NCBI RefSeq assembly: GCF_011397635.1
Contig: NC_064755.1
Coordinates: 38,174,059-38,238,058 of the forward strand
DNA length: 64,000 nt
Source of the DNA: Epinephelus fuscoguttatus
Lineage: Eukaryota > Chordata > Actinopteri > Perciformes > Serranidae
Direction: 5' to 3'
Shown: positions 1 to 64,000 of the stretch, one piece after another
How the letters are laid out: each line of letters starts with the position of its first letter
How positions within the stretch are numbered: position 1 is the stretch's first letter
Notes under the pieces: model-generated
Database searches by the model: none
What the model saw: the letters and a program-made list of their open reading frames with translations, nothing else
Told to the model about the DNA's origin: nothing
Made by a program: the position numbers and the translations under genes

Positions 1-754
1 CAGGTCTGACAGTCACCAGGTTCCTTCACTGAGAGGGTAGTGTGAATGTAAACAGTGCGTTCTGATTGGTCAGTCCTGTGTCTGGACCCACTTCCTGTTT
101 ACTGTACAATACACTACATTTACTGTCTACTATTTTATTTCACTGTCTGAATTCTGAGTGTGTTTATGCATGCATGACATGTGCACTACTTTGCGCTAAC
201 AATCTCACAATGAGGTTATCCATATTTTATAAATATGAAATAACTGTTGAGCGACTCAACCGCTGTCAGTGCAACATAATGATGATCAATAAGTGCCTGA
301 AATCTCAACTGTTGACTGTCTGTGAGAGAAAAAGTAAAGATTGCGTTAACAAGGGAGTTAGCTCAACCTCTGACTGCTGAGGAAGCTGACACACAAACAC
401 AGAGTTCTTGAATCAAACTAACACTGTTCCTCTGTTGTTTCTAGTCTGATCCTTAAGACTGGTTCATATGTTGTCTCCATCAGTGTTACAGTCAAACTTA
501 AAACACCAGTTAAACTGGTTCTGACTAAAAATACCAGTAACTTCCCACTGCTGTCTGACCCAGTGAATTAAAGTTGAATTAATTTCACGGAGCAGAAGGT
601 TGAGGATTCACCTTCTGTTTTTTTCTAAAGCCTGGTTCTTCAACAGGGTATCTGGAACCCCTTAAGGGTGCTCAGAGTTACTGCTGGAGGGCTGCCACAT
701 GATTCTACTCAATTAATTAATTATTAGTGGAGTGTCTTCCTCAAGCTCGGGTCC

Positions 755-1336
755 TCTACCAAAGGCCTTGGAGTTTGATGGCTCTGTGCAGTATCTTAGC
801 TGTTCCTGCGACTGCACTCTTCTGGACAGAGACCTCAGATGTTGTATCTGGAATCCGCTGGGGCCACTCTCTCAGTTTGGGGGTCACAGCCCAGAGTGCT
901 CCGATCACCACTGGCACCACTGTTGCCTTGACTCCCCACATCTTTTCTAGCTCCTCTTTCAGCCCTTGATATTTTTTGAGCTTCTCTGTTCCTTCTATCT
1001 GATGTTGCTGTCGCTTGGGATTGCTTCATTTATCACTACTGCCTTCTTCTGTTGTTTGTCGGTCAACACAATGTCCGGTTGGTTAGCCATCACCAGCTTG
1101 TCATCTATCATTCTCTCAACCACCTTAGGAGGTGTCCTTCATTCTGACCATGGGACTTCTAGCCCATACTCAATGCAGATGTTCCTGTACATTATGCCAG
1201 CCACTTGGTTATGGGGTTCCATGTATGCTGTTCTTGTCTGCATCTTACATCTGATGTGCTGCACTGTCTCAGGAGCATCTTTGAGGCCAATAGGTGTATT
1301 ATTATTGCGAAAGCACAGATGGTGAGGGTTATGCAC
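755..1336 (-). mobile_element. LINE-type retrotransposon ORF fragment, decayed
   Basis: Minus-strand frames at 1139-1336 and 756-941 encode pieces typical of the C-terminal part of a fish LINE polyprotein. They include a stretch with ETVQHI, then HNQVAGI.YRNIC.EYGLEVP, then WGVKATVVPVVIGAL.AVTPKL.EW followed by SVQKSAV.GTAKIL. The pieces lie in different frames with stops between them, so the copy is dead. It sits in a laminin intron, opposite to the host gene. The clade is not certain from this fragment. Confidence 0.7.
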
Positions 1337-1694
1337 TGAGTCATACTACAGCTGCTGCTGACTTAGCAGCTACAGGCAAGTGTAAACAAAACGACCCAAA
1401 ATTGTTCAGATAATTATCTCAAATGCAACTCAGCTTTATACAGTTTATGCAATAGGTCCCTGCTCTGTCTCTCTTTGAGCTGAGGTGTCCTTGGCCTGAA
1501 AAACGTTGAAGACTCCTCATTCTAAAGTCTCAGTTTGAAGTTTGAGCATTCGGTCACAGAACAGAACAAAATGCTTCAGTTCAGGTTTTGTAGATTATAA
1601 CCTTTATTTGATGAAGATAGTTTTAACACATACTATTATTCGTTCTATGTTGTCTCCTGGACATATTTCTAAATAGTGAAATCTTCTACCTGTA

Positions 1695-2473
1695 TGGAGC
1701 TACATTAGGGTCAAATGTTTTGTACTTGAAAAAATAAAAATTTGAAGCTGAAAATTCATGTGTTGATCTTGAATTTTGAAAAATATAACAATGTATTCAA
1801 AATAAAAATAAGTATGTGAAACGTTTTTTCAGGTTAAATATAATTTTGATTCACTTTGGTAATTCTTTTGAATGAATAATTTATTTTCACTTTTCACTTC
1901 CATATATATTTTAACATTTGAGGTCTTATTTTTTTCAGTCGCATGTTTTATCTTTTCAGATTCAGATCTTATTTTTTCACTTTCAGATCTTTTTTTTTCA
2001 GTTTCAAATCTGTTTTTTGAGTTTCAGACTTTTAACAAGTGAATTTTTTTTAGTTCCTACGTTCCCTGAAGGCACTGTCACTCGTGATTCCACACCCCTC
2101 TCAGTTGATGCCCCCCACGCCACATCAGGGTCAAAAGTCTAAAACTCAAAAAACAGATCTGAAAGTGAAAAAAAGATTTGAAAGTCAAAAAATAAGATTT
2201 GAAACTGTAAAAACTAAGATCTGAATCTGAAAAGATAAAACTTGCAACTGAAAAAAATAAGACCTCAAATGTTAAAATATATATGGAAGTGAAAAGTGAA
2301 AATAAATTACCAAAGTGAATCAAAATTATATTTAACCTGAAAAAACGTTTCATATACTTATTTTTATTTTGAATGCATTGTTGTATTTTTCAAGATTCAA
2401 GATCAACACATGAATTTTCAGCTTCAAATTTTATTTTTTCAAGTACAAAACATTTGACCCTAATGTAGCTCCA
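1695..2473. mobile_element. Long foldback (inverted-repeat) element, TA-flanked
   Basis: Bases 1695 to about 2032 recur almost perfectly as the reverse complement at about 2132-2473, around a unique spacer of roughly 100 bp. Both ends read TGGAGCTACATTAGGGTC (left end, and right end reverse-complemented) and both are flanked by TA, as expected for a TA target duplication. The arms contain reiterated motifs of the TTTCAGATCT kind. It has no coding potential. It is probably a non-autonomous Tc1/mariner-type MITE; superfamily assignment from the TA alone is tentative. Confidence 0.75.
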
Positions 2474-2773
2474 TATACCTGCAACCCTGGGTGATTTTTA
2501 TCAAGCACCCATGTTGGGCATTTGATGACTGAACTGTTCAGATCCTTCTGATCATCAGTCAGATCATTGGTTAATTGTCTAATCAATCAGACATCAGGTC
2601 AGACATTAGTCCTCAGACTGAGTGATAAAACAGGTGAAATTTCAGCCCAGATCTAAAATAAGTCGAGGCCGACCAGTAAGTCTGCCTGTCTTTATGATGC
2701 TCAGTAGGATCAGTAGAACATTTACATGATATCTAGTTTAAAGTATGTTTCTAACATCGTTCTCTCTCCTCAG

Positions 2774-2962
2774 ACGTTTCGACCTGCTGCCATGGTGATC
2801 GAGCGGTCAGCTGACTTTGGGAAGACGTGGCAGGTTTATCGTTACTTTGCCTACGACTGTGAGTCCTCGTTCCCGTCTGTTTCCCAGGGTCCGATGAAGA
2901 AGGTCGATGATGTCATCTGTGACTCACGTTATTCTGACATCGAGCCATCCACTGAAGGAGAG
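2774..2962 (+). CDS. lamb1: lamb1-like exon: LN domain
   Basis: Acceptor CTCCTCAG and donor GAG|GTACGG, phase 0 at both ends, 63 codons. It encodes the LN (domain VI) segment with [32 protein letters not shown] domains carry laminin network polymerisation. Confidence 0.95.
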
Positions 2963-5669
2963 GTACGGCAGTATTCTAGTAGTCTGGTAACCACAGGGTT
3001 AAAGAGGAAATGATGTCATAATACACCTGATGAGACGTCACTGTCATGTCATATTGTTAATGCTCGGTTTTGAAATGTCTCTTTTTTCCAGGTGATTTTC
3101 AGAGTTCTGGACCCAGCGTTCAGGATCGATGATCCCTACAGCCCCAGAATCCAGAGTATGTCTCCTCACACCAGACCACACCAGGGTTATTGATTATTTA
3201 TTGATCTATCATTGACCTGTTATTGATCTTTTGTTCAGACATGTTGAAGATCACCAACCTGCGGGTAAAGTTCACTAAACTGCACACGCTCGGAGACAAC
3301 CTGCTGGACTCTCGGATGGAGATCAAAGAGAAGTATTACTACGCCATCTACGACATGGTGGTCCGAGGGAACTGCTTCTGCTACGGACACGCCTCTGAGT
3401 GTGCCCCGATTCAGGGTGCTGGCCAGACCAGTGAGGGCATGGTGAGTGCTAAAGGGAGAAGGGTGAGTCCTGGGTAGACACAGTGAGTCCTGACTGGGGC
3501 AGAGTGAGTCCTGAAGAGGGGACGGTAAGTCCTGAAGGGGGCAGGGTGTGTTCTAAAGTGAGCATGGTAAGTTCTGAAAGGGACAGGCTGAGTCCTGAGG
3601 AGACATGGTGAGTTCTGAAGGTGGCAGAGTGAGCCCTAAGAGGGGAAGGGGAAGTCCTGAGGCGGGAAGGGTGATTCCTGAAGGGGTCACAGTGAGTCTT
3701 GAAGGGGACAGGCAGATTGCGGTGGATCACGGTGGATTTTACTGCAGAATATAGTCTGTGAATGTTAAGAATGAGTTTTGGTCTGTTTGTTGTTCGAACA
3801 CAGAATGTTAATGAGCTGCAGATGACGACTGTCTTGGTCTGTAATTCGGTTCAGATTCTGTCTCTGGTTCATTGCATTTTATTTATATTTTATTGGGGCC
3901 AAACAACTTTAACTTCTTGCAGTACTTACCGACTCAACTCTATAAAAACAGCAACATCAAGGTTCACGTTTTCAGTCACACAGAATGAAGGATATTATCA
4001 ATAAAATCTATTGATTATTATATCAACTGTATTATATCAGGTGTGTTTTACAGTGTACAATAGTTTCTGTTTCTGTAGGTTCAATTACTGCAAGTGAATG
4101 CGATAATGATATTGATTGGTTATTGATTATTATATCAGTTAATTAGATGTGACTGTTGTGTTCTGTGTCTTCAGGTTCACGGTCACTGCATGTGTAACCA
4201 CAACACTAAAGGTCTGAACTGCGAACAGTGTCAGGATTTCTACCATGACCTGCCGTGGAGACCAGCCGAGGGACGCAACACCAACGCCTGCAAAAGTGAG
4301 TCTATACTGGTCTGTACTGGAAGATGACAAGTAAAATCTGGGTCACTTCAGGTCCTGTTTCAGCCTGTTTTTATAGATTCATCTTCATCATGATCAACAT
4401 CTGAAACAACTGCTGCAGATGACACAATCAATCACTCAGCTAGAGATGACTTAACTTGAATCTCCTCTCTTCTTCTTCTGTGGTGTCTGCAGAGTGTAAC
4501 TGCAACCAGCACTCAGACTCGTGTCACTTCGACATGGCCGTGTTCAGGGCATCAGGAAACGTCAGCGGAGGAGTCTGTGACGACTGTCAGCACCACACGA
4601 CCGGACACAACTGTGAGCAGTGTGAACCGTTCTACTACCAACATCCAGAGAGAGACATCAGAGACCCCAACATCTGCCAGCGTGAGTCCACTGTGCTTAA
4701 CTGGTTTATGCTGGTCTGTCTTTAACAGTGACATCTGATCCAGATGAAAGAATCCACCTGTAGTGAAGTCTTTATCCTCACATTGACTATTGTCCTGTGT
4801 GTTTTCCCGTAGCCTGTGACTGTGACCCTGTGGGCTCTCTGAATGGAGGAATATGTGATGGGATGACCGACGTTCGAGCCGGTCTGATTGCTGGTCAGTG
4901 TCGCTGTAAAGTCAACGTGGAGGGAGAACGCTGCGAGCGCTGCAAACAGGCGTATTATGGGCTGAGCGACGACCCTGAGGGCTGCAAGGGTACGACACTA
5001 TACACGTCTACAGAATGAAACAAACAACACATCTACAACTGCAGATCAAAACAGACACACATATGGGAAGCAGAACTCAGAGACACAGAGGACAGTGTCT
5101 TACAGTATCAGCAGTAGTTATTGATGTAGTGTGTATTTGTACTGTGTTTCAGCATGTACCTGCAGCCCTGTGGGGACAGTTCCTGGAGGAAATCCCTGCG
5201 ACAGTGAAACAGGAAGTTGCTTCTGTAAACGTCTGGTGACAGGACGAGACTGTGATCAGTGTGTGGTAAGAACGGACATCAACCAAGCAATCACAACCAA
5301 CCACTCACACTGGACACAGTCTTGAACCTTTAACTGGACCATTTAAAGATGTGACAGATGTGTACTGATGTTTATATAAAAGACAGTTAAAAAGATTTTC
5401 TAATTAAAAATACTGATGCTTTCCTCTACCTTTAATATTATTGTAATATCTCTAGAGGCGCTGACAGGGTAGATGACACTGACTCATTTTCCAAGATGGT
5501 AATGTCTCATGTCTGTATAATATTTTAAGACTACAGAAAGCAAGATTCTGATTTACGCAATATTTAAGAAGTCAGATTAGAGCCGACTGTCAGCTGAAGA
5601 GAAAACACTGAGTCAAGACTGAAAAGAGACTGTGGAGTATGTTTATGGTGTGTGTGTTTGTGTGTTTAT

Positions 5670-5724
<55 letters not shown>

Positions 5725-5844
5725 AAGAGATGAAAGCCTGAACAGCTTCCTCTCACGGCTTTAAATCAGGTTTTACAGACAGAAACGAGCTGGGAGGAAA
5801 ACGACTTAATGACATGTCTCTAACATCTGCTCTGTGTGTGTGTG

Positions 5845-5885
<41 letters not shown>

Positions 5886-8800
5886 TCTCAGCCTGAACAC
5901 TGGGGTCTCAGTAATGATATGGACGGCTGCAGACCATGTGACTGTGACCTGGGAGGAGCCATCAACAATCAGTGAGTTCCCATCTAAATCACTGCAAATA
6001 GCTAATAGACAGCTAAAATGTTAGCATCACTGCTCTCACTTTGTAGTTTTGTTTAAACTCCAAATTCGGTTTAGTCATTCCTGGATCCCAACAGTTTGTT
6101 CTTCAGATTATTTAGAATCTGCATTTAAGAATTAATCAGATGCAGTTGACATCTTCATTTTCTGTCGGTCCTTTGTTCTGTATTATTTTATGTTCAGATC
6201 TCTTTTCTGTTTTCTTTTGCGTTTGGTTCCTCTTCAGTTTGACCCTCCTGTCTGTCATTTGCTCTCAGTTTTTCTTACATTTTGATGTTCTTACTTTCCG
6301 TCATCTCGTTCTGCTTGACTTCTTGGTTCATTTTCTGCAGTTTTACTGACACAGTTCCCTCCCTGTTGTTTTCTCTGTTACTGTTTTTTCATTTCTTCCT
6401 CATCAGTTCATTATGAAATTTTCCACTTCCTGTCTTCCTGCAGGTGTGATCAGGTGACTGGTCAGTGCGTCTGCAGAGATCACATGTTCGGTCGACGCTG
6501 TGATCAGGTCGAGTCTGGATTCTACTTCATCGCTCTGGATCACTACACGTACGAGGCAGAGGACGCCAAATTTGGACCTGTGAGTCATTTAACCAGTTCC
6601 CAACCACGTAACTAGGGCTGCCCCTCAATAAGAGTTTTCCTAGTTGACCAATAGTCGACTAGTTGCCCACATGTTTACGATATTAATTTAATCATTAAAT
6701 GATATATTTTGGGCGGGGCAACACAATGGTTTGAGTTGAAGGTGTGAGAAAGAATAGTATCAGTAACATTGTTAACACTGTGCTACATTACAAAGAAATA
6801 CAAAACCATACTAATGAACCTTCATTAATATAGGCCTATATTTTATCTACAAGTGCACGTCACACACTGAGCGAGCCGCCTGTTAATGACGCTGTGGGCT
6901 AATGGGCATGTAGCTACTTCCATGTTTCAGATGATACGTCATGTTTGTAGTCGACCAATGAAGATGAGTTTACATATCACCTTGGGTTCGTCCTTCACCT
7001 TCTCAAAATGATCCCACACTTTGGATTTCCTGCCCGACATGTTATTAACTAGCCTGTGGAATAACTGCAGGTACCAGCCCTGGAAATTAACCTGACTCCT
7101 GTCTGACTGCTGAGCGTTGACACTTCCTGTGTCTGTCCTTTCAAATTAAATTCCCGAATAGTCCAGTCATTTAGGTTTTGATTTATTTTGACAAGGCGCA
7201 GCTCCTAATAGAGTTTCATGTTTGTTTTGTGTTTTTTTTTCTGCAACTAAGTGACCATTGAAATCTTGCGAACTAATGACCTTTCTGGTTGACTGTTAGA
7301 GGGCAGCCCTAAACATAATAAAAATAATATTTACTTGTCGAGACAAGTCTCATAAGAGCCCTCACAATCAAAATGCCTCCGTAACAATAACAAAGAAATG
7401 CTTCTTCAACAATAGAAAAATGTGTTTGTAATGATAACCAAATGTGTTTATATATGGGGATAGGGTTTATATTGTGTCTCAGTAAAATAAACCAATTAAC
7501 AAAATCATTGTATAAAACCTTGTATAAAGCCTGTGGGTGTTATGTATTTCCTTTCTGAATATTTTAATGTCCATTTCTATGCGGATGATACCATCTTGTA
7601 CATTATTGGCTCCAACATAAACCAACCAGTTCCAGATTATAATCTGCTGCTGACATTTTACATAAATTTGATCTAAACTGCAAAAAGACAAAATGTTTGG
7701 TAAGAGCTTGGAGCCCAAAAGTAGCAGTTTTGATTAACGGCTATTATTTATATGGGTTTTTTTTTATCACTAACAATTCAACAGTTGTTTTCTTCAGTGT
7801 TTATTCTTAAATATTGATTAAAAAAAACAAAAGACTTTCAGTGCGACTTGTGAGCTGATCATCAGTTTTCATGTCTTCATGTTGTTCTTTCAGGGAGTGA
7901 CAGTGGTCCCAAGGCCCCACCCTCTGGACCGCAGTCCGACCTGGACTGGTATTGGTCTGGTCAATGTCCCAGAGGGGGCCTTCCTGGAGTTCACTGTGGA
8001 CAACATCCCCCACTCCATGGAGTACGACATCCTCATCCGCTACGAACCTCAGGTATGATGCTGTCTGCAAGGTTTAGCTCCACCCACCAACCCTAACCCA
8101 AACCATATGATTGGACCCTGGTGTCACTCTCAGATCGATTCAGTGAAAGCCACCAGAAACCTTGTTTGGTTTGATAAGACCTGCTGACATAATGAGCAGA
8201 CATATTAACACTTAATGTCAAATAGGTATGGATGTGGATGCTCTGTTTTAATTCAAATCTTGGTAGTTTAGGCAAATTTTAAAGATTCAGGAAAATATCT
8301 TCTACACTCATCAGCTGATCCAGAATCTGTGTGAATCAAAGAAAGTTATTTTGCATTACACAGATGCCCCAGTTGTAATACACTAACTGGATCTAATTAG
8401 TTGATGCACCGTCCTCCATCTTTCACTTGACAGGTCTTTTAGTAACGGGACTGTTTGAAGAACAAAATCAGTCAAGTTTAAAGTGATTTACTCATAAAAC
8501 ATACTGTAGTATAACAAACAAATGTAAGAAAAAAAATCCATGTGGGGATTTAAGTTAAAGGGTTATGAAACCTTAGATGTTTGTTGGTCCTGCAGCTGCC
8601 TGACCAATGGGAGGAAGTTCTGATGACAGTGATGAGACCTGGACCAATCACAGCAGACAGCCGCTGTGTCAACACTGTGCCCGACGACGACAACCAGATG
8701 ATCTCCCTCCATCCCGGCTCACGGTAACATTCAGCAACCAGAAACCAACTGTTTCTCAAAAAATTCCTTGTCTACACGACTCATTTTCAACACTTTCTCT

Positions 8801-11800
8801 TTGAGTAAGTAGGTTTTGCTGTTTCCTGTCTTTCCCTTCAGATATGTGGCTCTTCCCAGACCAGTTTGTTTTGAAACTGGTCTGAACTACACAATCCGCC
8901 TCAGTCTGCCACGGTACTCAGCCCTCAGTGACGTCCAGTCTCCGTATACGCTCATTGACTCGGTGAGGAAACTCTGAAATTCAGCACCCTGAGAGTTATT
9001 AACATTACTGATAAACCAGCTGATTATTTTCTTGACCACAATGATGTCTTCAAATGTCAAAGATATTCAGTTTACTGTGACAGAGAAAAGCAGTCAAGTG
9101 ACCTTCAGGCTTTAATTCTGAACAAACGTTCCCTCTCTCTAAACACATCTGTAGACTATGTGCTTTCAGTCAGTCTCATGGTTTTCTTCATCCTCAGATC
9201 GTGTTGATGCCTCACTGTAAGAACATGGACATCTTCACAGCCTCAGAAGGAGGAGACTCCAATGGAAACAGTGGTTGGGAAACCTTTCAGCGTTATCGTT
9301 GTCTTGAGAACAGCCAGAGCGTCATCAAGTCGCCGATGACTGACATCTGCAGGAACTACATTTTTAGCATCTCTGCCATGTTGCACCAGGGAGCTAAAGG
9401 TACACCAGTCCACCTTTAATCTAATGACTGCACCTTAAAAATCTCACACTGTCTGTCCAGGGTCTGATGATAAACTTGGTAGCCAACAGGTGCTTATTTC
9501 TACATCCAGCAGTTACAGATCAACATGATGACTCATCGGGAGTATTTGTGTTTGTGTCACCTGATGATTGTCAGTCCAATATTTTCCCACTGTTAGCTCT
9601 GTTTTTGGTCTCCACCAGTTACATGTAGAGTACAGTGTACCTGAGCAGGTAGAGTACAGAGTACCTGAGCAGGTAGAGTGCAGTGTACCTGAGCAGGTAG
9701 AGTACAGAGTACCTGAGCAGGTAGAGTACAGAGTACCTGAGCAGGTAGAGTACAGAGTACCTGAGCAGGTAGAGTACAGAGTACCTGAGCAGGTAGAGGT
9801 TCAGTAGAAGAAGATGAAAATGTTCTGATGAATGTCTCTACTCTGCTTTTCAACTCTGACCTTTGACCTCCTGTGGAATGAGAACAGAAGGAAGAATTCC
9901 CCTCAGGGATTAATAAAACCAGCTCTGGTCTTTTTCTGTCAAATCATGCTCTGATTCACACACACAGATTTAGATTAGTGGATTCAGATTGAACCTTTGA
10001 GATTATTTGATCATGACCGTCTAAATAACTTCAAATAAACCTGTGAGTTTTGTTTGATGAATGATGCGGGTCTGAGCGCAACTTTGATCGACTGACTGGC
10101 TTAAAGTTGAGCTTTTCTAGTTTTTGCCAAAGTAAAAGTGGTAATAACACAGCGTCGAAGTACTCTGCTACAATCTTTATTTATAAAAATAGTTTATAAA
10201 AAATACATATTTTGCATTAATAATCTTAATTTTATAACAGCTATGTAGGTATAAATTAAGTCAGTTGTTTTTTTATAGCCCAATATCCCACATTTGCTTT
10301 ATAATCTGTACAGCATATGACATCCTTTGTCCTCAGACCCTCGCTTCAAACAAAGAAAAAACAGTAATAGGGAACAAATAAAGAAAGCTCAGGAAGAGGA
10401 GGACGGCTAGACAGGAAGCAGATGTCATGTGTACAGAATAATAATTAAAATAATAATTTTTCCAAACATTAATAATCAATCTACATGTGGCAGGGCATTT
10501 TTTAACCAAGCTCGACTACTGTGGAATAATTTAACACCTGATCAGAGACACAAACACCTCTGAGATTTTAAATTCAGACTTAAAGCCTGTTTATTTTTCT
10601 TGTCTGTCATTCTGGCTTTGTAAATATCTTTCTGTTTTCTTCAGTGCGCTAAGACTCTGTGATTTTTACATCCAGACATACCAACCCACTCTTTCTCTCC
10701 TGGTATTCTTGTTAATCTCAGTGATGTCACTCATCAGTGTCACTGTCATGTTGATCCTCGACCTTCTGAGCAAGACTCAACTGGTTTCTTCTTCTTCACA
10801 TTCCTCAAACATCTTCAGACAGTCTTGCTCATAAATCTGTCAGCATTCCTCTCTCAGACAGGATCTATGGAGGAAACACTGTCATCTGTTGGAGCTTGTT
10901 GGTTGTTTAATGTGTCTCCTGTGTTGGACTTCATTTCCCAGAATGCCAGTGTGACCCTCAGGGCTCCCTCAGCACTGTGTGTGATCCCAATGGGGGTCAG
11001 TGTCAGTGTCGCCCCAATGTTGTCGGCAGGAACTGTGACAGATGTGCACCGGCCACATACCAGTTTGGACCCAACGGCTGCAAAGGTCAGAACCACGATC
11101 ACGTCATTTATAATTAATACACACTGATAATGATCAGCAATATACTGTATTGGTCCGATGATGATACCATTCAGTCATGAACATACAATATAAACAAGCT
11201 GTATTTTTGTTTTTGCAGCGTGTGCATGTGACCCTCAGGGTTCACAGAGTTCGTTCTGCAATCAGCTGACTGGTCAGTGTGTTTGTGTTTCGGGAGCGTA
11301 CAGCCGGCAGTGTGATCGCTGTCTGCCCGGTCACTGGGGCTTCCCCTCCTGCCGACCCTGCTCCTGCAACGGACACACTGACGAGTGCGACCCCAACACT
11401 GGACGCTGCATCAGCTGCAGGGACCACACCACTGGACACACCTGTGACAGGTGAGTTACACCTGTGATGTCATACACACAGAATACACACATATTCTAGG
11501 ACTTGTATTCATCACCTCTTTCTCGCCTTTTGTTTAGGTGTCTGGATGGTTACTATGGTGACCCAACGCTGGGGTCAGGTGACCACTGTCGTCCTTGCAT
11601 GTGTCCTGATGGCCCCGGCAGCCTGCGGCAGTTCGCAGGAAGTTGTTACCGTGGTGACGACTCCCAACAGGCTATCTGTGTCTGCAACACTGGATACAAG
11701 GGTAAAAACTTAATGAACACTGAGCTGGATACAGAAGTAAAAACAAACACAAGTGGCAAGCCGATAAATTTAAAACATACTAACCCCTTTCATCATTTTT

Positions 11801-14800
11801 ATTTCCTGGAAAAGCAGTTTTTCAGTTTTTAGCAGATATGGGGAAAAACAAATGTGACAATAAAACAGAATAATTACAGTTTTAAAGTGAATTCAGCCGG
11901 AGGTTCTGGTTCTCAGCAGGAAGTTTTCTGAAATAAACACAGTATCTTTTCTTTGTTTTCACGAGTCAAACGGCAGCTGCCCCGCAGGGACAAACAGGGT
12001 TTTAATTTAAAGAGAGGCTTTGTGATTTAGTGTGATGTAAACAGAGGCTGAGAGGAGGAATGTGATGAGAGTCTGTTATTAGAGCAGGAAATGAGATGCT
12101 CGGGCTGAAATCAGCTGCTGACAGACGCATGGATCACAAACTTTCTCCTTTTGTTTCCACTTCAAATCTGCAACAGTCTGGAAAATGTTTCACTGAATTA
12201 TTACTTTACATATCTCTATAAAACTGCAGCATGACAATACTGAACAGGTTAACTGTTTGTGTGTGAGATGTCATATGAGTGTAAGAGTTGAACCACCAAA
12301 AGCAGCTGAAGTGTGAAGTTGAAGCAAGTTTGAAGTCTCTAAAGTGAACTGAAGTAGCTGAAATCAGGTCAAATGTTCTTTGTAAGAGGTTAGAGCAGCT
12401 GAAAGTTAGTCACCTCGGTTTTTCTATGTGAAGATGCCCTAACTTGTCTGTGCGTGACGTGTTGCTTGAATAAGCGGTCGCCCTGGGTCTTCTTTGACAA
12501 AGCTTTGTGCACCATCAGCCTATTTTCAGAGCAAAAGCAGCCCATTGCTTCAGCTCGCTCAGGGCTCAATGGGCACCCTAAATGCTCTTAGTGCACCAGA
12601 ATTTTTCGCTCTCCATCTGCCAGAGTTTTCTTGCTCACTGTGTGTTAGGAAGTGGTGTAAGAGATGAAAGTAGTTGAAGTGTAATCACTGAAAACATGTG
12701 AGCAGTTAAATTCCCAGTTTGTATGTAAACTCTGAAAGCAAAGTGCAAAGCTAAAGTGTCAGTTGAAGTGTAAGGCCCTGATTACACAGAGAGACGCGTT
12801 GCACTGCCTCTTTTTTTAAATTAAACTGGGCCATACCCATTGGTAGCTTTGTCACCTTCTACCTATGCCAATCTTCAATACCTATGTGCAGTTTCACATA
12901 GATTGACCACGTCAGTGAGTAGAAAAACATGGGACAGACAGAATGACTGACTGACAGAATGACCTACTGACAGTTTCCGTGATTATGTACAGCATACCAT
13001 ACCATGACTTAGTCATACCAAAAATTAGAAAAAAAACAACAACATTGGGCCACAGGGGGAGCCACAGCGATCAGTTGAATTTTAGCCATTTTGAAGCATT
13101 TTTCTGTTGTTATAGCGCCACCCAGTTGCCAATTAGAGTTAAATTTCTCCAGTCACCTTGAGGCGTCCTGTTCTACATATCTACCAAGTTTAGTAAAAAT
13201 CCATATGGCGGTTAGGCCTAGATAAGAAATGAGCTCTCTAGCGCCCCCATTTTGTTTGATGGGGTCAATAATGGAGGGGTCCCCTCAGATTATGTGTGGT
13301 CATATGCCTACAAAGTTGCATGGTGATGGGTGAAACCCTTGAGATGTTATACACCTTTATGTGATGAGCCACGCCCTCCACAATATTCATTGCCTTATAG
13401 AAGCTCAGTTTTAGTACGTTTTCCAACTTTTGCCAAGAGGGAACTTTAGATATTGGTCCCTAGATTATGTTCACCCAGTTTCATGCAGATCGCTCAAACT
13501 TCCTAGGAAGAGATCCATTTGAAGTGTTTTTCAAAAAATTCAAAATGGCGGAAAATCTATATAAGCGGAAGTTATGGGTTCTTGAGGCAAATGTGTTCCT
13601 CATGAGGAGAGGCATCTCTGTGCAGAGTTTCATGTCTCTACAACATACGGGGCATGAGATATGCCCATTCAAAGTTTGCAATTTCAATCAGTTGCTATAG
13701 CGCCCCCCTTTGGCCAATTGATTACTTCATTAACATCCTCCCATGACCCTCTACCACTGTGCCAAATTTCAGATGGATTGACCAAGTCAGTGAGGAGGAA
13801 AACGTGGAACACACACACAGACAGAGTTTTCGTCATTATATACATGGGTATACATGTATAATGACGTATATATATATACATGGGTCGCTTTTCCGCTCTG
13901 ATTTGAAGTTTTTTCAACTCGAGGAGTTCAGAGCACTCCGGCAAAAACACCAGGTGCCTAGAGCGCAAAAATGCAAGGCGTGTCGCAATGCAAAAACTGC
14001 GAGCAAAAAGCTTCATTCTCATAAGAACGATTACAAAAAGCCACCTGCAGCTGCTAAAATGCTTTCTGTGTGATCAGGGCCTGAGGGACAGCTACAGGGT
14101 GTAAGCAGTGGAGGTGTAATTAAAAGCCCCTTTTACATTGCCTGTTCAAGATGGGAACATCATGCCATTATGCCGCCTCGCCGCTCTGTATAGAAGGTGT
14201 GATCGTGGAATGAGGGGATGGAGTTGTCTCGCCTCTGAGCTGGGAACAGAGGTAGTAACAGTGCCAAAATTATGTCTGTATAAACAGTACAGCACCAGAT
14301 CATTGGCGTCATGGGTGTGATGTTTTGAAGACATGTTCTGCATGCAACCCAGCCCAGGATATTTAAAAAGTTGCTGGTAGCAGTTAGCAGCTAACTCAAA
14401 GAAGAAAAACAGCAGCTGAAAATGTCCACAATTTGGGAAAACAATGAGCTTCTTACCCTCTGAGCAGAGGATGAGATCAGCCAGCATATGACAGGGACAG
14501 TAAATGATTGTTATTGCCATGCTATGCCATTGTTACTGTTAATAAAGCACTGCCAACACATATGCTACATGTCAGGCTTGTGGCCGACACTGTTGTGTTA
14601 CATGTCATGCCCGTCACGCTTCTTTTGATTGCCGGCAAGCTGTTTTAAAATCACACGAGTGGAATGATGTTGTGGTCATTTGGTTCTGTGTGAAAATGCA
14701 GAAGCGGCATGAAGAAGGGACTTCGTAGCGGCTCTACAGCACCATCTCTGTGTAAACACTTGAAGTGTCAGTGGAAAGTCAACTGAAGAGTGAAAGTAGT

Positions 14801-17800
14801 TGAAGTGTCAGCCTGCTCTAAACTAACTGATGAATGAACCACAGATATTCACCGGTGCAATAAACATACTGTAAAAAGTGAAGCCATGTCCTGTAAACAT
14901 TCAACACGCTGATCAAACTAGAAATAACAACTGAATATTACGTCTAACAAAAAAACATGGTGACATTTTGTAGATTAAACTCTTTGTCAGACATGTTCAA
15001 GATCTATAAACTCTTCTCCTTCTCTCTGCAGGTGCTCGCTGTGATGAGTGCTCACCTGGTTACTATGGAAACCCCGGAGAGTCAGGAGGGCAGTGTCAGC
15101 CCTGTCAGTGCAACAACAACATCGACATGTTGGACCCGGACTCCTGCGACGCCAGAACCGGCGAGTGTCTGCGTTGCCTTTACCACAGCGAGGGCGCCTC
15201 CTGCCAGCTCTGCAAGCTGGGTTACTACGGCAACGCATTGCAGCAGGACTGTAGGAGTGAGTACACTGGGTTTATTGGGTTATCATGGCAACATCCTGCC
15301 ACAGGACAAAGTCTTGACAAAGCTTTTTACATCATCTTAATAAAATCTGACTGAAATTTGCAATAAACTGGCTGACAGCATCCAGAACAGCCTTTAACTT
15401 TCACTCTGGTGAGCTGCCAGAATTACAAAACCCAGAAACTTAACTCTTTAGAAATCCCTCTTTACAGATCAATATTATGGCTTTTAGCAAGCGCCGTTAT
15501 TTTCCATGATTATTTTTAGCCCGATTCCTGTGTGTCTTGTGTCCTGATCTGTTTTTTGCTGCCCATCTTGACCAGGACTCCCTGGCAGAAGAGATTTTGT
15601 GTCTCACTAGGACCTTTCTGAATAAGTAGAGAAAAAAATGAAAATAAATGCATGAAAATCTTCAAGCATCATTCACACATTATCTGACTTGGAGTGCTGA
15701 CAACCCTTGATTTATAAGAGAGACCTTGATCTTAATAAAAACTTAATGAAGTCTTACGTAGAATCTAGACAAATCTCCTGAGTAAAGTCTCGATACATCC
15801 TGATGAAGTCTGGTTCTCGTCCACAGAATGTGTTTGTAACAAGCTGGGCAGCGAAAACTCCAGCTGTCCGTCATCCGGCGACTGTCACTGCGACCGCAGC
15901 AGCGGTCAGTGTCAGTGCCTGCCCAACGTGATTGGTCAACACTGCGACCGCTGCGCACCTGACACCTGGAACATGGCGAGCGGCCACGGCTGTCAGACCT
16001 GCAACTGCAACCCCAAACACTCTTACGGGATGTCCTGCAACGAGGTGAGGGGCAGGCTGTCATGTGATACAAAAGTAAACAATGTCAGATTCCAAACATT
16101 CATTAAATCATAGATAAAAAATAATAAAGGTCCAATAATTACCAGAAAATAAGAATAATTGTGTTCTCATTACCTTTGAATGAGCCATTTACATCTACAT
16201 AGGGAGTGGGTTGTCCTTTATGGAGATCACCAGGTAGCACTGTTATGTTACTGCAGTAGCTCAGCACTGATGAACACACATAGGGCCATTCACGTTTTCG
16301 TGTTGGCCCCTGTAGTAATGATGCCCAACTGCAGCGCACACAATAGCTGCCCGTCTCTGAGATGAGAGGAAGAAACCTCTACGGATAATTCGGCTCTCGA
16401 TAAAAACCTCCTGAACAATGAACACTGAAGGAATTCTAGCCGGGGGAAGTTTCAGCTGGTGGCAATCTGCAATTCACAGCTAGATGCCACCAAATTCCCT
16501 AAATCAGTGGTTCTCAACTGGTCCAGCCAAAGGGTCCAGATTTCTCTTAATAATAAAGAATGTTTTTTACAAACCTGACCTGTTTGCAAGTCACTTGGGT
16601 CCATTCAGAATGGACCCGTGACACACTTTTGAACCAAGACTCACCAGTTGGGAACCACCGCCCTAAACTGTTGAAAAATCAAAGCACTTAATGATCAAAC
16701 TGTTCACTCAGCTCTGATTCCATCAGCTCCTGGTTCAATATTTAGATGATGATTGTAAAGACTGTGTTTGGTCCACAGATCAGCGGTCATTGTTCCTGTC
16801 AGCCGGGCTTCGGAGGAAGGACATGCAGCGAGTGTAAAGAACTGTTCTGGGGAGACCCAGAGGTCAAATGTCACGGTATGTTTACTCTTTATTCAGCTTC
16901 ATTTATTGCCACTGTGCAACATCTACATAGGGAACAAATGAAAAGCGAAGAGTAGATTTTTTAGATTGGATTCAGGAGACATGTTCCCTGACATCTAAAC
17001 ATTTAAAATTCAACATCAGGGAAACATTTTCCATCAGCTTTGACCACGTTTGGGTCCTGCACTCTGTTGTGGCGTGCGGTATTCCGATCCAGGATGCCTT
17101 GATGGCGCCGGGTGTCTGCGGAGCTCTGAATGCTACAACTGTTCGGTCAACCAGAGTCTTGTTACATCCATTCCACTTCCAGTGATGGGACATTAGCCAG
17201 TGCTTTCAGACCTAGAGTTGTCTCCTTTGGTCTGAATCAGGGACTAATTTTGTCACAAAGTTGTATAATTGCCTAGAGTTGGTTCATGTTCTCACGACAG
17301 CATACAAGCGGACCAACGAGTGGGAAAAATCCAGGAAGTAAACAAAGTGTTGAAGAAGAGTACACTTGCAAGATAAATGTGACACTTTCTAATGTCACAA
17401 TGGAGGGACAACTACGCAGGTTGATTTTAGCGCTGCTCATCGTGGACTATATTGCTGTCATTGTTCATTTTAGTCAAACCATACAGTTTGAAAACGAGGC
17501 GCGGCTCCAACTAGAAAACAATGTTTTGATGCATTGGATGTGCTGAATGTGCATATTAAGGCAGTACAGGAGGAGGTGCACATTAATAATCCTCCAGGAC
17601 TGTAACATGCTCATGTTTAACCCAAACAATGTGTCATGTGACTGCAGTTGCTTCAGATCCAGGTCAGAATACGTTCTCACCACAAACGAACCGCACCAGA
17701 GTTCATTCACCTCTTCAAGAAGGTTTTGGTCTGGTTGTTTTGGTGCACACCCGAGTGCGATTGCTGAGTTAGATTGAACCGAACCAAACAGGACAGCTTG

Positions 17801-20800
17801 AGTAAAACATGACCGTGACAGTGTCAGATCTACCTATGTGTACGTGAAGGAGAAACTGCTGAGTCACAGTTCAGATCTCATTGACTCGTTCAGCCACTGC
17901 TCCACTGCATCGTGGGAACATTCTTCCTCCTAGCATCCTCTGCTGTGACTTATATTAAATCCAGATGTTACCAGAGGCCCCGGGGCCCTGTTGCCATGGA
18001 CACAAGACCAGAGATCTGTCTTAGCATCCAAATATCCCTCCAAAATCCACAAAGGGGCTTTGTTAGTAACACGCAAAGCGGAAGGTCAGAAACTGGACCT
18101 GCTGAGAGAGAAGAGGGAGAGAGGGGGTCCATGACCAACACTGTCTGTCTGTCTCTCTCTCTATGAGTCTGTCTGTCTGTCTCTCTGAGTCTGTCTTTCT
18201 TCCTGTCTGTCTGTTTGTTTGCCCCAGTGAATCAGAGAGAAATCTCAGTCTGGTTCAGGTTTGTTGTTCCTGCAGCATGAGGGAGCTTCAGATGTTTGAT
18301 ACAAACCAGATGTTGAAAACACATAGACACACACGTCTCCCCTCAGGAGATGTTTTCACGAGTAGGAAGTTAAACAGTATTTTTCTGACTCTTCCTGTAA
18401 ATTGTTTTTACAGTAAATGAAAGTTTGACCTCCCGAAGATATTTCAACATTTTTATCAGATGACGAAATAACAGAGGTAGAAACTTTTATCACTATGATT
18501 GTGATAGTTCAGTCTGCAGAGTTTGTTTTGACTGAACACAGAGACACTAACAGAAACTACTAATCTAAAAAACAAACAAACCCCAAATCGAATAAATGAA
18601 GACACCCACAATCACCACAGTGTTCCCTCTGTTCTTCACTTTCTGTCAGCTGACAGGCTGTGTCCACTAGAGGCCGCTGGTGTCCTTCACTGTTCTCATG
18701 TCGTCTGTTTTCAGGATTTCCCTCAGGCTGAACATTAGAATGTTAAAAACAGCACAGCAGTTTGTTCAGACTCATCTCTGATTGGTTAAAACAAAACACA
18801 GAGGAAACAATTATTTGAGGTTTTTATTAGTTTCACTGGAGAAACTTTGTTTGCTTTAACTTTATCTGTTACATGACTAACTCATGACGTCCAGTTATGT
18901 GTCATAACTATTCCACTACAGTATTGATGAACTGACGCTGCTGCTTTAACTATTTGATTCTTTGACTGAGCTGGGGAAAAAAAAACATGTAAAGCATTGC
19001 TATGGCAACCACCTGACATGACATGACATGATGATCAGTGGATGATTTAAAATGTGATGTTGTAAGATCATCTAGTTTAACACCAGAACGAAACCAATAG
19101 AGTCTGACTGAAACATTATCTGTCCGTCGGGGTTTCAGTCTGTCAGTGTCAGGGTATCTGTCCATCAGGGTATCGGCCTGTCAGGGTTTCTTTCTGTCAA
19201 AGTTTCTGTCTGTCAGGGTCAGGGTATCTGTCTGTCAGGGTCAGGGTTTCTGTCTGTCAGGGTCAGGGTTTCTGTCTGTCAGGGTCAGGGTATCTGTCTG
19301 TCAGGGTCAGGGTTTCTGTCTGTCAGGGTCCGGGTTTCTGTCTGTCAGGGTCAGGGTATCTGTCTGTCAGGGTCAGGGTATCTGTCTGTCAGAGTTTCTG
19401 TCTGTCAGGGTTAAGGTATCGGTCTTTCAGGGTATCGGTCTGTCAGGGTCAGGGTATCTGTCTGTCAGAGTTTCTGTCCGTCAGGGTTAAGGTATCGGTC
19501 TGTCAGGGTTTCTGTCTGTTAGGGTACAGTTTGGGAATCGGTCTGTCAGAGTTTCTGTCTGTCAGGGTAAGAGTATCTGTCAGGGTTTCCGTCCATCAGG
19601 GTATCTGTCTATGAGGGTTGGGGTATCTGTATGTCAGGGTCAGGGTTTGCGTCTATCAGGGTACCGGTCTGTCAGGCTAGGTGTATCTGTCGTTCATGGT
19701 CAGGGTCTCCATCTGTCAGGGTATCTACAGCTCCTGAAGAGCCCTCAGTGTAGCTTGTTGAGCACACCTCTAACTCTCGCTGTGTTTCCGTTTCAGCATG
19801 CGACTGCGACCCTCAAGGGATCTCAGAGCAGCAGTGTAACAAAGCCAACGGTCACTGCGTCTGTGTGGAAGGCGTTTCTGGGCCACGCTGCGACACCTGT
19901 GCCCGTGGGTTCTCCGGTACCTTCCCTGACTGCCAACGCTGCCACCAGTGCTTTGCTGAATGGGATGAGGTCATCGGTCAGCTGACCAATCAGACACACC
20001 GCCTTGTCAACAAGGTCAACGCCATCAAAGCCAACGGAGTCAGTGGACCGTACAGGAAATCTATTGACAGCATGGAAAAGAGCGTCGCCGACATCAGAGT
20101 CATCCTGAACCAGAATCCAGCTTCACAGCCGCTGTCGGAGATCCAGGAGCTGCTGCAGCAGGCCAGGTGAGATTATATTTAATCTGGAGATTAAAACAGC
20201 TCAGATTAATACAACCAACTCCGAAAATGTTGGGACATTGTATAGAAATATAAATAAAAACATATTGCAATGATATGCACATCTTTTTTTACCTGTATTT
20301 GATTGAATACAGTCCAAGGACAAGATATTTCATGTTTAAATGTTTGTAAATACATATACACTCATTCTGAATTTGATGCCTACAGCACTTTCCAAATAAA
20401 TTGGGACAGGGGCATGTTTACCACTGTGTGACATCACCTTTTCTGTTATGGTGCTTTCAGACCTAGAGTTTCCATGCAAAAAAATCCCAGGAAGTAAACA
20501 AAGTGTTGAAGAAGAGTACACTTGCAAGATAAATGTGACACTTTCTAATGTCACAATGGAGGGACAACTACGCAGGTTGATTTTAGCGCTGCTCATCGTG
20601 GACTATATTGCTGTCATTGTTCATTTTAGTCAAAGCATACAGTTTGAAAACGAGGCGCGGCTCCAACTAGAAAACAATGTTTTGATGCATTGGATGTGCT
20701 GAACGTGCATATTAAGGCAGTACAGGAGGAGGTGCACATTAATAATCATTATATAATGATAATCATCACTATAACATGCTCATGCTTGTTTAACCTCATG

Positions 20801-23800
20801 CATGCCTCTTCAAGAAGGTCTCAGTCCAGTTGTTTTGGTGCACACCCAAGTGCGACTGCTGTGTTCACACCTGCCCCAATGAACCACACTTAGGGGGCAA
20901 ACAAACTTGAGTTCGATTGAACTGAACCAAACAGGGCAGGTGTGAAAGCACCCTAATAACACTCAGCAAGTGTTTGGGAACTGAGGACACTAATTGTTGA
21001 AGTTTTGAAAGTAAAATTTTTACTTGATATATGACTTCAGTTGCTCAACAGTTCGGGGTCTCTGTTGTCATATTTGCACTTCATGATGCACCACGCATTT
21101 TCAATGGGAGACAGGTCTTGACTGCAGGCAGGTTAGTTAAGTACCTGCACTCTTTTGCAGAATGCGCTTCATTGTCTTGCTGGAATAAGCAGGGAAATCC
21201 CTGGAAATTGTGTCATCTGGATTGCAGCATATTTTGCTCTAAAACCTGTATGTACCTTTCAGTGATCATGGCGCCTTCCCAGATGTGAGAGATGGGAGCT
21301 AACACATCCCCATACCATCGCATATGCTGATTTTTTTTAACTTTGCGCTGTCAACAATCTGGATGATCCTTTTTCTTTTCAGCCTGCAGAACATGACGTC
21401 CATGATTTCCAAAAACAATGTGAAATATGGACTTGTCAGACCAGGCACCCTTTCCTGCTGTGTGTCAGTCCATCTCAGATGAGCACAGGTCCAGAGAAAT
21501 CAGCGTCATTTCTGGATGTTGTTGATATATGGCTTTCACTTTGCATGATGGAATCTTACCGACAATGGTTTTCCAAAGTGTTCCTGAGCCCATGTAATAA
21601 TATCCTTTATACATTTCTCCAGTTTTTCTAAATTTTTTGATAATATTATGGATTGTAGATAGTAAAATCCATGAAGTCCTTTCAGCTGTGTTAGAAATGT
21701 TCTCAAACTGTTGGACTTTTTGCCCACACAGTTTTTCACAAAGTTACAACCCTTGCTTGTGAACAACTGAGCCTTACTGATACTCATTTGTTACCAGTTA
21801 ATTTGTTTACCTATGGAACGTCTTAAACAGGTGTTTTTTGAGCAGTCTTTTCTCGCTCCTAGCCCAACTTTTTTTGTTGGGTTGCAGGCATTGAATTCAG
21901 AATGAGGGTATATTTACAAAAACAATGAAGTTTATCAGTTTGAATATTAAATCTCTTCAACTCAGTGTAGGTCAAAAAGGATTTGCAAATCGTAGCATTC
22001 TGTTTTAATTTACGTTTTCAAAGTGTCTCCACTTTTTTGGAATTAAGATTGTATTCACTGTGACCTCTGACCTTCCTGTTTCCCTCAGTGACCTGATGGG
22101 GGCTCTAAGCCAGATGTTGAACCGCACCGAAGAGACGCTGATCCAGGTGGAGGACGAGGACGCAGCTGCAGGAACCAAACTGGACTCTTTGATGTCGGAC
22201 ACTCAGAAACTGGAGAGGACGGTCCAGGAGCTGTTGGATCAGGTCGAGTTCATCAAGAACTCTGACATCAGAGGTGAGAAGTGGTCATGTGACCAAACAC
22301 TTTGAATATATCTCCTCAGTTCTTATGATTTTAAAACTGTCTTGGATCAGTGTCTGTGATGCTGTGTCGCCCCCTGAGGGCTGATTTTAAAAATTTCTAT
22401 GGATCAGTTCAGTAGAGTTTTGGTAGAATCGTCGTTTTTCTCCACTGCGTGTTTTGGGTTGACATTTTTAACGCCTTTTAGACCTCCAGTAGAATTGAAA
22501 TGAAGTTCTCCTTACTGTGGTTCTTTGGTCTGATTTGTACTTCCTGTCTGTTGCCAGGGGCGACCAACAGTGTCACTAAGTACTTCCTGCAATCTCAGGC
22601 GGCTGAAGCTCGAGCAAACGCCTCCACTGTCGACCCCGACAGCCCCGTAGAAAACTCCAGCACCCTACGGCAACTCACAGAGGACAAAATGAACCAAACC
22701 AGAGAGGAGTTCCAGAGGAGGCACACTGAGTATGCTCAGAGACTGGACGACCTGGCAGGAGAGCTGCAGACTCTAGACCTATCAGAGATCAGCCACAAGG
22801 TGGGAGATTGTGTTTCTAACAGTATTTAGCTTGAAGCTTCTATTGGGACGTGACACTTCTGTTTTATGTTTGTTGTATATATATGTTAGATATTATTTTT
22901 TATTATTATATCAGAATCAGAATCTCTCTTGATGTTCTGGTCTGTCCTGGTTCTTACAGACCTGTGGCAGTCCATCATCAGGTCAGGATTCGTGTTCGTC
23001 CTCTCCCTGTGGAGGTCTTGGCTGTGTGGACTCTGAGGGTCGAACCAAATGTGGAGGTGAAGGATGTGACGGTGTTGTGACGACTGCCCACAACGCCTGG
23101 AAAAAGGCCCAAGACTCTGAACAGGAAATCATTAGTGCCATGGAGGAAGTGGAGAAGCTCTCCAAAATGGTTAGTCTGATAGGTTCTGGTCTGAGCTGGA
23201 TCTGGTTCAGGTGGACCTCAGTGGATATTCTCAGCTGTGTTTTGTCTGCAGGTGTCGGAGGCCAAACTGAAGGCGGACGAGGCGAAGCTGAGCGCTCAGG
23301 ACGTCCTGATGAAGACCAACAGAACCAAACAGAAAGTCCAGCAGAGCAACGAGGAGCTGAGAGGTCTCATCAAACAGATCAGAGACTTCCTCACACGTAC
23401 GTCTCTCACCACCACTCACCAAACACAACATCTCCTGAGATTCAAGGACTTGCTGTACCTCAGGGCCCTATTTCAGAAAGCAGGCTCAACAAACTCTGAG
23501 CCTAATTCCGATTTGAACCCCGAGTTGACTGAGCCTCAGCTGGGAAGGTTTTCAAACCTGCCAGCCAGCAGGTTTGCTTCACAAAGTATGTTGCCATAGT
23601 AACTGACTCAGGGTTACGCTGAACTGGCTTTATGAAACGGAAAACTCAGTTTCCCTCATCTTAAGCTGAACATATTCAGAGTTTTCACAATTCTTGCTTT
23701 CTGAAATAGGGCCCAGGTGTTCATCCTGTGTTGACAGTCAGAAGAGACCCTAGAGGACTCATTCTGGTTAATTCCAGCTCTGTAGTTCTGTCATGTTTCT

Positions 23801-26800
23801 ACACTTCCTGTCAGTAACAACAGCACCTCTGAGACTTCAGTGAAAATCAAAGATCCTGATGGAGGCAGTCTCTTCTGGTTTTTAGCCTTGACCTGTTTAT
23901 TACTAACAGATATCCATCACAGGATGTCACATTGCACTCCTATGGGGTCAGCAGGTCAGAAATATACTCAGGAGTCAGCCAGGAACTAAAGCAGATGTTT
24001 GTACTGTATGTGATCTTGTGATCGGTCCTGAGGCAGCTGGAGTGCATCAGGTCACACTGACTCTTGAGGGAGCACACACAGTTTGCATAATGTAATAGCA
24101 TGTTTCCAAATGACTGCATATCTACAGAAACGTAAGATTTATCAAGGTTTACACAATGGGAGCGCTGACATCAGTTTTCTTGCCTCTGTGCCAGCGACAG
24201 CTGTGGTCAGAAAACAATATCTCAAGAACGCCTCAAGGGAATTTCTTCAAATGTGGCACAAATGTCCACTTGGACTCAATGAACTGACTACATTTTGGTG
24301 GTCAAAGGTCAAGGTCTATTTGACCTCATCTGTCTCATACTTGTGATCGTGATATCGCAAGAGCACCTTGAGAGAATTTCTTCAAATTTGGCAAAAACGT
24401 TCACTTGGACTCAATGAACTGATGAACTGATAGGATTTTGGTGGTCAAAGGTCAAGGTCAGTGTGACCTTGCATACGTCTCATTCTCGTGAACAAGGTAT
24501 CTCAGGAACACCTTAAGGGAATTTTGTTAAATTTGACACAAATGTCCACTTGGACCGAGGAATACACTGATTGGAATTTTGGTGGTCGAAGGTCAAAGGT
24601 CAAGGTCGGTGTGACCTAACAAAATATATTTTTGGCCACGTTGAATAATGTGATAAAAGAAGCTGGTTAGCATTTTTTTTACTGCACTGCGTCCTGCATC
24701 CATCCTGTCCCCGATAACCCCTCTGAGTACATTTCAGTTTCTGAGTCCCAGACAATCGTATGATCTTCCTATCAACAGAATTCTCTACAGGACTGTGAGT
24801 TGGTGTCTTAACCTGGCTTTCCCAAATGTCACTCCAGCTGAGATCACTTTTTAATTGATCTCAGTTCATATTGTATGCTCAGCTACATTATTGGAGTTAA
24901 AGGAGAAAATCTGATATGCATAAAATTGGATACTGAAAAGATACTTTGGGAATATTCAACTGAAAAACAGCATGTAGACAGAAAATTGTAATGGACTGAG
25001 GACTGATCCCTGTGGTACTTAGCAGAGGATTCATATTGTCACACAGGATATCTTGTAGTACTTGATGTTTCCACCCACTGTTCTAAATGTTTAGTTGAAA
25101 TCAAGTGATCAACTGCAGCTGCAGTGAGAGCAAAAAGCACTGAAACAGATGTTTTGTAAAAGAAGCTCATCAAGAACCCTGAGAAGTGCCGTCTGTGTTG
25201 ATCAGTGAGCTGCTCTGCTACCTCACTTCCCATCAGCTCAGCAAGGGAGGGAAATGATTTCAAATGGCTGTGTCTAAAGAAGTCTGATGACCAGACAGCT
25301 GAGAAACAAACCATTGGCCAGAGCCGCCTCTTCTCTGAGGAAGCTAAGGTCCTTCAACATCTGCCGAGGACAATGCTGAGGATGTTTTCTAAGCCTGTGG
25401 TGGCCAGTGCTGTGCTGTTTGCTGTTGTGTGCTGGGGCAGCAGGTTGAGGGTAGCAGACAACAGACTCATTAAAGTGATTCTCAAGGCCAGTAATGTTGT
25501 GGGGTGGAGCTGGACTCTCTGGTGGCAGTGTCAGAGAGGAGGATGCTGTCTAAGATACGAATAAGAGTCAACATAAGAAACATGTACAGTTATTGTGGCA
25601 CCCAACAGATAATTATGAATTATAAATGCAGTATGTGAAAAATGTCCAAATGCCAGTCTATTGACTCAGAGCAGCTGAGACTCTGAGGGGGGAGTTGTGC
25701 AGGTTTATGGCCATTGGCAGGAATGACTTCCTGTGGTGCTCTGTGGTGCATCTTGGGGGAATGAGTCTGTGACTGAATGTGCTTTGTTTGACCAGCACAT
25801 CGTGGAGTGGGTGGGAGACAGTGTCCAAGAAGACACGATTCTTTTTAATTTTACCGATGTATATATTGTGGTTAATTTTTCACACTTAGAGCCTCAGCAC
25901 AGTGATGATATATACCTATATATATATATTTTTGATTTTTTAATATCTTAAGTACTACTGTTAAACACTGTAGCATACTGCACATTTTATTTTTATTTTA
26001 ATGCACATTTTCATTTCTATTTCATTTTCTTTATTGCTTTATATTTACATGCTTATATTTCATACTCTTATTCTCCCTTCTTATAATTCTCTATTCTTTA
26101 CATCAGAGCAACTGTAACAAATCACAATTTCCCCTCTGGGACCGATAAAGTATTTCTGATTCTGATCCTGATTCTGAAACCTCTTCCTGTTGTTTCAGAG
26201 GACGCTGCAGACCTGGAGAGCGTTGAGCTGGTGGCTAACGAGGTTCTGGCCATGCAGATGCCAACTACACCGGCTCAGCTGCAGAACCTGACCGACGAGA
26301 TCCGACAGAAGGTGGGAGAACTGGGAAACGTGGAGACCATCCTGCAGCAGAGCGCCGACGACATCCAGAGAGCTGAGAACCTGCTGGAGCAGGCCCGCCG
26401 AACCAGGTGAGTCCTACCTGTTCATCCAGGACGGTTTTACCTGCGCAGAGCCTGTTAGATTTGTTTTAGTCACTAAGTTCTGATGGAACTCAAAGACTTT
26501 AAGTGATTGTGTGGATCTTTAGAAATTGGGTTGAATGAAGTACTTATCCATAGTTAGTGTATTACTGAAAGCAGATGGTGGTAGGCAAGCCCCCAGTTTG
26601 GAGAAGCGGAGCGCCACAGTGTACCGCTGTTATAGCCATCTATCAATCAATAACCTTATGTGGTTCTCACCTCTCTAACAGCTTGTAGTAAACTCATGAA
26701 ATGTGACTTCCTGTGTTTGTCAGTGAGGAGGCATCAAACGTGAAGGACTCTGCAGAGAAGGTGAAACAAGCTCTGGAAGAAGCTAAGAGAGCTCAGACCG

Positions 26801-27896
26801 CCGCCAGCAGCGCCATCCAGCAGGCTACCGCCGACATCCAGAACACCAACAACCTGCTGTCGTCTGTCAGTACTGAGCCATGTTCAAAATGTTAACTTCA
26901 CTGACATCACGTCACAACCTGTACTCAATGATAGGCTCACTGACTAACTAATAGGCCACCTGTCTGTGTTGCGTTAAGGTGACCTCGGAGACGGCAGATG
27001 CGGAGCTGAAGCTGGCTAACGCCACCCAAAGGCTGCAGAGTCTCGAGCAGGACGTAACCCTGCTGAGAGACAAAGGTGTGAACATCACCGTGAGCACCAA
27101 ACGAACCAATGAGGATGCAGCGACCATCAGAAAGATCGCAGAGGAGGTCAAGAAAGTGAGTTCACCTGTCAAACTGTCAATCAGTTAACATTAAATACAC
27201 ACAGCAGGTCGGTCCATGAAGGACACGAACACATCTGCACATTATGTTATATTTAAGACTGTATCTGTTGATGAGGAGCTTCAAACTAATCAATATATCT
27301 GTGTATAACTGTGTGTGTTATTGTGCATGTCTGGTTGTGCGTGTGTGTGTTGGTTTAGGACCTAGACTCCGAGCTGAAGAATAAGTACTCCACAGTGGAG
27401 GAGCTTATCGGTACAAAGGCAGGGGGCCTAGCGGACGCAAAGAAGAGGGCGGAGTCACTGCAGCAGGAAGCCAAAGATCTGCTGCTGAAGGCCAGCAACA
27501 AACTGCAGCTGCTCAAAGGTGACAGCACAGTTACATAACACTGACATCACACTTCCTGTCTCACACTAGAGTCCCTGAGTTGAAGAGTCAGTCCACCATA
27601 AGACTGGTGTTTGTGTGCAAGTTAAAGGTCCAGTGTGTAGGTTTAAGTTCTGCGAGCTCACCACTAGATGTCACTAAATCCTTAACACTAGACGTTTCAA
27701 CAGTTGCATGATGCTGGTGTGAAGGTTAAACAGTGATGAAACATGTTGTTTTTCAGATCTGGAGAAATCTTATGAAGACAACCAGCGGACTCTGGAGGTG
27801 AAGGCGGAGCAGCTGGTGGAGTTGGAGGCGGCTGTGAAGGAGCTGCTTCAGGAGATCAGCCACAAGGTCACCATCTACAGCACCTGTGTGTTCTAA
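2774..27896 (+). CDS. lamb1: Laminin subunit beta-1-like, 29 exons, 5' end outside window
   Basis: Laminin beta chains assemble with alpha and gamma chains through a C-terminal coiled coil, are secreted, and polymerise through their N-terminal LN domain to form basement membranes. Joined exons (listed singly below) give 1,646 residues plus a TAA stop with no frame break; all introns are GT-AG and phases match. Domain order is LN (from [12 protein letters not shown]), LE repeats rich in CxC and GxC motifs, domain IV, more LE repeats, coiled-coil II, a cysteine-rich alpha insert, coiled-coil I, and a penultimate-region cysteine in YSTCVF. Phrases such as [32 protein letters not shown] and [17 protein letters not shown] match beta-1 better than beta-2. 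About 140 N-terminal residues (signal peptide and LN start) are upstream of the window. I cannot resolve a lamb1a/lamb1b or lamb4 identity without a phylogeny. Confidence 0.93.
3092..3155 (+). CDS. lamb1: lamb1-like exon: LN domain
   Basis: A short exon (64 bp) after TTTTTTCCAG, donor A|GTATGT. It encodes [20 protein letters not shown], the expected continuation of the beta-1 LN domain. Confidence 0.93.
3239..3441 (+). CDS. lamb1: lamb1-like exon: LN domain end and start of LE1
   Basis: Acceptor TTGTTCAG, donor ATG|GTGAGT. It encodes the end of LN ([33 protein letters not shown]), with the first cysteines of the first laminin EGF-like repeat. Its donor is followed by a repeat array of donor-like motifs (see 3463-3715). 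Confidence 0.95.
3463..3715. repeat. Degenerate ~24-bp minisatellite of 5'-splice-site-like units
   Basis: Directly after the exon donor at 3442 come about ten imperfect units of the form GTGAGTCCTGAAGGGGACAG. Several carry GTGAGT or GTAAGT, matching the strong 5' splice-site consensus. The first units resemble the real exon/intron boundary (GGCATGGTGAGTGCT), suggesting the array grew from it. The rest of this intron to 4174 shows nothing else I recognise. Confidence 0.75.
4175..4295 (+). CDS. lamb1: lamb1-like exon: LE1
   Basis: Acceptor GTCTTCAG, donor A|GTGAGT. It encodes [15 protein letters not shown] and [14 protein letters not shown], the second half of the first LE repeat with its conserved cysteine spacing. 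Confidence 0.95.
4493..4681 (+). CDS. lamb1: lamb1-like exon: LE2
   Basis: Acceptor GTGTCTGCAG, donor C|GTGAGT. It encodes [33 protein letters not shown] and [14 protein letters not shown], a complete LE repeat with an N-glycosylation sequon (NVS). Confidence 0.95.
4813..4989 (+). CDS. lamb1: lamb1-like exon: LE3
   Basis: Acceptor TTCCCGTAG, donor G|GTACGA. It encodes [36 protein letters not shown] and a closing GC, one LE repeat. Confidence 0.94.
5153..5265 (+). CDS. lamb1: lamb1-like exon: LE4, first part
   Basis: Acceptor GTGTTTCAG, donor GTG|GTAAGA. It encodes [17 protein letters not shown] and [14 protein letters not shown], as in the beta-1 LE4 repeat. Confidence 0.94.
5266..5891 (+). 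repeat. Intron with two (GT)n microsatellites
   Basis: A long GT run occupies about 5651-5722, and a second lies at about 5835-5884, immediately upstream of the next acceptor, where it replaces a normal polypyrimidine tract with TG dinucleotides. The remainder is unremarkable. Confidence 0.85.
5892..5971 (+). CDS. lamb1: lamb1-like exon: LE4 end, LE5 start
   Basis: Acceptor TGTTCTCAG, donor CA|GTGAGT, 80 bp. It encodes [19 protein letters not shown] and GGAINNQ. The phase joins the neighbouring exons exactly. Confidence 0.93.
6444..6579 (+). CDS. lamb1: lamb1-like exon: LE5 and start of domain IV
   Basis: Acceptor TTCCTGCAG, donor CCT|GTGAGT. It encodes [20 protein letters not shown], then the transition into the globular domain IV with [17 protein letters not shown]. 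Confidence 0.94.
6614..7310. mobile_element. Non-autonomous DNA transposon, hAT-like ends
   Basis: The left end reads AGGGCTGCCC and the right end GGGCAGCCCT, an inverted pair 697 bp apart in the intron 6580-7893. Near both ends are GTCGAC-containing stretches (TAGTCGACTAGTTG, GTAGTCGACCAATG). No transposase frame is visible. A clear 8-bp target duplication could not be made out, so the hAT label is tentative. The rest of the intron (7311-7893) is AT-rich with no recognisable feature. Confidence 0.55.
7894..8052 (+). CDS. lamb1: lamb1-like exon: domain IV
   Basis: Acceptor TTCTTTCAG, donor CAG|GTATGA, 53 codons, phase 0. It encodes [19 protein letters not shown] and [12 protein letters not shown], the core of the beta-type domain IV (L4b) globule. 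Confidence 0.94.
8053..8595 (+). other. lamb1-like intron without recognised features
   Basis: A 543-bp intron bounded by GTATGA and CTGCAG. It is AT-rich; I recognise no repeat or gene in it. Confidence 0.6.
8596..8723 (+). CDS. lamb1: lamb1-like exon: domain IV
   Basis: Acceptor GGTCCTGCAG, donor CG|GTAACA. It encodes [18 protein letters not shown] and [14 protein letters not shown], typical of domain IV. Confidence 0.93.
8842..8962 (+). CDS. lamb1: lamb1-like exon: domain IV
   Basis: Acceptor TTCCCTTCAG, donor TCG|GTGAGG. It encodes [17 protein letters not shown] and SPYTLIDS. The codon is split CG|A across the preceding intron, restoring Arg. Confidence 0.94.
9198..9399 (+). CDS. lamb1: lamb1-like exon: domain IV end
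   Basis: Acceptor ATCCTCAG, donor G|GTACAC. It encodes [27 protein letters not shown], and [15 protein letters not shown], closing domain IV. Confidence 0.95.
9628..9797. repeat. 24-bp minisatellite in intron, about 7 copies
   Basis: Seven near-identical units GTAGAGTACAGAGTACCTG plus AGCAG run head to tail. Some units carry AGTGCAGTG in place of AGTACAGAG. A 24-bp period keeps frames open, giving a spurious EQVEYRVP repeat; the location inside the 9400-10941 intron argues against coding. Confidence 0.9.
9798..10941 (+). other. Remainder of intron, with dispersed repeat piece
   Basis: About 1.1 kb before the next exon. Bases around 10,276-10,340 (AGCCCAATATCCCACATTTG, CAGCATATGACATCC) resemble the dispersed repeat at 63,690-63,770, so both are decayed copies of one family. 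I see nothing else recognisable. Confidence 0.5.
10942..11085 (+). CDS. lamb1: lamb1-like exon: LE6
   Basis: Acceptor ATTTCCCAG, donor G|GTCAGA. It encodes [20 protein letters not shown] and [15 protein letters not shown], the first LE repeat after domain IV. Confidence 0.94.
11219..11450 (+). CDS. lamb1: lamb1-like exon: LE7 and start of LE8
   Basis: Acceptor TTTTTGCAG, donor AG|GTGAGT. It encodes [47 protein letters not shown]. Confidence 0.95.
11538..11701 (+). CDS. lamb1: lamb1-like exon: LE8 end, LE9
   Basis: Acceptor TTGTTTAG, donor G|GTAAAA. It encodes [27 protein letters not shown] and an [10 protein letters not shown] segment. Confidence 0.94.
11702..15031 (+). other. 3.3-kb repeat-bearing lamb1-like intron
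   Basis: This intron holds a 1.3-kb DNA element (12774-14081). Around it is diffuse sequence containing repeated AGTTGAAGTGTAA-like words (about 12,290-12,780 and 14,760-14,820). Bases 14,115-14,760 look like another decayed repeat with no clear ends. No exon is visible. Confidence 0.55.
12774..14081. mobile_element. Non-autonomous DNA transposon, ~1.3 kb
   Basis: The left end GGCCCTGATTACACAGAGAG is matched in inverted orientation by the right end CTTTCTGTGTGATCAGGGCC. The interior contains phrases seen in many fish repeats, such as ATAGCGCC-type motifs at 13,113 and 13,698, and no intact transposase. The superfamily is not determined. Confidence 0.65.
15032..15256 (+). CDS. lamb1: lamb1-like exon: LE9 end, LE10
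   Basis: Acceptor TCTCTGCAG, donor A|GTGAGT. It encodes [38 protein letters not shown], and [12 protein letters not shown]. Confidence 0.95.
15257..15826 (+). other. lamb1-like intron without recognised features
   Basis: A 570-bp intron between GTGAGT and CCACAG. It has AT-rich sequence with no repeat or gene that I can support. Confidence 0.6.
15827..16044 (+). CDS. lamb1: lamb1-like exon: LE11 and start of LE12
   Basis: Acceptor CGTCCACAG, donor GAG|GTGAGG. It encodes [48 protein letters not shown], with a sequon (NSS). Confidence 0.95.
16045..16778 (+). other. lamb1-like intron with two short repeats
   Basis: Bases about 16,190-16,330 resemble a common dispersed fish repeat (ATAGGGAGTGGGTTGTCC onward). 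Bases 16,505-16,660 form a small hAT-like MITE, listed separately. The rest is unremarkable. Confidence 0.5.
16505..16660. mobile_element. Small hAT-like MITE, 156 bp
   Basis: The left end CAGTGGTTCTCAACTGGT is inverted at the right end as ACCAGTTGGGAACCACCG. The 8 bp on the left (CCCTAAAT, 16,497-16,504) match the 8 bp on the right (CCCTAAAC, 16,661-16,668) except at the last base, as expected for a hAT target duplication. Confidence 0.8.
16779..16875 (+). CDS. lamb1: lamb1-like exon: LE12 end
   Basis: Acceptor GTCCACAG, donor G|GTATGT, 97 bp. It encodes [20 protein letters not shown], which is strongly conserved in beta chains. Confidence 0.95.
17199..17798. mobile_element. Non-autonomous DNA transposon, copy 1
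   Basis: It begins GTGCTTTCAGACCTAGAG and shares a core with 20,450-20,953. Bases 17,332-17,570 and 20,486-20,745 are nearly identical and encode the same peptide-like string ([20 protein letters not shown]). Stops and the intronic setting argue against a gene. Its right end is worn. Confidence 0.7.
19130..19725. repeat. ~22-bp minisatellite (TCAGGGT/CTGTCTG units)
   Basis: About 25-30 imperfect units based on CTGTCTGTCAGGGTCAGGGT run to within 75 bp of the acceptor at 19,796. Open frames through it ([23 protein letters not shown]) are artefacts of repetition. Confidence 0.9.
19797..20166 (+). CDS. lamb1: lamb1-like exon: LE13 and start of coiled-coil II
   Basis: Acceptor CGTTTCAG, donor AG|GTGAGA, the longest laminin exon here (370 bp). 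It encodes the last LE repeat ([29 protein letters not shown]), then [14 protein letters not shown], and the start of the domain II heptad region ([13 protein letters not shown]). Confidence 0.96.
20211..22052. mobile_element. Decayed DNA transposon, host of a nested insertion
   Basis: The ends ACAACCAACTCCGAAAA and TTTTTTGGAATTAAGATTGT are imperfect inverted repeats flanked by AT on both sides. The interior matches, in opposite orientation, the element at 50,326-51,507; for example both carry GACATCAC/GTGATGT and AACACTCAGCAAGTG/CACTTACTGAGTGTT segments. A minus-strand frame at 21,536-21,787 may be a transposase remnant. A second element (20,450-20,953) interrupts it. Confidence 0.7.
20450..20953. 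mobile_element. Nested non-autonomous DNA transposon, copy 2
   Basis: The ends GGTGCTTTCAGAC and GTGTGAAAGCACC are an inverted pair. The flanks are TTAT on the left and CTAAT on the right. The sister copy of the host element at 50.3-51.5 kb lacks this insert at the matching position, which confirms insertion. The three-base A/T-rich target suggests a Harbinger-type element, not proven. Confidence 0.75.
22089..22273 (+). CDS. lamb1: lamb1-like exon: coiled-coil domain II
   Basis: Acceptor TCCCTCAG, donor G|GTGAGA. It encodes [24 protein letters not shown] and [16 protein letters not shown], matching beta-1 domain II heptads with an N-glycosylation site (NRT). Confidence 0.94.
22558..22799 (+). 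CDS. lamb1: lamb1-like exon: coiled-coil domain II
   Basis: Acceptor TTGCCAG, donor AAG|GTGGGA. It encodes [20 protein letters not shown] and [18 protein letters not shown]. Confidence 0.94.
22960..23169 (+). CDS. lamb1: lamb1-like exon: alpha insert and start of domain I
   Basis: Acceptor TTCTTACAG, donor ATG|GTTAGT, 70 codons. It encodes the beta-chain-specific cysteine-rich alpha insert ([25 protein letters not shown]) and then AHNAWKKAQ of domain I. This insert is a hallmark of laminin beta chains. Confidence 0.96.
23252..23396 (+). CDS. lamb1: lamb1-like exon: coiled-coil domain I
   Basis: Acceptor GTCTGCAG, donor C|GTACGT. It encodes [18 protein letters not shown] and [17 protein letters not shown] heptads. 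Confidence 0.95.
23463..23714. mobile_element. MITE with GGGCCC termini, ~250 bp
   Basis: The left end GGGCCCTATTTCAGAAAGCA is inverted at the right as TTGCTTTCTGAAATAGGGCC. It is non-coding and sits 66 bp after the preceding exon. Confidence 0.8.
24150..24640. repeat. ~130-bp tandem repeat, three to four copies
   Basis: Successive copies share the words TATCTCAAGAACGCCT, GGGAATTTCTTCAAAT, GTCCACTTGGACTCAATGAA and TTTTGGTGGTCAAAGGTCAA. Copies have diverged by substitutions and small duplications (for example CAATGAACTGATGAACTGAT). It is a dispersed fish satellite-like family. Confidence 0.8.
25000..26180 (+). mobile_element. L2/CR1-type LINE 3' fragment
   Basis: The plus-strand frame at 25,370-25,550 encodes [20 protein letters not shown] and [16 protein letters not shown], a familiar C-terminal block of fish non-LTR elements. 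The 3' end near 26,135-26,180 reads GGGACCGATAAAGTATTTCTG followed by (TCTGAT)n, the characteristic LINE tail. Stops and frame shifts make it dead. Confidence 0.75.
26199..26406 (+). CDS. lamb1: lamb1-like exon: coiled-coil domain I
   Basis: Acceptor TTGTTTCAG, donor AG|GTGAGT. It encodes [39 protein letters not shown] and [12 protein letters not shown]. Confidence 0.95.
26407..26723 (+). other. lamb1-like intron without recognised features
   Basis: A 317-bp intron between GTGAGT and TTTGTCAG; no repeat or gene recognised. Confidence 0.6.
26724..26865 (+). CDS. lamb1: lamb1-like exon: coiled-coil domain I
   Basis: Acceptor TTTGTCAG. I place the donor at TCT|GTCAGT, because it keeps phase 0 and gives NNLLSSVTSETAD, matching the beta-1 heptads. 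The alternative GTC A|GTACTG, four bases later, would break the frame. It encodes [20 protein letters not shown]. Confidence 0.92.
26979..27155 (+). CDS. lamb1: lamb1-like exon: coiled-coil domain I
   Basis: Acceptor GCGTTAAG, donor AAA|GTGAGT, 59 codons, phase 0. It encodes [19 protein letters not shown] and [18 protein letters not shown], with sequons NAT and NIT. The AAG acceptor has only a weak pyrimidine tract. Confidence 0.92.
27359..27518 (+). CDS. lamb1: lamb1-like exon: coiled-coil domain I
   Basis: Acceptor TTGGTTTAG, donor G|GTGACA. It encodes [36 protein letters not shown] and [10 protein letters not shown]. Confidence 0.95.
27757..27896 (+). CDS. lamb1: lamb1-like terminal exon with stop
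   Basis: Acceptor TTTTTCAG. It encodes [20 protein letters not shown] and [18 protein letters not shown], then TAA at 27,894-27,896. The terminal cysteine is the one that disulfide-links the beta chain to the gamma chain. Beta-1 chains usually have one residue after this cysteine; here there are two (VF). Confidence 0.96.
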
Positions 27897-28570
27897 GGTC
27901 AAAGGGCAGATTCAGAGTCAAAGTGAGCTGAATTTTTTTTTTTATCCTAAAAATTTTATCTGAAATCTGACCCGTTGTGCTCTGACCTTCATACGAAGTG
28001 CACTGTCCTCTTTGATCTGAAACAATCACAGATGAAATGTTTTTTGTTTTGCTCTGACCACTCTGACAAAGATATTGAATATTTAATTTTCAGCTAATTA
28101 GGTTTTTAAAACCTGCAATCAGCTGCATTTACACACAAAGATAATGGAACTATTACAAGACATTAAGTAGGCAACAGACTATTGAGTATTGAAAAACAAC
28201 AGTTTGATCCTTTAAGAGTTGTAAAACTCTTTAAATCCATTGAAATATGAGTTTGGAAAATAAGTCAGACGCAGCTGAAACTCATCAAACTGACACGAAT
28301 GAATTTAACCGGCTGGTTCATCAAATGAGATAATCATTATTTTTTTTAGTTAAAGAGAACTTCTTTAAAGCTTCACCAAAGGTTAGCTGCAGTAAAAGTT
28401 TTGAATTTGAGTTTTTAAATCAGTTGAATGTCTTTGTGAATGTAATAACGTCAAAGTTACGGATTGTCAATCATTTGATTCCAGTTTAACTAAAAGTTTA
28501 GTTATGAAACAGTGAATGTTTAAACCATATGACTGCAACTTTTTAACTTCCTCATTTTGTATTTCCTGTA

Positions 28571-28593
28571 TTTTTTTTTTTTTTTTTTTTTTT
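28571..28593. repeat. Poly(T) tract
   Basis: A T run of about 23 bases lies about 680 bp after the laminin stop and just before a candidate AATAAA. It may be the tail of an inserted retroelement on the minus strand or a simple homopolymer. Confidence 0.8.
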
Positions 28594-28631
28594 GCTTTTC
28601 TACGTGGCCAAAACTGAACAAAATAATTTTT

Positions 28632-28637
28632 AATAAA
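28632..28637 (+). terminator. Candidate lamb1-like polyadenylation signal
   Basis: This is the first canonical AATAAA I found downstream of the laminin stop (about 735 bp away). No AATAAA or ATTAAA was noticed closer. The 3' UTR length would be plausible. Transcript evidence would be needed to confirm it. Confidence 0.4.
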
Positions 28638-29379
28638 AGCTCTACTTAAAATCACACTGAGTCCACTGCTATTTATTTCAGAGTGTTTAATACCAATTAA
28701 CATGTCTGTTATTTACCAGGTAATTTATCTGTTTGCACCGGTTAATATCTAATGATAATATGAGTTTTGAGTGATATTATGAGCTGATTGGAGTTGCTAA
28801 TTCTGTTACTGACATGGATGATGATCACTGTGATTTTTTTTTGTCTGAAACCTTACTTGCATCCAACACATACTGCTCATAAGTCCTCATGACTGTGTTA
28901 TAGTGTGATACAGGTAACTGCAGGACTGATGAGGACAGTGTGACAGTCAGGTGACAGGAAAAGGACAGAAAGTCCGAGAAAATCTGGTGGGCAGATGGAA
29001 AATGGCAAAGACAGAGACAGGCTTATACAAATGTCTGGACTTCACTGCACTTGCAGAATCGCACGTTCTCTGGGAAATCTGGGAGTGCTTAGAGGTGTCG
29101 AAATCCACAATAAATCCAGCCCACCAGGACCTAAAGTGAACTTTCTGTAGACTTCCAGAGAGTCAACTTGGGGTTCAGACTTCAGCAGACTTCAGTGATT
29201 TAATTGCCCACGGTTCATTGCAACACAAACATGATGTTGAAGTTGTTTTTTTTTCAATAGCTGAGTGGAACAACAACAGTTACTGTAGTCTGTTAAAACT
29301 TTGAATCATGCAGACCAGAAGTAATATTCAACAACATCATGATACAGAAATATGTAGAAATATAGGCTATGGAGGGTGA

Positions 29380-30190
29380 TCAAAATGCAGTGTTGCTGCC
29401 TGCCCTAACATAGATAAAGGCACAAATAAACACAAAGGCAACATCAGGAGTTTTTAGCCTTGATTTAAAAGAGTCGATGGAGGGGGCAAGTCTGACAGAG
29501 GGGGGAATGCTGTTCCAGAGTCTGGGGGCTGCGACTGCAAAGGCACGGTCACCCCTGAGTCTAAAATTAGTGCGTGGAACAGTTAAAAGCCCCAGGTCAG
29601 CCGGCCTGAGGGGTCTGGAGGTGGAGTATGGGGTTAAAAGTTCTGTCATGTAGGAGGGGGCCACTCCATTCAGGGCTTTGTAGGTGAATAAAAGTCAGAA
29701 ATCAATACAGTGCTGCACTGGCAGCCAGTGGAGAGAGACTAGGACAGGGGTGATGTGGTCTCTCTTTCGGGTACCTGTCAAAAGTCTGGCTGCAGCGTTT
29801 TGTACTACTTGTAAACAGGAGAGAGATGACTGATTAATTCCAGTGTAAAGAGAGTTGCAGTAGTCCAAGTGGGTGGAAATGAAAGCATGGATGACTTTTT
29901 CTAGGTCCTTGAAACTGAGGAATGGTTTGATTTTTGAGATGGTGCAAAGTTGGAAAAAAACTGGCTTTGACTACTGAGTTGACCTGTTATCAAACTTGAG
30001 TGCAGAATCAAAAATGACACCGAGGTTTTTGACATGAGGTTTGATAAGAGTGGACAGGTTGCCAAGACTGTTGGATATCTAGGTTGATATTGTCAGAGGG
30101 GCCAAAGACAATGATTTCAGATTTAGCTTCATTTAGTTGAAGGAAGTTTACTGCCATCCAGGACTTTATTACATTGATGCAGTTGAAGAT
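29380..30190 (-). mobile_element. L2/CR1-type LINE fragment
   Basis: Minus-strand frame 29,380-29,664 encodes APSYMTELLTPYSTSRPLR, LLTVPRTNFRLRGDRAFAVA and PRLWNSIPPSVR, the classic C-terminal motif set of fish L2-like LINE ORF2. Bases 29,665-30,190 continue the reverse transcriptase region in broken frames on the same strand. The copy is truncated and interrupted. Confidence 0.85.
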
Positions 30191-31677
30191 ATTGTGAAAT
30201 GATATTTATATCCTGTCACCTGCAGGGACAGATAAGAAACAATAAATTGCATAGATAATAAAGCCTCCAAAAAAATAGCATTTTAAGTCTTGTGTGTGAT
30301 TTATCCTGGGGTTTTATACTTAGGGATTTATTTATGGCTTCACATGAGTAGAGGAAATCATCACTCATCGCTCATCGTTAGGCTAAGTTATACAGTGTGA
30401 AATGCCATAGGCTTGTGCTAATAACGTTAGCATGTTATATTTGTTTGGAAAACGTGTTTAGTTTAAGACAGTTGTTTTGTCAGTGAACCCTGTGAGTTGT
30501 AATGGAGCTGAATTTTGTAATGTTATCTTTGTTAAATGTTGCTGTTGTCCCTGGCTTCATATGAGTAGAGGAAAAGTCCCCTAACAGCTAGGATAATGGT
30601 GCATTCCAGACAACCTGTAACTCGTGTTTTCACAACCTGTAACCCGTGAAAGTGCACTGGAACGGCAGTCAAACCCGTAACTTCCCACCCGTGAACTCGT
30701 ACCCAGTTATGCTTTCTGACGTCACACAGCCCTCTAAACCAATTACCTTACTCCTCTAAACAACAATGGCAGCCCTATGGATGCGGTGTTGATGCAGGTG
30801 ATACACTGTGAGAAATAGACATAAAATAACCCTAATGTTAACGCATTATTGGCAGCTGCTCTAACAGCTGGTTTCTAGTGCAAGAATAAATCAATACAAA
30901 ATATGTTTCCAAACACAGATAACGTAAAAAATAGCCTATAATAGCATCTGTGACCCTATCCTCCTCCGTTTCACTCAAATGAGCAAGGAGCAGGTACCTT
31001 TGGCGACAGAAATAATGGGGAAGCACAAACAAACGGTTCGCCATGTTCAACGTTAAACAGGAAGTAACTGGCAGTTTGCCGTAACTTTCCTGGAACACTA
31101 CAAAGTCGTAACTCGTGCCTTGAAGTCGTGACTTAGGCCTACGAGTTCAAAAGCCTGCCTGGAACGCACCATAATTTACACAATGTAAAATGCCACAGGC
31201 TTGTGCTGAAAACATAAGCATGTTGTATTTGTGGGGAAAATGTGTCCAGATAAAGACAAGTGTTTGTCTGTGAATGCTGCGAGTTATAGTGAAGCCGATT
31301 TGTGTACTTGTATTTGAAATTGTAGACATTAAGTCATGTTTAACGTGTGTTAAATGTGTGTTTTGAATTCACACCACCACACAAGTGCACTCACAAAGGC
31401 GTAGGCAACGTGCGTAGGGTCTGCCACACAAGTAGATCCTGCTTCATCAGTTCTCAAGTCCACTTGGATTCAGCCACAGACCTATAAAACTCACTGGATG
31501 CTGTCACTTCCTGTTTGTCAGTTTGGACTCGTGAGCAGCAGATACTGTGGATGAGAGCTCATGCAAACAAACATTTCAGTGATTGATTAGAACCAGTGAA
31601 TGAATTTACGTAATGACTGAGTTGAATGTGTGATGTGAAAGATGACAGGATGCACACCAACTTATCTCTGCTAGCAC

Positions 31678-32572
31678 CCAGGGCCGCCCCTCCCTAAACG
31701 CAGAACACGCGCTGTGCGTAGGGCCTCATCTTCCATGGGGGGCCACATTTTGCGCGAGGGGACGCATTTGCGCATATGCGCAATGGATGCGCACATGCGC
31801 TACCGTGAGGCGTGCGTACAATCAGCTCGAGGAAGGAGAGAAGAGACCTGACTGTCCATGCGTCGCTGCAATGATTGACAGCACTCGACATCTGAACAAT
31901 CAGAGGGGTGCGCTGGCAGGCACTTGCAGAGCTGCAGCAGGTGAAGAGTTGTCGACATGTCGTCCAAAAGAGCCTCAGGAGTATGTGCGGGGTTGGGAGG
32001 GAGGGCGGGCTCCACGGAGGGGGAGACCCGAGCCTCGGGGGTATGTGCGGGTCAGGAGGTCGGATGCTCCCAGAGAGGGGAGAGGGAGGTATATAGCTAA
32101 ATAAGATGAAAATAGAAAAGAATGTCTCTGTATTTTATTTCTGTTTTCAGTGTTTAATTAAGGTGGGAGAGGCGGAGGGCTGAGGGAGATCGGATGCCTC
32201 CAGAGAGGCAAGAGGGTTGAAATATAACAAAATAAGATTAAATAGGAAAAACCTGTCTCCCTCTTTTATTTTATTTTCAGTGTTTAATCAAGGGTGGGAG
32301 ATTGAGGTGGTGGAAGTTACTTTCTTTTGATGAGTAATTGATGGCTATTTGTGACTCAGATTTGTTTATTTATTTATTTCAGGTTGAATTTTTTATTTTA
32401 TTTGACTCATACAACCAAACTACTGTGTCTACAGTACATTTGTTATTGCCAGTAAAGGTTGTCAAGTTAAATGGCAAGTTGGTGTCCGGTCATTTTGTAC
32501 CTATGATACATTTGGGATGGGGGCCTCCAAATAAAATTTCGCTTAGGGCCCCAATTGGTCAGGGGCAGCCCT
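31678..32572. mobile_element. hAT-like DNA transposon, 895 bp, perfect 8-bp TSD
   Basis: The terminal inverted repeats are CCAGGGCCGCCCCT (left) and AGGGGCAGCCCT (right). The identical octamer GCTAGCAC flanks it on both sides (31,670-31,677 and 32,573-32,580), the 8-bp target duplication of hAT elements. GC-rich frames inside have no recognised domain, so it is non-autonomous. Confidence 0.88.
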
Positions 32573-33085
32573 GCTAGCACCTCAGCTAACGTTAACACTG
32601 TGAACCACAGTTAAACCACAGAGGACTTCAGTTTAACACACAAAATCTTCGCTAGCATCTCAGCTAACATAAGCTAGCAGGTTGGGCCTGACCTGGAGTT
32701 ACAAACATGTTTGCACACTGAACTCCATGTGTTCATTATGCTAACGTCAGACCTTAAGCTACGGCACTCAGTGAGCATCACTACATCAACTCTACTGCCT
32801 GAATGGCATAGGATGATAGGACCAGTACTACTACGATTAATGTGTGTGTTTGGGCATCACAGTGGACCTTTTTTCACAGCAGACATTTCGACATGTCATA
32901 GGAGGAAAAGCACAGGTGACACCATCACATTAATGATGGCTCAGTTACATTAATTGTCCCAGTAACTTATTCCAGGGAACCAGCATGTAGGCAGACCAAA
33001 TGTCCTCTTTTGCCCGGACATGTCCACACGTCCTGTACCGGGCGTCCAGGGGGTGTTTATGTCAGGTTTTCCTTGTGTGTGTGTT

Positions 33086-33941
33086 AGAGTGTGGCACGGG
33101 CCACATATTTCTGTCGACAGTCATTATGTTTTATGTCTGAAACCGAACCGAGCCCGACATTATTTAATTAGCACTGAGCACTGAGTTTGTGTCACACAGT
33201 TGTTACGGTTACAGGCTATTTAACAGGCCGGGTGTGCGCTGTGGGTGCTCCACAAGAGGAAGACCTCTGTGTTTGAGATGGGAGCGGGCAGCAGGAGGTC
33301 TGAGGCTTCCAGTGAGGGGAGAGGGAGAAAGATAACAAAATAAGATAAAATAGGAAAAAACTGTCTCCCTCTTTTATTTAATTTTCAGTGTTTAATCAAG
33401 GCAGAGGCGGGTGGCGGGAGGTCCGAGGCTTCCAGCAAGGGGAGAGGTAGAAACAAACAGCCAATGTGTGTGTGTGTTCTGTTCAGGTGCTGTCACGTAA
33501 ATAACAGTGCCCAAGCGATAAACAGGACAGATAATAGGATTTTATTTATTTTAAAGTTAAAGTTAAAGTTCCACTGATTGTCACACACCAGAGTGTGTGA
33601 AATTTGTTCTCCGCATTTGACCCAGCTGCAGCAGTGCCGCGCTCGGGAATCATGTGGTGATCTAACCCCCCAATTCCAACCCCTGATGCTGAGTGCCAAG
33701 CAGGGAGGCAGTGGGTCCCATTTTTATAGTCTTTGGTATGACCCGGCCGGGGATCAAACCCACGACCTCCCAGTCTCAGGGCGGACACTCTACCACTAGG
33801 CCACTGAGCTACATTTTCACTGAAAGCTGACCGAATCCGACCCGAGCCCAAATACAATTTATACATTTTTGACCAAACCCGGAACGACCCGTCAGGACGC
33901 ATCGGGACCCGTCGGGCTTGGATCGGGTAGCCACACTCTAG
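33086..33941. mobile_element. DNA element with GAGTGTGGC ends, carrying a SINE
   Basis: TAGAGTGTGGC near 33,086 is inverted as GCCACACTCTA near 33,941. The interior contains the SINE at 33,552-33,810. Outside it, matching pieces (TGTCCTCTTTTGCC at about 33,001, GTCCTCTTTTCAGGG with ATGGTCACCCTA at about 34,118-34,156) suggest a larger decayed element around it. Confidence 0.55.
33552..33810 (-). mobile_element. tRNA-derived SINE
   Basis: Read on the minus strand it begins with a tRNA-like head containing an A box (TGGCCTAGTGG) and a B box (GGTTTGATCCC), continues through a body with CAGCTGGGTCAAATGCGGAG, and ends in (AACTTT)n, the simple-repeat tail. The Pol III boxes look intact, but activity is unknown. 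Confidence 0.87.
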
Positions 33942-34254
33942 TGTGTGTATGTGTCCCTATTGGGGCCTATCTGAATTTCTGTCTTTGAGAGATATTATTT
34001 TGTAATATAAATGAATTTTCTATCCATACATATAAACTTTAAATATATTAAAATTATAAGGCATCTTTGAGTAAACTGCGAGTATCATTTAAGTAGGCTA
34101 TCTCGAGGCCGGGCTGAGTGTCCTCTTTTCAGGGAATCAAAATATGGTCACCCTACCGGTATGTCACAGTGGGATGTCATCTAAGTAGAATGCAACCATC
34201 GTTAATGTTATTTAATACAGCTGTGCTTTTCCTACTGATGCATGTCATGTTTTA

Positions 34255-37200
34255 GAGGCCGTTTAGACGTACACAGTGATTCTGATAAACGGAGACATCT
34301 TCCTTTGTTTGTGCCCTTCGTTTACACGCAAACGGAGATTTCTCCTCTGAAAACGAGTCTTTCTAAAAACTCCGGCCAGAGTGGAGATTTTGGAAAACTC
34401 CGGTTGCGCGTTTGCATGTAAACGGAGATAAATATAGGCAGCTGACGTCACAGTATGCGCCGGAACTTGCGCCTTTGTCAAAAGTGCGACCTATCAACAG
34501 CTAGATAGATCTAGATAGATAGATCCTTCGGCAACAACCTCTCTCTAATACATCTAAGACGCTTATCGAAAACTTAAAAGATATAGGCTTATGTGAAATA
34601 TGGAGAACAACATATCCTACCAGGAGAGAATACTCATATTACTCTCAGGTGCATAAATCTTATTCAAGGATTGATTTTTTTATGACAAATATTGCTCTCA
34701 TAGACTGTATCTCAGAATGTAAGTATTTACCTAAAATCATATCAGATCATTCCCCTTTGACATTAACCATAAATTTTAAAACCGCTGTAGCACCAACAAG
34801 AGTATGGCGTTTCAACACTTTGTTCTTAGCGGATACTAAATTTGTGGAATTTATGAATACACAAATTGATATTTTCCTGGAAGCCAATCAGAGCCAGGGT
34901 TCTTGCCCTATTCTTATTTGGGAAACCTCGAAAGCTTTCTGTCGAGGTTGCATTTTTTCTTACTCCTCACACCTTTAAAAGAAAGGGAATAAAGAATTTC
35001 TGGCTCTGGAAAAAGAAATTAAGATGCTAGAAACTAAACATAGCGCTAACAAGGACAACGTCACTCTGCAGCAGCTAAATAGGGCAAAGTTAAAGTTGGG
35101 TACTATGAACACCCGAGCAGCTGAAATTCTAATTTTGAAATCAAAACAGAGTTATTTGGAGAAAGGTGAAAGTACTGGGAAATTACTTGCATGGCAAACT
35201 AAAAAGGCAGAGGAAGATAGAGCAATTCATAGTATTACTGGGCCTGATGGAAACATTAAAAGGGACCCTGTGACTATAAATATGATTTTTAGATTGGACA
35301 GAATAGAGTTAGCTAAAAACATCTCGCAGGTGGAATTGATAAAAGCCATTGACAAGTTACAAACTGGGAAGTCCCCTGGTAGTGATGGCTTACCTATTGA
35401 GTTTTACAGGTGCTTTCGAACCAGGATTTTGAGCCCATTTAAAAATATGATTGATTCAGCTCTCTCAAAAAATGAACTACCTGAGTCCCTTATGCTCACC
35501 ATTAGCACCCTTTTAAAAAAGAAAGACAAGGATCCATTACTCTGTACCTCGATGAGACCAGTGTCGCTTTTGAATACTGATCTCTGTCCCTTTTTGCCTG
35601 GGTAGAGGCACACGACAGGGGTGCCCACTGTCCCCTTACCTGTTCGCGCTCGCAATAGAGCCATTAGCAATTATGATCAGGTCACATAATAGGATATCAG
35701 GTATAACTATTGGAGCAGAAGCTCATGTTATAGCGTTGTATGCAGATGATGTTTTATTATATATATCCCAGACAGAATATTCATTACCAGCACTATTGGA
35801 TCTGTTAGGAAAATATGGATCTGTATCTGGCTTTAAGGTGAATTGGGGGAAAACTGAAATAATGCCCATTTCTAATTTTGATAGTAGCTCTCTTCAGAAC
35901 CAGTTTGAATTGAAATGGACGCAAAAATATATAAAATACTTGGGTGTACTGATCTCAAATAATTTAAAAGATATGTATAAAATTAATTACACCCCTGCAT
36001 TGGAAAACATAGAGGAAGATCTTAAACGATGGCAGACTCTCCCAATATCTATTTTGGGCCGTGTAAATGTATTAAAAATGAATATCTTACCTAGGTTAAT
36101 TTATTTATTTCAAATTCTCCCCATACAAGTTCCCGAGCACTTTTTCAAGAAAATTCAATCTTTGTTTTCCTCCTTTATTTGGAGTGGTAAAGTTCTGAGA
36201 GTTCGTATGAATGTTCTGTATCTTCCTCCTGAAGTAGGTGGACTTGGTCTTCCTAATATGAAATAATATTTTTGGGCAGCTCAGCTAAGACCACTGGCAC
36301 AATGGTTTAAAAAGCCTGGTGTATGGACCAGAACAGAAAATAATGATGTATTACCTTTGGATGTAAAGCATGCCCCTTACTGTGGAATGAAAAACCTTAG
36401 GAAAATAACTAGTAACCCAATTATACTTAACTCTGTGAGAATATGGAACTGTGCACACAAAATTATTAACTGGAATAAGCCTTTATCGCCGTTCGCTCCA
36501 ATATGGAAAAATCCTGCACTGCCTTCTATATTTTGTGACAGTGGTTTCAAACAGTGGGCAGAAAAAGGCATATTAACTCTTACTAATTTGTATGATAATG
36601 GAGAACTTCTGTCATTTAAACAGCTTCAAGATAAGTATGATAGACCTAGCTCACAGTTTTTTCGTTTTTTGCAATTAAGAAGTTTAATTCAGTCGATACA
36701 ACAAACATTGGAGGAACCGAAATCTTCAGTAATAGAGGAGGTATTAATAAATCAGAGAAACCAGCTAAATTACTGTCTAGACTTTACCAAGGTTTGATAA
36801 AAGCTTTTCCAGATGATACGTCTTCTACTAAGAAAAAATGGGAAGATGACCTTGAGGAAAATATTGATGAGGAGGATTGGTTGCAAATCTGGTCAAATGT
36901 ACATTGTGACACCTACAATTGGAGGCACAAGCTTTTACAATTTAAGATTCTGCACAGGACATACTATACTCCAGTAAAACTGCATGCCATGCATTCAGAA
37001 ATGTCTTTTTTGTGTTGGAGATGTAAAAGACAAAAAGGGTCACTTTTGCATATGCTGTGGTCTTGTGATGAACTCACACACTATTGGAAGGAAATATGTT
37101 CTGTTATCTCACTATGTCTAGATCTCAGTTGTATACCCAATCCTCGTCTCTGTTTGCTTGGTAATTTTAATTTTGGTGACTGTTACCAAAAGAAATTCTG

Positions 37201-37800
37201 CAATCTTGCTTTCATAGCTGCAAAAAAATGCATTGCTGTAAACTGGAAAACCCCTGCCCCTCCAACTCTATCTCAGTGGAAGGCAGAATTGTCAAGCTAC
37301 ATTCCATTTGATTATTTGTACTATAAAATGAAAGGAAAGCTGGATATATACGACAAAATATGGACTTCTTATGTAGCTTGTATAAACAGTTTTTAAATAT
37401 TTGTTAAAGTGGATTTCTGCCAATACTGGGGTGTGGTTGTTTGTTGGGGTTAGGGCTTGTATGAATTTGGAAATGGATTTGGAAATGGACCAATGCTGTG
37501 CTTTACTGTGGCCGTCCTTGCGGTCGTATATTTATGTATAGACATTTTGAATTATCTTTGATACTTGAATCCCTCCTCCCAATGTTAATCAAAGTCCCTA
37601 ATATTCCGTTACTTAAGAAGTGTTTTATTAATCCCAAAGGGAAATTCAATTGTTGCAACTTTTTATTTGGTATATTTAGAACTATCTGTATCTGTAGCTG
37701 TATCCTTAGCGGTGTCCTGTCTACTGTGTTTGTTTTGTGTTGTCTATCCAATGTTTTGTATTGTGATGTGTCTTACGCACAATTTAAAAATAAAAAAAAC

Positions 37801-37845
<45 letters not shown>

Positions 37846-38033
37846 GTGCGACCTATGTTGCTATGGTGACAATGGATACATGGAAGGCTTGGGCTTCTCG
37901 TTACACTGCCACCTACAGGTTTGGCATGCTCTTGTGTATATATACACGGGTAAGTGTAAACGAAGATCTTTTTGAAAATGGAGATGGTGAAATGTCCGTT
38001 TATGAAAATAGCCGGCAACGTGTAAACGGCCTC
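34255..38033. mobile_element. Harbinger-like MITE split by an L1 insertion
   Basis: The left end GAGGCCGTTTAGACG and the right end CGTGTAAACGGCCTC are inverted repeats, and both flanks are TTA (34,252-34,254 and 38,034-38,036), the TWA target of PIF/Harbinger elements. The element itself is only about 430 bp; an L1 LINE with target duplications occupies the middle. Confidence 0.82.
34495..37841 (+). mobile_element. L1-type LINE, 5'-truncated, decayed ORF2
   Basis: Plus-strand frames give, in order, the end of an endonuclease domain (YSRIDFFMTN), a linker, reverse transcriptase (GKSPGSDGLPIEFY, then the catalytic-type YADDVLLYI at about 35,740), the L1-typical EVGGLGLPNMK and YWAAQLRP-like region, and a C-terminal part with a CWRCKRQKGSLLHMLW zinc-knuckle-like segment. 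It has in-frame stops and internal deletions. The flanks are a perfect 15-bp duplication AAAAGTGCGACCTAT (34,480-34,494; 37,842-37,856). The tail is (TA)n. The first bases (GATAGATCTAGATAGATAG) look like filler. Confidence 0.92.
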
Positions 38034-38369
38034 TTAGTATCAGACAGGTAACTGCAGGGCTGATGAGGAAAGTGGGAACAGGTGTGTAGGTGGGCGTGGC
38101 AGTCAGGTGAATGGAGGGAAAGTTATCACTGTGGAATTATCTGTGATTTCTGTTGTTTCAGCAGAGGAAGAGTATTTAGATCCTTCACTGAAGAACTGCT
38201 CGTGTAGACGTCACAGAGCTGTGGACAGAGACCAAGCGGTGAGGAGAGAGCACAAACATAATTTTTCAAAAAGTACAAACCCAATGGAGTTTTTCATGTA
38301 GAACACATCACCACATCTGTCTGCGTTCACATTCTGTGTCTGTGTTGTTCATGTCGCACAGACACAAAT

Positions 38370-38578
38370 ATGTGTGTGTTTGTGTGTGTGTTGTTCATCT
38401 TAATTTAATGTCTATTTGTGCACTTCTTTTATTTTGACGTATTTTATTTTATGTCTATTTAATTATGAGCTGCTGGACAGCTGAATTTTCCTTCGGGGAT
38501 TTATAAAGTTCTTTCGATTCTATTCTATTGTAGTGTATGTGTCTGTGTGCTGTTCGTGTTGTGTAGACACAAATGTGT

Positions 38579-38621
<43 letters not shown>

Positions 38622-38866
38622 ATAGTGTGCGTATCTGTGTGTTGTACATGTTGCATAGACACAAATGTGTGTGTGTGTGTGTGTGTGTGTGTTAAATAGT
38701 GTGTGTCTGTGTTCATGTTGCATAGACACAAATGGCTGTGTTTGCATGTGTGTGTGTGTGTGTCTGTGTGTCTTAGTTTGTGTGCTTGTGCTACAGTGTG
38801 TGTGTTACATAATGTGTGCATCTATGTGATGTGTGTTTGTGTTGTTCATGTTGCAAAGATACAAAC

Positions 38867-38903
<37 letters not shown>

Positions 38904-38990
38904 TGAGTGTTGTTCATGTTGCATACACACAAATTGGTGTGTGTGCTTCTGTCACATTGTGTGTGTGTGTGTGCGTGTGCATGTGTTGAA
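38370..38990. repeat. Clustered (GT)n microsatellites
   Basis: GT/TG runs at 38,577-38,618, 38,667-38,691, 38,748-38,770, 38,871-38,901 and 38,957-38,975 are joined by a recurring linker of the type GTTCATGTTGCATAGACACA, so the whole is a compound repeat of roughly 120-bp units as well as a microsatellite cluster. Confidence 0.85.
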
Positions 38991-39328
38991 TCTTGGCAGT
39001 GAATTAGGGTGTTTTTCGTTGGGAGTCCAAAGCAGACCAAAGTTCTCATTAACAATCAATCCTTGTTTCTTTTCTCTTGTGTGTGTGTGTGGGGGGTATG
39101 TGGGGGTGTGTGTGTTACACCATACTTTCACTGTTTCCAGGAAACCGTCGCAGTATTCTGATTAAGACATGTGGACAACAGGAAGTCTGTTCGTGTGAAA
39201 ACAATCTGCTGGGACACTGTGTGTGTTTGTGTGTGTGCGTACTACGATGGTGAACAGATGAATGTTGTCAGTGATATAATGAAATCTGTAAAGCAGAGAC
39301 ATGTAGAGCTGCAGTTTGATCAACATGG

Positions 39329-39332
<4 letters not shown>

Positions 39333-39374
<42 letters not shown>
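39333..39374. repeat. (CA)n microsatellite
   Basis: An uninterrupted CA run of about 20 units lies 208 bp upstream of the predicted channel start codon, in the likely 5' untranslated or promoter region. Confidence 0.9.
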
Positions 39375-39581
39375 CAGGTAGGAGCCCACATGGCCCCAAC
39401 CCTGCAGACAGATGACTCTGGATGAATGACCTGCACATAAAACCAGTGAGGGAGTGGCATCAGACTCTACAGACAGACAGACAGACAGTCAGACAGAGAG
39501 GACGGCTGAGACAGAAACAAGTGGATGCAGAGGACAGTCAGCTGCAGCCATGGGGAGCAGAAAAATGTCCTTTTTTGAGAC

Positions 39582-39653
39582 ATGGAGGAGCAAGACGGAG
39601 AGAGGAGAACTTCTGCAGAGAGCCAATCAGCTGAGACTTCTTCCTTCACAGCT
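39582..39653 (+). CDS. Nav-like first coding exon (predicted start)
   Basis: ATG at 39,582 (context GAGACATGG) opens 24 codons, [20 protein letters not shown] onward, ending at donor GCT|GTAAGT in phase 0. This joins the next exon in frame, and an in-frame TGA two codons upstream sets the start. The frame of the nearby ATG at 39,550 would hit a stop after splicing. The product is an acidic/serine-rich extension not found at the usual Nav start, so this exon needs transcript support. Confidence 0.6.
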
Positions 39654-42600
39654 GTAAGTCTGATTCTTAGTGATCAATAACATCCATTACTTCAATGGAA
39701 ATATAACCAGAGCACATGCTACTGCAGGAGAACACTCAGGAGACAACAGTCCTTAAAGTGGTCAAAAGCTGCTGTCATCCTTAGACTTAGGAGGATCTTG
39801 AGGTTGTGTTTGAGGCAGTTCATTTCTGTGAGTCAGACCCCGCACTCAGAGGTGTGATGGCATACCCTTCATAGAGTGTGGGGCTGCAATTACCTATTTC
39901 ACATTTTGAACCATTTCCTCTATCCACTATGGGGCGCTGGAGAATGCACTAATGACACATCATGTTTTTGTAAATCAAATATAGACCACAGCATGTAAAT
40001 TTCAGGGAAATCAAAAGATGAGTGTCTGATAAGACGTGCTTCCTGTCGCCACTAGGTGGCGCTATGACTATCACGGAATATTGTCACATAGATGTGTTCA
40101 GGGTGGGACTATTATGAATCATGTAAAGTTTGGTGGACATCCGACCATTTACTCCGACATAGCAATTTCGTATCTCATGGCGAGACATCTAAATTCAGCG
40201 CTCTGCAGTGGGCGTGCCCTTCAATGTGAGAGAGATCTTGTAATAACTTTTGATCACAGTTTAGTTAAGCTCACACAAACCAAGTTTGAAGTCAATCTGA
40301 TTAATTCTGTAGAAGTTTGTTAAAATACAACACGTGGGAAATGCCAAAAATGACCAAGGAATTCAAAATGGCCGACTTCCTGTTGGGTTCAGGAAATAGG
40401 TCCAAGAGGCTTTTTTGTGCATCTGGGCATGATACACGTGTGTACCGATTTTCGTGCATGTCGGTGAAACATGCCGCAGAGGCTGCTCCTTAAAGGGGCG
40501 AGGCCAAGCCATTTTGTCCCGCCCACTGACGAAAGCCATATCACACGTAAATTTACATAACAACTCATATGCACGCACATTTTCAAATATGTTAAAACCC
40601 CCAAAACGGCAATTTACTTCTAGGAAAAATAATGATAATTCCTTTAGTTTCAATAGGGCCTTCGCCCGCCAATGGTCGGTGCTCGGGCCCTAGAAATGTG
40701 AACTATTACGTTAGTAACCCGAGACCAGTGTTTTTTAAGGTCAGAGTCTATTTCTGTCACATTTAGTGAAGAGTAATCTGCACAGACAGATGTTTTAATC
40801 AATTTTGTTAGAGTGCAGCTCGCCATTACTGCACTAGTATCATTCACTATTTCCCACAGGAGCAGTTGCTAGGTGACAGTGGAGTTCGGGCAGAGCTGCA
40901 GAATACCAGGATTGGGTCTCTGCTGCCCCCTGTTGGTACAGAGGTCTTCAGACGACTGACACCAGCTTCACTGGAGGAGATACAACAACGGCATGAAGCG
41001 GAGAAGGGGCGACCGAAGAAGAAGAACGAAAAGGTTCAAAATACCTTTCAGTTGTCAATTACAAGAATCAGATGGTGTTTACATTCTAACCAGCTCACAG
41101 GTCAAAACTTTTGACGAGTTGCTGACCAAAGTGACCTGCTGCAGGCTTACAAATGTCTGAAGAAGAAAAACCTCAAAATTAAACCTGCGAGCAGCGATCA
41201 ATACCTTCCAGCACGTCTGTGGTGCTGACAGGACAATGGTCCTCTGGTCATTTCTGCGGCCGCAGCACAACTTAGATGATAATGCCAGTGTGGAGTGTGT
41301 GACACTAGAAAAAATGGATTGCAAATGTATTACCATTTCCTGTGTCCACTGCCTGGTGCAATTTATGTCATGTTGCTGTATATCAGATGTAGACACACCA
41401 CGTACATTTCATGCAAGTCGGATATTCTTTAATGTCACATAAGGTTGACTTCCTGTTGTAAGTAGGTGGTGCTATGACTCAGAGTCAGTGTTGGTCTGTA
41501 GATATCTTCAGAAATTTGGGGCTTATATGACAATGTAAAGTCAAGTTACAACAGCTTCCTGTGTCATGTTGAAACAATGCAATTCACTGTTTCGCCACGG
41601 TAACAGCTTTACAATAAAACATCGTCAAGGTCCTCAGGCTTTTCTGAACACATTTGAGGAGGATGTGGTCAACCAGCTAAGAGCAGTACATCAAAGTATG
41701 ACACATGTCATTCCCTGGTGTCAATAGATGCAGCTATGACTATAACTCAACACTGGCATGTAGATGTTTTCAGACTCTTATCAGATTTGACCCAATCTGG
41801 AAATCCATCAGTTAAAACAAAACAAAACAAAAAAATTTCTTCCTTTACCTCTGGAGGCACTGCCCGTAGTTGTTAGATGAACAGAAGTGCAGGGGCCTTG
41901 GGGATTGCTCACCCCCTTCACTTCCGGCGGTGCCCCCAGGGAATCGCCTTGTTGTTTACAAATACTTCCAGGTAGAAAACCAGCACAGTTTAGCTATATA
42001 TCTATATCTATATATATGTATACATATATATATATATATATATATATATGTATACATATATCTATATATATGTATACATATATATAGATATAGATATATA
42101 GCTAAATATATATATATATATATATATATAGCTATATATATATATATATAGCTATATATATATATATATATATATATGTATACATATATATAGATATAGA
42201 TATATAGCTAAACTGTGCTGGTTGCTGGTAAACTGTGTATACATATATATATATATATATATATGTATACATATATATAGATATAGATATATAGCTAAAC
42301 TGTGCTGGTTTTCTACCTGGAAGTATATTATATAGTATATATAGTATATAGTATATATATATATATATATATATCACATTTTTCACACATTATATCACCG
42401 TTTAGACTAATCTGATGTTTGTAAAGTATAAACACAATGACTGAACAAACATTACTATTTCTGTGTGCACGTTTTGTAATTAATAACATGGTTATCGTAG
42501 ATTAGCTGGCTAACCGTTAGCTGTTAGCCCCGTTAGCGGTGTCTGTAATAACTCAGTAACTCAATAAACGGTCTGTGAAAAAAATATTTTTCCAGCGGAT

Positions 42601-45600
42601 ATCTTAGTTACAACATTATTGAGCTAGCAAAGCAGTTTCGTGTTGCTATGTGTGGTATTTATTCAGTTTTGGGAAATCACGATGTCTAGAAAGCATCAGT
42701 GGCTGCAGCTGACAGGGACAGCTAACAGCCTAACAGCAGCAGCAAAGCTAACATCAGGACGTCATCTGTTAAAAGCCTCCCGTTGTCTGATACGACATGA
42801 AACTACTCCAGTTAGCTCAGTCATGTTGTAACTAAGACATCCGCTGGAAAAAATATTTTTTTCACGTTGACGAGACGGCGTTTTGGGTGGAGCGGTCACC
42901 ATGGATGCGGAGCTTGCTGTTTCTGTAGGTACACATTTCCTTGGGACACCTGCACGTCTCTGCTCTGCCCCCTTCATTGTGATTGGCTAAAGCGCAGCAT
43001 CATTCAAACTCAAAGCCCTGCCTTACCCCCATTGTAGTCTTGGAATGTTTCATGTGCATCCCAAATTTTGTATGTGTAGGTGAAACGAATCACGACTTTA
43101 TTGAAATGTTGTATGTGGCCATTTTGTGACACCTGCTCACAAAACCAGCTCTGAACTTGCTGATTTTTGTGAGTTTTCAAAAATGTGAAAATATGTTCCT
43201 CGTTTTTTGGTGTTTGGGCCCTAAGGCCCTGACACACCAAGCCATCGGTGGGCTGTCGGTAAGCATCTGTGGCCTAAGTCTTTGCTGTCGTAATGTCACC
43301 TGAGACAGAAGAGCCCATCGGTGATCTAAATAACAGTGAGCAGCTGGAGACGAGAAGTGTGTAAACAAACAGCTAAGGTCAAGAGGGAGTACGATCTGAT
43401 CGAAACAAATTTGTGACATGAGGTAAGATTATTTTTCTTTAGCCACAGAGCTCTTTGGCAGAAACATTTTGTGATAGTTTGTGTTATTGTTCTTTGGCGC
43501 ACAGTCAATATGCTTTGTTCTTTCAACATCGGATTCTGTTGTTATTTTGCGAGATGGCTAACTAGCATCATGACAATTTTCTGGTTCCCTTTTTGAATGA
43601 CAACTACATACTACCACCATCTGCTGGTGTGGAGATTTATTTCCTCTCACAGTGGTGCAAAACGTACGTGCTGGTTGGCTGCTGTAGTCTGTGCAGTGTG
43701 TTCATGTGCAGGTTTTTGGGAAACACAGGCAATGTGAAACGGCACAACAGTCTGCTGTTGTCACTGTTAGTTCTTCAATGACGGTTTGGTGTGTATGGGC
43801 CATTAAACATGTCTGCACATGACACATACACGGTTTACACAAAAGCCAGATCCTCCTCTCTGTTTGTCTCTCTCTGTGGTTGACAGGTGGCGAAGAGTGA
43901 CCTGCCCAAACCAGCCAGTGACCTGGAGGCAGGGAAGCAACTCCCATTCTTCTTTGGGGCCCCCCCTCCTGAGCTTCTGAACACCCCTCTGGAGGAGCTG
44001 GATCCCTACTACCAATCAAAGAAGGTCTCTTTCTTTCATTCAAAACAGACTTCTGAAACATGTCATCACGTTAAAACCAGGTTTATAAGTATGAAAACCT
44101 GATAAGGCAATTTTCAGAAGGTTTGTGAGCTGTTGCAGAGGGTCGGTGTCACAGACACAACACCACAGTTAAAGATAGACTGTTCTGTTTGCAAACAGTT
44201 TCACCAGTGAAAGTGAAAGTCAACCCCAGCTTTGTCCATTTGATGTTTCGCTCTCTATAATTGTGGTTACTGCTGGATGAGTCTATACATTTGTATTTTG
44301 TTTATTTTTTAATCCTACAAAGTATATTTTTGACGAAATGTACTCCTCACTGCCCGTAAGCGACAGGAGTCACTCTGACACCTGTGTGTCTCTCTGCAGA
44401 CGTTCATCGTGCTGGGTAAAGGAAACATCATCCACAGGTTTAATGCTGAGTCGGCCTGTTACCTGTTGAGTCCATTCAACCTGCTGAGGACTGCCGCCAT
44501 CAAGATCCACATTCACTTATATCCTTTATGATGTCACACTCTGCTCCTCCCTAGCCCAGTAACACCATCCTGATGACTCAAGCTCAACATTCTGTTTTCG
44601 CTCTCAGTATCAGTCTGGCCCCGCTGCCACCCCAAACACTTTCAGTGGGCGGGAGTTCTCGCCTTGACAGACAAACACCTTCAGCAAATCAGCGTAACAA
44701 AACACCAGGGAGCAATCTCTTGTTCTTGTATTATTGTTTCTGCAATAACTTCACTTACTGTTGCTGTGCTGTGTTTACTCCTGCACAATGTGATTTTGCC
44801 AAGCAGGACATGCTCCTGGAACAACATCCCACATCACATTCCTGGACCAACATTGCAATCAACCAATCACAGCCCTCTGACATCATTAGTGTGCTGCTCC
44901 TGTGCTTCTTTTAAAATTTCGTTGTGCTTCTTCAGAGCTAAGCTAATTTTCCAAATTCAAGTTAGTACAAATAAACAAAATCCTCAGTAACGTTAAACAA
45001 AAACCTTTTAAGCTACGACGAGGTTAATGAGTTAGCTTCCTAAGCAGGTAGGCTATGCTAACTAGCTTGCCAGTAGGCTTTGTTCACTAACAAAGATTGT
45101 GAATATAATTTTCCAGTTGCAAATACGTTTTTATAGCCTATAAAGAAAAACTCTTGCAAAAATAGTTTAAAATAGGCGTTGAAAAAGGAGGGAAAATGTG
45201 TCCAGGTCTGATTGGTTGATTGCAAAGTTGGTCCTGGAAGGCGATGTGGGATGTTGATCCAGGGGCATGTCCTACTTGGCAAAATTACATTGTGCATCGG
45301 GCGCTTGTTACGTCGAGAGCTGCCATTACTGTTCAGCAAGTGGCCTGCATTTTGCGTCATCAGCTACTAAGCAGTCCCTGATTGGCTGCTTACGTTGTCA
45401 ACTACAGTGCAGATCCCTGATTGGTCCAGATTGGATTATCATTTCTGGAAAGTGTTGGGGTCCGCTCATAATTCCGACATCCCATTATTCCGACATCCCA
45501 TTGTTCCGAAAATGACCCATTGTTCCGAAATCTCAATGTTTCGACATCCCATTGTTCCAACCATATTAAACCCATTGTTACGAAGTCCTGTTGTTCTGAA

Positions 45601-48600
45601 ATCTAATTTTTCATTGTTACAAAATAACTGTTTCATGGTTAAGGTCTGGTTAGGTTTATGCACAAGAACTATTTGGTTAAGGTTAGGAAAAGATCATGGC
45701 TTGGGTTAAAATTTTAACTTTCAACATCGTTTCTACTTCCTCAAAACAGGGCGACCGTTGTTGCCATGGCAACAGTAAACAACACGACAACACGGTCTCT
45801 TGCTGCTTTCCCTTGCTGCTTGCTTTTTCAACTTTTTGCATCGCAACATTGAGATTTCGGAACAACGGGACTTCAGAACGATGGGTTTAATATGGTCAGA
45901 CCAATGGGATGTTGAAGCATTGAGATTTCGGAACAATGGGTAATTTTCGAAATAATGGGATGTCGAAATAATGGGATGTCGAAATAATGGGATGTCAGAA
46001 TTATGACATGGCTCCAAAGTGTTTGGGGTGGCACCGAGTCCAGACTGACAGAGAGCGAAACAGAATGTTTGGCTTAAGATAGTCTTACCAGGTAAGATCC
46101 TCCCTGACTGGTTAGTGAAACCATCAGACCCTCATATAGTCTTTTCATTATGTCTCTGTTGTCTGGTTTGGGTATACTGCTCTTTATGTATCACTGCTAC
46201 TGCTGACCGTCACACTGTTTGTTAAACATGTTAGTGACTTTTTCCTTAAAACCAAAACGCTATTCCGTTTGTTAATCTTGGTGACGGTTCTGACCAACTG
46301 TGTGTTCATGACGATGAGTAATCCTCCAGAATGGAGAGAGACTGCGGAGTGAGTAAACACTCACACACAACACACACATTGGGCCTCATGCAGGGAGCGA
46401 TACTACCCATAGATTTCTGGGATTCACCAATGTTTTCTGATTTTTGCTCTTTTCTTCTATAAGAGAACATTTACGAAGGTCCAGAGCACTCTGACCAAGC
46501 TAAGAGGAAAACATCTCATTTTCACAGTCCACAAATTGTTTGTCTAACACAAGGAAACACAAGTTTTAATCTGAGGAATATGAAAAAAGCTTGAATATAA
46601 TCAAATTTAGATTGTTATGTTTTTGTGTAGTTATAATGAATGGATTATTACATTTGTGGGTAGTAGGGAAGTAAATACTGCTATGGTTGGTCCATTGATC
46701 CCAATTACTGTAAATTCAGTTACTGTGCGTCCCTTTGCTGACCAGGGCCAGGGCCCCATTCACAAAGCTTCCTTGTACTGGGAGTTGCTCCGAGTGACAA
46801 AATTCAATGAACATTCTTTGTGTCATTTTCTTAGAATTCCCCCTTCAAGTTAAGACTAGGTCCTCCATAAAGATAAGAGTTATTCCTAATGACTCTTAAG
46901 CCTTAAAAGAGCTCCTAAGGTGAAAAACTTAGCAGGCTCACAAAGGGGTGTGTCTGTGACAACCAATCACATTTGTTAAAAGAATTCATCACACCGAGCA
47001 GCGGGGTCAACCACACCTCCTCACCAAGGTAAAAGTTTCTGTCCATTCCTTGCTCGGTGTTCTCTGAACTTTCCTAAATCACTCCTAAGCTAGGACTCCT
47101 TACTAAAGTTTGTCACTGAGAGTTTTCTCAGAATGTTTCTGAATACGGCCCCTGACGTTTAGTGGAGTAGAAGTAGAAAGTTGCATGAGATAAATATATT
47201 CAAGTACAGTAACAGTACCTTGAATGTGTACTTTAGTGCAATACTTGAGTAAATGTGCTCAGTTATACGTCAGGGGCCATTTTCACAAACACTGTGAGAA
47301 CACGCTCAGAGAGCTTCTAACTTTGCCTAAAAAAGTTTAGTAAGGAGACTTAACTTAGGAGTGATTTAAAAAAGTTCTCAGAGCAACTCTGACCAAGGAA
47401 GGGGCAGAGACTTTTACCTCAGTGAGGAGGTGTGGTTGACCTTGTTACAAGGTGTGATGAATTCTTTTAACAGATGTGATTGGTTGTCACGGAGCCTTTG
47501 TGAGTCTGCAGGTGTGGACACCCAGTGGAAATGAGATAAACTGCTGACTGTGAAAGTGTTGTTATTGTTAATGTGATCACTCTGTTGATAGAAGGTTGAG
47601 ACAGACTCAAGTCATCACTGCTGCACTGTTGTGTTTTTACAGTTTTCCAAAAATCTCAGTGTTGTGATCATTTTGTTTTTGGCCTTACAGCTTTATTGCA
47701 TTGGGCAGGAAATGTGTGCGTATCCCTAATGATTCCTGCACAATCTAATTAGGGACCTCAGCCGAAGGACGAAGTCCCTCTTGTTTTTTGTAGCACGTAA
47801 TGTCCTCACTGTCATCCAGTGTTTGCAGAATATTTTCTCTTCGTGTTTCCACCATTTTCTCATCTAATTAAGAAACTGTTAAAAGTACCCCTCCCTGCTC
47901 CTAACAGTTTTTCACCTTAGGAGTTCTCTTAAGGGCTAAGCTGCTTTGTGAGTAACATTTATCTTTACAAATAGCTAGTCCGAACTTTAAGTAGAAACTT
48001 TTAGAAAACATCATAATAGCAGATTAAAGGTCATTTAAGTTCAATTCAGCTTGAACTGTGACCTCTGTGAAAAGTTTGAGCTCTGACTTGAATTTCTGTC
48101 CTGATGAAGTCTCACAAGACTATAAAATCCTCTTTAAAATTAATTAGCACCCGTGAGCACCCCCTACAGGCTGCAGTATTCATCACAGCCACAATCTGAA
48201 CAAACAACATCCTGGGCCTGGTTGTTCAGAAGTAATCTGACCAGATTTTTGTGATTGGATTGGATCAAATCTTCATAATGGGTTGTTCAGAAGAAGAAAA
48301 AAAAAGATTCTGAATTCAAATAAGATCATATAATCCAGTCTTGGTTTTGATCCGGATCAAACCTTCAGTGTGTGTTGTTCAAAGCATTTTGGTAGAACTG
48401 GGATTTTGATCCAAGAAATCAGGATGATCCTGATCCCAGAATGCTGGATTTAGGGTAGATTTTAGGAACAAAGTGTAATAAAACTTTCAAACTGTTCAAT
48501 TAAATGTAGAATTATTTCAACACATTCTCACTCCGACCTCGTCACTTAACGACATTTTGGTCATAAACATTCCACGTCCACATACGACGTGCAAGGTACC

Positions 48601-51600
48601 CTGGGTGCGTTGGTTGTTTTTCTGGGACACCATTTCAAGTTCTGCCTGTTACATGCATTGTCTTCTTTCAAAATACATTTCTGTTTTTACAGGAAATTTA
48701 CTGTTTACATACAGTCTCGTTCAAAATAAATGCACTATGTTGGTAGCAACTTGGTAATCAATTATTAAAATAATTCCTGAATAAACATAAATTGATATTT
48801 TTGTTGTAACGGTGTTATATTTGAAATGACTCTCACTGATTACTGTTGTTCTGAAGTGTTTCAGTGTTTTTGTTTTTGTTTTCAAACAGACATGTGTTCA
48901 CAGCCATCTACACGCTTGAAGTCCTCATAAAGATGATGTCCAGAGGCCTCTGTTTCGGAAGCTTCACTTTCCTCAGAGACCCCTGGAACTGGCTCGACAT
49001 CCTGGTCGTCCTCACAGGGTAATGTAATATCTCTTACCTCTTCTATGTCTCTTTGTATCTTTTAATTTCTTCTACATCTCTTTGTATCTCTTCATCTCTT
49101 ACACATCTCTTTGTATCTCTTCATCTCTTCTATGTCTCTGTCTCTTTGTCTCTTTTACACCTTTTCGTATCTCTTCATCTCTTTCACGTCTTTTTGTATC
49201 TCTTCTATGTCTCTATCTCTTTGTCTCTTTTACACCTTTTCGAATCTCTTCATCCCTTTCACATCTCTTTTTATCTTTTCATCTCTTTTTACCTCTTTTT
49301 ATCTCTCCATGTCTTCTATGTCTTTGTATCTGTATCTGTTATCTGTTTTATGTCTCTCTGTATCTCTTCACGTCTTTTACATCTCTTTGTATCTCTTCAA
49401 CTTTTTACACCTCTCGGTGTCTTTTCACTTGTTTAATGCCTCTTTGTATCTCTACATCTCTTTCACATCTCTTTGTATCTTCATCTCTTATGCGTCTTTA
49501 TCTCTTCATATCTCTTCATGTTTTCTACGTCTGTGTATGTCTTTACCTCTTTCGTGTCTTTTTGTATTTCTACGTCTCTTTTTATCTCTTTGTATCTCTT
49601 AACGTTTTTACACCTCTTGGTATCTTTCATGTGTTTAACACCTCTTCATATCATTGCATCTCTTTTACATCTCTTTGCATCGCTTCATCTCTGTCAAGTC
49701 TCCTTGTAGATCTTCATCTCTTTCGCGGCTCTTCATATCTCTTCTTGTTTTCTGTCTCTGTGTATGTCTTGACTATAACTTAGTAGAACTATATATAACT
49801 ATATTAGTATAACTATATGATTTTGTATATGATAATATGACTGTATATAACTTTAAGAATAAAACTCATTCTCTGTAACCACTGGTAAAGGGTTATGAGG
49901 GGGAGCTGGAGCCTATCCCAGCTGACACTGGGCAAGAGACGGTGTTCACCCTGGACAGGTCACCAGAGCTGACACATAGAGACAGACAACCATTCACACT
50001 CACATACACACCTATGGCCAATTTAGAGTCACCAATTAACCTGCTTGTCTTTGGACTGTGGGAGGAAGCTGGAGTCTCTGGAGATAACCCACACTTACAC
50101 AGGGAGAACATGTGAACTCTTCACAGAAGGGCTCCCCTTCCCCAGGGTTTGAGGTTGCTGTGAGGTGATAGTGGTAACCACTGCACCACCATGACTATAC
50201 ATAACTATATGAATATAACTTTACGACTATATAGAACTGTATGACTCTATGAAATCATACAACTATTTATAACTGTATGACCATATATAACTGCACAAAT
50301 GTATATGTAGCTCACATATATACATACAAGTCTAGTGCCAGAGAAGTTTGGATGCCATGTAAAGTGTAAATAAAAACAGAATGCAGTGATTTGGAAATCT
50401 TATTTGACCTATATTTAATTGAATATTGATAAGCCACAAAGACATATTTAATGTATATGCGCGCATTCTGAATTTGATGCCTGCATTGAGTTACAAAAAA
50501 GTTGGGACAGAGGCAACAAAAAACTGGGAAAGTTGTGAAATGTTAACAAAACATCTTAAACATTTCACAGGTAACAGAGTCAAGTATCATGACTGGGTAT
50601 GAAAGGGGCATCCTCTAAAGACTCAATTATTCACAAGCAAGGATGGTCATTTACTGAGAAACTGTGTGGGCAAAGAGGCCAACAGATTAAGACCAACATT
50701 TCTCAATGTACAGTTTCAAGGAATTCATGGATCTCACCTTCTGCAATCCGAATATCACCCAATGATTCAGGAAATCTGGAGAAATCTCTGCATGTGAGAG
50801 CCCAGGCTGAAAACCAGCAACCCAGCACAGCCTTCAGGCGGCACTACATTTGAAACCAACATGACTGTATAAAACATATTTCTACATGGGCTTGGAAACA
50901 CTTTGGGAAACCATTGTCGGTGAACACAATTTGTTGCTGCCTCTCCAAATGCAAGTTAAGACTCTAAGACCATGCAGAGTGAGAGCCATATATCAACAAC
51001 ATCCAGAAATTATGCCAACTTCTCTGGACCTGAGCTCACCTGAGACTGACTGACACAAAGTGGAAAAGTGTGCTGTGGTCCGATGAGTCCATATTTATAA
51101 TTGTTTTCAGAAGTCATTGACGGCGTGTCCTGCGGGCTAATGAGGAAAAGGACCATCCAGATTGTTACAAGCACTGAAGTCGAATATCAAGCAAGAATGG
51201 GAAAGAATTTAGATTTTTAAAACTTCAGCCATTAGTGTCCTCAGTTCCCAAACACTTACTGAGTGTTATTAAAAAAACGTGATGTAACACAGTGGTAAAC
51301 ATGACACTGTCCCAACTTAGTTATAACGTGTTGCAGGCTCAAATTCAGAATGAGAACAAAAACATTAGTTTATCAGTTTGAACATTCATGATATTTTCTT
51401 TCTTCTGTATTTAATTGAATATAGGTCACAAAGGATTTGCAAATCATTGAATTCTGTTTTTATTTACGTTTTACACAGTGTCCGACCTTTTATGGAATCA
51501 AGGTTGTATTACTTCAATTTCTTCAGAGCCCCCAAGAAGTGGCTGAACTCCATGATCGCCGGCAAGATGTAATAATTAAGAAATCTGATATATGTGTTCA

Positions 51601-53046
51601 TAACAGAGTTCTTGTTCAGAGTCAGTTATTAACAGTTGTTTTGTCTCCCTTTGGTGGTATGGTGTCTCTCTGTATCTCTTAATCTCCTCTATGTCTCTTT
51701 GTATCTTTTCATCTCTTTTGGGTCTCTTTGTATCTCTTTATCTCTTATGTCTCTCTGTATCTCTTCATCTCTTTTATGTCTCGTTGCATCTCTCCATCTC
51801 TTCTACAACTCTTTGTATCTCTTCATCTCTTCTACGTCTCTTTGTACCTCTTCATCTCTTTTAGATCTCTCTGTATCTCTTAAGTCTCTGTATCTCTTCA
51901 TCCCTTTACATCTTCTTCATCTCTTTTACATCTCTTTGTATCTCTTGATCTCTTATGTCTCTCTGTATCTCTTCATCTCTTTTTTGTCTTTTTGCATCTC
52001 TTCTACGTCTCTTTGTATCTCTTCATCTCTTCTACGTCTCTTTGTACCTTTTCATCTCTTTTAGATCTCTCTGTATCTCTTAAGTCTCTGTATCTCTTCA
52101 TCCCTTTACATCTTCTTCATCTCTTTTATGTCTCTTTGTGTCTCTTCATCTCTCTTCATATCTTATGTCTCTCTGTATCTCTTCATCTCTTTTATGTCTC
52201 CTTGTACCTCTTCATCTCTTTTACCTCTCTTCACATCTCTTCATTTCTTCTACATACTTTGTATCTCTTCATATCTCATGTCTCTCTGTTTGTCTTCATC
52301 TCATATGTCTCTCTGTATCTCTTCATCTCTTTTACATATCTTTGTATCTCTTCATATCTTATGTCTCTCTGGATCTCTTTGTCTCTTTTACATCTTCTTC
52401 ATCTTTTTTACGTCTCTTTGTATCTCTTCATGTCTTATGTCTCTCTGTATCTTTTCATCTCTTTTAGATCTCTCTGTATCTCTTAAGTCTCTCTGTATCC
52501 CGTCATCCCTTTTACGTCTTTGTATCTCTTCATATCTTATGTCTCTCTGTATGTCTTCATCTCTTATGTCTCTCTGTATCTCTTCATCTCTTTTACATCT
52601 TCTTCATCTCTTTTACAGCTATTTGTATCTCTTCATCTCTTATGTCTCTCTGTATTTCTTCATCTCTTTTATGTCTCTTTGTATCTCTTCATCTCTTTTA
52701 CCTCTCTTTGCATCTCTTCATTTCTTCTACATCTCTTTGTACCTTTTCATCTCTTTTACATCTCTCTGTATCTCTTAAGTCTCTGTATCTCTTCATCCCT
52801 TTTACATCTCTTTGTATCTCTTCGTGTCTTATGTCTCTCTGTATCTTATCATCGCTTTTATGTCTCTCTGTATCTCTCTGCATCTCTTCATCTCTTTCAC
52901 ATCTGATGATGATGATGATGATGACAGTGGTGGTGATGCTGATGTGTTTCTGTGTTTCAGATATTTGACATGGATTGTATCTATCAAGACACTTTCTGTG
53001 CTGAGGACAGTTACTCGAGTACTGAAGATCATCACAGTCATCCCAG

Positions 53047-53106
<60 letters not shown>

Positions 53107-53483
53107 CTCTATCTCAAAAAGAAACTCAAAGAGTTATGAGTTTGTTGTTTTGGAATTTGATTTCTGATGCAGTCGGTTTCTTAAACTCCGCCCCCTCTCA
53201 GGTCTGAAGAAGACTGTCGGAGATGTCGTCCAGTCGTTGAGGAAACTGGCTGATGTCATCACTCTAACGGTGTTCTGGCTCTGCCTCTTGGCTCTGATCA
53301 CTCTGCAGCTCTTCATGGGATCTCTGAAGCACAAATGTATTATTTCATCGTGGCTGGCGCCAGCAGGAAGCACTGAGTTTGATTTCTTTGAGCATGTTCT
53401 CAACGCTGGTATGATGATGTAGATGTTGAGCGTTTGCCAGATTGCTACATTCAGCTGTTGCCCCTCAGCCAGAGGTTGAAGCC

Positions 53484-53520
<37 letters not shown>

Positions 53521-54546
53521 GTCTGCCTGTAGAGAACCAGTACCACCTGCCTGGTCAGTTAGATTCTCTGGTGTGTGGAAACTCCTCTGATTCAGGGTAC
53601 GTTCACAGCTCTTCAATACAGACACTTCATCATCATCATCATCACCATCACAATGATAATAGTAAATGATGATGATGATGATGATGATGATGTCCTTAGG
53701 GCCTGTCCCGAGGGTTACACCTGTCTGAGGGCGGGGAGAAACCCAAACTACGGCTACACCGGCTACGATTCGTTTGGTTGGTCTCTGCTGAACATGGTCC
53801 GACTGATGACCCAGGACTTCTGGGATAACCTGATGCAGCTGGTCAGTAACAGACTGGTCCCAGTAGACGGACAGGCTGGTCCCAGTAACAGACAGACTGG
53901 TCCCAGTACACAGACTGGTCCCAGTGCACAGACTGGTTTAACTGAGTTCACTGATTCCAACTCTGTCTCTTTCACCTGTCTCTCTTTCTTACCTTTCTCT
54001 CATTCTCTCCTATCTGTCTCTCTCTTTTGTCTGTATCTCACCTGTCGGTATCTCTCACCTGTCTGTCTCTCACCTGTCTGTCTCTCTCGCCTGTCTCTTC
54101 TCACCTGTCTGTGTCTCTCACCTGTGTCTCTTTCTCACCCTATCTGTCTCTTTCTCACCTGTCTGTCTCTCTGCAGACGTTCCGATCATCAGGTTCCCAC
54201 TTCCTGGTCTTCTTCATGGGTATTGTCTTCCCCAGCTGCTTCTGTGTCCTCAGCCTCATCGTGGTGGTGGTTGCCATGGCCGCCAGTGAGCGGGAGGACG
54301 CCAGTGTCGTTGAAGCCAGAGAGAGAGAAGAGTTGTTTACTCAGATCGTGGAGGTGCTGAAGAGGAGGGAGGAAGAGGAGGTGAGATTGTTTCACTTTTC
54401 AGGCATCGTTCGTGTAACTGGTGGATTTAAATGAAGCATTTAATTATTGTTAATTGTATTGTTGTTACAGAAGGCAGCCTGCAGGGCGGCGCTCTCAGAG
54501 ACATCAGAGGGTGAAAACAAGAGCCACAAACACACTGATGTAAAAG

Positions 54547-54596
<50 letters not shown>

Positions 54597-57500
54597 GCCC
54601 ATCTAACCCTGAACCTGATTCAGAAGTCTGTAGACAGCAGATATGATTATGAAAGTGTGATTTCAGTGTGTGAAGCTTGTCTCGCAGTCAGCGGTGTGTT
54701 TCAGGGTTTGATGAGGACCACGTGTCGTTTCCTCTGTGCTGTTTTGTTTTTGCAGACTTCTGCCTGAAGTTGGACTGTTGTGTCTGTTGCCCGGGGCTCC
54801 AACAGTGGCTTCACACCTTCATCACAAACCCATTCTTTGACCTTGGGATTGTCATCTGCCTCATCATCAACACCATCTTTATGGCTATGGAGCATTATCC
54901 AATGACGATGGAGTTTGAAGAGCACCTTGCTATAGCACATCTGGTTAGTGTTAAAGAAAAGTTTTGAACAAAACAAGACAGACAGACAGACAGACAGACA
55001 GTGACTTTTACTAACACATGAAGCAGACCTGAGCGTCAAGCTGATTGGTTGAGCCAACACATTTTATTAAAGTGTTTCTATTAAAGTTTTCTTTGTTTTC
55101 ATTTCAAGTTACGTTGAAGATACACTTCAACAACGTACTGTCACAGTAATCTTTAGGCAGAGCAGGAAACTATGAGATAACTATACAAATACATGTAACT
55201 ATAAAACTATATGTAACTATAAATTATTTGTAGCTTTACAAATATATTTAACTATATGACTATTTTGTAACTATAAGACTATATATAGCTATAAAACTAC
55301 ATGTAACTCTATGACCATTTGTGACTATATGTACACTATATGTACTTATACAATTATACCTTTACAACTATATGTAACTATAAAATGATATGTACAAACA
55401 AATATTTTATACTATAGGATAATATCTAACTATACAACTAACTATAAAACTATATGTAACTATAAAATGATATGTACAAATATTTTATACTATAGGATAA
55501 TATCTAACTATACAACTGTATGCAACTATATCAACTTTAAGACTATATGTAACTATCCGATGACGCGTAACTATATAATTATAGATAATTTTACACCCAC
55601 CTGCTTACTAGCTTAGGAGAGCTTACCAGAAAATATCAGACTATAAAAAGCTATAAAACAACAACAGCTGAGTACGCTCATAGAGAGTTTACAGATGACC
55701 CCTGTACTCTGAACTTTGACCTCTAAACTCACCTCTCACCTCTGCCAGGTCTTCACAGGCATCTTCACAGCTGAGATGATCATCAAGCTTGTTGCCATGG
55801 GCCCAGGTTAGACTTCCTGTTTGTTACCATGGAGCATGTAATATGAGGAACAGTTAAACGACAGCGACAGCGTTTGAGGAGCCAGACTTGACTTGACATT
55901 ACATAATGGTGACGGACGTCTTTTGTCTAAATATGCATGTTTGTTTTCCTTGTAATTTCTCTCCAAGCAGATCATGGCTCTGTGGAGCAGCTGCATCTCA
56001 GCCTCTGCGAGACAGAACCATGATCAACATCATTAACTTCGATAGAACTGAGGCCAAAGTCTGGCTCCTCGAACGCTGTCAATATCGTCATGACCGTTCC
56101 GTCTTTTATAATTTCCTTGCTTGTTACAAGCTCTGTGTTCATGACTGACAGCAGTGCAGCTGTTGTGTTGCCATGGTTACAGGTGCCGTGGAACATCTAT
56201 GACAGCATTATCGTCACATTGAGTGTGTTGGAGCTCGGATTAGCTGACGTTTCTGGCCTAGAACTGGTAAGTGTGACATCATCACTTATTGCAAAACAAC
56301 CAGTCCAGTCACTGTCTACCTGTCTTTTTTTATTTGTCTCCGTATTTCCTGTCTACATGTCTCCTTACTTTGTGTCTACCTGTCTCCTCATCTACATCCT
56401 TACTTCCTGTCTACCTGTCTCCTTACTTTCTGACTACTTGTCTTTTTTATCTGTCTCTTACTTCCTGTCCACCTGTCTCCTCACCTGCCTCCTTACTTCC
56501 TGTCTACCTGTCTCCTCACCTGCCTCCTTACTTTCTGTATACCTGCCTCCTTACTTCCTGTCCACCTGTCTCCTCACCTGCCTCCTTACTTTCTGTCTAC
56601 CTGTCTCCTCACCTGCCTCCTTACTTTCTATCTACCTGTCTCCTCACCTGCCTCCTTACTTTCTGTCTACCTGTCTCCTCACCTGTCTCCTTACTGTATG
56701 TCCACCTGTCTCTTTACTTTCTGTATACCTGCCTCCTTACTTCCTGTCCACCTGTCTCCTCACCTCCCTCCTTACTTCCTGTCTACCTGTCTCCTCATCT
56801 TCCTCTTTACTTCCTGTCCACCTGTCTCCTCACCTGCCTCCTTACTTCCTGTCTACCTGTCTCCTCATCTTCCTCTTTACTTCCTGTCCACCTGTCTCCT
56901 CACCTGCCTCCTTACTTCCTGTCTACCTGTCTCCTCACCTGCCTCCTTACTTCCTGTCTTCCTGTCTCCTCACCTGCCTCCTTACTTTCTGTCTACCTGT
57001 CTCCTCACCTGCCTCCTTACTTCCTGTCTACCTGTCTCCTCACCTGCCTCCTTACTTTCTGTATACCTGTCTCCTTATCTTCCTCTTTACTTCCTGTCTA
57101 CCTGTCTCCTCACCTGCCTCCTTACTTTCTGTCCAACTGTCTCCTCACCTCCCTCCTTACTTCCTGCCCACCTGTCTCCTCACCTGCCTCCTTAATTTCT
57201 ATCTTCCTGTCTCCTCACCTGCCTCCTTACTTCCTGTCTACCTGTCTCCTCACCTGCCTCCTTACTTCCTGTCTACCTGTCTCCTCACCTGCCTCCTTAC
57301 TTCCTGTCTACCTGTCTCCTCACCTGCCTCCTTACTTCCTGTCTACCTGTCTCCTCACCTGCCTCCTTAATTTCTATCTTCCTGTCCCCTCACCTGCCTC
57401 CTTACTTCCTGTCTACCTGTCTCCTCACCTGCCTCCTTACTTTCTGTCCAACTGTCTCCTCACCTCCCTCCTTACTTCCTGCCCACCTGTCTCCTCACCT

Positions 57501-60500
57501 GCCTCCTTACTTCCTGTCCACCTGTCTCCTCACCTTCCTCCTTACTTCCTGTCTACCTGTCTCCTCACCTGCCTCCTTCCTTCCTGTCCACCTGTCTCCT
57601 CACCTGACTCCTTACTTCCTTTCTACCTGTCTCCTCACCTGCCTCCTTACTTACTTTATCTGTACCTATACTTTCTGTCTACCTGTCTCCTTACCTCTTT
57701 GTCCGTCTGCTGTGCAGTTGCGAGTATTCAGGCTGTCCAGGTGGTGGCCATCCTTCCACCTGTTGTTAAAGATCATCTGGATGTCACTGAGCGCTCTGAG
57801 GAACCTGACTCTTCTTCTGCTCATCATGGTCTTTTTCTTCACCGTGGTTGGCATGCAACTGTTTGGGAGTGACTACAAAGACTATGTCTGTCGCATCTCA
57901 GCGGACTGTGAGCTTCCTCGCTGGCACATGAACGATTTCTTCCACTCCTTCCTTGCTATCATGAGGGTCCTGTATGGAGAGTGGATTGAGCTCATGTGGG
58001 ATTGCATGGAGGTCTCAGGTCCGGCCATGTGTCTGATCTTCTTCATGATGGTCATGGTCATCGGAAACCTCTTGGTGAGTCTCAGCAGGTTGACACTTTC
58101 TGAGCTTAACCTGGTTCCTGTACGTCATTAACCCTCCAGTCCAGCAGGTCAGCTATAGCCACAAACAGATCCAGGTCTAGGGTCAAACGAGTTCTGGGGT
58201 TCTGCCTTGAATTGTGGCTGACTGGAAACAATAAAGCACTTAATCACGTATGAAATCTTTACACCAACATATACTGTTTCAGGTTTTGAATCTGTTCCTG
58301 ATTTTAAGTCCTGAATCTATTCTAGGCCTTAAAGGATAACTTCGGTATTTTTCAACCTGGGCCCTATTTCCCCATGTGTATGTGTGCGTATGATTCATAG
58401 GTACAACTCGTTCTAAAATTGGTTCAGTACTGAGGGACGCGGATGCAGCCGGCAGCCACGAAACGAGCTAAAACGGTAACGGGGGCAAATGCGTCCCGTA
58501 TAAGTTTGCGCATTAAAAGTGCTTTTTTTCGCCACTGACCAGTTCAGATCGCCAGTGCTATCTCTGTAAATAGCATACTAAGCGTTTCCCTTACCCTTCA
58601 CTTCCTGTGGGCTGTGACGTCATCTTGCGAGAGCTTTGCTTGTTGCTGGAAGAAAACAGAGGAGCCATGCTGAGCGCCGCTCAGAGTGGCGCTGGTTGTC
58701 CTGGAGTACAGAGTTTTACTGCATTGACTGTAAACAATGGTTCGTGTTTGTGCTTAACCGAATTGCAAGAACAGAATGTCGCGCAACACCCCGTACAGCT
58801 TCCATAGGCTGCCTTTGTTGGACAGCGAGATGCTGAAGTTGTGGCTAGTTGTGCTACAAATGGATGCTAACACTCCTGTCCAGACACTGCGCCTTGCAGA
58901 CCATCAGGTCTGCAGTGCTCACTTCTCCCAAGATGACTACTGCCAGCCAAAGAAGAGAAGACATCCAATCCCGAAACACCTGTTCCTCAAGAAAACGGCT
59001 GTCCCACGAGTAGAGAGAGCTACAGACACAGTGGAGGTAATGTTATAAAAACAATGTTTGAAACGCTGAGTATGCTATTTACAGAGATAGCACTGGCGAT
59101 CTGAACCGGTCAGTGGCAAAAAAAAGCACTTTTAATGCGCAAACTTATGCGGGACGCATTTGCCCCCGTTACCGTTTTAGCTCGTTTCGGCTGCATCCGC
59201 GTCCCTCAGTACTGAACCAATTTTAAAATGAGTTGTACCTATGAGTCATACGCACACATACACACGGGGAAATAGGGCCCAGGTTGAAAAATACCGAAGT
59301 TATCCTTTAATGCATGACCTGTAGTTGCTCCTAAATCTGTTCCTGAATGTGTCCCTTGCCCTGTTGAAGGTTCTGAATCTGTTCCTGAGTCTGTGCCCAG
59401 CATTGTTGCACATCCTGAATCTTTTCCTAGCTTTGTTCCTGGCCTTGTCTCGGGTCTTAAATCTATTCCTGGTCTTGTTGCAGACCCTAAATCAGAGAAG
59501 TGCTGACAAAATTAAATACTGAGGTAGTGGGTGTTAGCAACCTCTTCCAGGTAAAGGAAAGGAAAGGCCTGCCGATGGTTTTTTTGTGCTGTACATTACC
59601 CTCGGCAGAGCCTTTTTGTTTGGTGCTGTACAGCCTGCAGAGCCCTGGCATCATTGCAGGTCTTGACTTTGTTACTGGCCTTGTTTTAGGTCCCTGATTC
59701 TATCTCTGCCCTTGTTGTGGGATGGATCTGAATCCATTCCTGGCTTTGTTGCAGGTCCTAAACATGATCCTGGGCTTGCTGCAGATCCCAAATATGTTTG
59801 TTGGCCTTGCTGTAGATTCTGAATCAGTTTGCTTGCCTTGTTTCAGGACCTGATTCTATTCCTGATGTGGTTTAAGGCCCTGAATGTGTTTCTCTGTCTT
59901 GTTTCAGGTCCTGAATCTGTTCCTGACCTTGCTGATGAGCTCCTTCAGCAGTGAGAGTCTGGCAGCTCCAGCAGTAAAAGAATGCAACCACCTGCAGCCT
60001 GCTATAAATCAGATCAAGAGGGCTGTGTGGACTCTGCTGGGAAAGAAGACCCATATGAACCCAGACCACAAAGGTAGGACCAGATCTGGAACTAGACCAA
60101 GGACTTCATTATTTACGTATTTTTTGTAGTCTAGGTGTTTTTAGAGTTCAGGGTGTTTACAGTTTCTGGCTTTTCTGGTGTGTTTTTTTGCTGCTGTTTA
60201 CTGTGTCTTTAATTTTTTAGATTAAAACTGATAATAATGGACGCAGATCTTAGACTTAATGGCTGGTGATTTACTGTAATTTATTGTTAGCAATCGACAG
60301 CAAGGACGACAAGAAGAAGGATTACATGGCCTTGACTGTTGTGACCTCGGAACAGCCGATGTCAGAGGTCAGGGCCCTCAGCAGTGATCACGACAACCCG
60401 ACCAGCAAAGACCATAACACCGACTCCCAGTGCGTCCTGGAAGCCATAAAGACGTCTGAAGATGAAGATGAAAAAGAGAAAAAAGTAAGTCCTATTCTAC

Positions 60501-63500
60501 TCTATTGTAGTATGTGTACTACAGATACTACTTTTCCCTTTTAATACTTTACATTTCTCATTTTTGCCCAACATAATTTTTGACAATGTACACAGCCATA
60601 TTTATTTTGTGATAGTGCAGACAGTTCATAGTCTGAGCAGTAACTAACAGAATAATCAAGAAAACAAAAGGGGGATAGACTAATAATTAACAGTCTTAAC
60701 AACAACAATTTAACAGTAGATACATGGATTTGTGGTGTGTTTGTACATTCACTGGCCACTTTATTAGGTACACCTTGCTAGTACCAGGTTGGACCCATTT
60801 TGCCTTCAGACCTGCCTTAATTCTTGGTGGCATAGATTCAACAAGGTGCTGGAAAGATTCCTCAGAGATTTTGGTCCATATGGACATGATGACAACACAC
60901 AGTTGCTGCAGATTTGTCAGCTGCATGATCCATGATGAGAATCTCCCGTTCCACCACATCCCAAAGGTGCTCTATTGAACTGAGATCTGGTGACTGTGGA
61001 GGCCATTGGAGTACAGTGAAATCATTGTCATGTTCAAGAAACCAGTTTGAGATGATGTGAGCTTTGTGACATGGTGCGTTATCCTGCTGGAAGTAGCCAT
61101 CAGAAGATGGGTACACTGTGGTCATAAAGGGATGGACACGGTCAGCAACAATACTCAGGTAGGCTGTGGTGTTTAAACCATGCTCAGTTGGTACTAAGAA
61201 AATCTTCCCCACACCATTACACCACCAGCAGCAGCCTGAACCGTTGATACAAGGCAGGATGGATCCATGCTTTCATGTTGTTTACACCAAATTCTGACCC
61301 TACCATCTGAATGTGGCAGCAGAAATCCAGACTCATCAGACCAGGCTAACGTTTTTCCAATCTTCTATTGTCCAGTTTTGGTGAGCCTGTGTGAACTGTA
61401 GCCTCAGTTTCCTGTTGTTAGCTGACAGGAGTAGCACCTGGTGTGGTCTTCTGCTGCTGTAGCCCATCTGCTTCAAGGTTGGACAAGGTGTTGTTGGTTC
61501 AGAGATGGTCTTCTGCAGACCTTGGTTGGAACCAGTGGTTATTTGAGTTCCTGTTGCCTTTCTATCATCTTGAACCAGTCTGGCCATTCTCCTCTGACCT
61601 CTGGCATCAACAAGGTATTTTTACCCAGAGAACTGCTGCTCACTGGATATTTTGTCTTTTTGGGACCATCCTCTGTAAACCCTACAGATGATTGTGTGTG
61701 AAAATCGATCAGCAGTTTCTGTTTAAAGTCCCTTAAATCACCTTTCTTCCACATTCTGATGCTTAGTTTGAACTTCAGCAGGTCGACTTGATCATGTCTA
61801 CATGCCTACATGCATCAAGTTGCTGCCATGTGATTGGATAATTAGTTATTTGCGTTAACAAGCAGTTGACTAGGTGTACCTAAAAAGTGGTTGGTGGGTG
61901 TATAACCACGTTATCTTCAAAAACACACATATATATACAAATAAGTTCCCTCTGTGGTACAGACCAGTGGTTCAGACCTCAGCATGTATGACACGGACTG
62001 ATGATGATGATAATAATGATGAAAAACTTTGTATGTATAAAATCTGTTGATTGTGTCTGTTTAGAAACATCCTGAAGTCCAGCAGCGCAAAGACGATGAA
62101 GATGATAAAGGAAACCCACCTGACGACTGCTGTAGTGACAGTATGAGTCTTTCTGAATAAGTGATGAAGAACAGGAGCCGATCAGTGATCAATAACAGCC
62201 CTGATAAATCTCTGTGCGTGTGTGTGTGTGTGTGTGTATATTTCAGAGTGTTACCGTTGCTGTCCATGCCTGGACATAGACACATCCCAGGGTGGAGGAA
62301 GGGTCTGGTCCAACTTCAGGAGAGCCTGTTGCTCCATCATTCAACACAAATACTTCGAGTACTTTGTCATGTTCATCCTCCTGCTGAGCAGTGCAGCTAT
62401 GGTAAACACAAACATACTAACACTGAGCCTCATTCACCAGCTGTTCTCAAGAAAAACAATTTCTACTTAGAACGCACTTGTGAAGCACCAACTAGTTCAC
62501 CTGGTAGAGCGGGTGCTCCATGTACAAAGTAGGGCTGGGCAATATATAACAAACAAGACTTTCACCCAAGAGAGCAGTGATCACGTCCCGTAAGATTCTT
62601 AAGCCAAACCCTGTTTTCGTTGCCTAAACCCAACCCAAAAAACAATGCATGCAACAGGCAGAACTTGACATGGTGTCCCAGGACGTCAACAGCTAACGCA
62701 CCCACAGTACCTTGCATGTTGGATGTGGACGTGGACAGTCCATGACCAAACGTCGATTTGTGACAAGGTCGGAGTGCGAGTGTGTTGCACTCACAAGTTC
62801 CCCAGCAACACTAAGAGACACAGAGCTGCTCCTCTGAGTGAAGTCTGGTGTATGAAGTTCAGACACAGTCACACTGGTGTGACATCACAGGCTGCTGCAG
62901 GAGACAGGAGCAGCTGTTGAATAGATTTTTTGTTTGTTTGTTTAATTCAACTTGTAATAAACAGTTAACAACACTTCAGTTGTACAAATCAACCTGTAGA
63001 GTAACCTCACACACCTGGTCAGGTGCTAACACGGCTGTTGGTGTGAACAGATGTTTGAGGACATTTACCTGCATCAGCGTCCGGTCTTAAAGGAGATCCT
63101 GTTGAGAGCAGACCAGGTGTTTACCCTGCTGTTCCTGATAGAGATGCTTCTCAAGATCATCGCCTTCGGACTCAAGAAATACTTCACCGACGCCTGGTGC
63201 TGGCTCGACTTCCTCATCTTAGACGTAAGAACCAAACAAACAACACGATCAATAAAAAGCTGATTATTGCTAATGTATAAATAACTGTCTTTTAATAGCT
63301 GCTGGTTTAACAGGTTTGACCTCAAGGTAACTTAACGTGATGGTAACCATAGCAACAGAACCAGTGCTTCTATTGGGAAATAGACAGGTACCAGTGTTGT
63401 TTGTGCCAGTTAGTACTGGGTAAACTGGTCCCAGTCTTGGTGTTAACGCTGTGTTGTGTCTTCCAGGTATTTCTGGTTTCTCTGGCAGCCGACACATTTG

Positions 63501-63589
63501 GATTCTCTGAACTGGGAGCCATCCAGTCTCTGAGGACCCTGAGGGCTCTGGGGCCCCTGAGGATCCTGTCTCGCGCCAAGGGCCTGAGG
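39582..63589 (+). CDS. Divergent voltage-gated sodium channel alpha subunit, 22 exons, 3' end outside window
   Basis: Pore-forming Nav alpha subunits have four six-helix domains in the plasma membrane and carry voltage-gated Na+ current. Joined exons give 1,033 open residues: N-terminus ([20 protein letters not shown]), domain I, a short I-II linker, domain II, a short II-III linker and domain III S1-S4. Domain I has the selectivity Asp (MTQDFWDNL, with Phe at the tetrodotoxin-related site); domain II has the selectivity Glu ([10 protein letters not shown]). S2 and S3 countercharges are kept (for example WNWLDI, NIYDSI, CWLDFL). Oddities are S4 segments with lost charges in all three visible domains, no visible ankyrin-G motif, a Ser for the usual Asn in domain I S6, and an extended N-terminus. 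All splice phases match and no stop interrupts, so it is not an obvious pseudogene. Orthology (scn1-, scn4-, scn5- or scn8-like) cannot be assigned by eye; domains III end, IV and the inactivation gate are outside the window. Confidence 0.93.
39654..40859 (+). other. Nav-like intron with dispersed fish repeat
   Basis: A 1.2-kb intron. Bases about 39,890-40,695 look like a single dispersed element: GGGGCGCTGGAG near the start, GTGGCGCTATGACTATCACG, AAAATGGCCGACTTCCTGTT, and GGGCCTTCGCCCGCCAATGG near the end. No ORF of interest. Confidence 0.5.
40860..41033 (+). CDS. Nav-like exon: N-terminal cytoplasmic region
   Basis: Acceptor TTCCCACAG, donor AAG|GTTCAA (weak). 58 codons. It encodes [19 protein letters not shown], then the conserved Nav N-terminus [20 protein letters not shown] and a basic stretch RPKKKNEK. 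In canonical channels translation begins just before LLPP; here the frame is open to the acceptor without a Met, so an upstream start is required. Confidence 0.92.
41965..42330. repeat. TA-rich palindrome with 40-bp arms
   Basis: ACTTCCAGGTAGAAAACCAG, continuing CACAGTTTAGCTATAT, at 41,965 onward is repeated as its reverse complement ending at about 42,330. A partial third copy (GCTAAACTGTGCTGGTTG) lies at about 42,206. Between them is (TA)n with regularly spaced GTATACATATATA and TAGATATAGATA words, themselves palindromic. Confidence 0.85.
42575..42865. mobile_element. Short foldback element, 40-bp arms
   Basis: GTGAAAAAAATATTTTTCCA, then GCGGATATCTTAGTTACAAC, at 42,575-42,614 are found inverted with few changes at 42,825-42,865. 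The 210-bp interior has no coding features. It is a likely MITE. Confidence 0.75.
43225..43801. mobile_element. MITE with GGCCCTGACACACCAA-type ends
   Basis: The left end GGCCCTGACACACCAAGCC is inverted at the right as GGTTTGGTGTGTATGGGCC, 577 bp in all. It is non-coding. The superfamily is uncertain. Confidence 0.7.
43887..44024 (+). CDS. Nav-like exon: N-terminal region
   Basis: Acceptor GTTGACAG, donor AAG|GTCTCT, 46 codons. It encodes [20 protein letters not shown] and [13 protein letters not shown], very close to the canonical Nav pre-domain-I sequence. Confidence 0.95.
44025..44399 (+). other. Nav-like intron without recognised features
   Basis: A 375-bp intron between GTCTCT and CTCTGCAG; no repeat or gene recognised. 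Confidence 0.6.
44400..44518 (+). CDS. Nav-like exon: up to start of domain I S1
   Basis: Acceptor CTCTGCAG. It encodes [39 protein letters not shown]. It ends at CACTT|ATATCC, an AT-AC 5' splice site, in phase 2. Confidence 0.95.
44519..46258 (+). other. U12-type AT-AC intron
   Basis: The intron starts ATATCCTTTAT, a match to the U12-type 5' splice-site consensus, has a branch-site-like TTCCTTAAA at 46,242-46,250, and ends ...CCAAAAC, giving AT-AC termini. Joining CACTT to GCTATTCCG restores the S1 frame ([16 protein letters not shown]). Vertebrate Nav genes have an AT-AC U12 intron at this position. Its body is filled by nested inverted-repeat elements. Confidence 0.93.
44582..46075. mobile_element. 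Nested triple inverted-repeat element in the U12 intron
   Basis: The outer arms (AACATTCTGTTTTCGCTCTC and CACCCCAAACACTTT at 44,587-44,643) recur inverted at about 46,014-46,070. A second inverted pair lies at about 44,785-44,870 versus 45,205-45,295 (GGACATGCTCCTGGAACAAC / GATCCAGGGGCATGTCC). A third lies at about 45,470-45,555 versus 45,915-46,005, made of ATTCCGACATCCCATT-type units. At least two elements appear inserted into a third. No coding capacity. Confidence 0.75.
46259..46348 (+). CDS. Nav-like exon: domain I S1
   Basis: It follows the AC acceptor; donor GA|GTGAGT, 90 bp. It encodes the S1 helix [20 protein letters not shown] and [10 protein letters not shown]. In canonical channels this reads [21 protein letters not shown] is kept. 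Confidence 0.95.
46349..48889 (+). other. 2.5-kb Nav-like intron with head-to-head repeat copies
   Basis: It holds two inverted copies of a GGCCCC-ended element (46,751-47,156 and 47,269-47,963) and a decayed repeat at about 48,536-48,690 that recurs in inverse orientation at 62,585-62,790. Other sequence is unassigned. Confidence 0.55.
46751..47963. repeat. Head-to-head pair of dispersed elements
   Basis: Copy 1 (46,751-47,156) contains AACCAATCACATTTGTTAAA, GAATTCATCACACC and CACACCTCCTCACCAAGGTA. Copy 2 (47,269-47,963) contains the reverse complements (TTTTAACAGATGTGATTGGT, GAGGAGGTGTGG), with an internal insertion of a few hundred bases. Each copy has AG-rich ends of the GGGGCC type. Confidence 0.75.
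48890..49018 (+). CDS. Nav-like exon: domain I S2-S3
   Basis: Acceptor TTCAAACAG, donor GG|GTAATG, 129 bp. It encodes [20 protein letters not shown] and [17 protein letters not shown]. The S2 Glu and S3 Asp that pair with S4 charges are intact. Confidence 0.96.
49022..49760. repeat. Pyrimidine-rich minisatellite, left block
   Basis: From the donor onward runs an imperfect ~30-bp repeat of TCTCTTTGTATCTCTTCATC type. Open frames through it are low-complexity Leu/Phe/Ser strings and are rejected as genes. The same repeat resumes at 51,655. Confidence 0.9.
49761..50325. other. Nav-like intron segment with ACTATA-type repeats
   Basis: Degenerate words such as AACTATATGA recur at 49,775-49,860 and 50,195-50,300, similar to the array at 55,170-55,560. 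Between them, 49,880-50,190 carries a repeat-like piece (GGACTGTGGGAGGAAGCTGG). Confidence 0.55.
50326..51507. mobile_element. Decayed DNA transposon, same family as 20,211-22,052
   Basis: The inverted ends are ACAAGTCTAGTGCCAGAGAA and CCTTTTATGGAATCAAGGTTGT; AT flanks both. The interior matches the 20-kb element in reverse orientation (for example ATTCTGAATTTGATGCCTGC, and the CTGAGTGTTATT segment that is interrupted in the other copy). A short plus-strand frame (50,599-50,853) with [13 protein letters not shown] resembles a worn transposase. Confidence 0.75.
51655..52905. repeat. Pyrimidine-rich minisatellite, right block
   Basis: About 1.25 kb of TCTCTGTATCTCTTCATCTC-type units, with higher-order duplication: a block at about 51,790-51,925 recurs at about 51,985-52,120 almost verbatim. 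A (GAT)n tract follows, and the block ends 55 bp before the S4 exon acceptor. Confidence 0.9.
52961..53046 (+). CDS. Nav-like exon: domain I S4 (altered)
   Basis: Acceptor GTGTTTCAG, donor G|GTGTGT, 86 bp. The homologous Nav exon is normally 92 bp; the two-codon loss keeps frame. It encodes [20 protein letters not shown] and LKIITVIP. Compared with the canonical S4 spacing (R-x-x-R-x-x-R-x-x-K), one arginine position is missing and the spacing becomes R-x-x-x-R-x-x-K. Confidence 0.93.
53202..53408 (+). CDS. Nav-like exon: domain I S4-S5 linker, S5, turret start
   Basis: Acceptor CTCTCAG, donor G|GTATGA. It encodes [40 protein letters not shown] and SLKHKC. Confidence 0.95.
53533..53596 (+). 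CDS. Nav-like exon: domain I extracellular loop
   Basis: Acceptor GCCTGTAG, donor GG|GTACGT, 64 bp. It encodes [20 protein letters not shown], with a conserved turret Cys and a sequon (NSS). Confidence 0.93.
53700..53841 (+). CDS. Nav-like exon: domain I pore loop
   Basis: Acceptor GTCCTTAG (after a (GAT)n tract), donor CTG|GTCAGT. It encodes [20 protein letters not shown] and [17 protein letters not shown]. The selectivity-filter Asp is present, followed by Phe at the site that in other channels decides tetrodotoxin sensitivity. Confidence 0.96.
53842..54176 (+). repeat. Nav-like intron made of two minisatellites
   Basis: Bases 53,855-53,935 are short units of ACAGACTGGTCCCAGTA type. Bases 53,960-54,170 are TCTCACCTGTCTGTCTC-type units running into the acceptor. 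Confidence 0.85.
54177..54380 (+). CDS. Nav-like exon: domain I S6 and linker start
   Basis: Acceptor TCTCTGCAG, donor GAG|GTGAGA, 68 codons. It encodes [21 protein letters not shown]6 [12 protein letters not shown] and a charged helix [20 protein letters not shown]. Canonical S6 has INLILAVVAMA; the usual Asn is Ser here. Confidence 0.94.
54471..54546 (+). CDS. Nav-like exon: domain I-II linker
   Basis: Acceptor TTGTTACAG, donor G|GTACAC, followed at once by a (CA)n run. It encodes [20 protein letters not shown] and HTDVK. With it the linker is only about 85 residues, against roughly 120 to 300 in other vertebrate Navs. Confidence 0.85.
54756..54943 (+). CDS. Nav-like exon: domain II S1
   Basis: Acceptor TTTTTGCAG, donor CTG|GTTAGT. 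It encodes [40 protein letters not shown] and [20 protein letters not shown] is a Nav domain II signature. Confidence 0.96.
54944..55748 (+). repeat. Nav-like intron with degenerate ACTATA repeat
   Basis: About 55,170-55,560 consists of 15-20-bp units such as TATGTAACTATAAAACTA. The rest is AT-rich with a short (GACA)n run at about 54,975-55,002. Confidence 0.8.
55749..55806 (+). CDS. Nav-like exon: domain II S2
   Basis: Acceptor CTCTGCCAG, donor G|GTTAGA, 58 bp. It encodes [19 protein letters not shown], the S2 helix with its conserved Glu. Confidence 0.94.
55807..56159 (+). other. Nav-like intron without recognised features
   Basis: A 353-bp intron; no repeat or gene recognised. Its acceptor choice (56,158-56,159 rather than 56,180-56,181) matters for the next exon. 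Confidence 0.55.
56160..56266 (+). CDS. Nav-like exon: domain II S3 and start of S4
   Basis: I chose acceptor CAGTGCAG (56,159) because only it fits the phase left by the S2 exon; the nearer TTACAG would shift the frame. It encodes [19 protein letters not shown] and [17 protein letters not shown], then GTAAGT. S3 Asp is intact. Canonical channels continue GLSVLRSFRL before this splice site; here GLEL is spliced directly, removing about six residues including two S4 arginines. Confidence 0.85.
56290..57705. repeat. 35-bp minisatellite, about 40 copies
   Basis: The units follow ACCTGTCTCCTCACCTGCCT plus CCTTACTTCCTGTCT; the spacing is exactly 35 bp (for example CACCTGCCTC at 57,181, 57,216, 57,251). 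It fills the intron between domain II S3 and S4 exons and supplies the pyrimidine tract of the next acceptor. A 527-codon open frame through it is a repeat artefact. Confidence 0.95.
57718..58074 (+). CDS. Nav-like exon: domain II S4, S5, pore, S6
   Basis: Acceptor GCTGTGCAG, donor TTG|GTGAGT, 119 codons. It encodes [21 protein letters not shown]5 ([18 protein letters not shown]), [20 protein letters not shown], the filter [13 protein letters not shown] with selectivity Glu, and S6 [10 protein letters not shown] with its Asn. Tyr replaces the usual Cys before GEW. Confidence 0.96.
58329..59310. mobile_element. Kolobok-like element with THAP remnant and ~245-bp inverted repeats
   Basis: The arms 58,329-58,575 and 59,068-59,310 are near-perfect inverted repeats, starting TTAAAGGATAACTTCGGTAT and ending ATACCGAAGTTATCCTTTAA. 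TTAA at both edges is the target site of Kolobok and piggyBac elements. The interior encodes a THAP zinc-finger, a domain found in Kolobok transposases, so I favour Kolobok over piggyBac. Confidence 0.82.
58738..59037 (+). pseudogene. THAP-domain first exon of a transposase, one in-frame stop
   Basis: From ATG 58,738 the frame reads MVRVCA, a TAA stop, then [20 protein letters not shown], ..[19 protein letters not shown] and [11 protein letters not shown]. The C2CH pattern (C..C near the start, C-x2-H in CSAH) and the Pro near the end mark a THAP DNA-binding domain. It ends at GAG|GTAATG, a good splice donor, but no catalytic part follows. Same strand as the channel gene. Confidence 0.85.
59908..60073 (+). 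CDS. Nav-like exon: domain II S6 end and II-III linker start
   Basis: Acceptor TTGTTTCAG, donor G|GTAGGA. It encodes [20 protein letters not shown] and [18 protein letters not shown]. The start matches canonical VLNLFLALLLSSFS. Confidence 0.95.
60291..60484 (+). CDS. Nav-like exon: II-III linker
   Basis: Acceptor TTGTTAG, donor AAA|GTAAGT. It encodes an acidic, hydrophilic segment ([29 protein letters not shown]). It shows no match to the ankyrin-G-binding pattern (P-I-A-x-G-E-S-D) expected in this loop. Confidence 0.88.
60744..61903 (-). mobile_element. Tc1/mariner-like transposon, decayed
   Basis: The ends CACTGGCCACTTTATTAGGT and AGGTGTACCTAAAAAGTGGT are inverted repeats with TA nearby. 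The minus-strand frame 60,862-61,212 encodes a Tc1-type catalytic region with [17 protein letters not shown] (second Asp of the DDE set) and [16 protein letters not shown] (third acidic residue). Further N-terminal pieces lie at 61,336-61,587. Frames are broken. Confidence 0.92.
62065..62140 (+). CDS. Nav-like exon: II-III linker
   Basis: Acceptor CTGTTTAG, donor A|GTATGA, 76 bp. It encodes [20 protein letters not shown] and DCCSD. The phase joins both neighbours; the sequence itself is poorly conserved, so support rests on phase and composition. Confidence 0.75.
62247..62401 (+). CDS. Nav-like exon: linker end and domain III S1
   Basis: Acceptor TATTTCAG (after a (GT)n run), donor ATG|GTAAAC. 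It encodes [33 protein letters not shown] and [13 protein letters not shown], matching the canonical WWNLRRTCF..VEHNWFE..IVFMILLSSGAL. Confidence 0.94.
62402..63050 (+). other. Nav-like intron with SINE head and dispersed repeat
   Basis: Bases about 62,493-62,530 (AGTTCACCTGGTAGAGCGGG, TGCTCCATGTACAAAG) look like the truncated tRNA-derived head of a SINE. Bases about 62,585-62,790 match, in opposite orientation, the repeat at 48,536-48,690. Confidence 0.6.
63051..63224 (+). CDS. Nav-like exon: domain III S1 end to S3
   Basis: Acceptor GTGAACAG, donor GAC|GTAAGA, 58 codons. It encodes [21 protein letters not shown]2 [18 protein letters not shown], and S3 [15 protein letters not shown] with its conserved Asp. 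Confidence 0.96.
63467..63589 (+). CDS. Nav-like exon: domain III S3-S4 (altered S4)
   Basis: Acceptor CTTCCAG, donor AGG|GTGAGA, 41 codons. It encodes [20 protein letters not shown] and [19 protein letters not shown]. Canonical S4 is [13 protein letters not shown]; here the first Lys is Gln and the fourth charge position (ALR) is Gly. This is the last exon in the window. Confidence 0.95.
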
Positions 63590-64000
63590 GTGAGAATCAA
63601 TACAACTATGAATAAGTTTATGTATTAATCAATACAGATATCACTTTGTTTACATACTAATCAATACAGATATCAATCAATCAATCAATCAATCAATTTT
63701 ATTTATAAAGCCCAATATCACAAATCACAATTTGCCTCAGAGGGCTTTACAGCATACGACATCCCTCCTGTCCTATCAAAACATTAATCTACAATCAATA
63801 CAGATATCAATTCATTTACATAACTTATAAGTACAGATATCTATATGTTTACATTCTAATTAATGCTGAAATCAATACATTTACATTCCAAACAACAGAG
63901 ACATTTATACATTTAATTACTAATCAATACAGCTGTCAATACCTTTACGAACCCATCAATACCGACATCAATAAATGTATTTAATAGTCAATACAGATAT
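63590..64000 (+). repeat. Intron start with (ATCA)n and dispersed repeat
   Basis: (TCAA)n at about 63,670-63,700 leads into TTTATTTATAAAGCCCAATA, CAATTTGCCTCAGAGGGCTT, a very common fish dispersed repeat also seen in worn form at about 10,276-10,340. After it, units of the type TTTACATACTAATCAATACAGA repeat to the end of the window. Confidence 0.75.

Follow-up and report, generated by a model that had tools for sequence, protein, structure and literature searches.

The window, a stretch of 64,000 nucleotides from Epinephelus fuscoguttatus (C4:38174059-38238058), contains the 5′ part of a gene for a voltage-gated sodium channel (Nav) alpha subunit whose voltage sensors are depleted of charge. 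By its position in the trees, the gene is a fast-evolving paralogue of scn4ab (Nav1.4b) with a single origin at the base of the spiny-rayed (percomorph) fishes or close to it, and its product has probably ceased to be an ordinary voltage-gated sodium channel. With a probability of roughly 0.6, it is a tandem paralogue derived from scn4ab with depleted sensors, whose product most likely serves either as a Nax-like cation pathway insensitive to voltage or as a closed channel that is controlled in some other way. As judged from its sequence, the gene is retained and Nax-like in trend, but it is not Nax.

The gene lies on the plus strand, starts at position 39550 of the window and runs past the window end by about 24.5 kb; the span of 52961 to 63589 given in an earlier note on this DNA is therefore too short. 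In the 80 kb of flanking sequence that was read, this copy, called copy A, continues with exons e22 to e30 up to C4:38262586, and a second Nav copy, copy B, is found in head-to-tail orientation. Exons e1 to e21 of copy A join into 1,009 stop-free residues, given one non-ancestral acceptor in domain II (DII), and their introns are GT-AG throughout, except for an AT-AC intron after e3. The closest listed match is the "sodium channel protein type 4 subunit alpha B-like" of Epinephelus lanceolatus (P0001), with 90% identity, and over 1,644 sites copy A and P0001 are 94% identical. P0001 carries PF00520 in four stretches, as well as PF24609 and PF06512 above the cut-off. The coding parts of copy A that were read in the window are the following:

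39550-39653, plus strand: e0, first coding exon, N-terminal extension; located in copy B by tblastn with P0001, the same exon being read in copy A
40860-41033, plus strand: e1, N-terminus, canonical start Met changed to Ile; acceptor 1 nt shorter than in copy B, out of frame with e0
43887-44024, plus strand: e2, N-terminal cytoplasmic region
44400-44518, plus strand: e3, N-terminal region up to S1; followed by the AT-AC (U12-type) intron 44519-46258, its AT-AC ends read in the sequence
46259-46348, plus strand: e4, DI S1
48890-49018, plus strand: e5, DI S2-S3, with countercharges Glu and Asp
51479-51568, plus strand: candidate extra in-frame exon of 30 residues in the DI S3-S4 loop; borders by eye, present only in the P0001 model among the segments compared
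52961-53046, plus strand: e6, DI S4, 86 nt, R-xxx-R-xx-K, R2 deleted
53202-53408, plus strand: e7, DI S4-S5 linker and S5
53533-53841, plus strand: e8 (53533-53596) and e9 (53700-53841), DI pore loop with the filter Asp
54177-54546, plus strand: e10 (54177-54380), DI S6, and e11 (54471-54546), short I-II linker
54756-54943, plus strand: e12, DII S1
55749-55806, plus strand: e13, DII S2; lacks 14 nt near its end relative to copy B
56183-56266, plus strand: e14, DII S3 and start of S4; an 18-nt deletion takes out the R1-R2 region
57718-58074, plus strand: e15, inner half of DII S4, S5, pore with the filter Glu, S6
59908-60073, plus strand: e16, end of DII S6 and start of the II-III linker
60291-62140, plus strand: e17 (60291-60484) and e18 (62065-62140), II-III linker
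62247-62401, plus strand: e19, DIII S1
63051-63224, plus strand: e20, DIII S2-S3, with countercharges
63467-63589, plus strand: e21, DIII S4, K1 changed to Q and R4 to G

The intron after e15 holds a THAP-domain open frame (58758-59048, plus strand; PF05485, E 1.3e-12), flanked by apparent inverted repeats seen by eye near 58330-58530 and 59100-59310, which looks like the remnant of a P-element-type transposon. A Tc1/mariner-like DDE_3 transposase fragment (60862-61272, minus strand; PF13358, E 3.3e-10) lies in the intron after e17, and the acceptor of the candidate exon at 51479-51568 falls in an apparent transposon end, with inverted ends placed by eye near 50340 and 51490. Open stretches at about 34500-37400 on the plus strand resemble, by eye, a LINE reverse transcriptase. 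Upstream of the channel gene and on the same strand, laminin-EGF exons extend, by eye, from about 2700 to 26400; both laminin stretches that were scanned (15010-15354 and 19754-20170) contain PF00053, and the chain that they encode is probably a beta chain.

Re-reading of the DI, DII and DIII exons shows that the three S4 anomalies described in the earlier note are real for copy A, and the depletion extends to all four domains rather than to three, since the DIV S4, which lies beyond the window and reads SFATVLRLGRVGRMLPLIRFSRG, has lost R1 and R5 too. The DI S4 is two residues shorter than that of canonical scn4ab, in frame; because R1, R3 and K4 can still be aligned, a loss of R2 and its neighbour would be the simplest reading. 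In DII, the SVLRSFR segment is absent and six residues of the outer half of S4 are missing, while in DIII K1 is replaced by Q and R4 by G. The acidic countercharges of S2 and S3, which had been called intact, are present in DI to DIII of the window, and the canonical acid is kept in 41 to 49 of the 49 listed proteins of the clade described below; the filter Asp of DI (e9) and the filter Glu of DII (e15) are likewise in place in copy A.

The DII deletion is common to copy A and E. lanceolatus P0001, and copy B keeps R1 and R2 of this S4. At the start of the DII S4 (56266 in copy A, C4:38295012 in copy B), GLGLLRPLRL is kept in copy B. The two copies are closer to each other overall, yet the deletion links copy A with E. 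lanceolatus, a distribution for which gene conversion or a duplication of greater age would account.

Missing exons or consensus errors might in principle mimic such a depletion. Over 19 kb, runs of three or more are shortened by 1 nt nine times in copy A and three times in copy B, and the 1-nt difference at e1 is possibly a consensus error. The S4 changes, however, are common to both copies, DII excepted, and to the models of dozens of other species. Extra or alternative S4 exons that would restore the canonical charges, a possibility raised earlier, were sought with canonical S4 peptides in the window and the 80 kb beyond it (144 kb in total), and no canonical S4 exon was found there. An assembly or annotation artefact is already contradicted for the S4 changes and is highly improbable as an account of the gene.

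The depletion is shared by a large group of fish proteins. Three protein searches, with the best 120 matches listed for each, gave 168 different proteins, among which 49 (37 of the first 155, plus 12 of the 13 new ones) were assigned to the clade by their lack of the canonical DI S4 motif. Many of them are named "Nav1.4 alpha B-like", and they are referred to here as the -like proteins. Their listed hosts are groupers, rockfish, sablefish, eelpouts, lumpfish, stickleback, perches, basses, porgies, butterflyfish, wrasses, frogfish, archerfish, jacks, flatfish, climbing perch, snakehead, spiny eel, damselfish, cichlids, surfperch, rainbowfish, killifish and four-eyed fish, among others. A normal scn4ab protein is also listed for at least 12 of the clade species, such as Enoplosus (P0002 and P0121) and Epinephelus lanceolatus (P0001 and P0134). 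In 24 of the 46 members in which a pattern located its position, another residue stands in place of the canonical start Met. An N-terminal extension was considered as a novelty of the clade and rejected, since some canonical scn4ab models have one, including Osmerus P0155 and Salminus P0153.

In all 49 listed members the DI R2 position is empty, 48 of them reaching the site and one being a model without the DI S4, and every member that reaches it shows the two-residue change of register. Basic residues were counted position by position in 37 -like proteins and in 34 canonical scn4ab proteins, the latter being basic in 33 or 34 of the 34 at every position; the counts come from related sequences and are hence not independent. 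In the 37 -like proteins, the numbers with a basic residue are:

DI S4: R1 16, R2 0, R3 32, K4 37
DII S4: R1 15, R2 2, R3 36, R4 37, R5 37
DIII S4: K1 0, R2 29, R3 37, R4 12, R5 37, R6 37
DIV S4: R1 1, R2 37, R3 28, R4 33, R5 3, R6 16, K7 30

The same pattern is obtained with the 49 listed members. In total, the four S4 stretches hold 13 to 18 Lys or Arg residues per -like protein versus 21 to 25 in canonical scn4ab, with means of 2.4, 3.5, 4.3 and 5.8 left in DI to DIV of the -like proteins, and a regular Arg or Lys at every third residue in all S4s is not found in the clade. The depletion is not due to chance: none of the 37 clade members first aligned has a residue in the DI R2 column, in which all 34 canonical scn4ab proteins have R. 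The charge loss is strongly position-dependent, a pattern that plain decay does not predict.

The Lys and Arg residues that are left make some voltage dependence possible, and the gene might encode a Nav of weak voltage dependence, its activation shifted and shallow, in which the remaining inner charges move. In line with this, all 37 proteins have a basic residue at DII R4 and R5, DIII R3, R5 and R6 and DIV R2, and 36 of 37 have one at DII R3; copy B has a full-looking DII S4 with R1 and R2 retained, and the filter is still DEKA in four listed species. Such a channel is nevertheless rather unlikely, given that the outermost charges are depleted in each domain and that the register of the DI S4 is shifted by two residues.

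The origin of the clade from scn4ab is indicated by three trees. In the first (72 rows, 1,622 columns), the 37 -like proteins and the window gene form one clade with an SH-aLRT value of 100, nested in scn4ab. Its branch point falls within the spiny-rayed fishes, later than those of Centroberyx and Genypterus; the nesting is more certain than this exact position, the trees being quick ones with SH-aLRT values only and with long branches. The second tree, with 46 -like rows, again gives a single origin (one change). The third uses 189 DIV columns and adds one exon from each of eight other grouper Nav loci; the clade still falls inside scn4ab, where support is weak, and the -like and scn4ab rows together with the grouper C20 locus are split, with a value of 99, from six other grouper Nav loci. 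The C20 locus is presumably scn4aa. At least eight other Nav loci are found in the grouper genome; in these eight the DIV S4 and the inner DII S4 are canonical, as is the outer DII S4 in the three loci in which it was read. The proposal of an independently evolved Nav paralogue agrees with the single origin of the clade inside scn4ab. The earlier plan to place the gene among fish and tetrapod Nav paralogues and SCN7A was realised for the fish paralogues, in trees without an SCN7A row. Orthology with Nax, considered as a candidate, is rejected on the nesting in scn4ab in these trees, and in a PDB search human Nax ranks below Nav1.4.

From the common node, the mean path is 0.72 for the 37 -like proteins versus 0.12 for 24 percomorph scn4ab proteins, a ratio of 5.9. 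The acceleration affects every region of the protein, pore and S6 included, and does not single out the sensors, which also fits a general relaxation rather than a new channel role.

The selectivity filter has changed as well. Among the 49 listed -like proteins the filter lysine is kept in four (Toxotes, Mastacembelus, Anabas and Channa, all DEKA), replaced in 42 and gapped in three, whereas the canonical proteins have DEKA in 81 of 84 and gaps in the other three. The grouper filter is D-E-S-A instead of DEKA, both in P0001 and, by reading of the protein, in copy B, and that of Paralichthys (P0074) is D-E-N-A, the sole DENA among the 36 first classified. Across the clade, K is replaced by A, S, H, N, T and others, E by Q in 9 of 49 and A by S, T or G, and the DI filter Asp is kept in 46 of 49, with two gapped. 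By parsimony on the tree, the filter lysine was lost in at least three changes. The order of loss can be read because the DI S4 loss is common to the clade and four species retain the filter lysine: the distribution indicates that the shared DI sensor loss came first and that the loss of the filter lysine was later and repeated. The inactivation particle is IFI in grouper, with its Phe in 46 and its Met in 37 of the 49 listed members, and the isoleucine of the IQ motif is kept in 46 of 49.

A non-conducting role stays conceivable because the pore and S6 are accelerated along with the sensors. The protein could be a regulatory relic, acting in the membrane as a sink for beta subunits or calmodulin or as a trafficking partner while pore and sensors drift. 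The many directions in which the filter residues change are expected if conduction no longer matters, and the least diverged parts within the clade include the IQ motif, the DI pore loop, the DIV S4-S5/S5 stretch and the C-terminal region. Free drift would not, however, leave the inner S4 charges, the S2/S3 acids, the Phe of the particle and the DI filter Asp nearly fixed, and this explanation is considered unlikely, though not negligible.

The two grouper copies differ in the state of their reading frames. As modelled, copy B has an uninterrupted frame of 4,995 nt (1,664 residues). In copy A, the acceptor of e1 is 1 nt short and the e0 start codon leads to a stop, and e13 lacks 14 nt that are present in copy B; the statement that all frames are intact does not hold for this copy. 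A base change not found in copy B creates an AG at 56158-56159 of copy A, 23 nt upstream of e14, which would start this exon at 56160 and restore the frame, a suggestive arrangement. Between the copies, dN is 0.0134 and dS 0.0286, with a ratio of 0.47 (Fisher p 0.0018); the flanking introns differ by 1.37% (74 of 5,465 sites), equal to dN. The ratio is no longer read as purifying selection, because the intron control equals the dN rate; for this pair, the test gives 0.47 against synonymous sites and about 1 against flanking introns. The amino-acid changes fall 27 on copy A and 17 on copy B, with three not assignable. Copy A may be losing its frame, copy B being the sound copy. The intron between e25 and e26 measures 10.5 kb in copy A (C4:38242126-38252652) and 2.1 kb in copy B, a gap that reflects a large insertion in copy A or a loss in copy B.

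These differences raise the question of whether the S4 changes are mutations in a dying gene. The frame-changing differences of 1 and 14 nt, a dN of 1.34% that matches the intron divergence and the excess of amino-acid changes on copy A all agree with decay. Set against them are the long open frames (1,390 to 1,714 residues) of species in which the -like protein shares 57-67% identity with P0001, the 21 exons with usable splice sites in copy A, the intact copy B, the strict position dependence of the charge loss and two contigs of transcript size. The clade members are mostly gene models, in which lesions could be hidden. The two contigs, of 5,678 and 5,356 nt, encode P0005 and P0007 in frames of 1,669 and 1,638 aa, and they appear to be spliced transcripts because they are too short for an intron-bearing gene; their source code, lgn, would denote assembled sequencing reads. 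In the available part of an RNA-seq study of seabream white muscle, a "Sodium channel type 4 subunit alpha B-like isoform X2" is reported at 0.06 and 0.40 of control on exercise (PMC7750471), and this may be a putative match to the -like gene. Decay may be true of copy A, but it hardly applies to the gene as a whole, for which it is quite improbable.

Under the preferred reading, that of a retained channel with depleted sensors, the inner S4 charges would keep each sensor-like domain folded, but too few charges would be left to cross the field, and depolarisation would no longer open the channel normally. With the filter lysine gone, any pore that opened would discriminate poorly between cations. 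The product would then conduct cations independently of voltage, or would form a closed channel governed by another control, and muscle is a plausible site for it. For the sensors, weak or absent voltage dependence is the likeliest interpretation. Sodium sensing, the other role suggested in the earlier note, gains no support from the analysis. A more specific proposal, put forward tentatively and given somewhat less than even odds, is that the spiny-rayed fishes derived their own Nax counterpart from scn4ab, a cation channel that is widely kept, expressed and insensitive to voltage, its sensors having been disarmed before the filter lysine was repeatedly lost.

The available parts of two publications count eight Nav alpha genes in teleosts, two of them being scn4aa and scn4ab (PMC12604801; PMC8692874), and a legend in one of them that covers stickleback (S9) likewise speaks of eight teleost genes (PMC12604801). 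The clade would add a further gene to these eight, one that has shed the two traits by which Nav channels are defined. Gasterosteus and Oreochromis are among the genera from which members are named, which means that such species possess the extra gene; its hosts include damselfishes, cichlids, killifishes, flatfishes, snakeheads, perches and groupers. No description of a sensor-depleted scn4ab-like gene was found in the open-access literature, most subscription journals lying outside the scope of the search, and the recognition of the clade appears to be new, although the sequences are already public under automatic names. Zebrafish swim normally without Nav1.4, according to the accessible portions of two reports (PMC12021243; PMC12604801), and this dispensability could have left room for duplicates of Nav1.4 to drift. 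Intermediate states survive in living fish, and, if the reading is true, the clade is a replicated natural experiment in the conversion of a Nav channel into a non-voltage-gated channel.

Among known systems, the parent lineage is scn4ab itself, which encodes Nav1.4b, a Nav alpha subunit of teleost skeletal muscle, and with which the -like genes share the four-domain layout, the short I-II linker and the IQ motif. They differ from it in evolving about six times faster, in the loss of the outer S4 charges and DI R2 and, mostly, of the filter lysine, and, in grouper, in location, the -like locus being on C4 and scn4ab on C19. NALCN is also a four-domain cation channel with fewer S4 charges. It is not a near relative by sequence, as the best 60 of the 118 PDB matches are Nav, Cav and bacterial Nav-type chains and chimeras. 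The aphid DENS channel, as presented in the available part of its description, is a Nav derivative with an altered filter (DENS), but it is heterodimeric, belongs to insects and represents an unrelated event (PMC4332693). In apteronotid electric fishes, the accessible text of a paper that often mentions scn4a genes describes a fast-evolving Nav gene with a persistent sodium current, so that its product is still a sodium channel (PMC5870949). The model for the preferred reading is Nax (SCN7A) of tetrapods, which, in the part of the source available, has reduced S4 charges and a DENA filter and carries a reliable current only once its S6 gate has been mutated, and then as a voltage-insensitive, non-selective leak (PMC8931054). 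The -like proteins share the reduced S4 charge and the loss of the filter lysine, in Paralichthys P0074 down to DENA, while the grouper has D-E-S-A and the Phe of the particle is present in 46 of 49. The parallels to Nax in S4 charges and filter lysine are thus stronger than first claimed, but the clade is not an orthologue of Nax: it arose independently, as a derivative of scn4ab.
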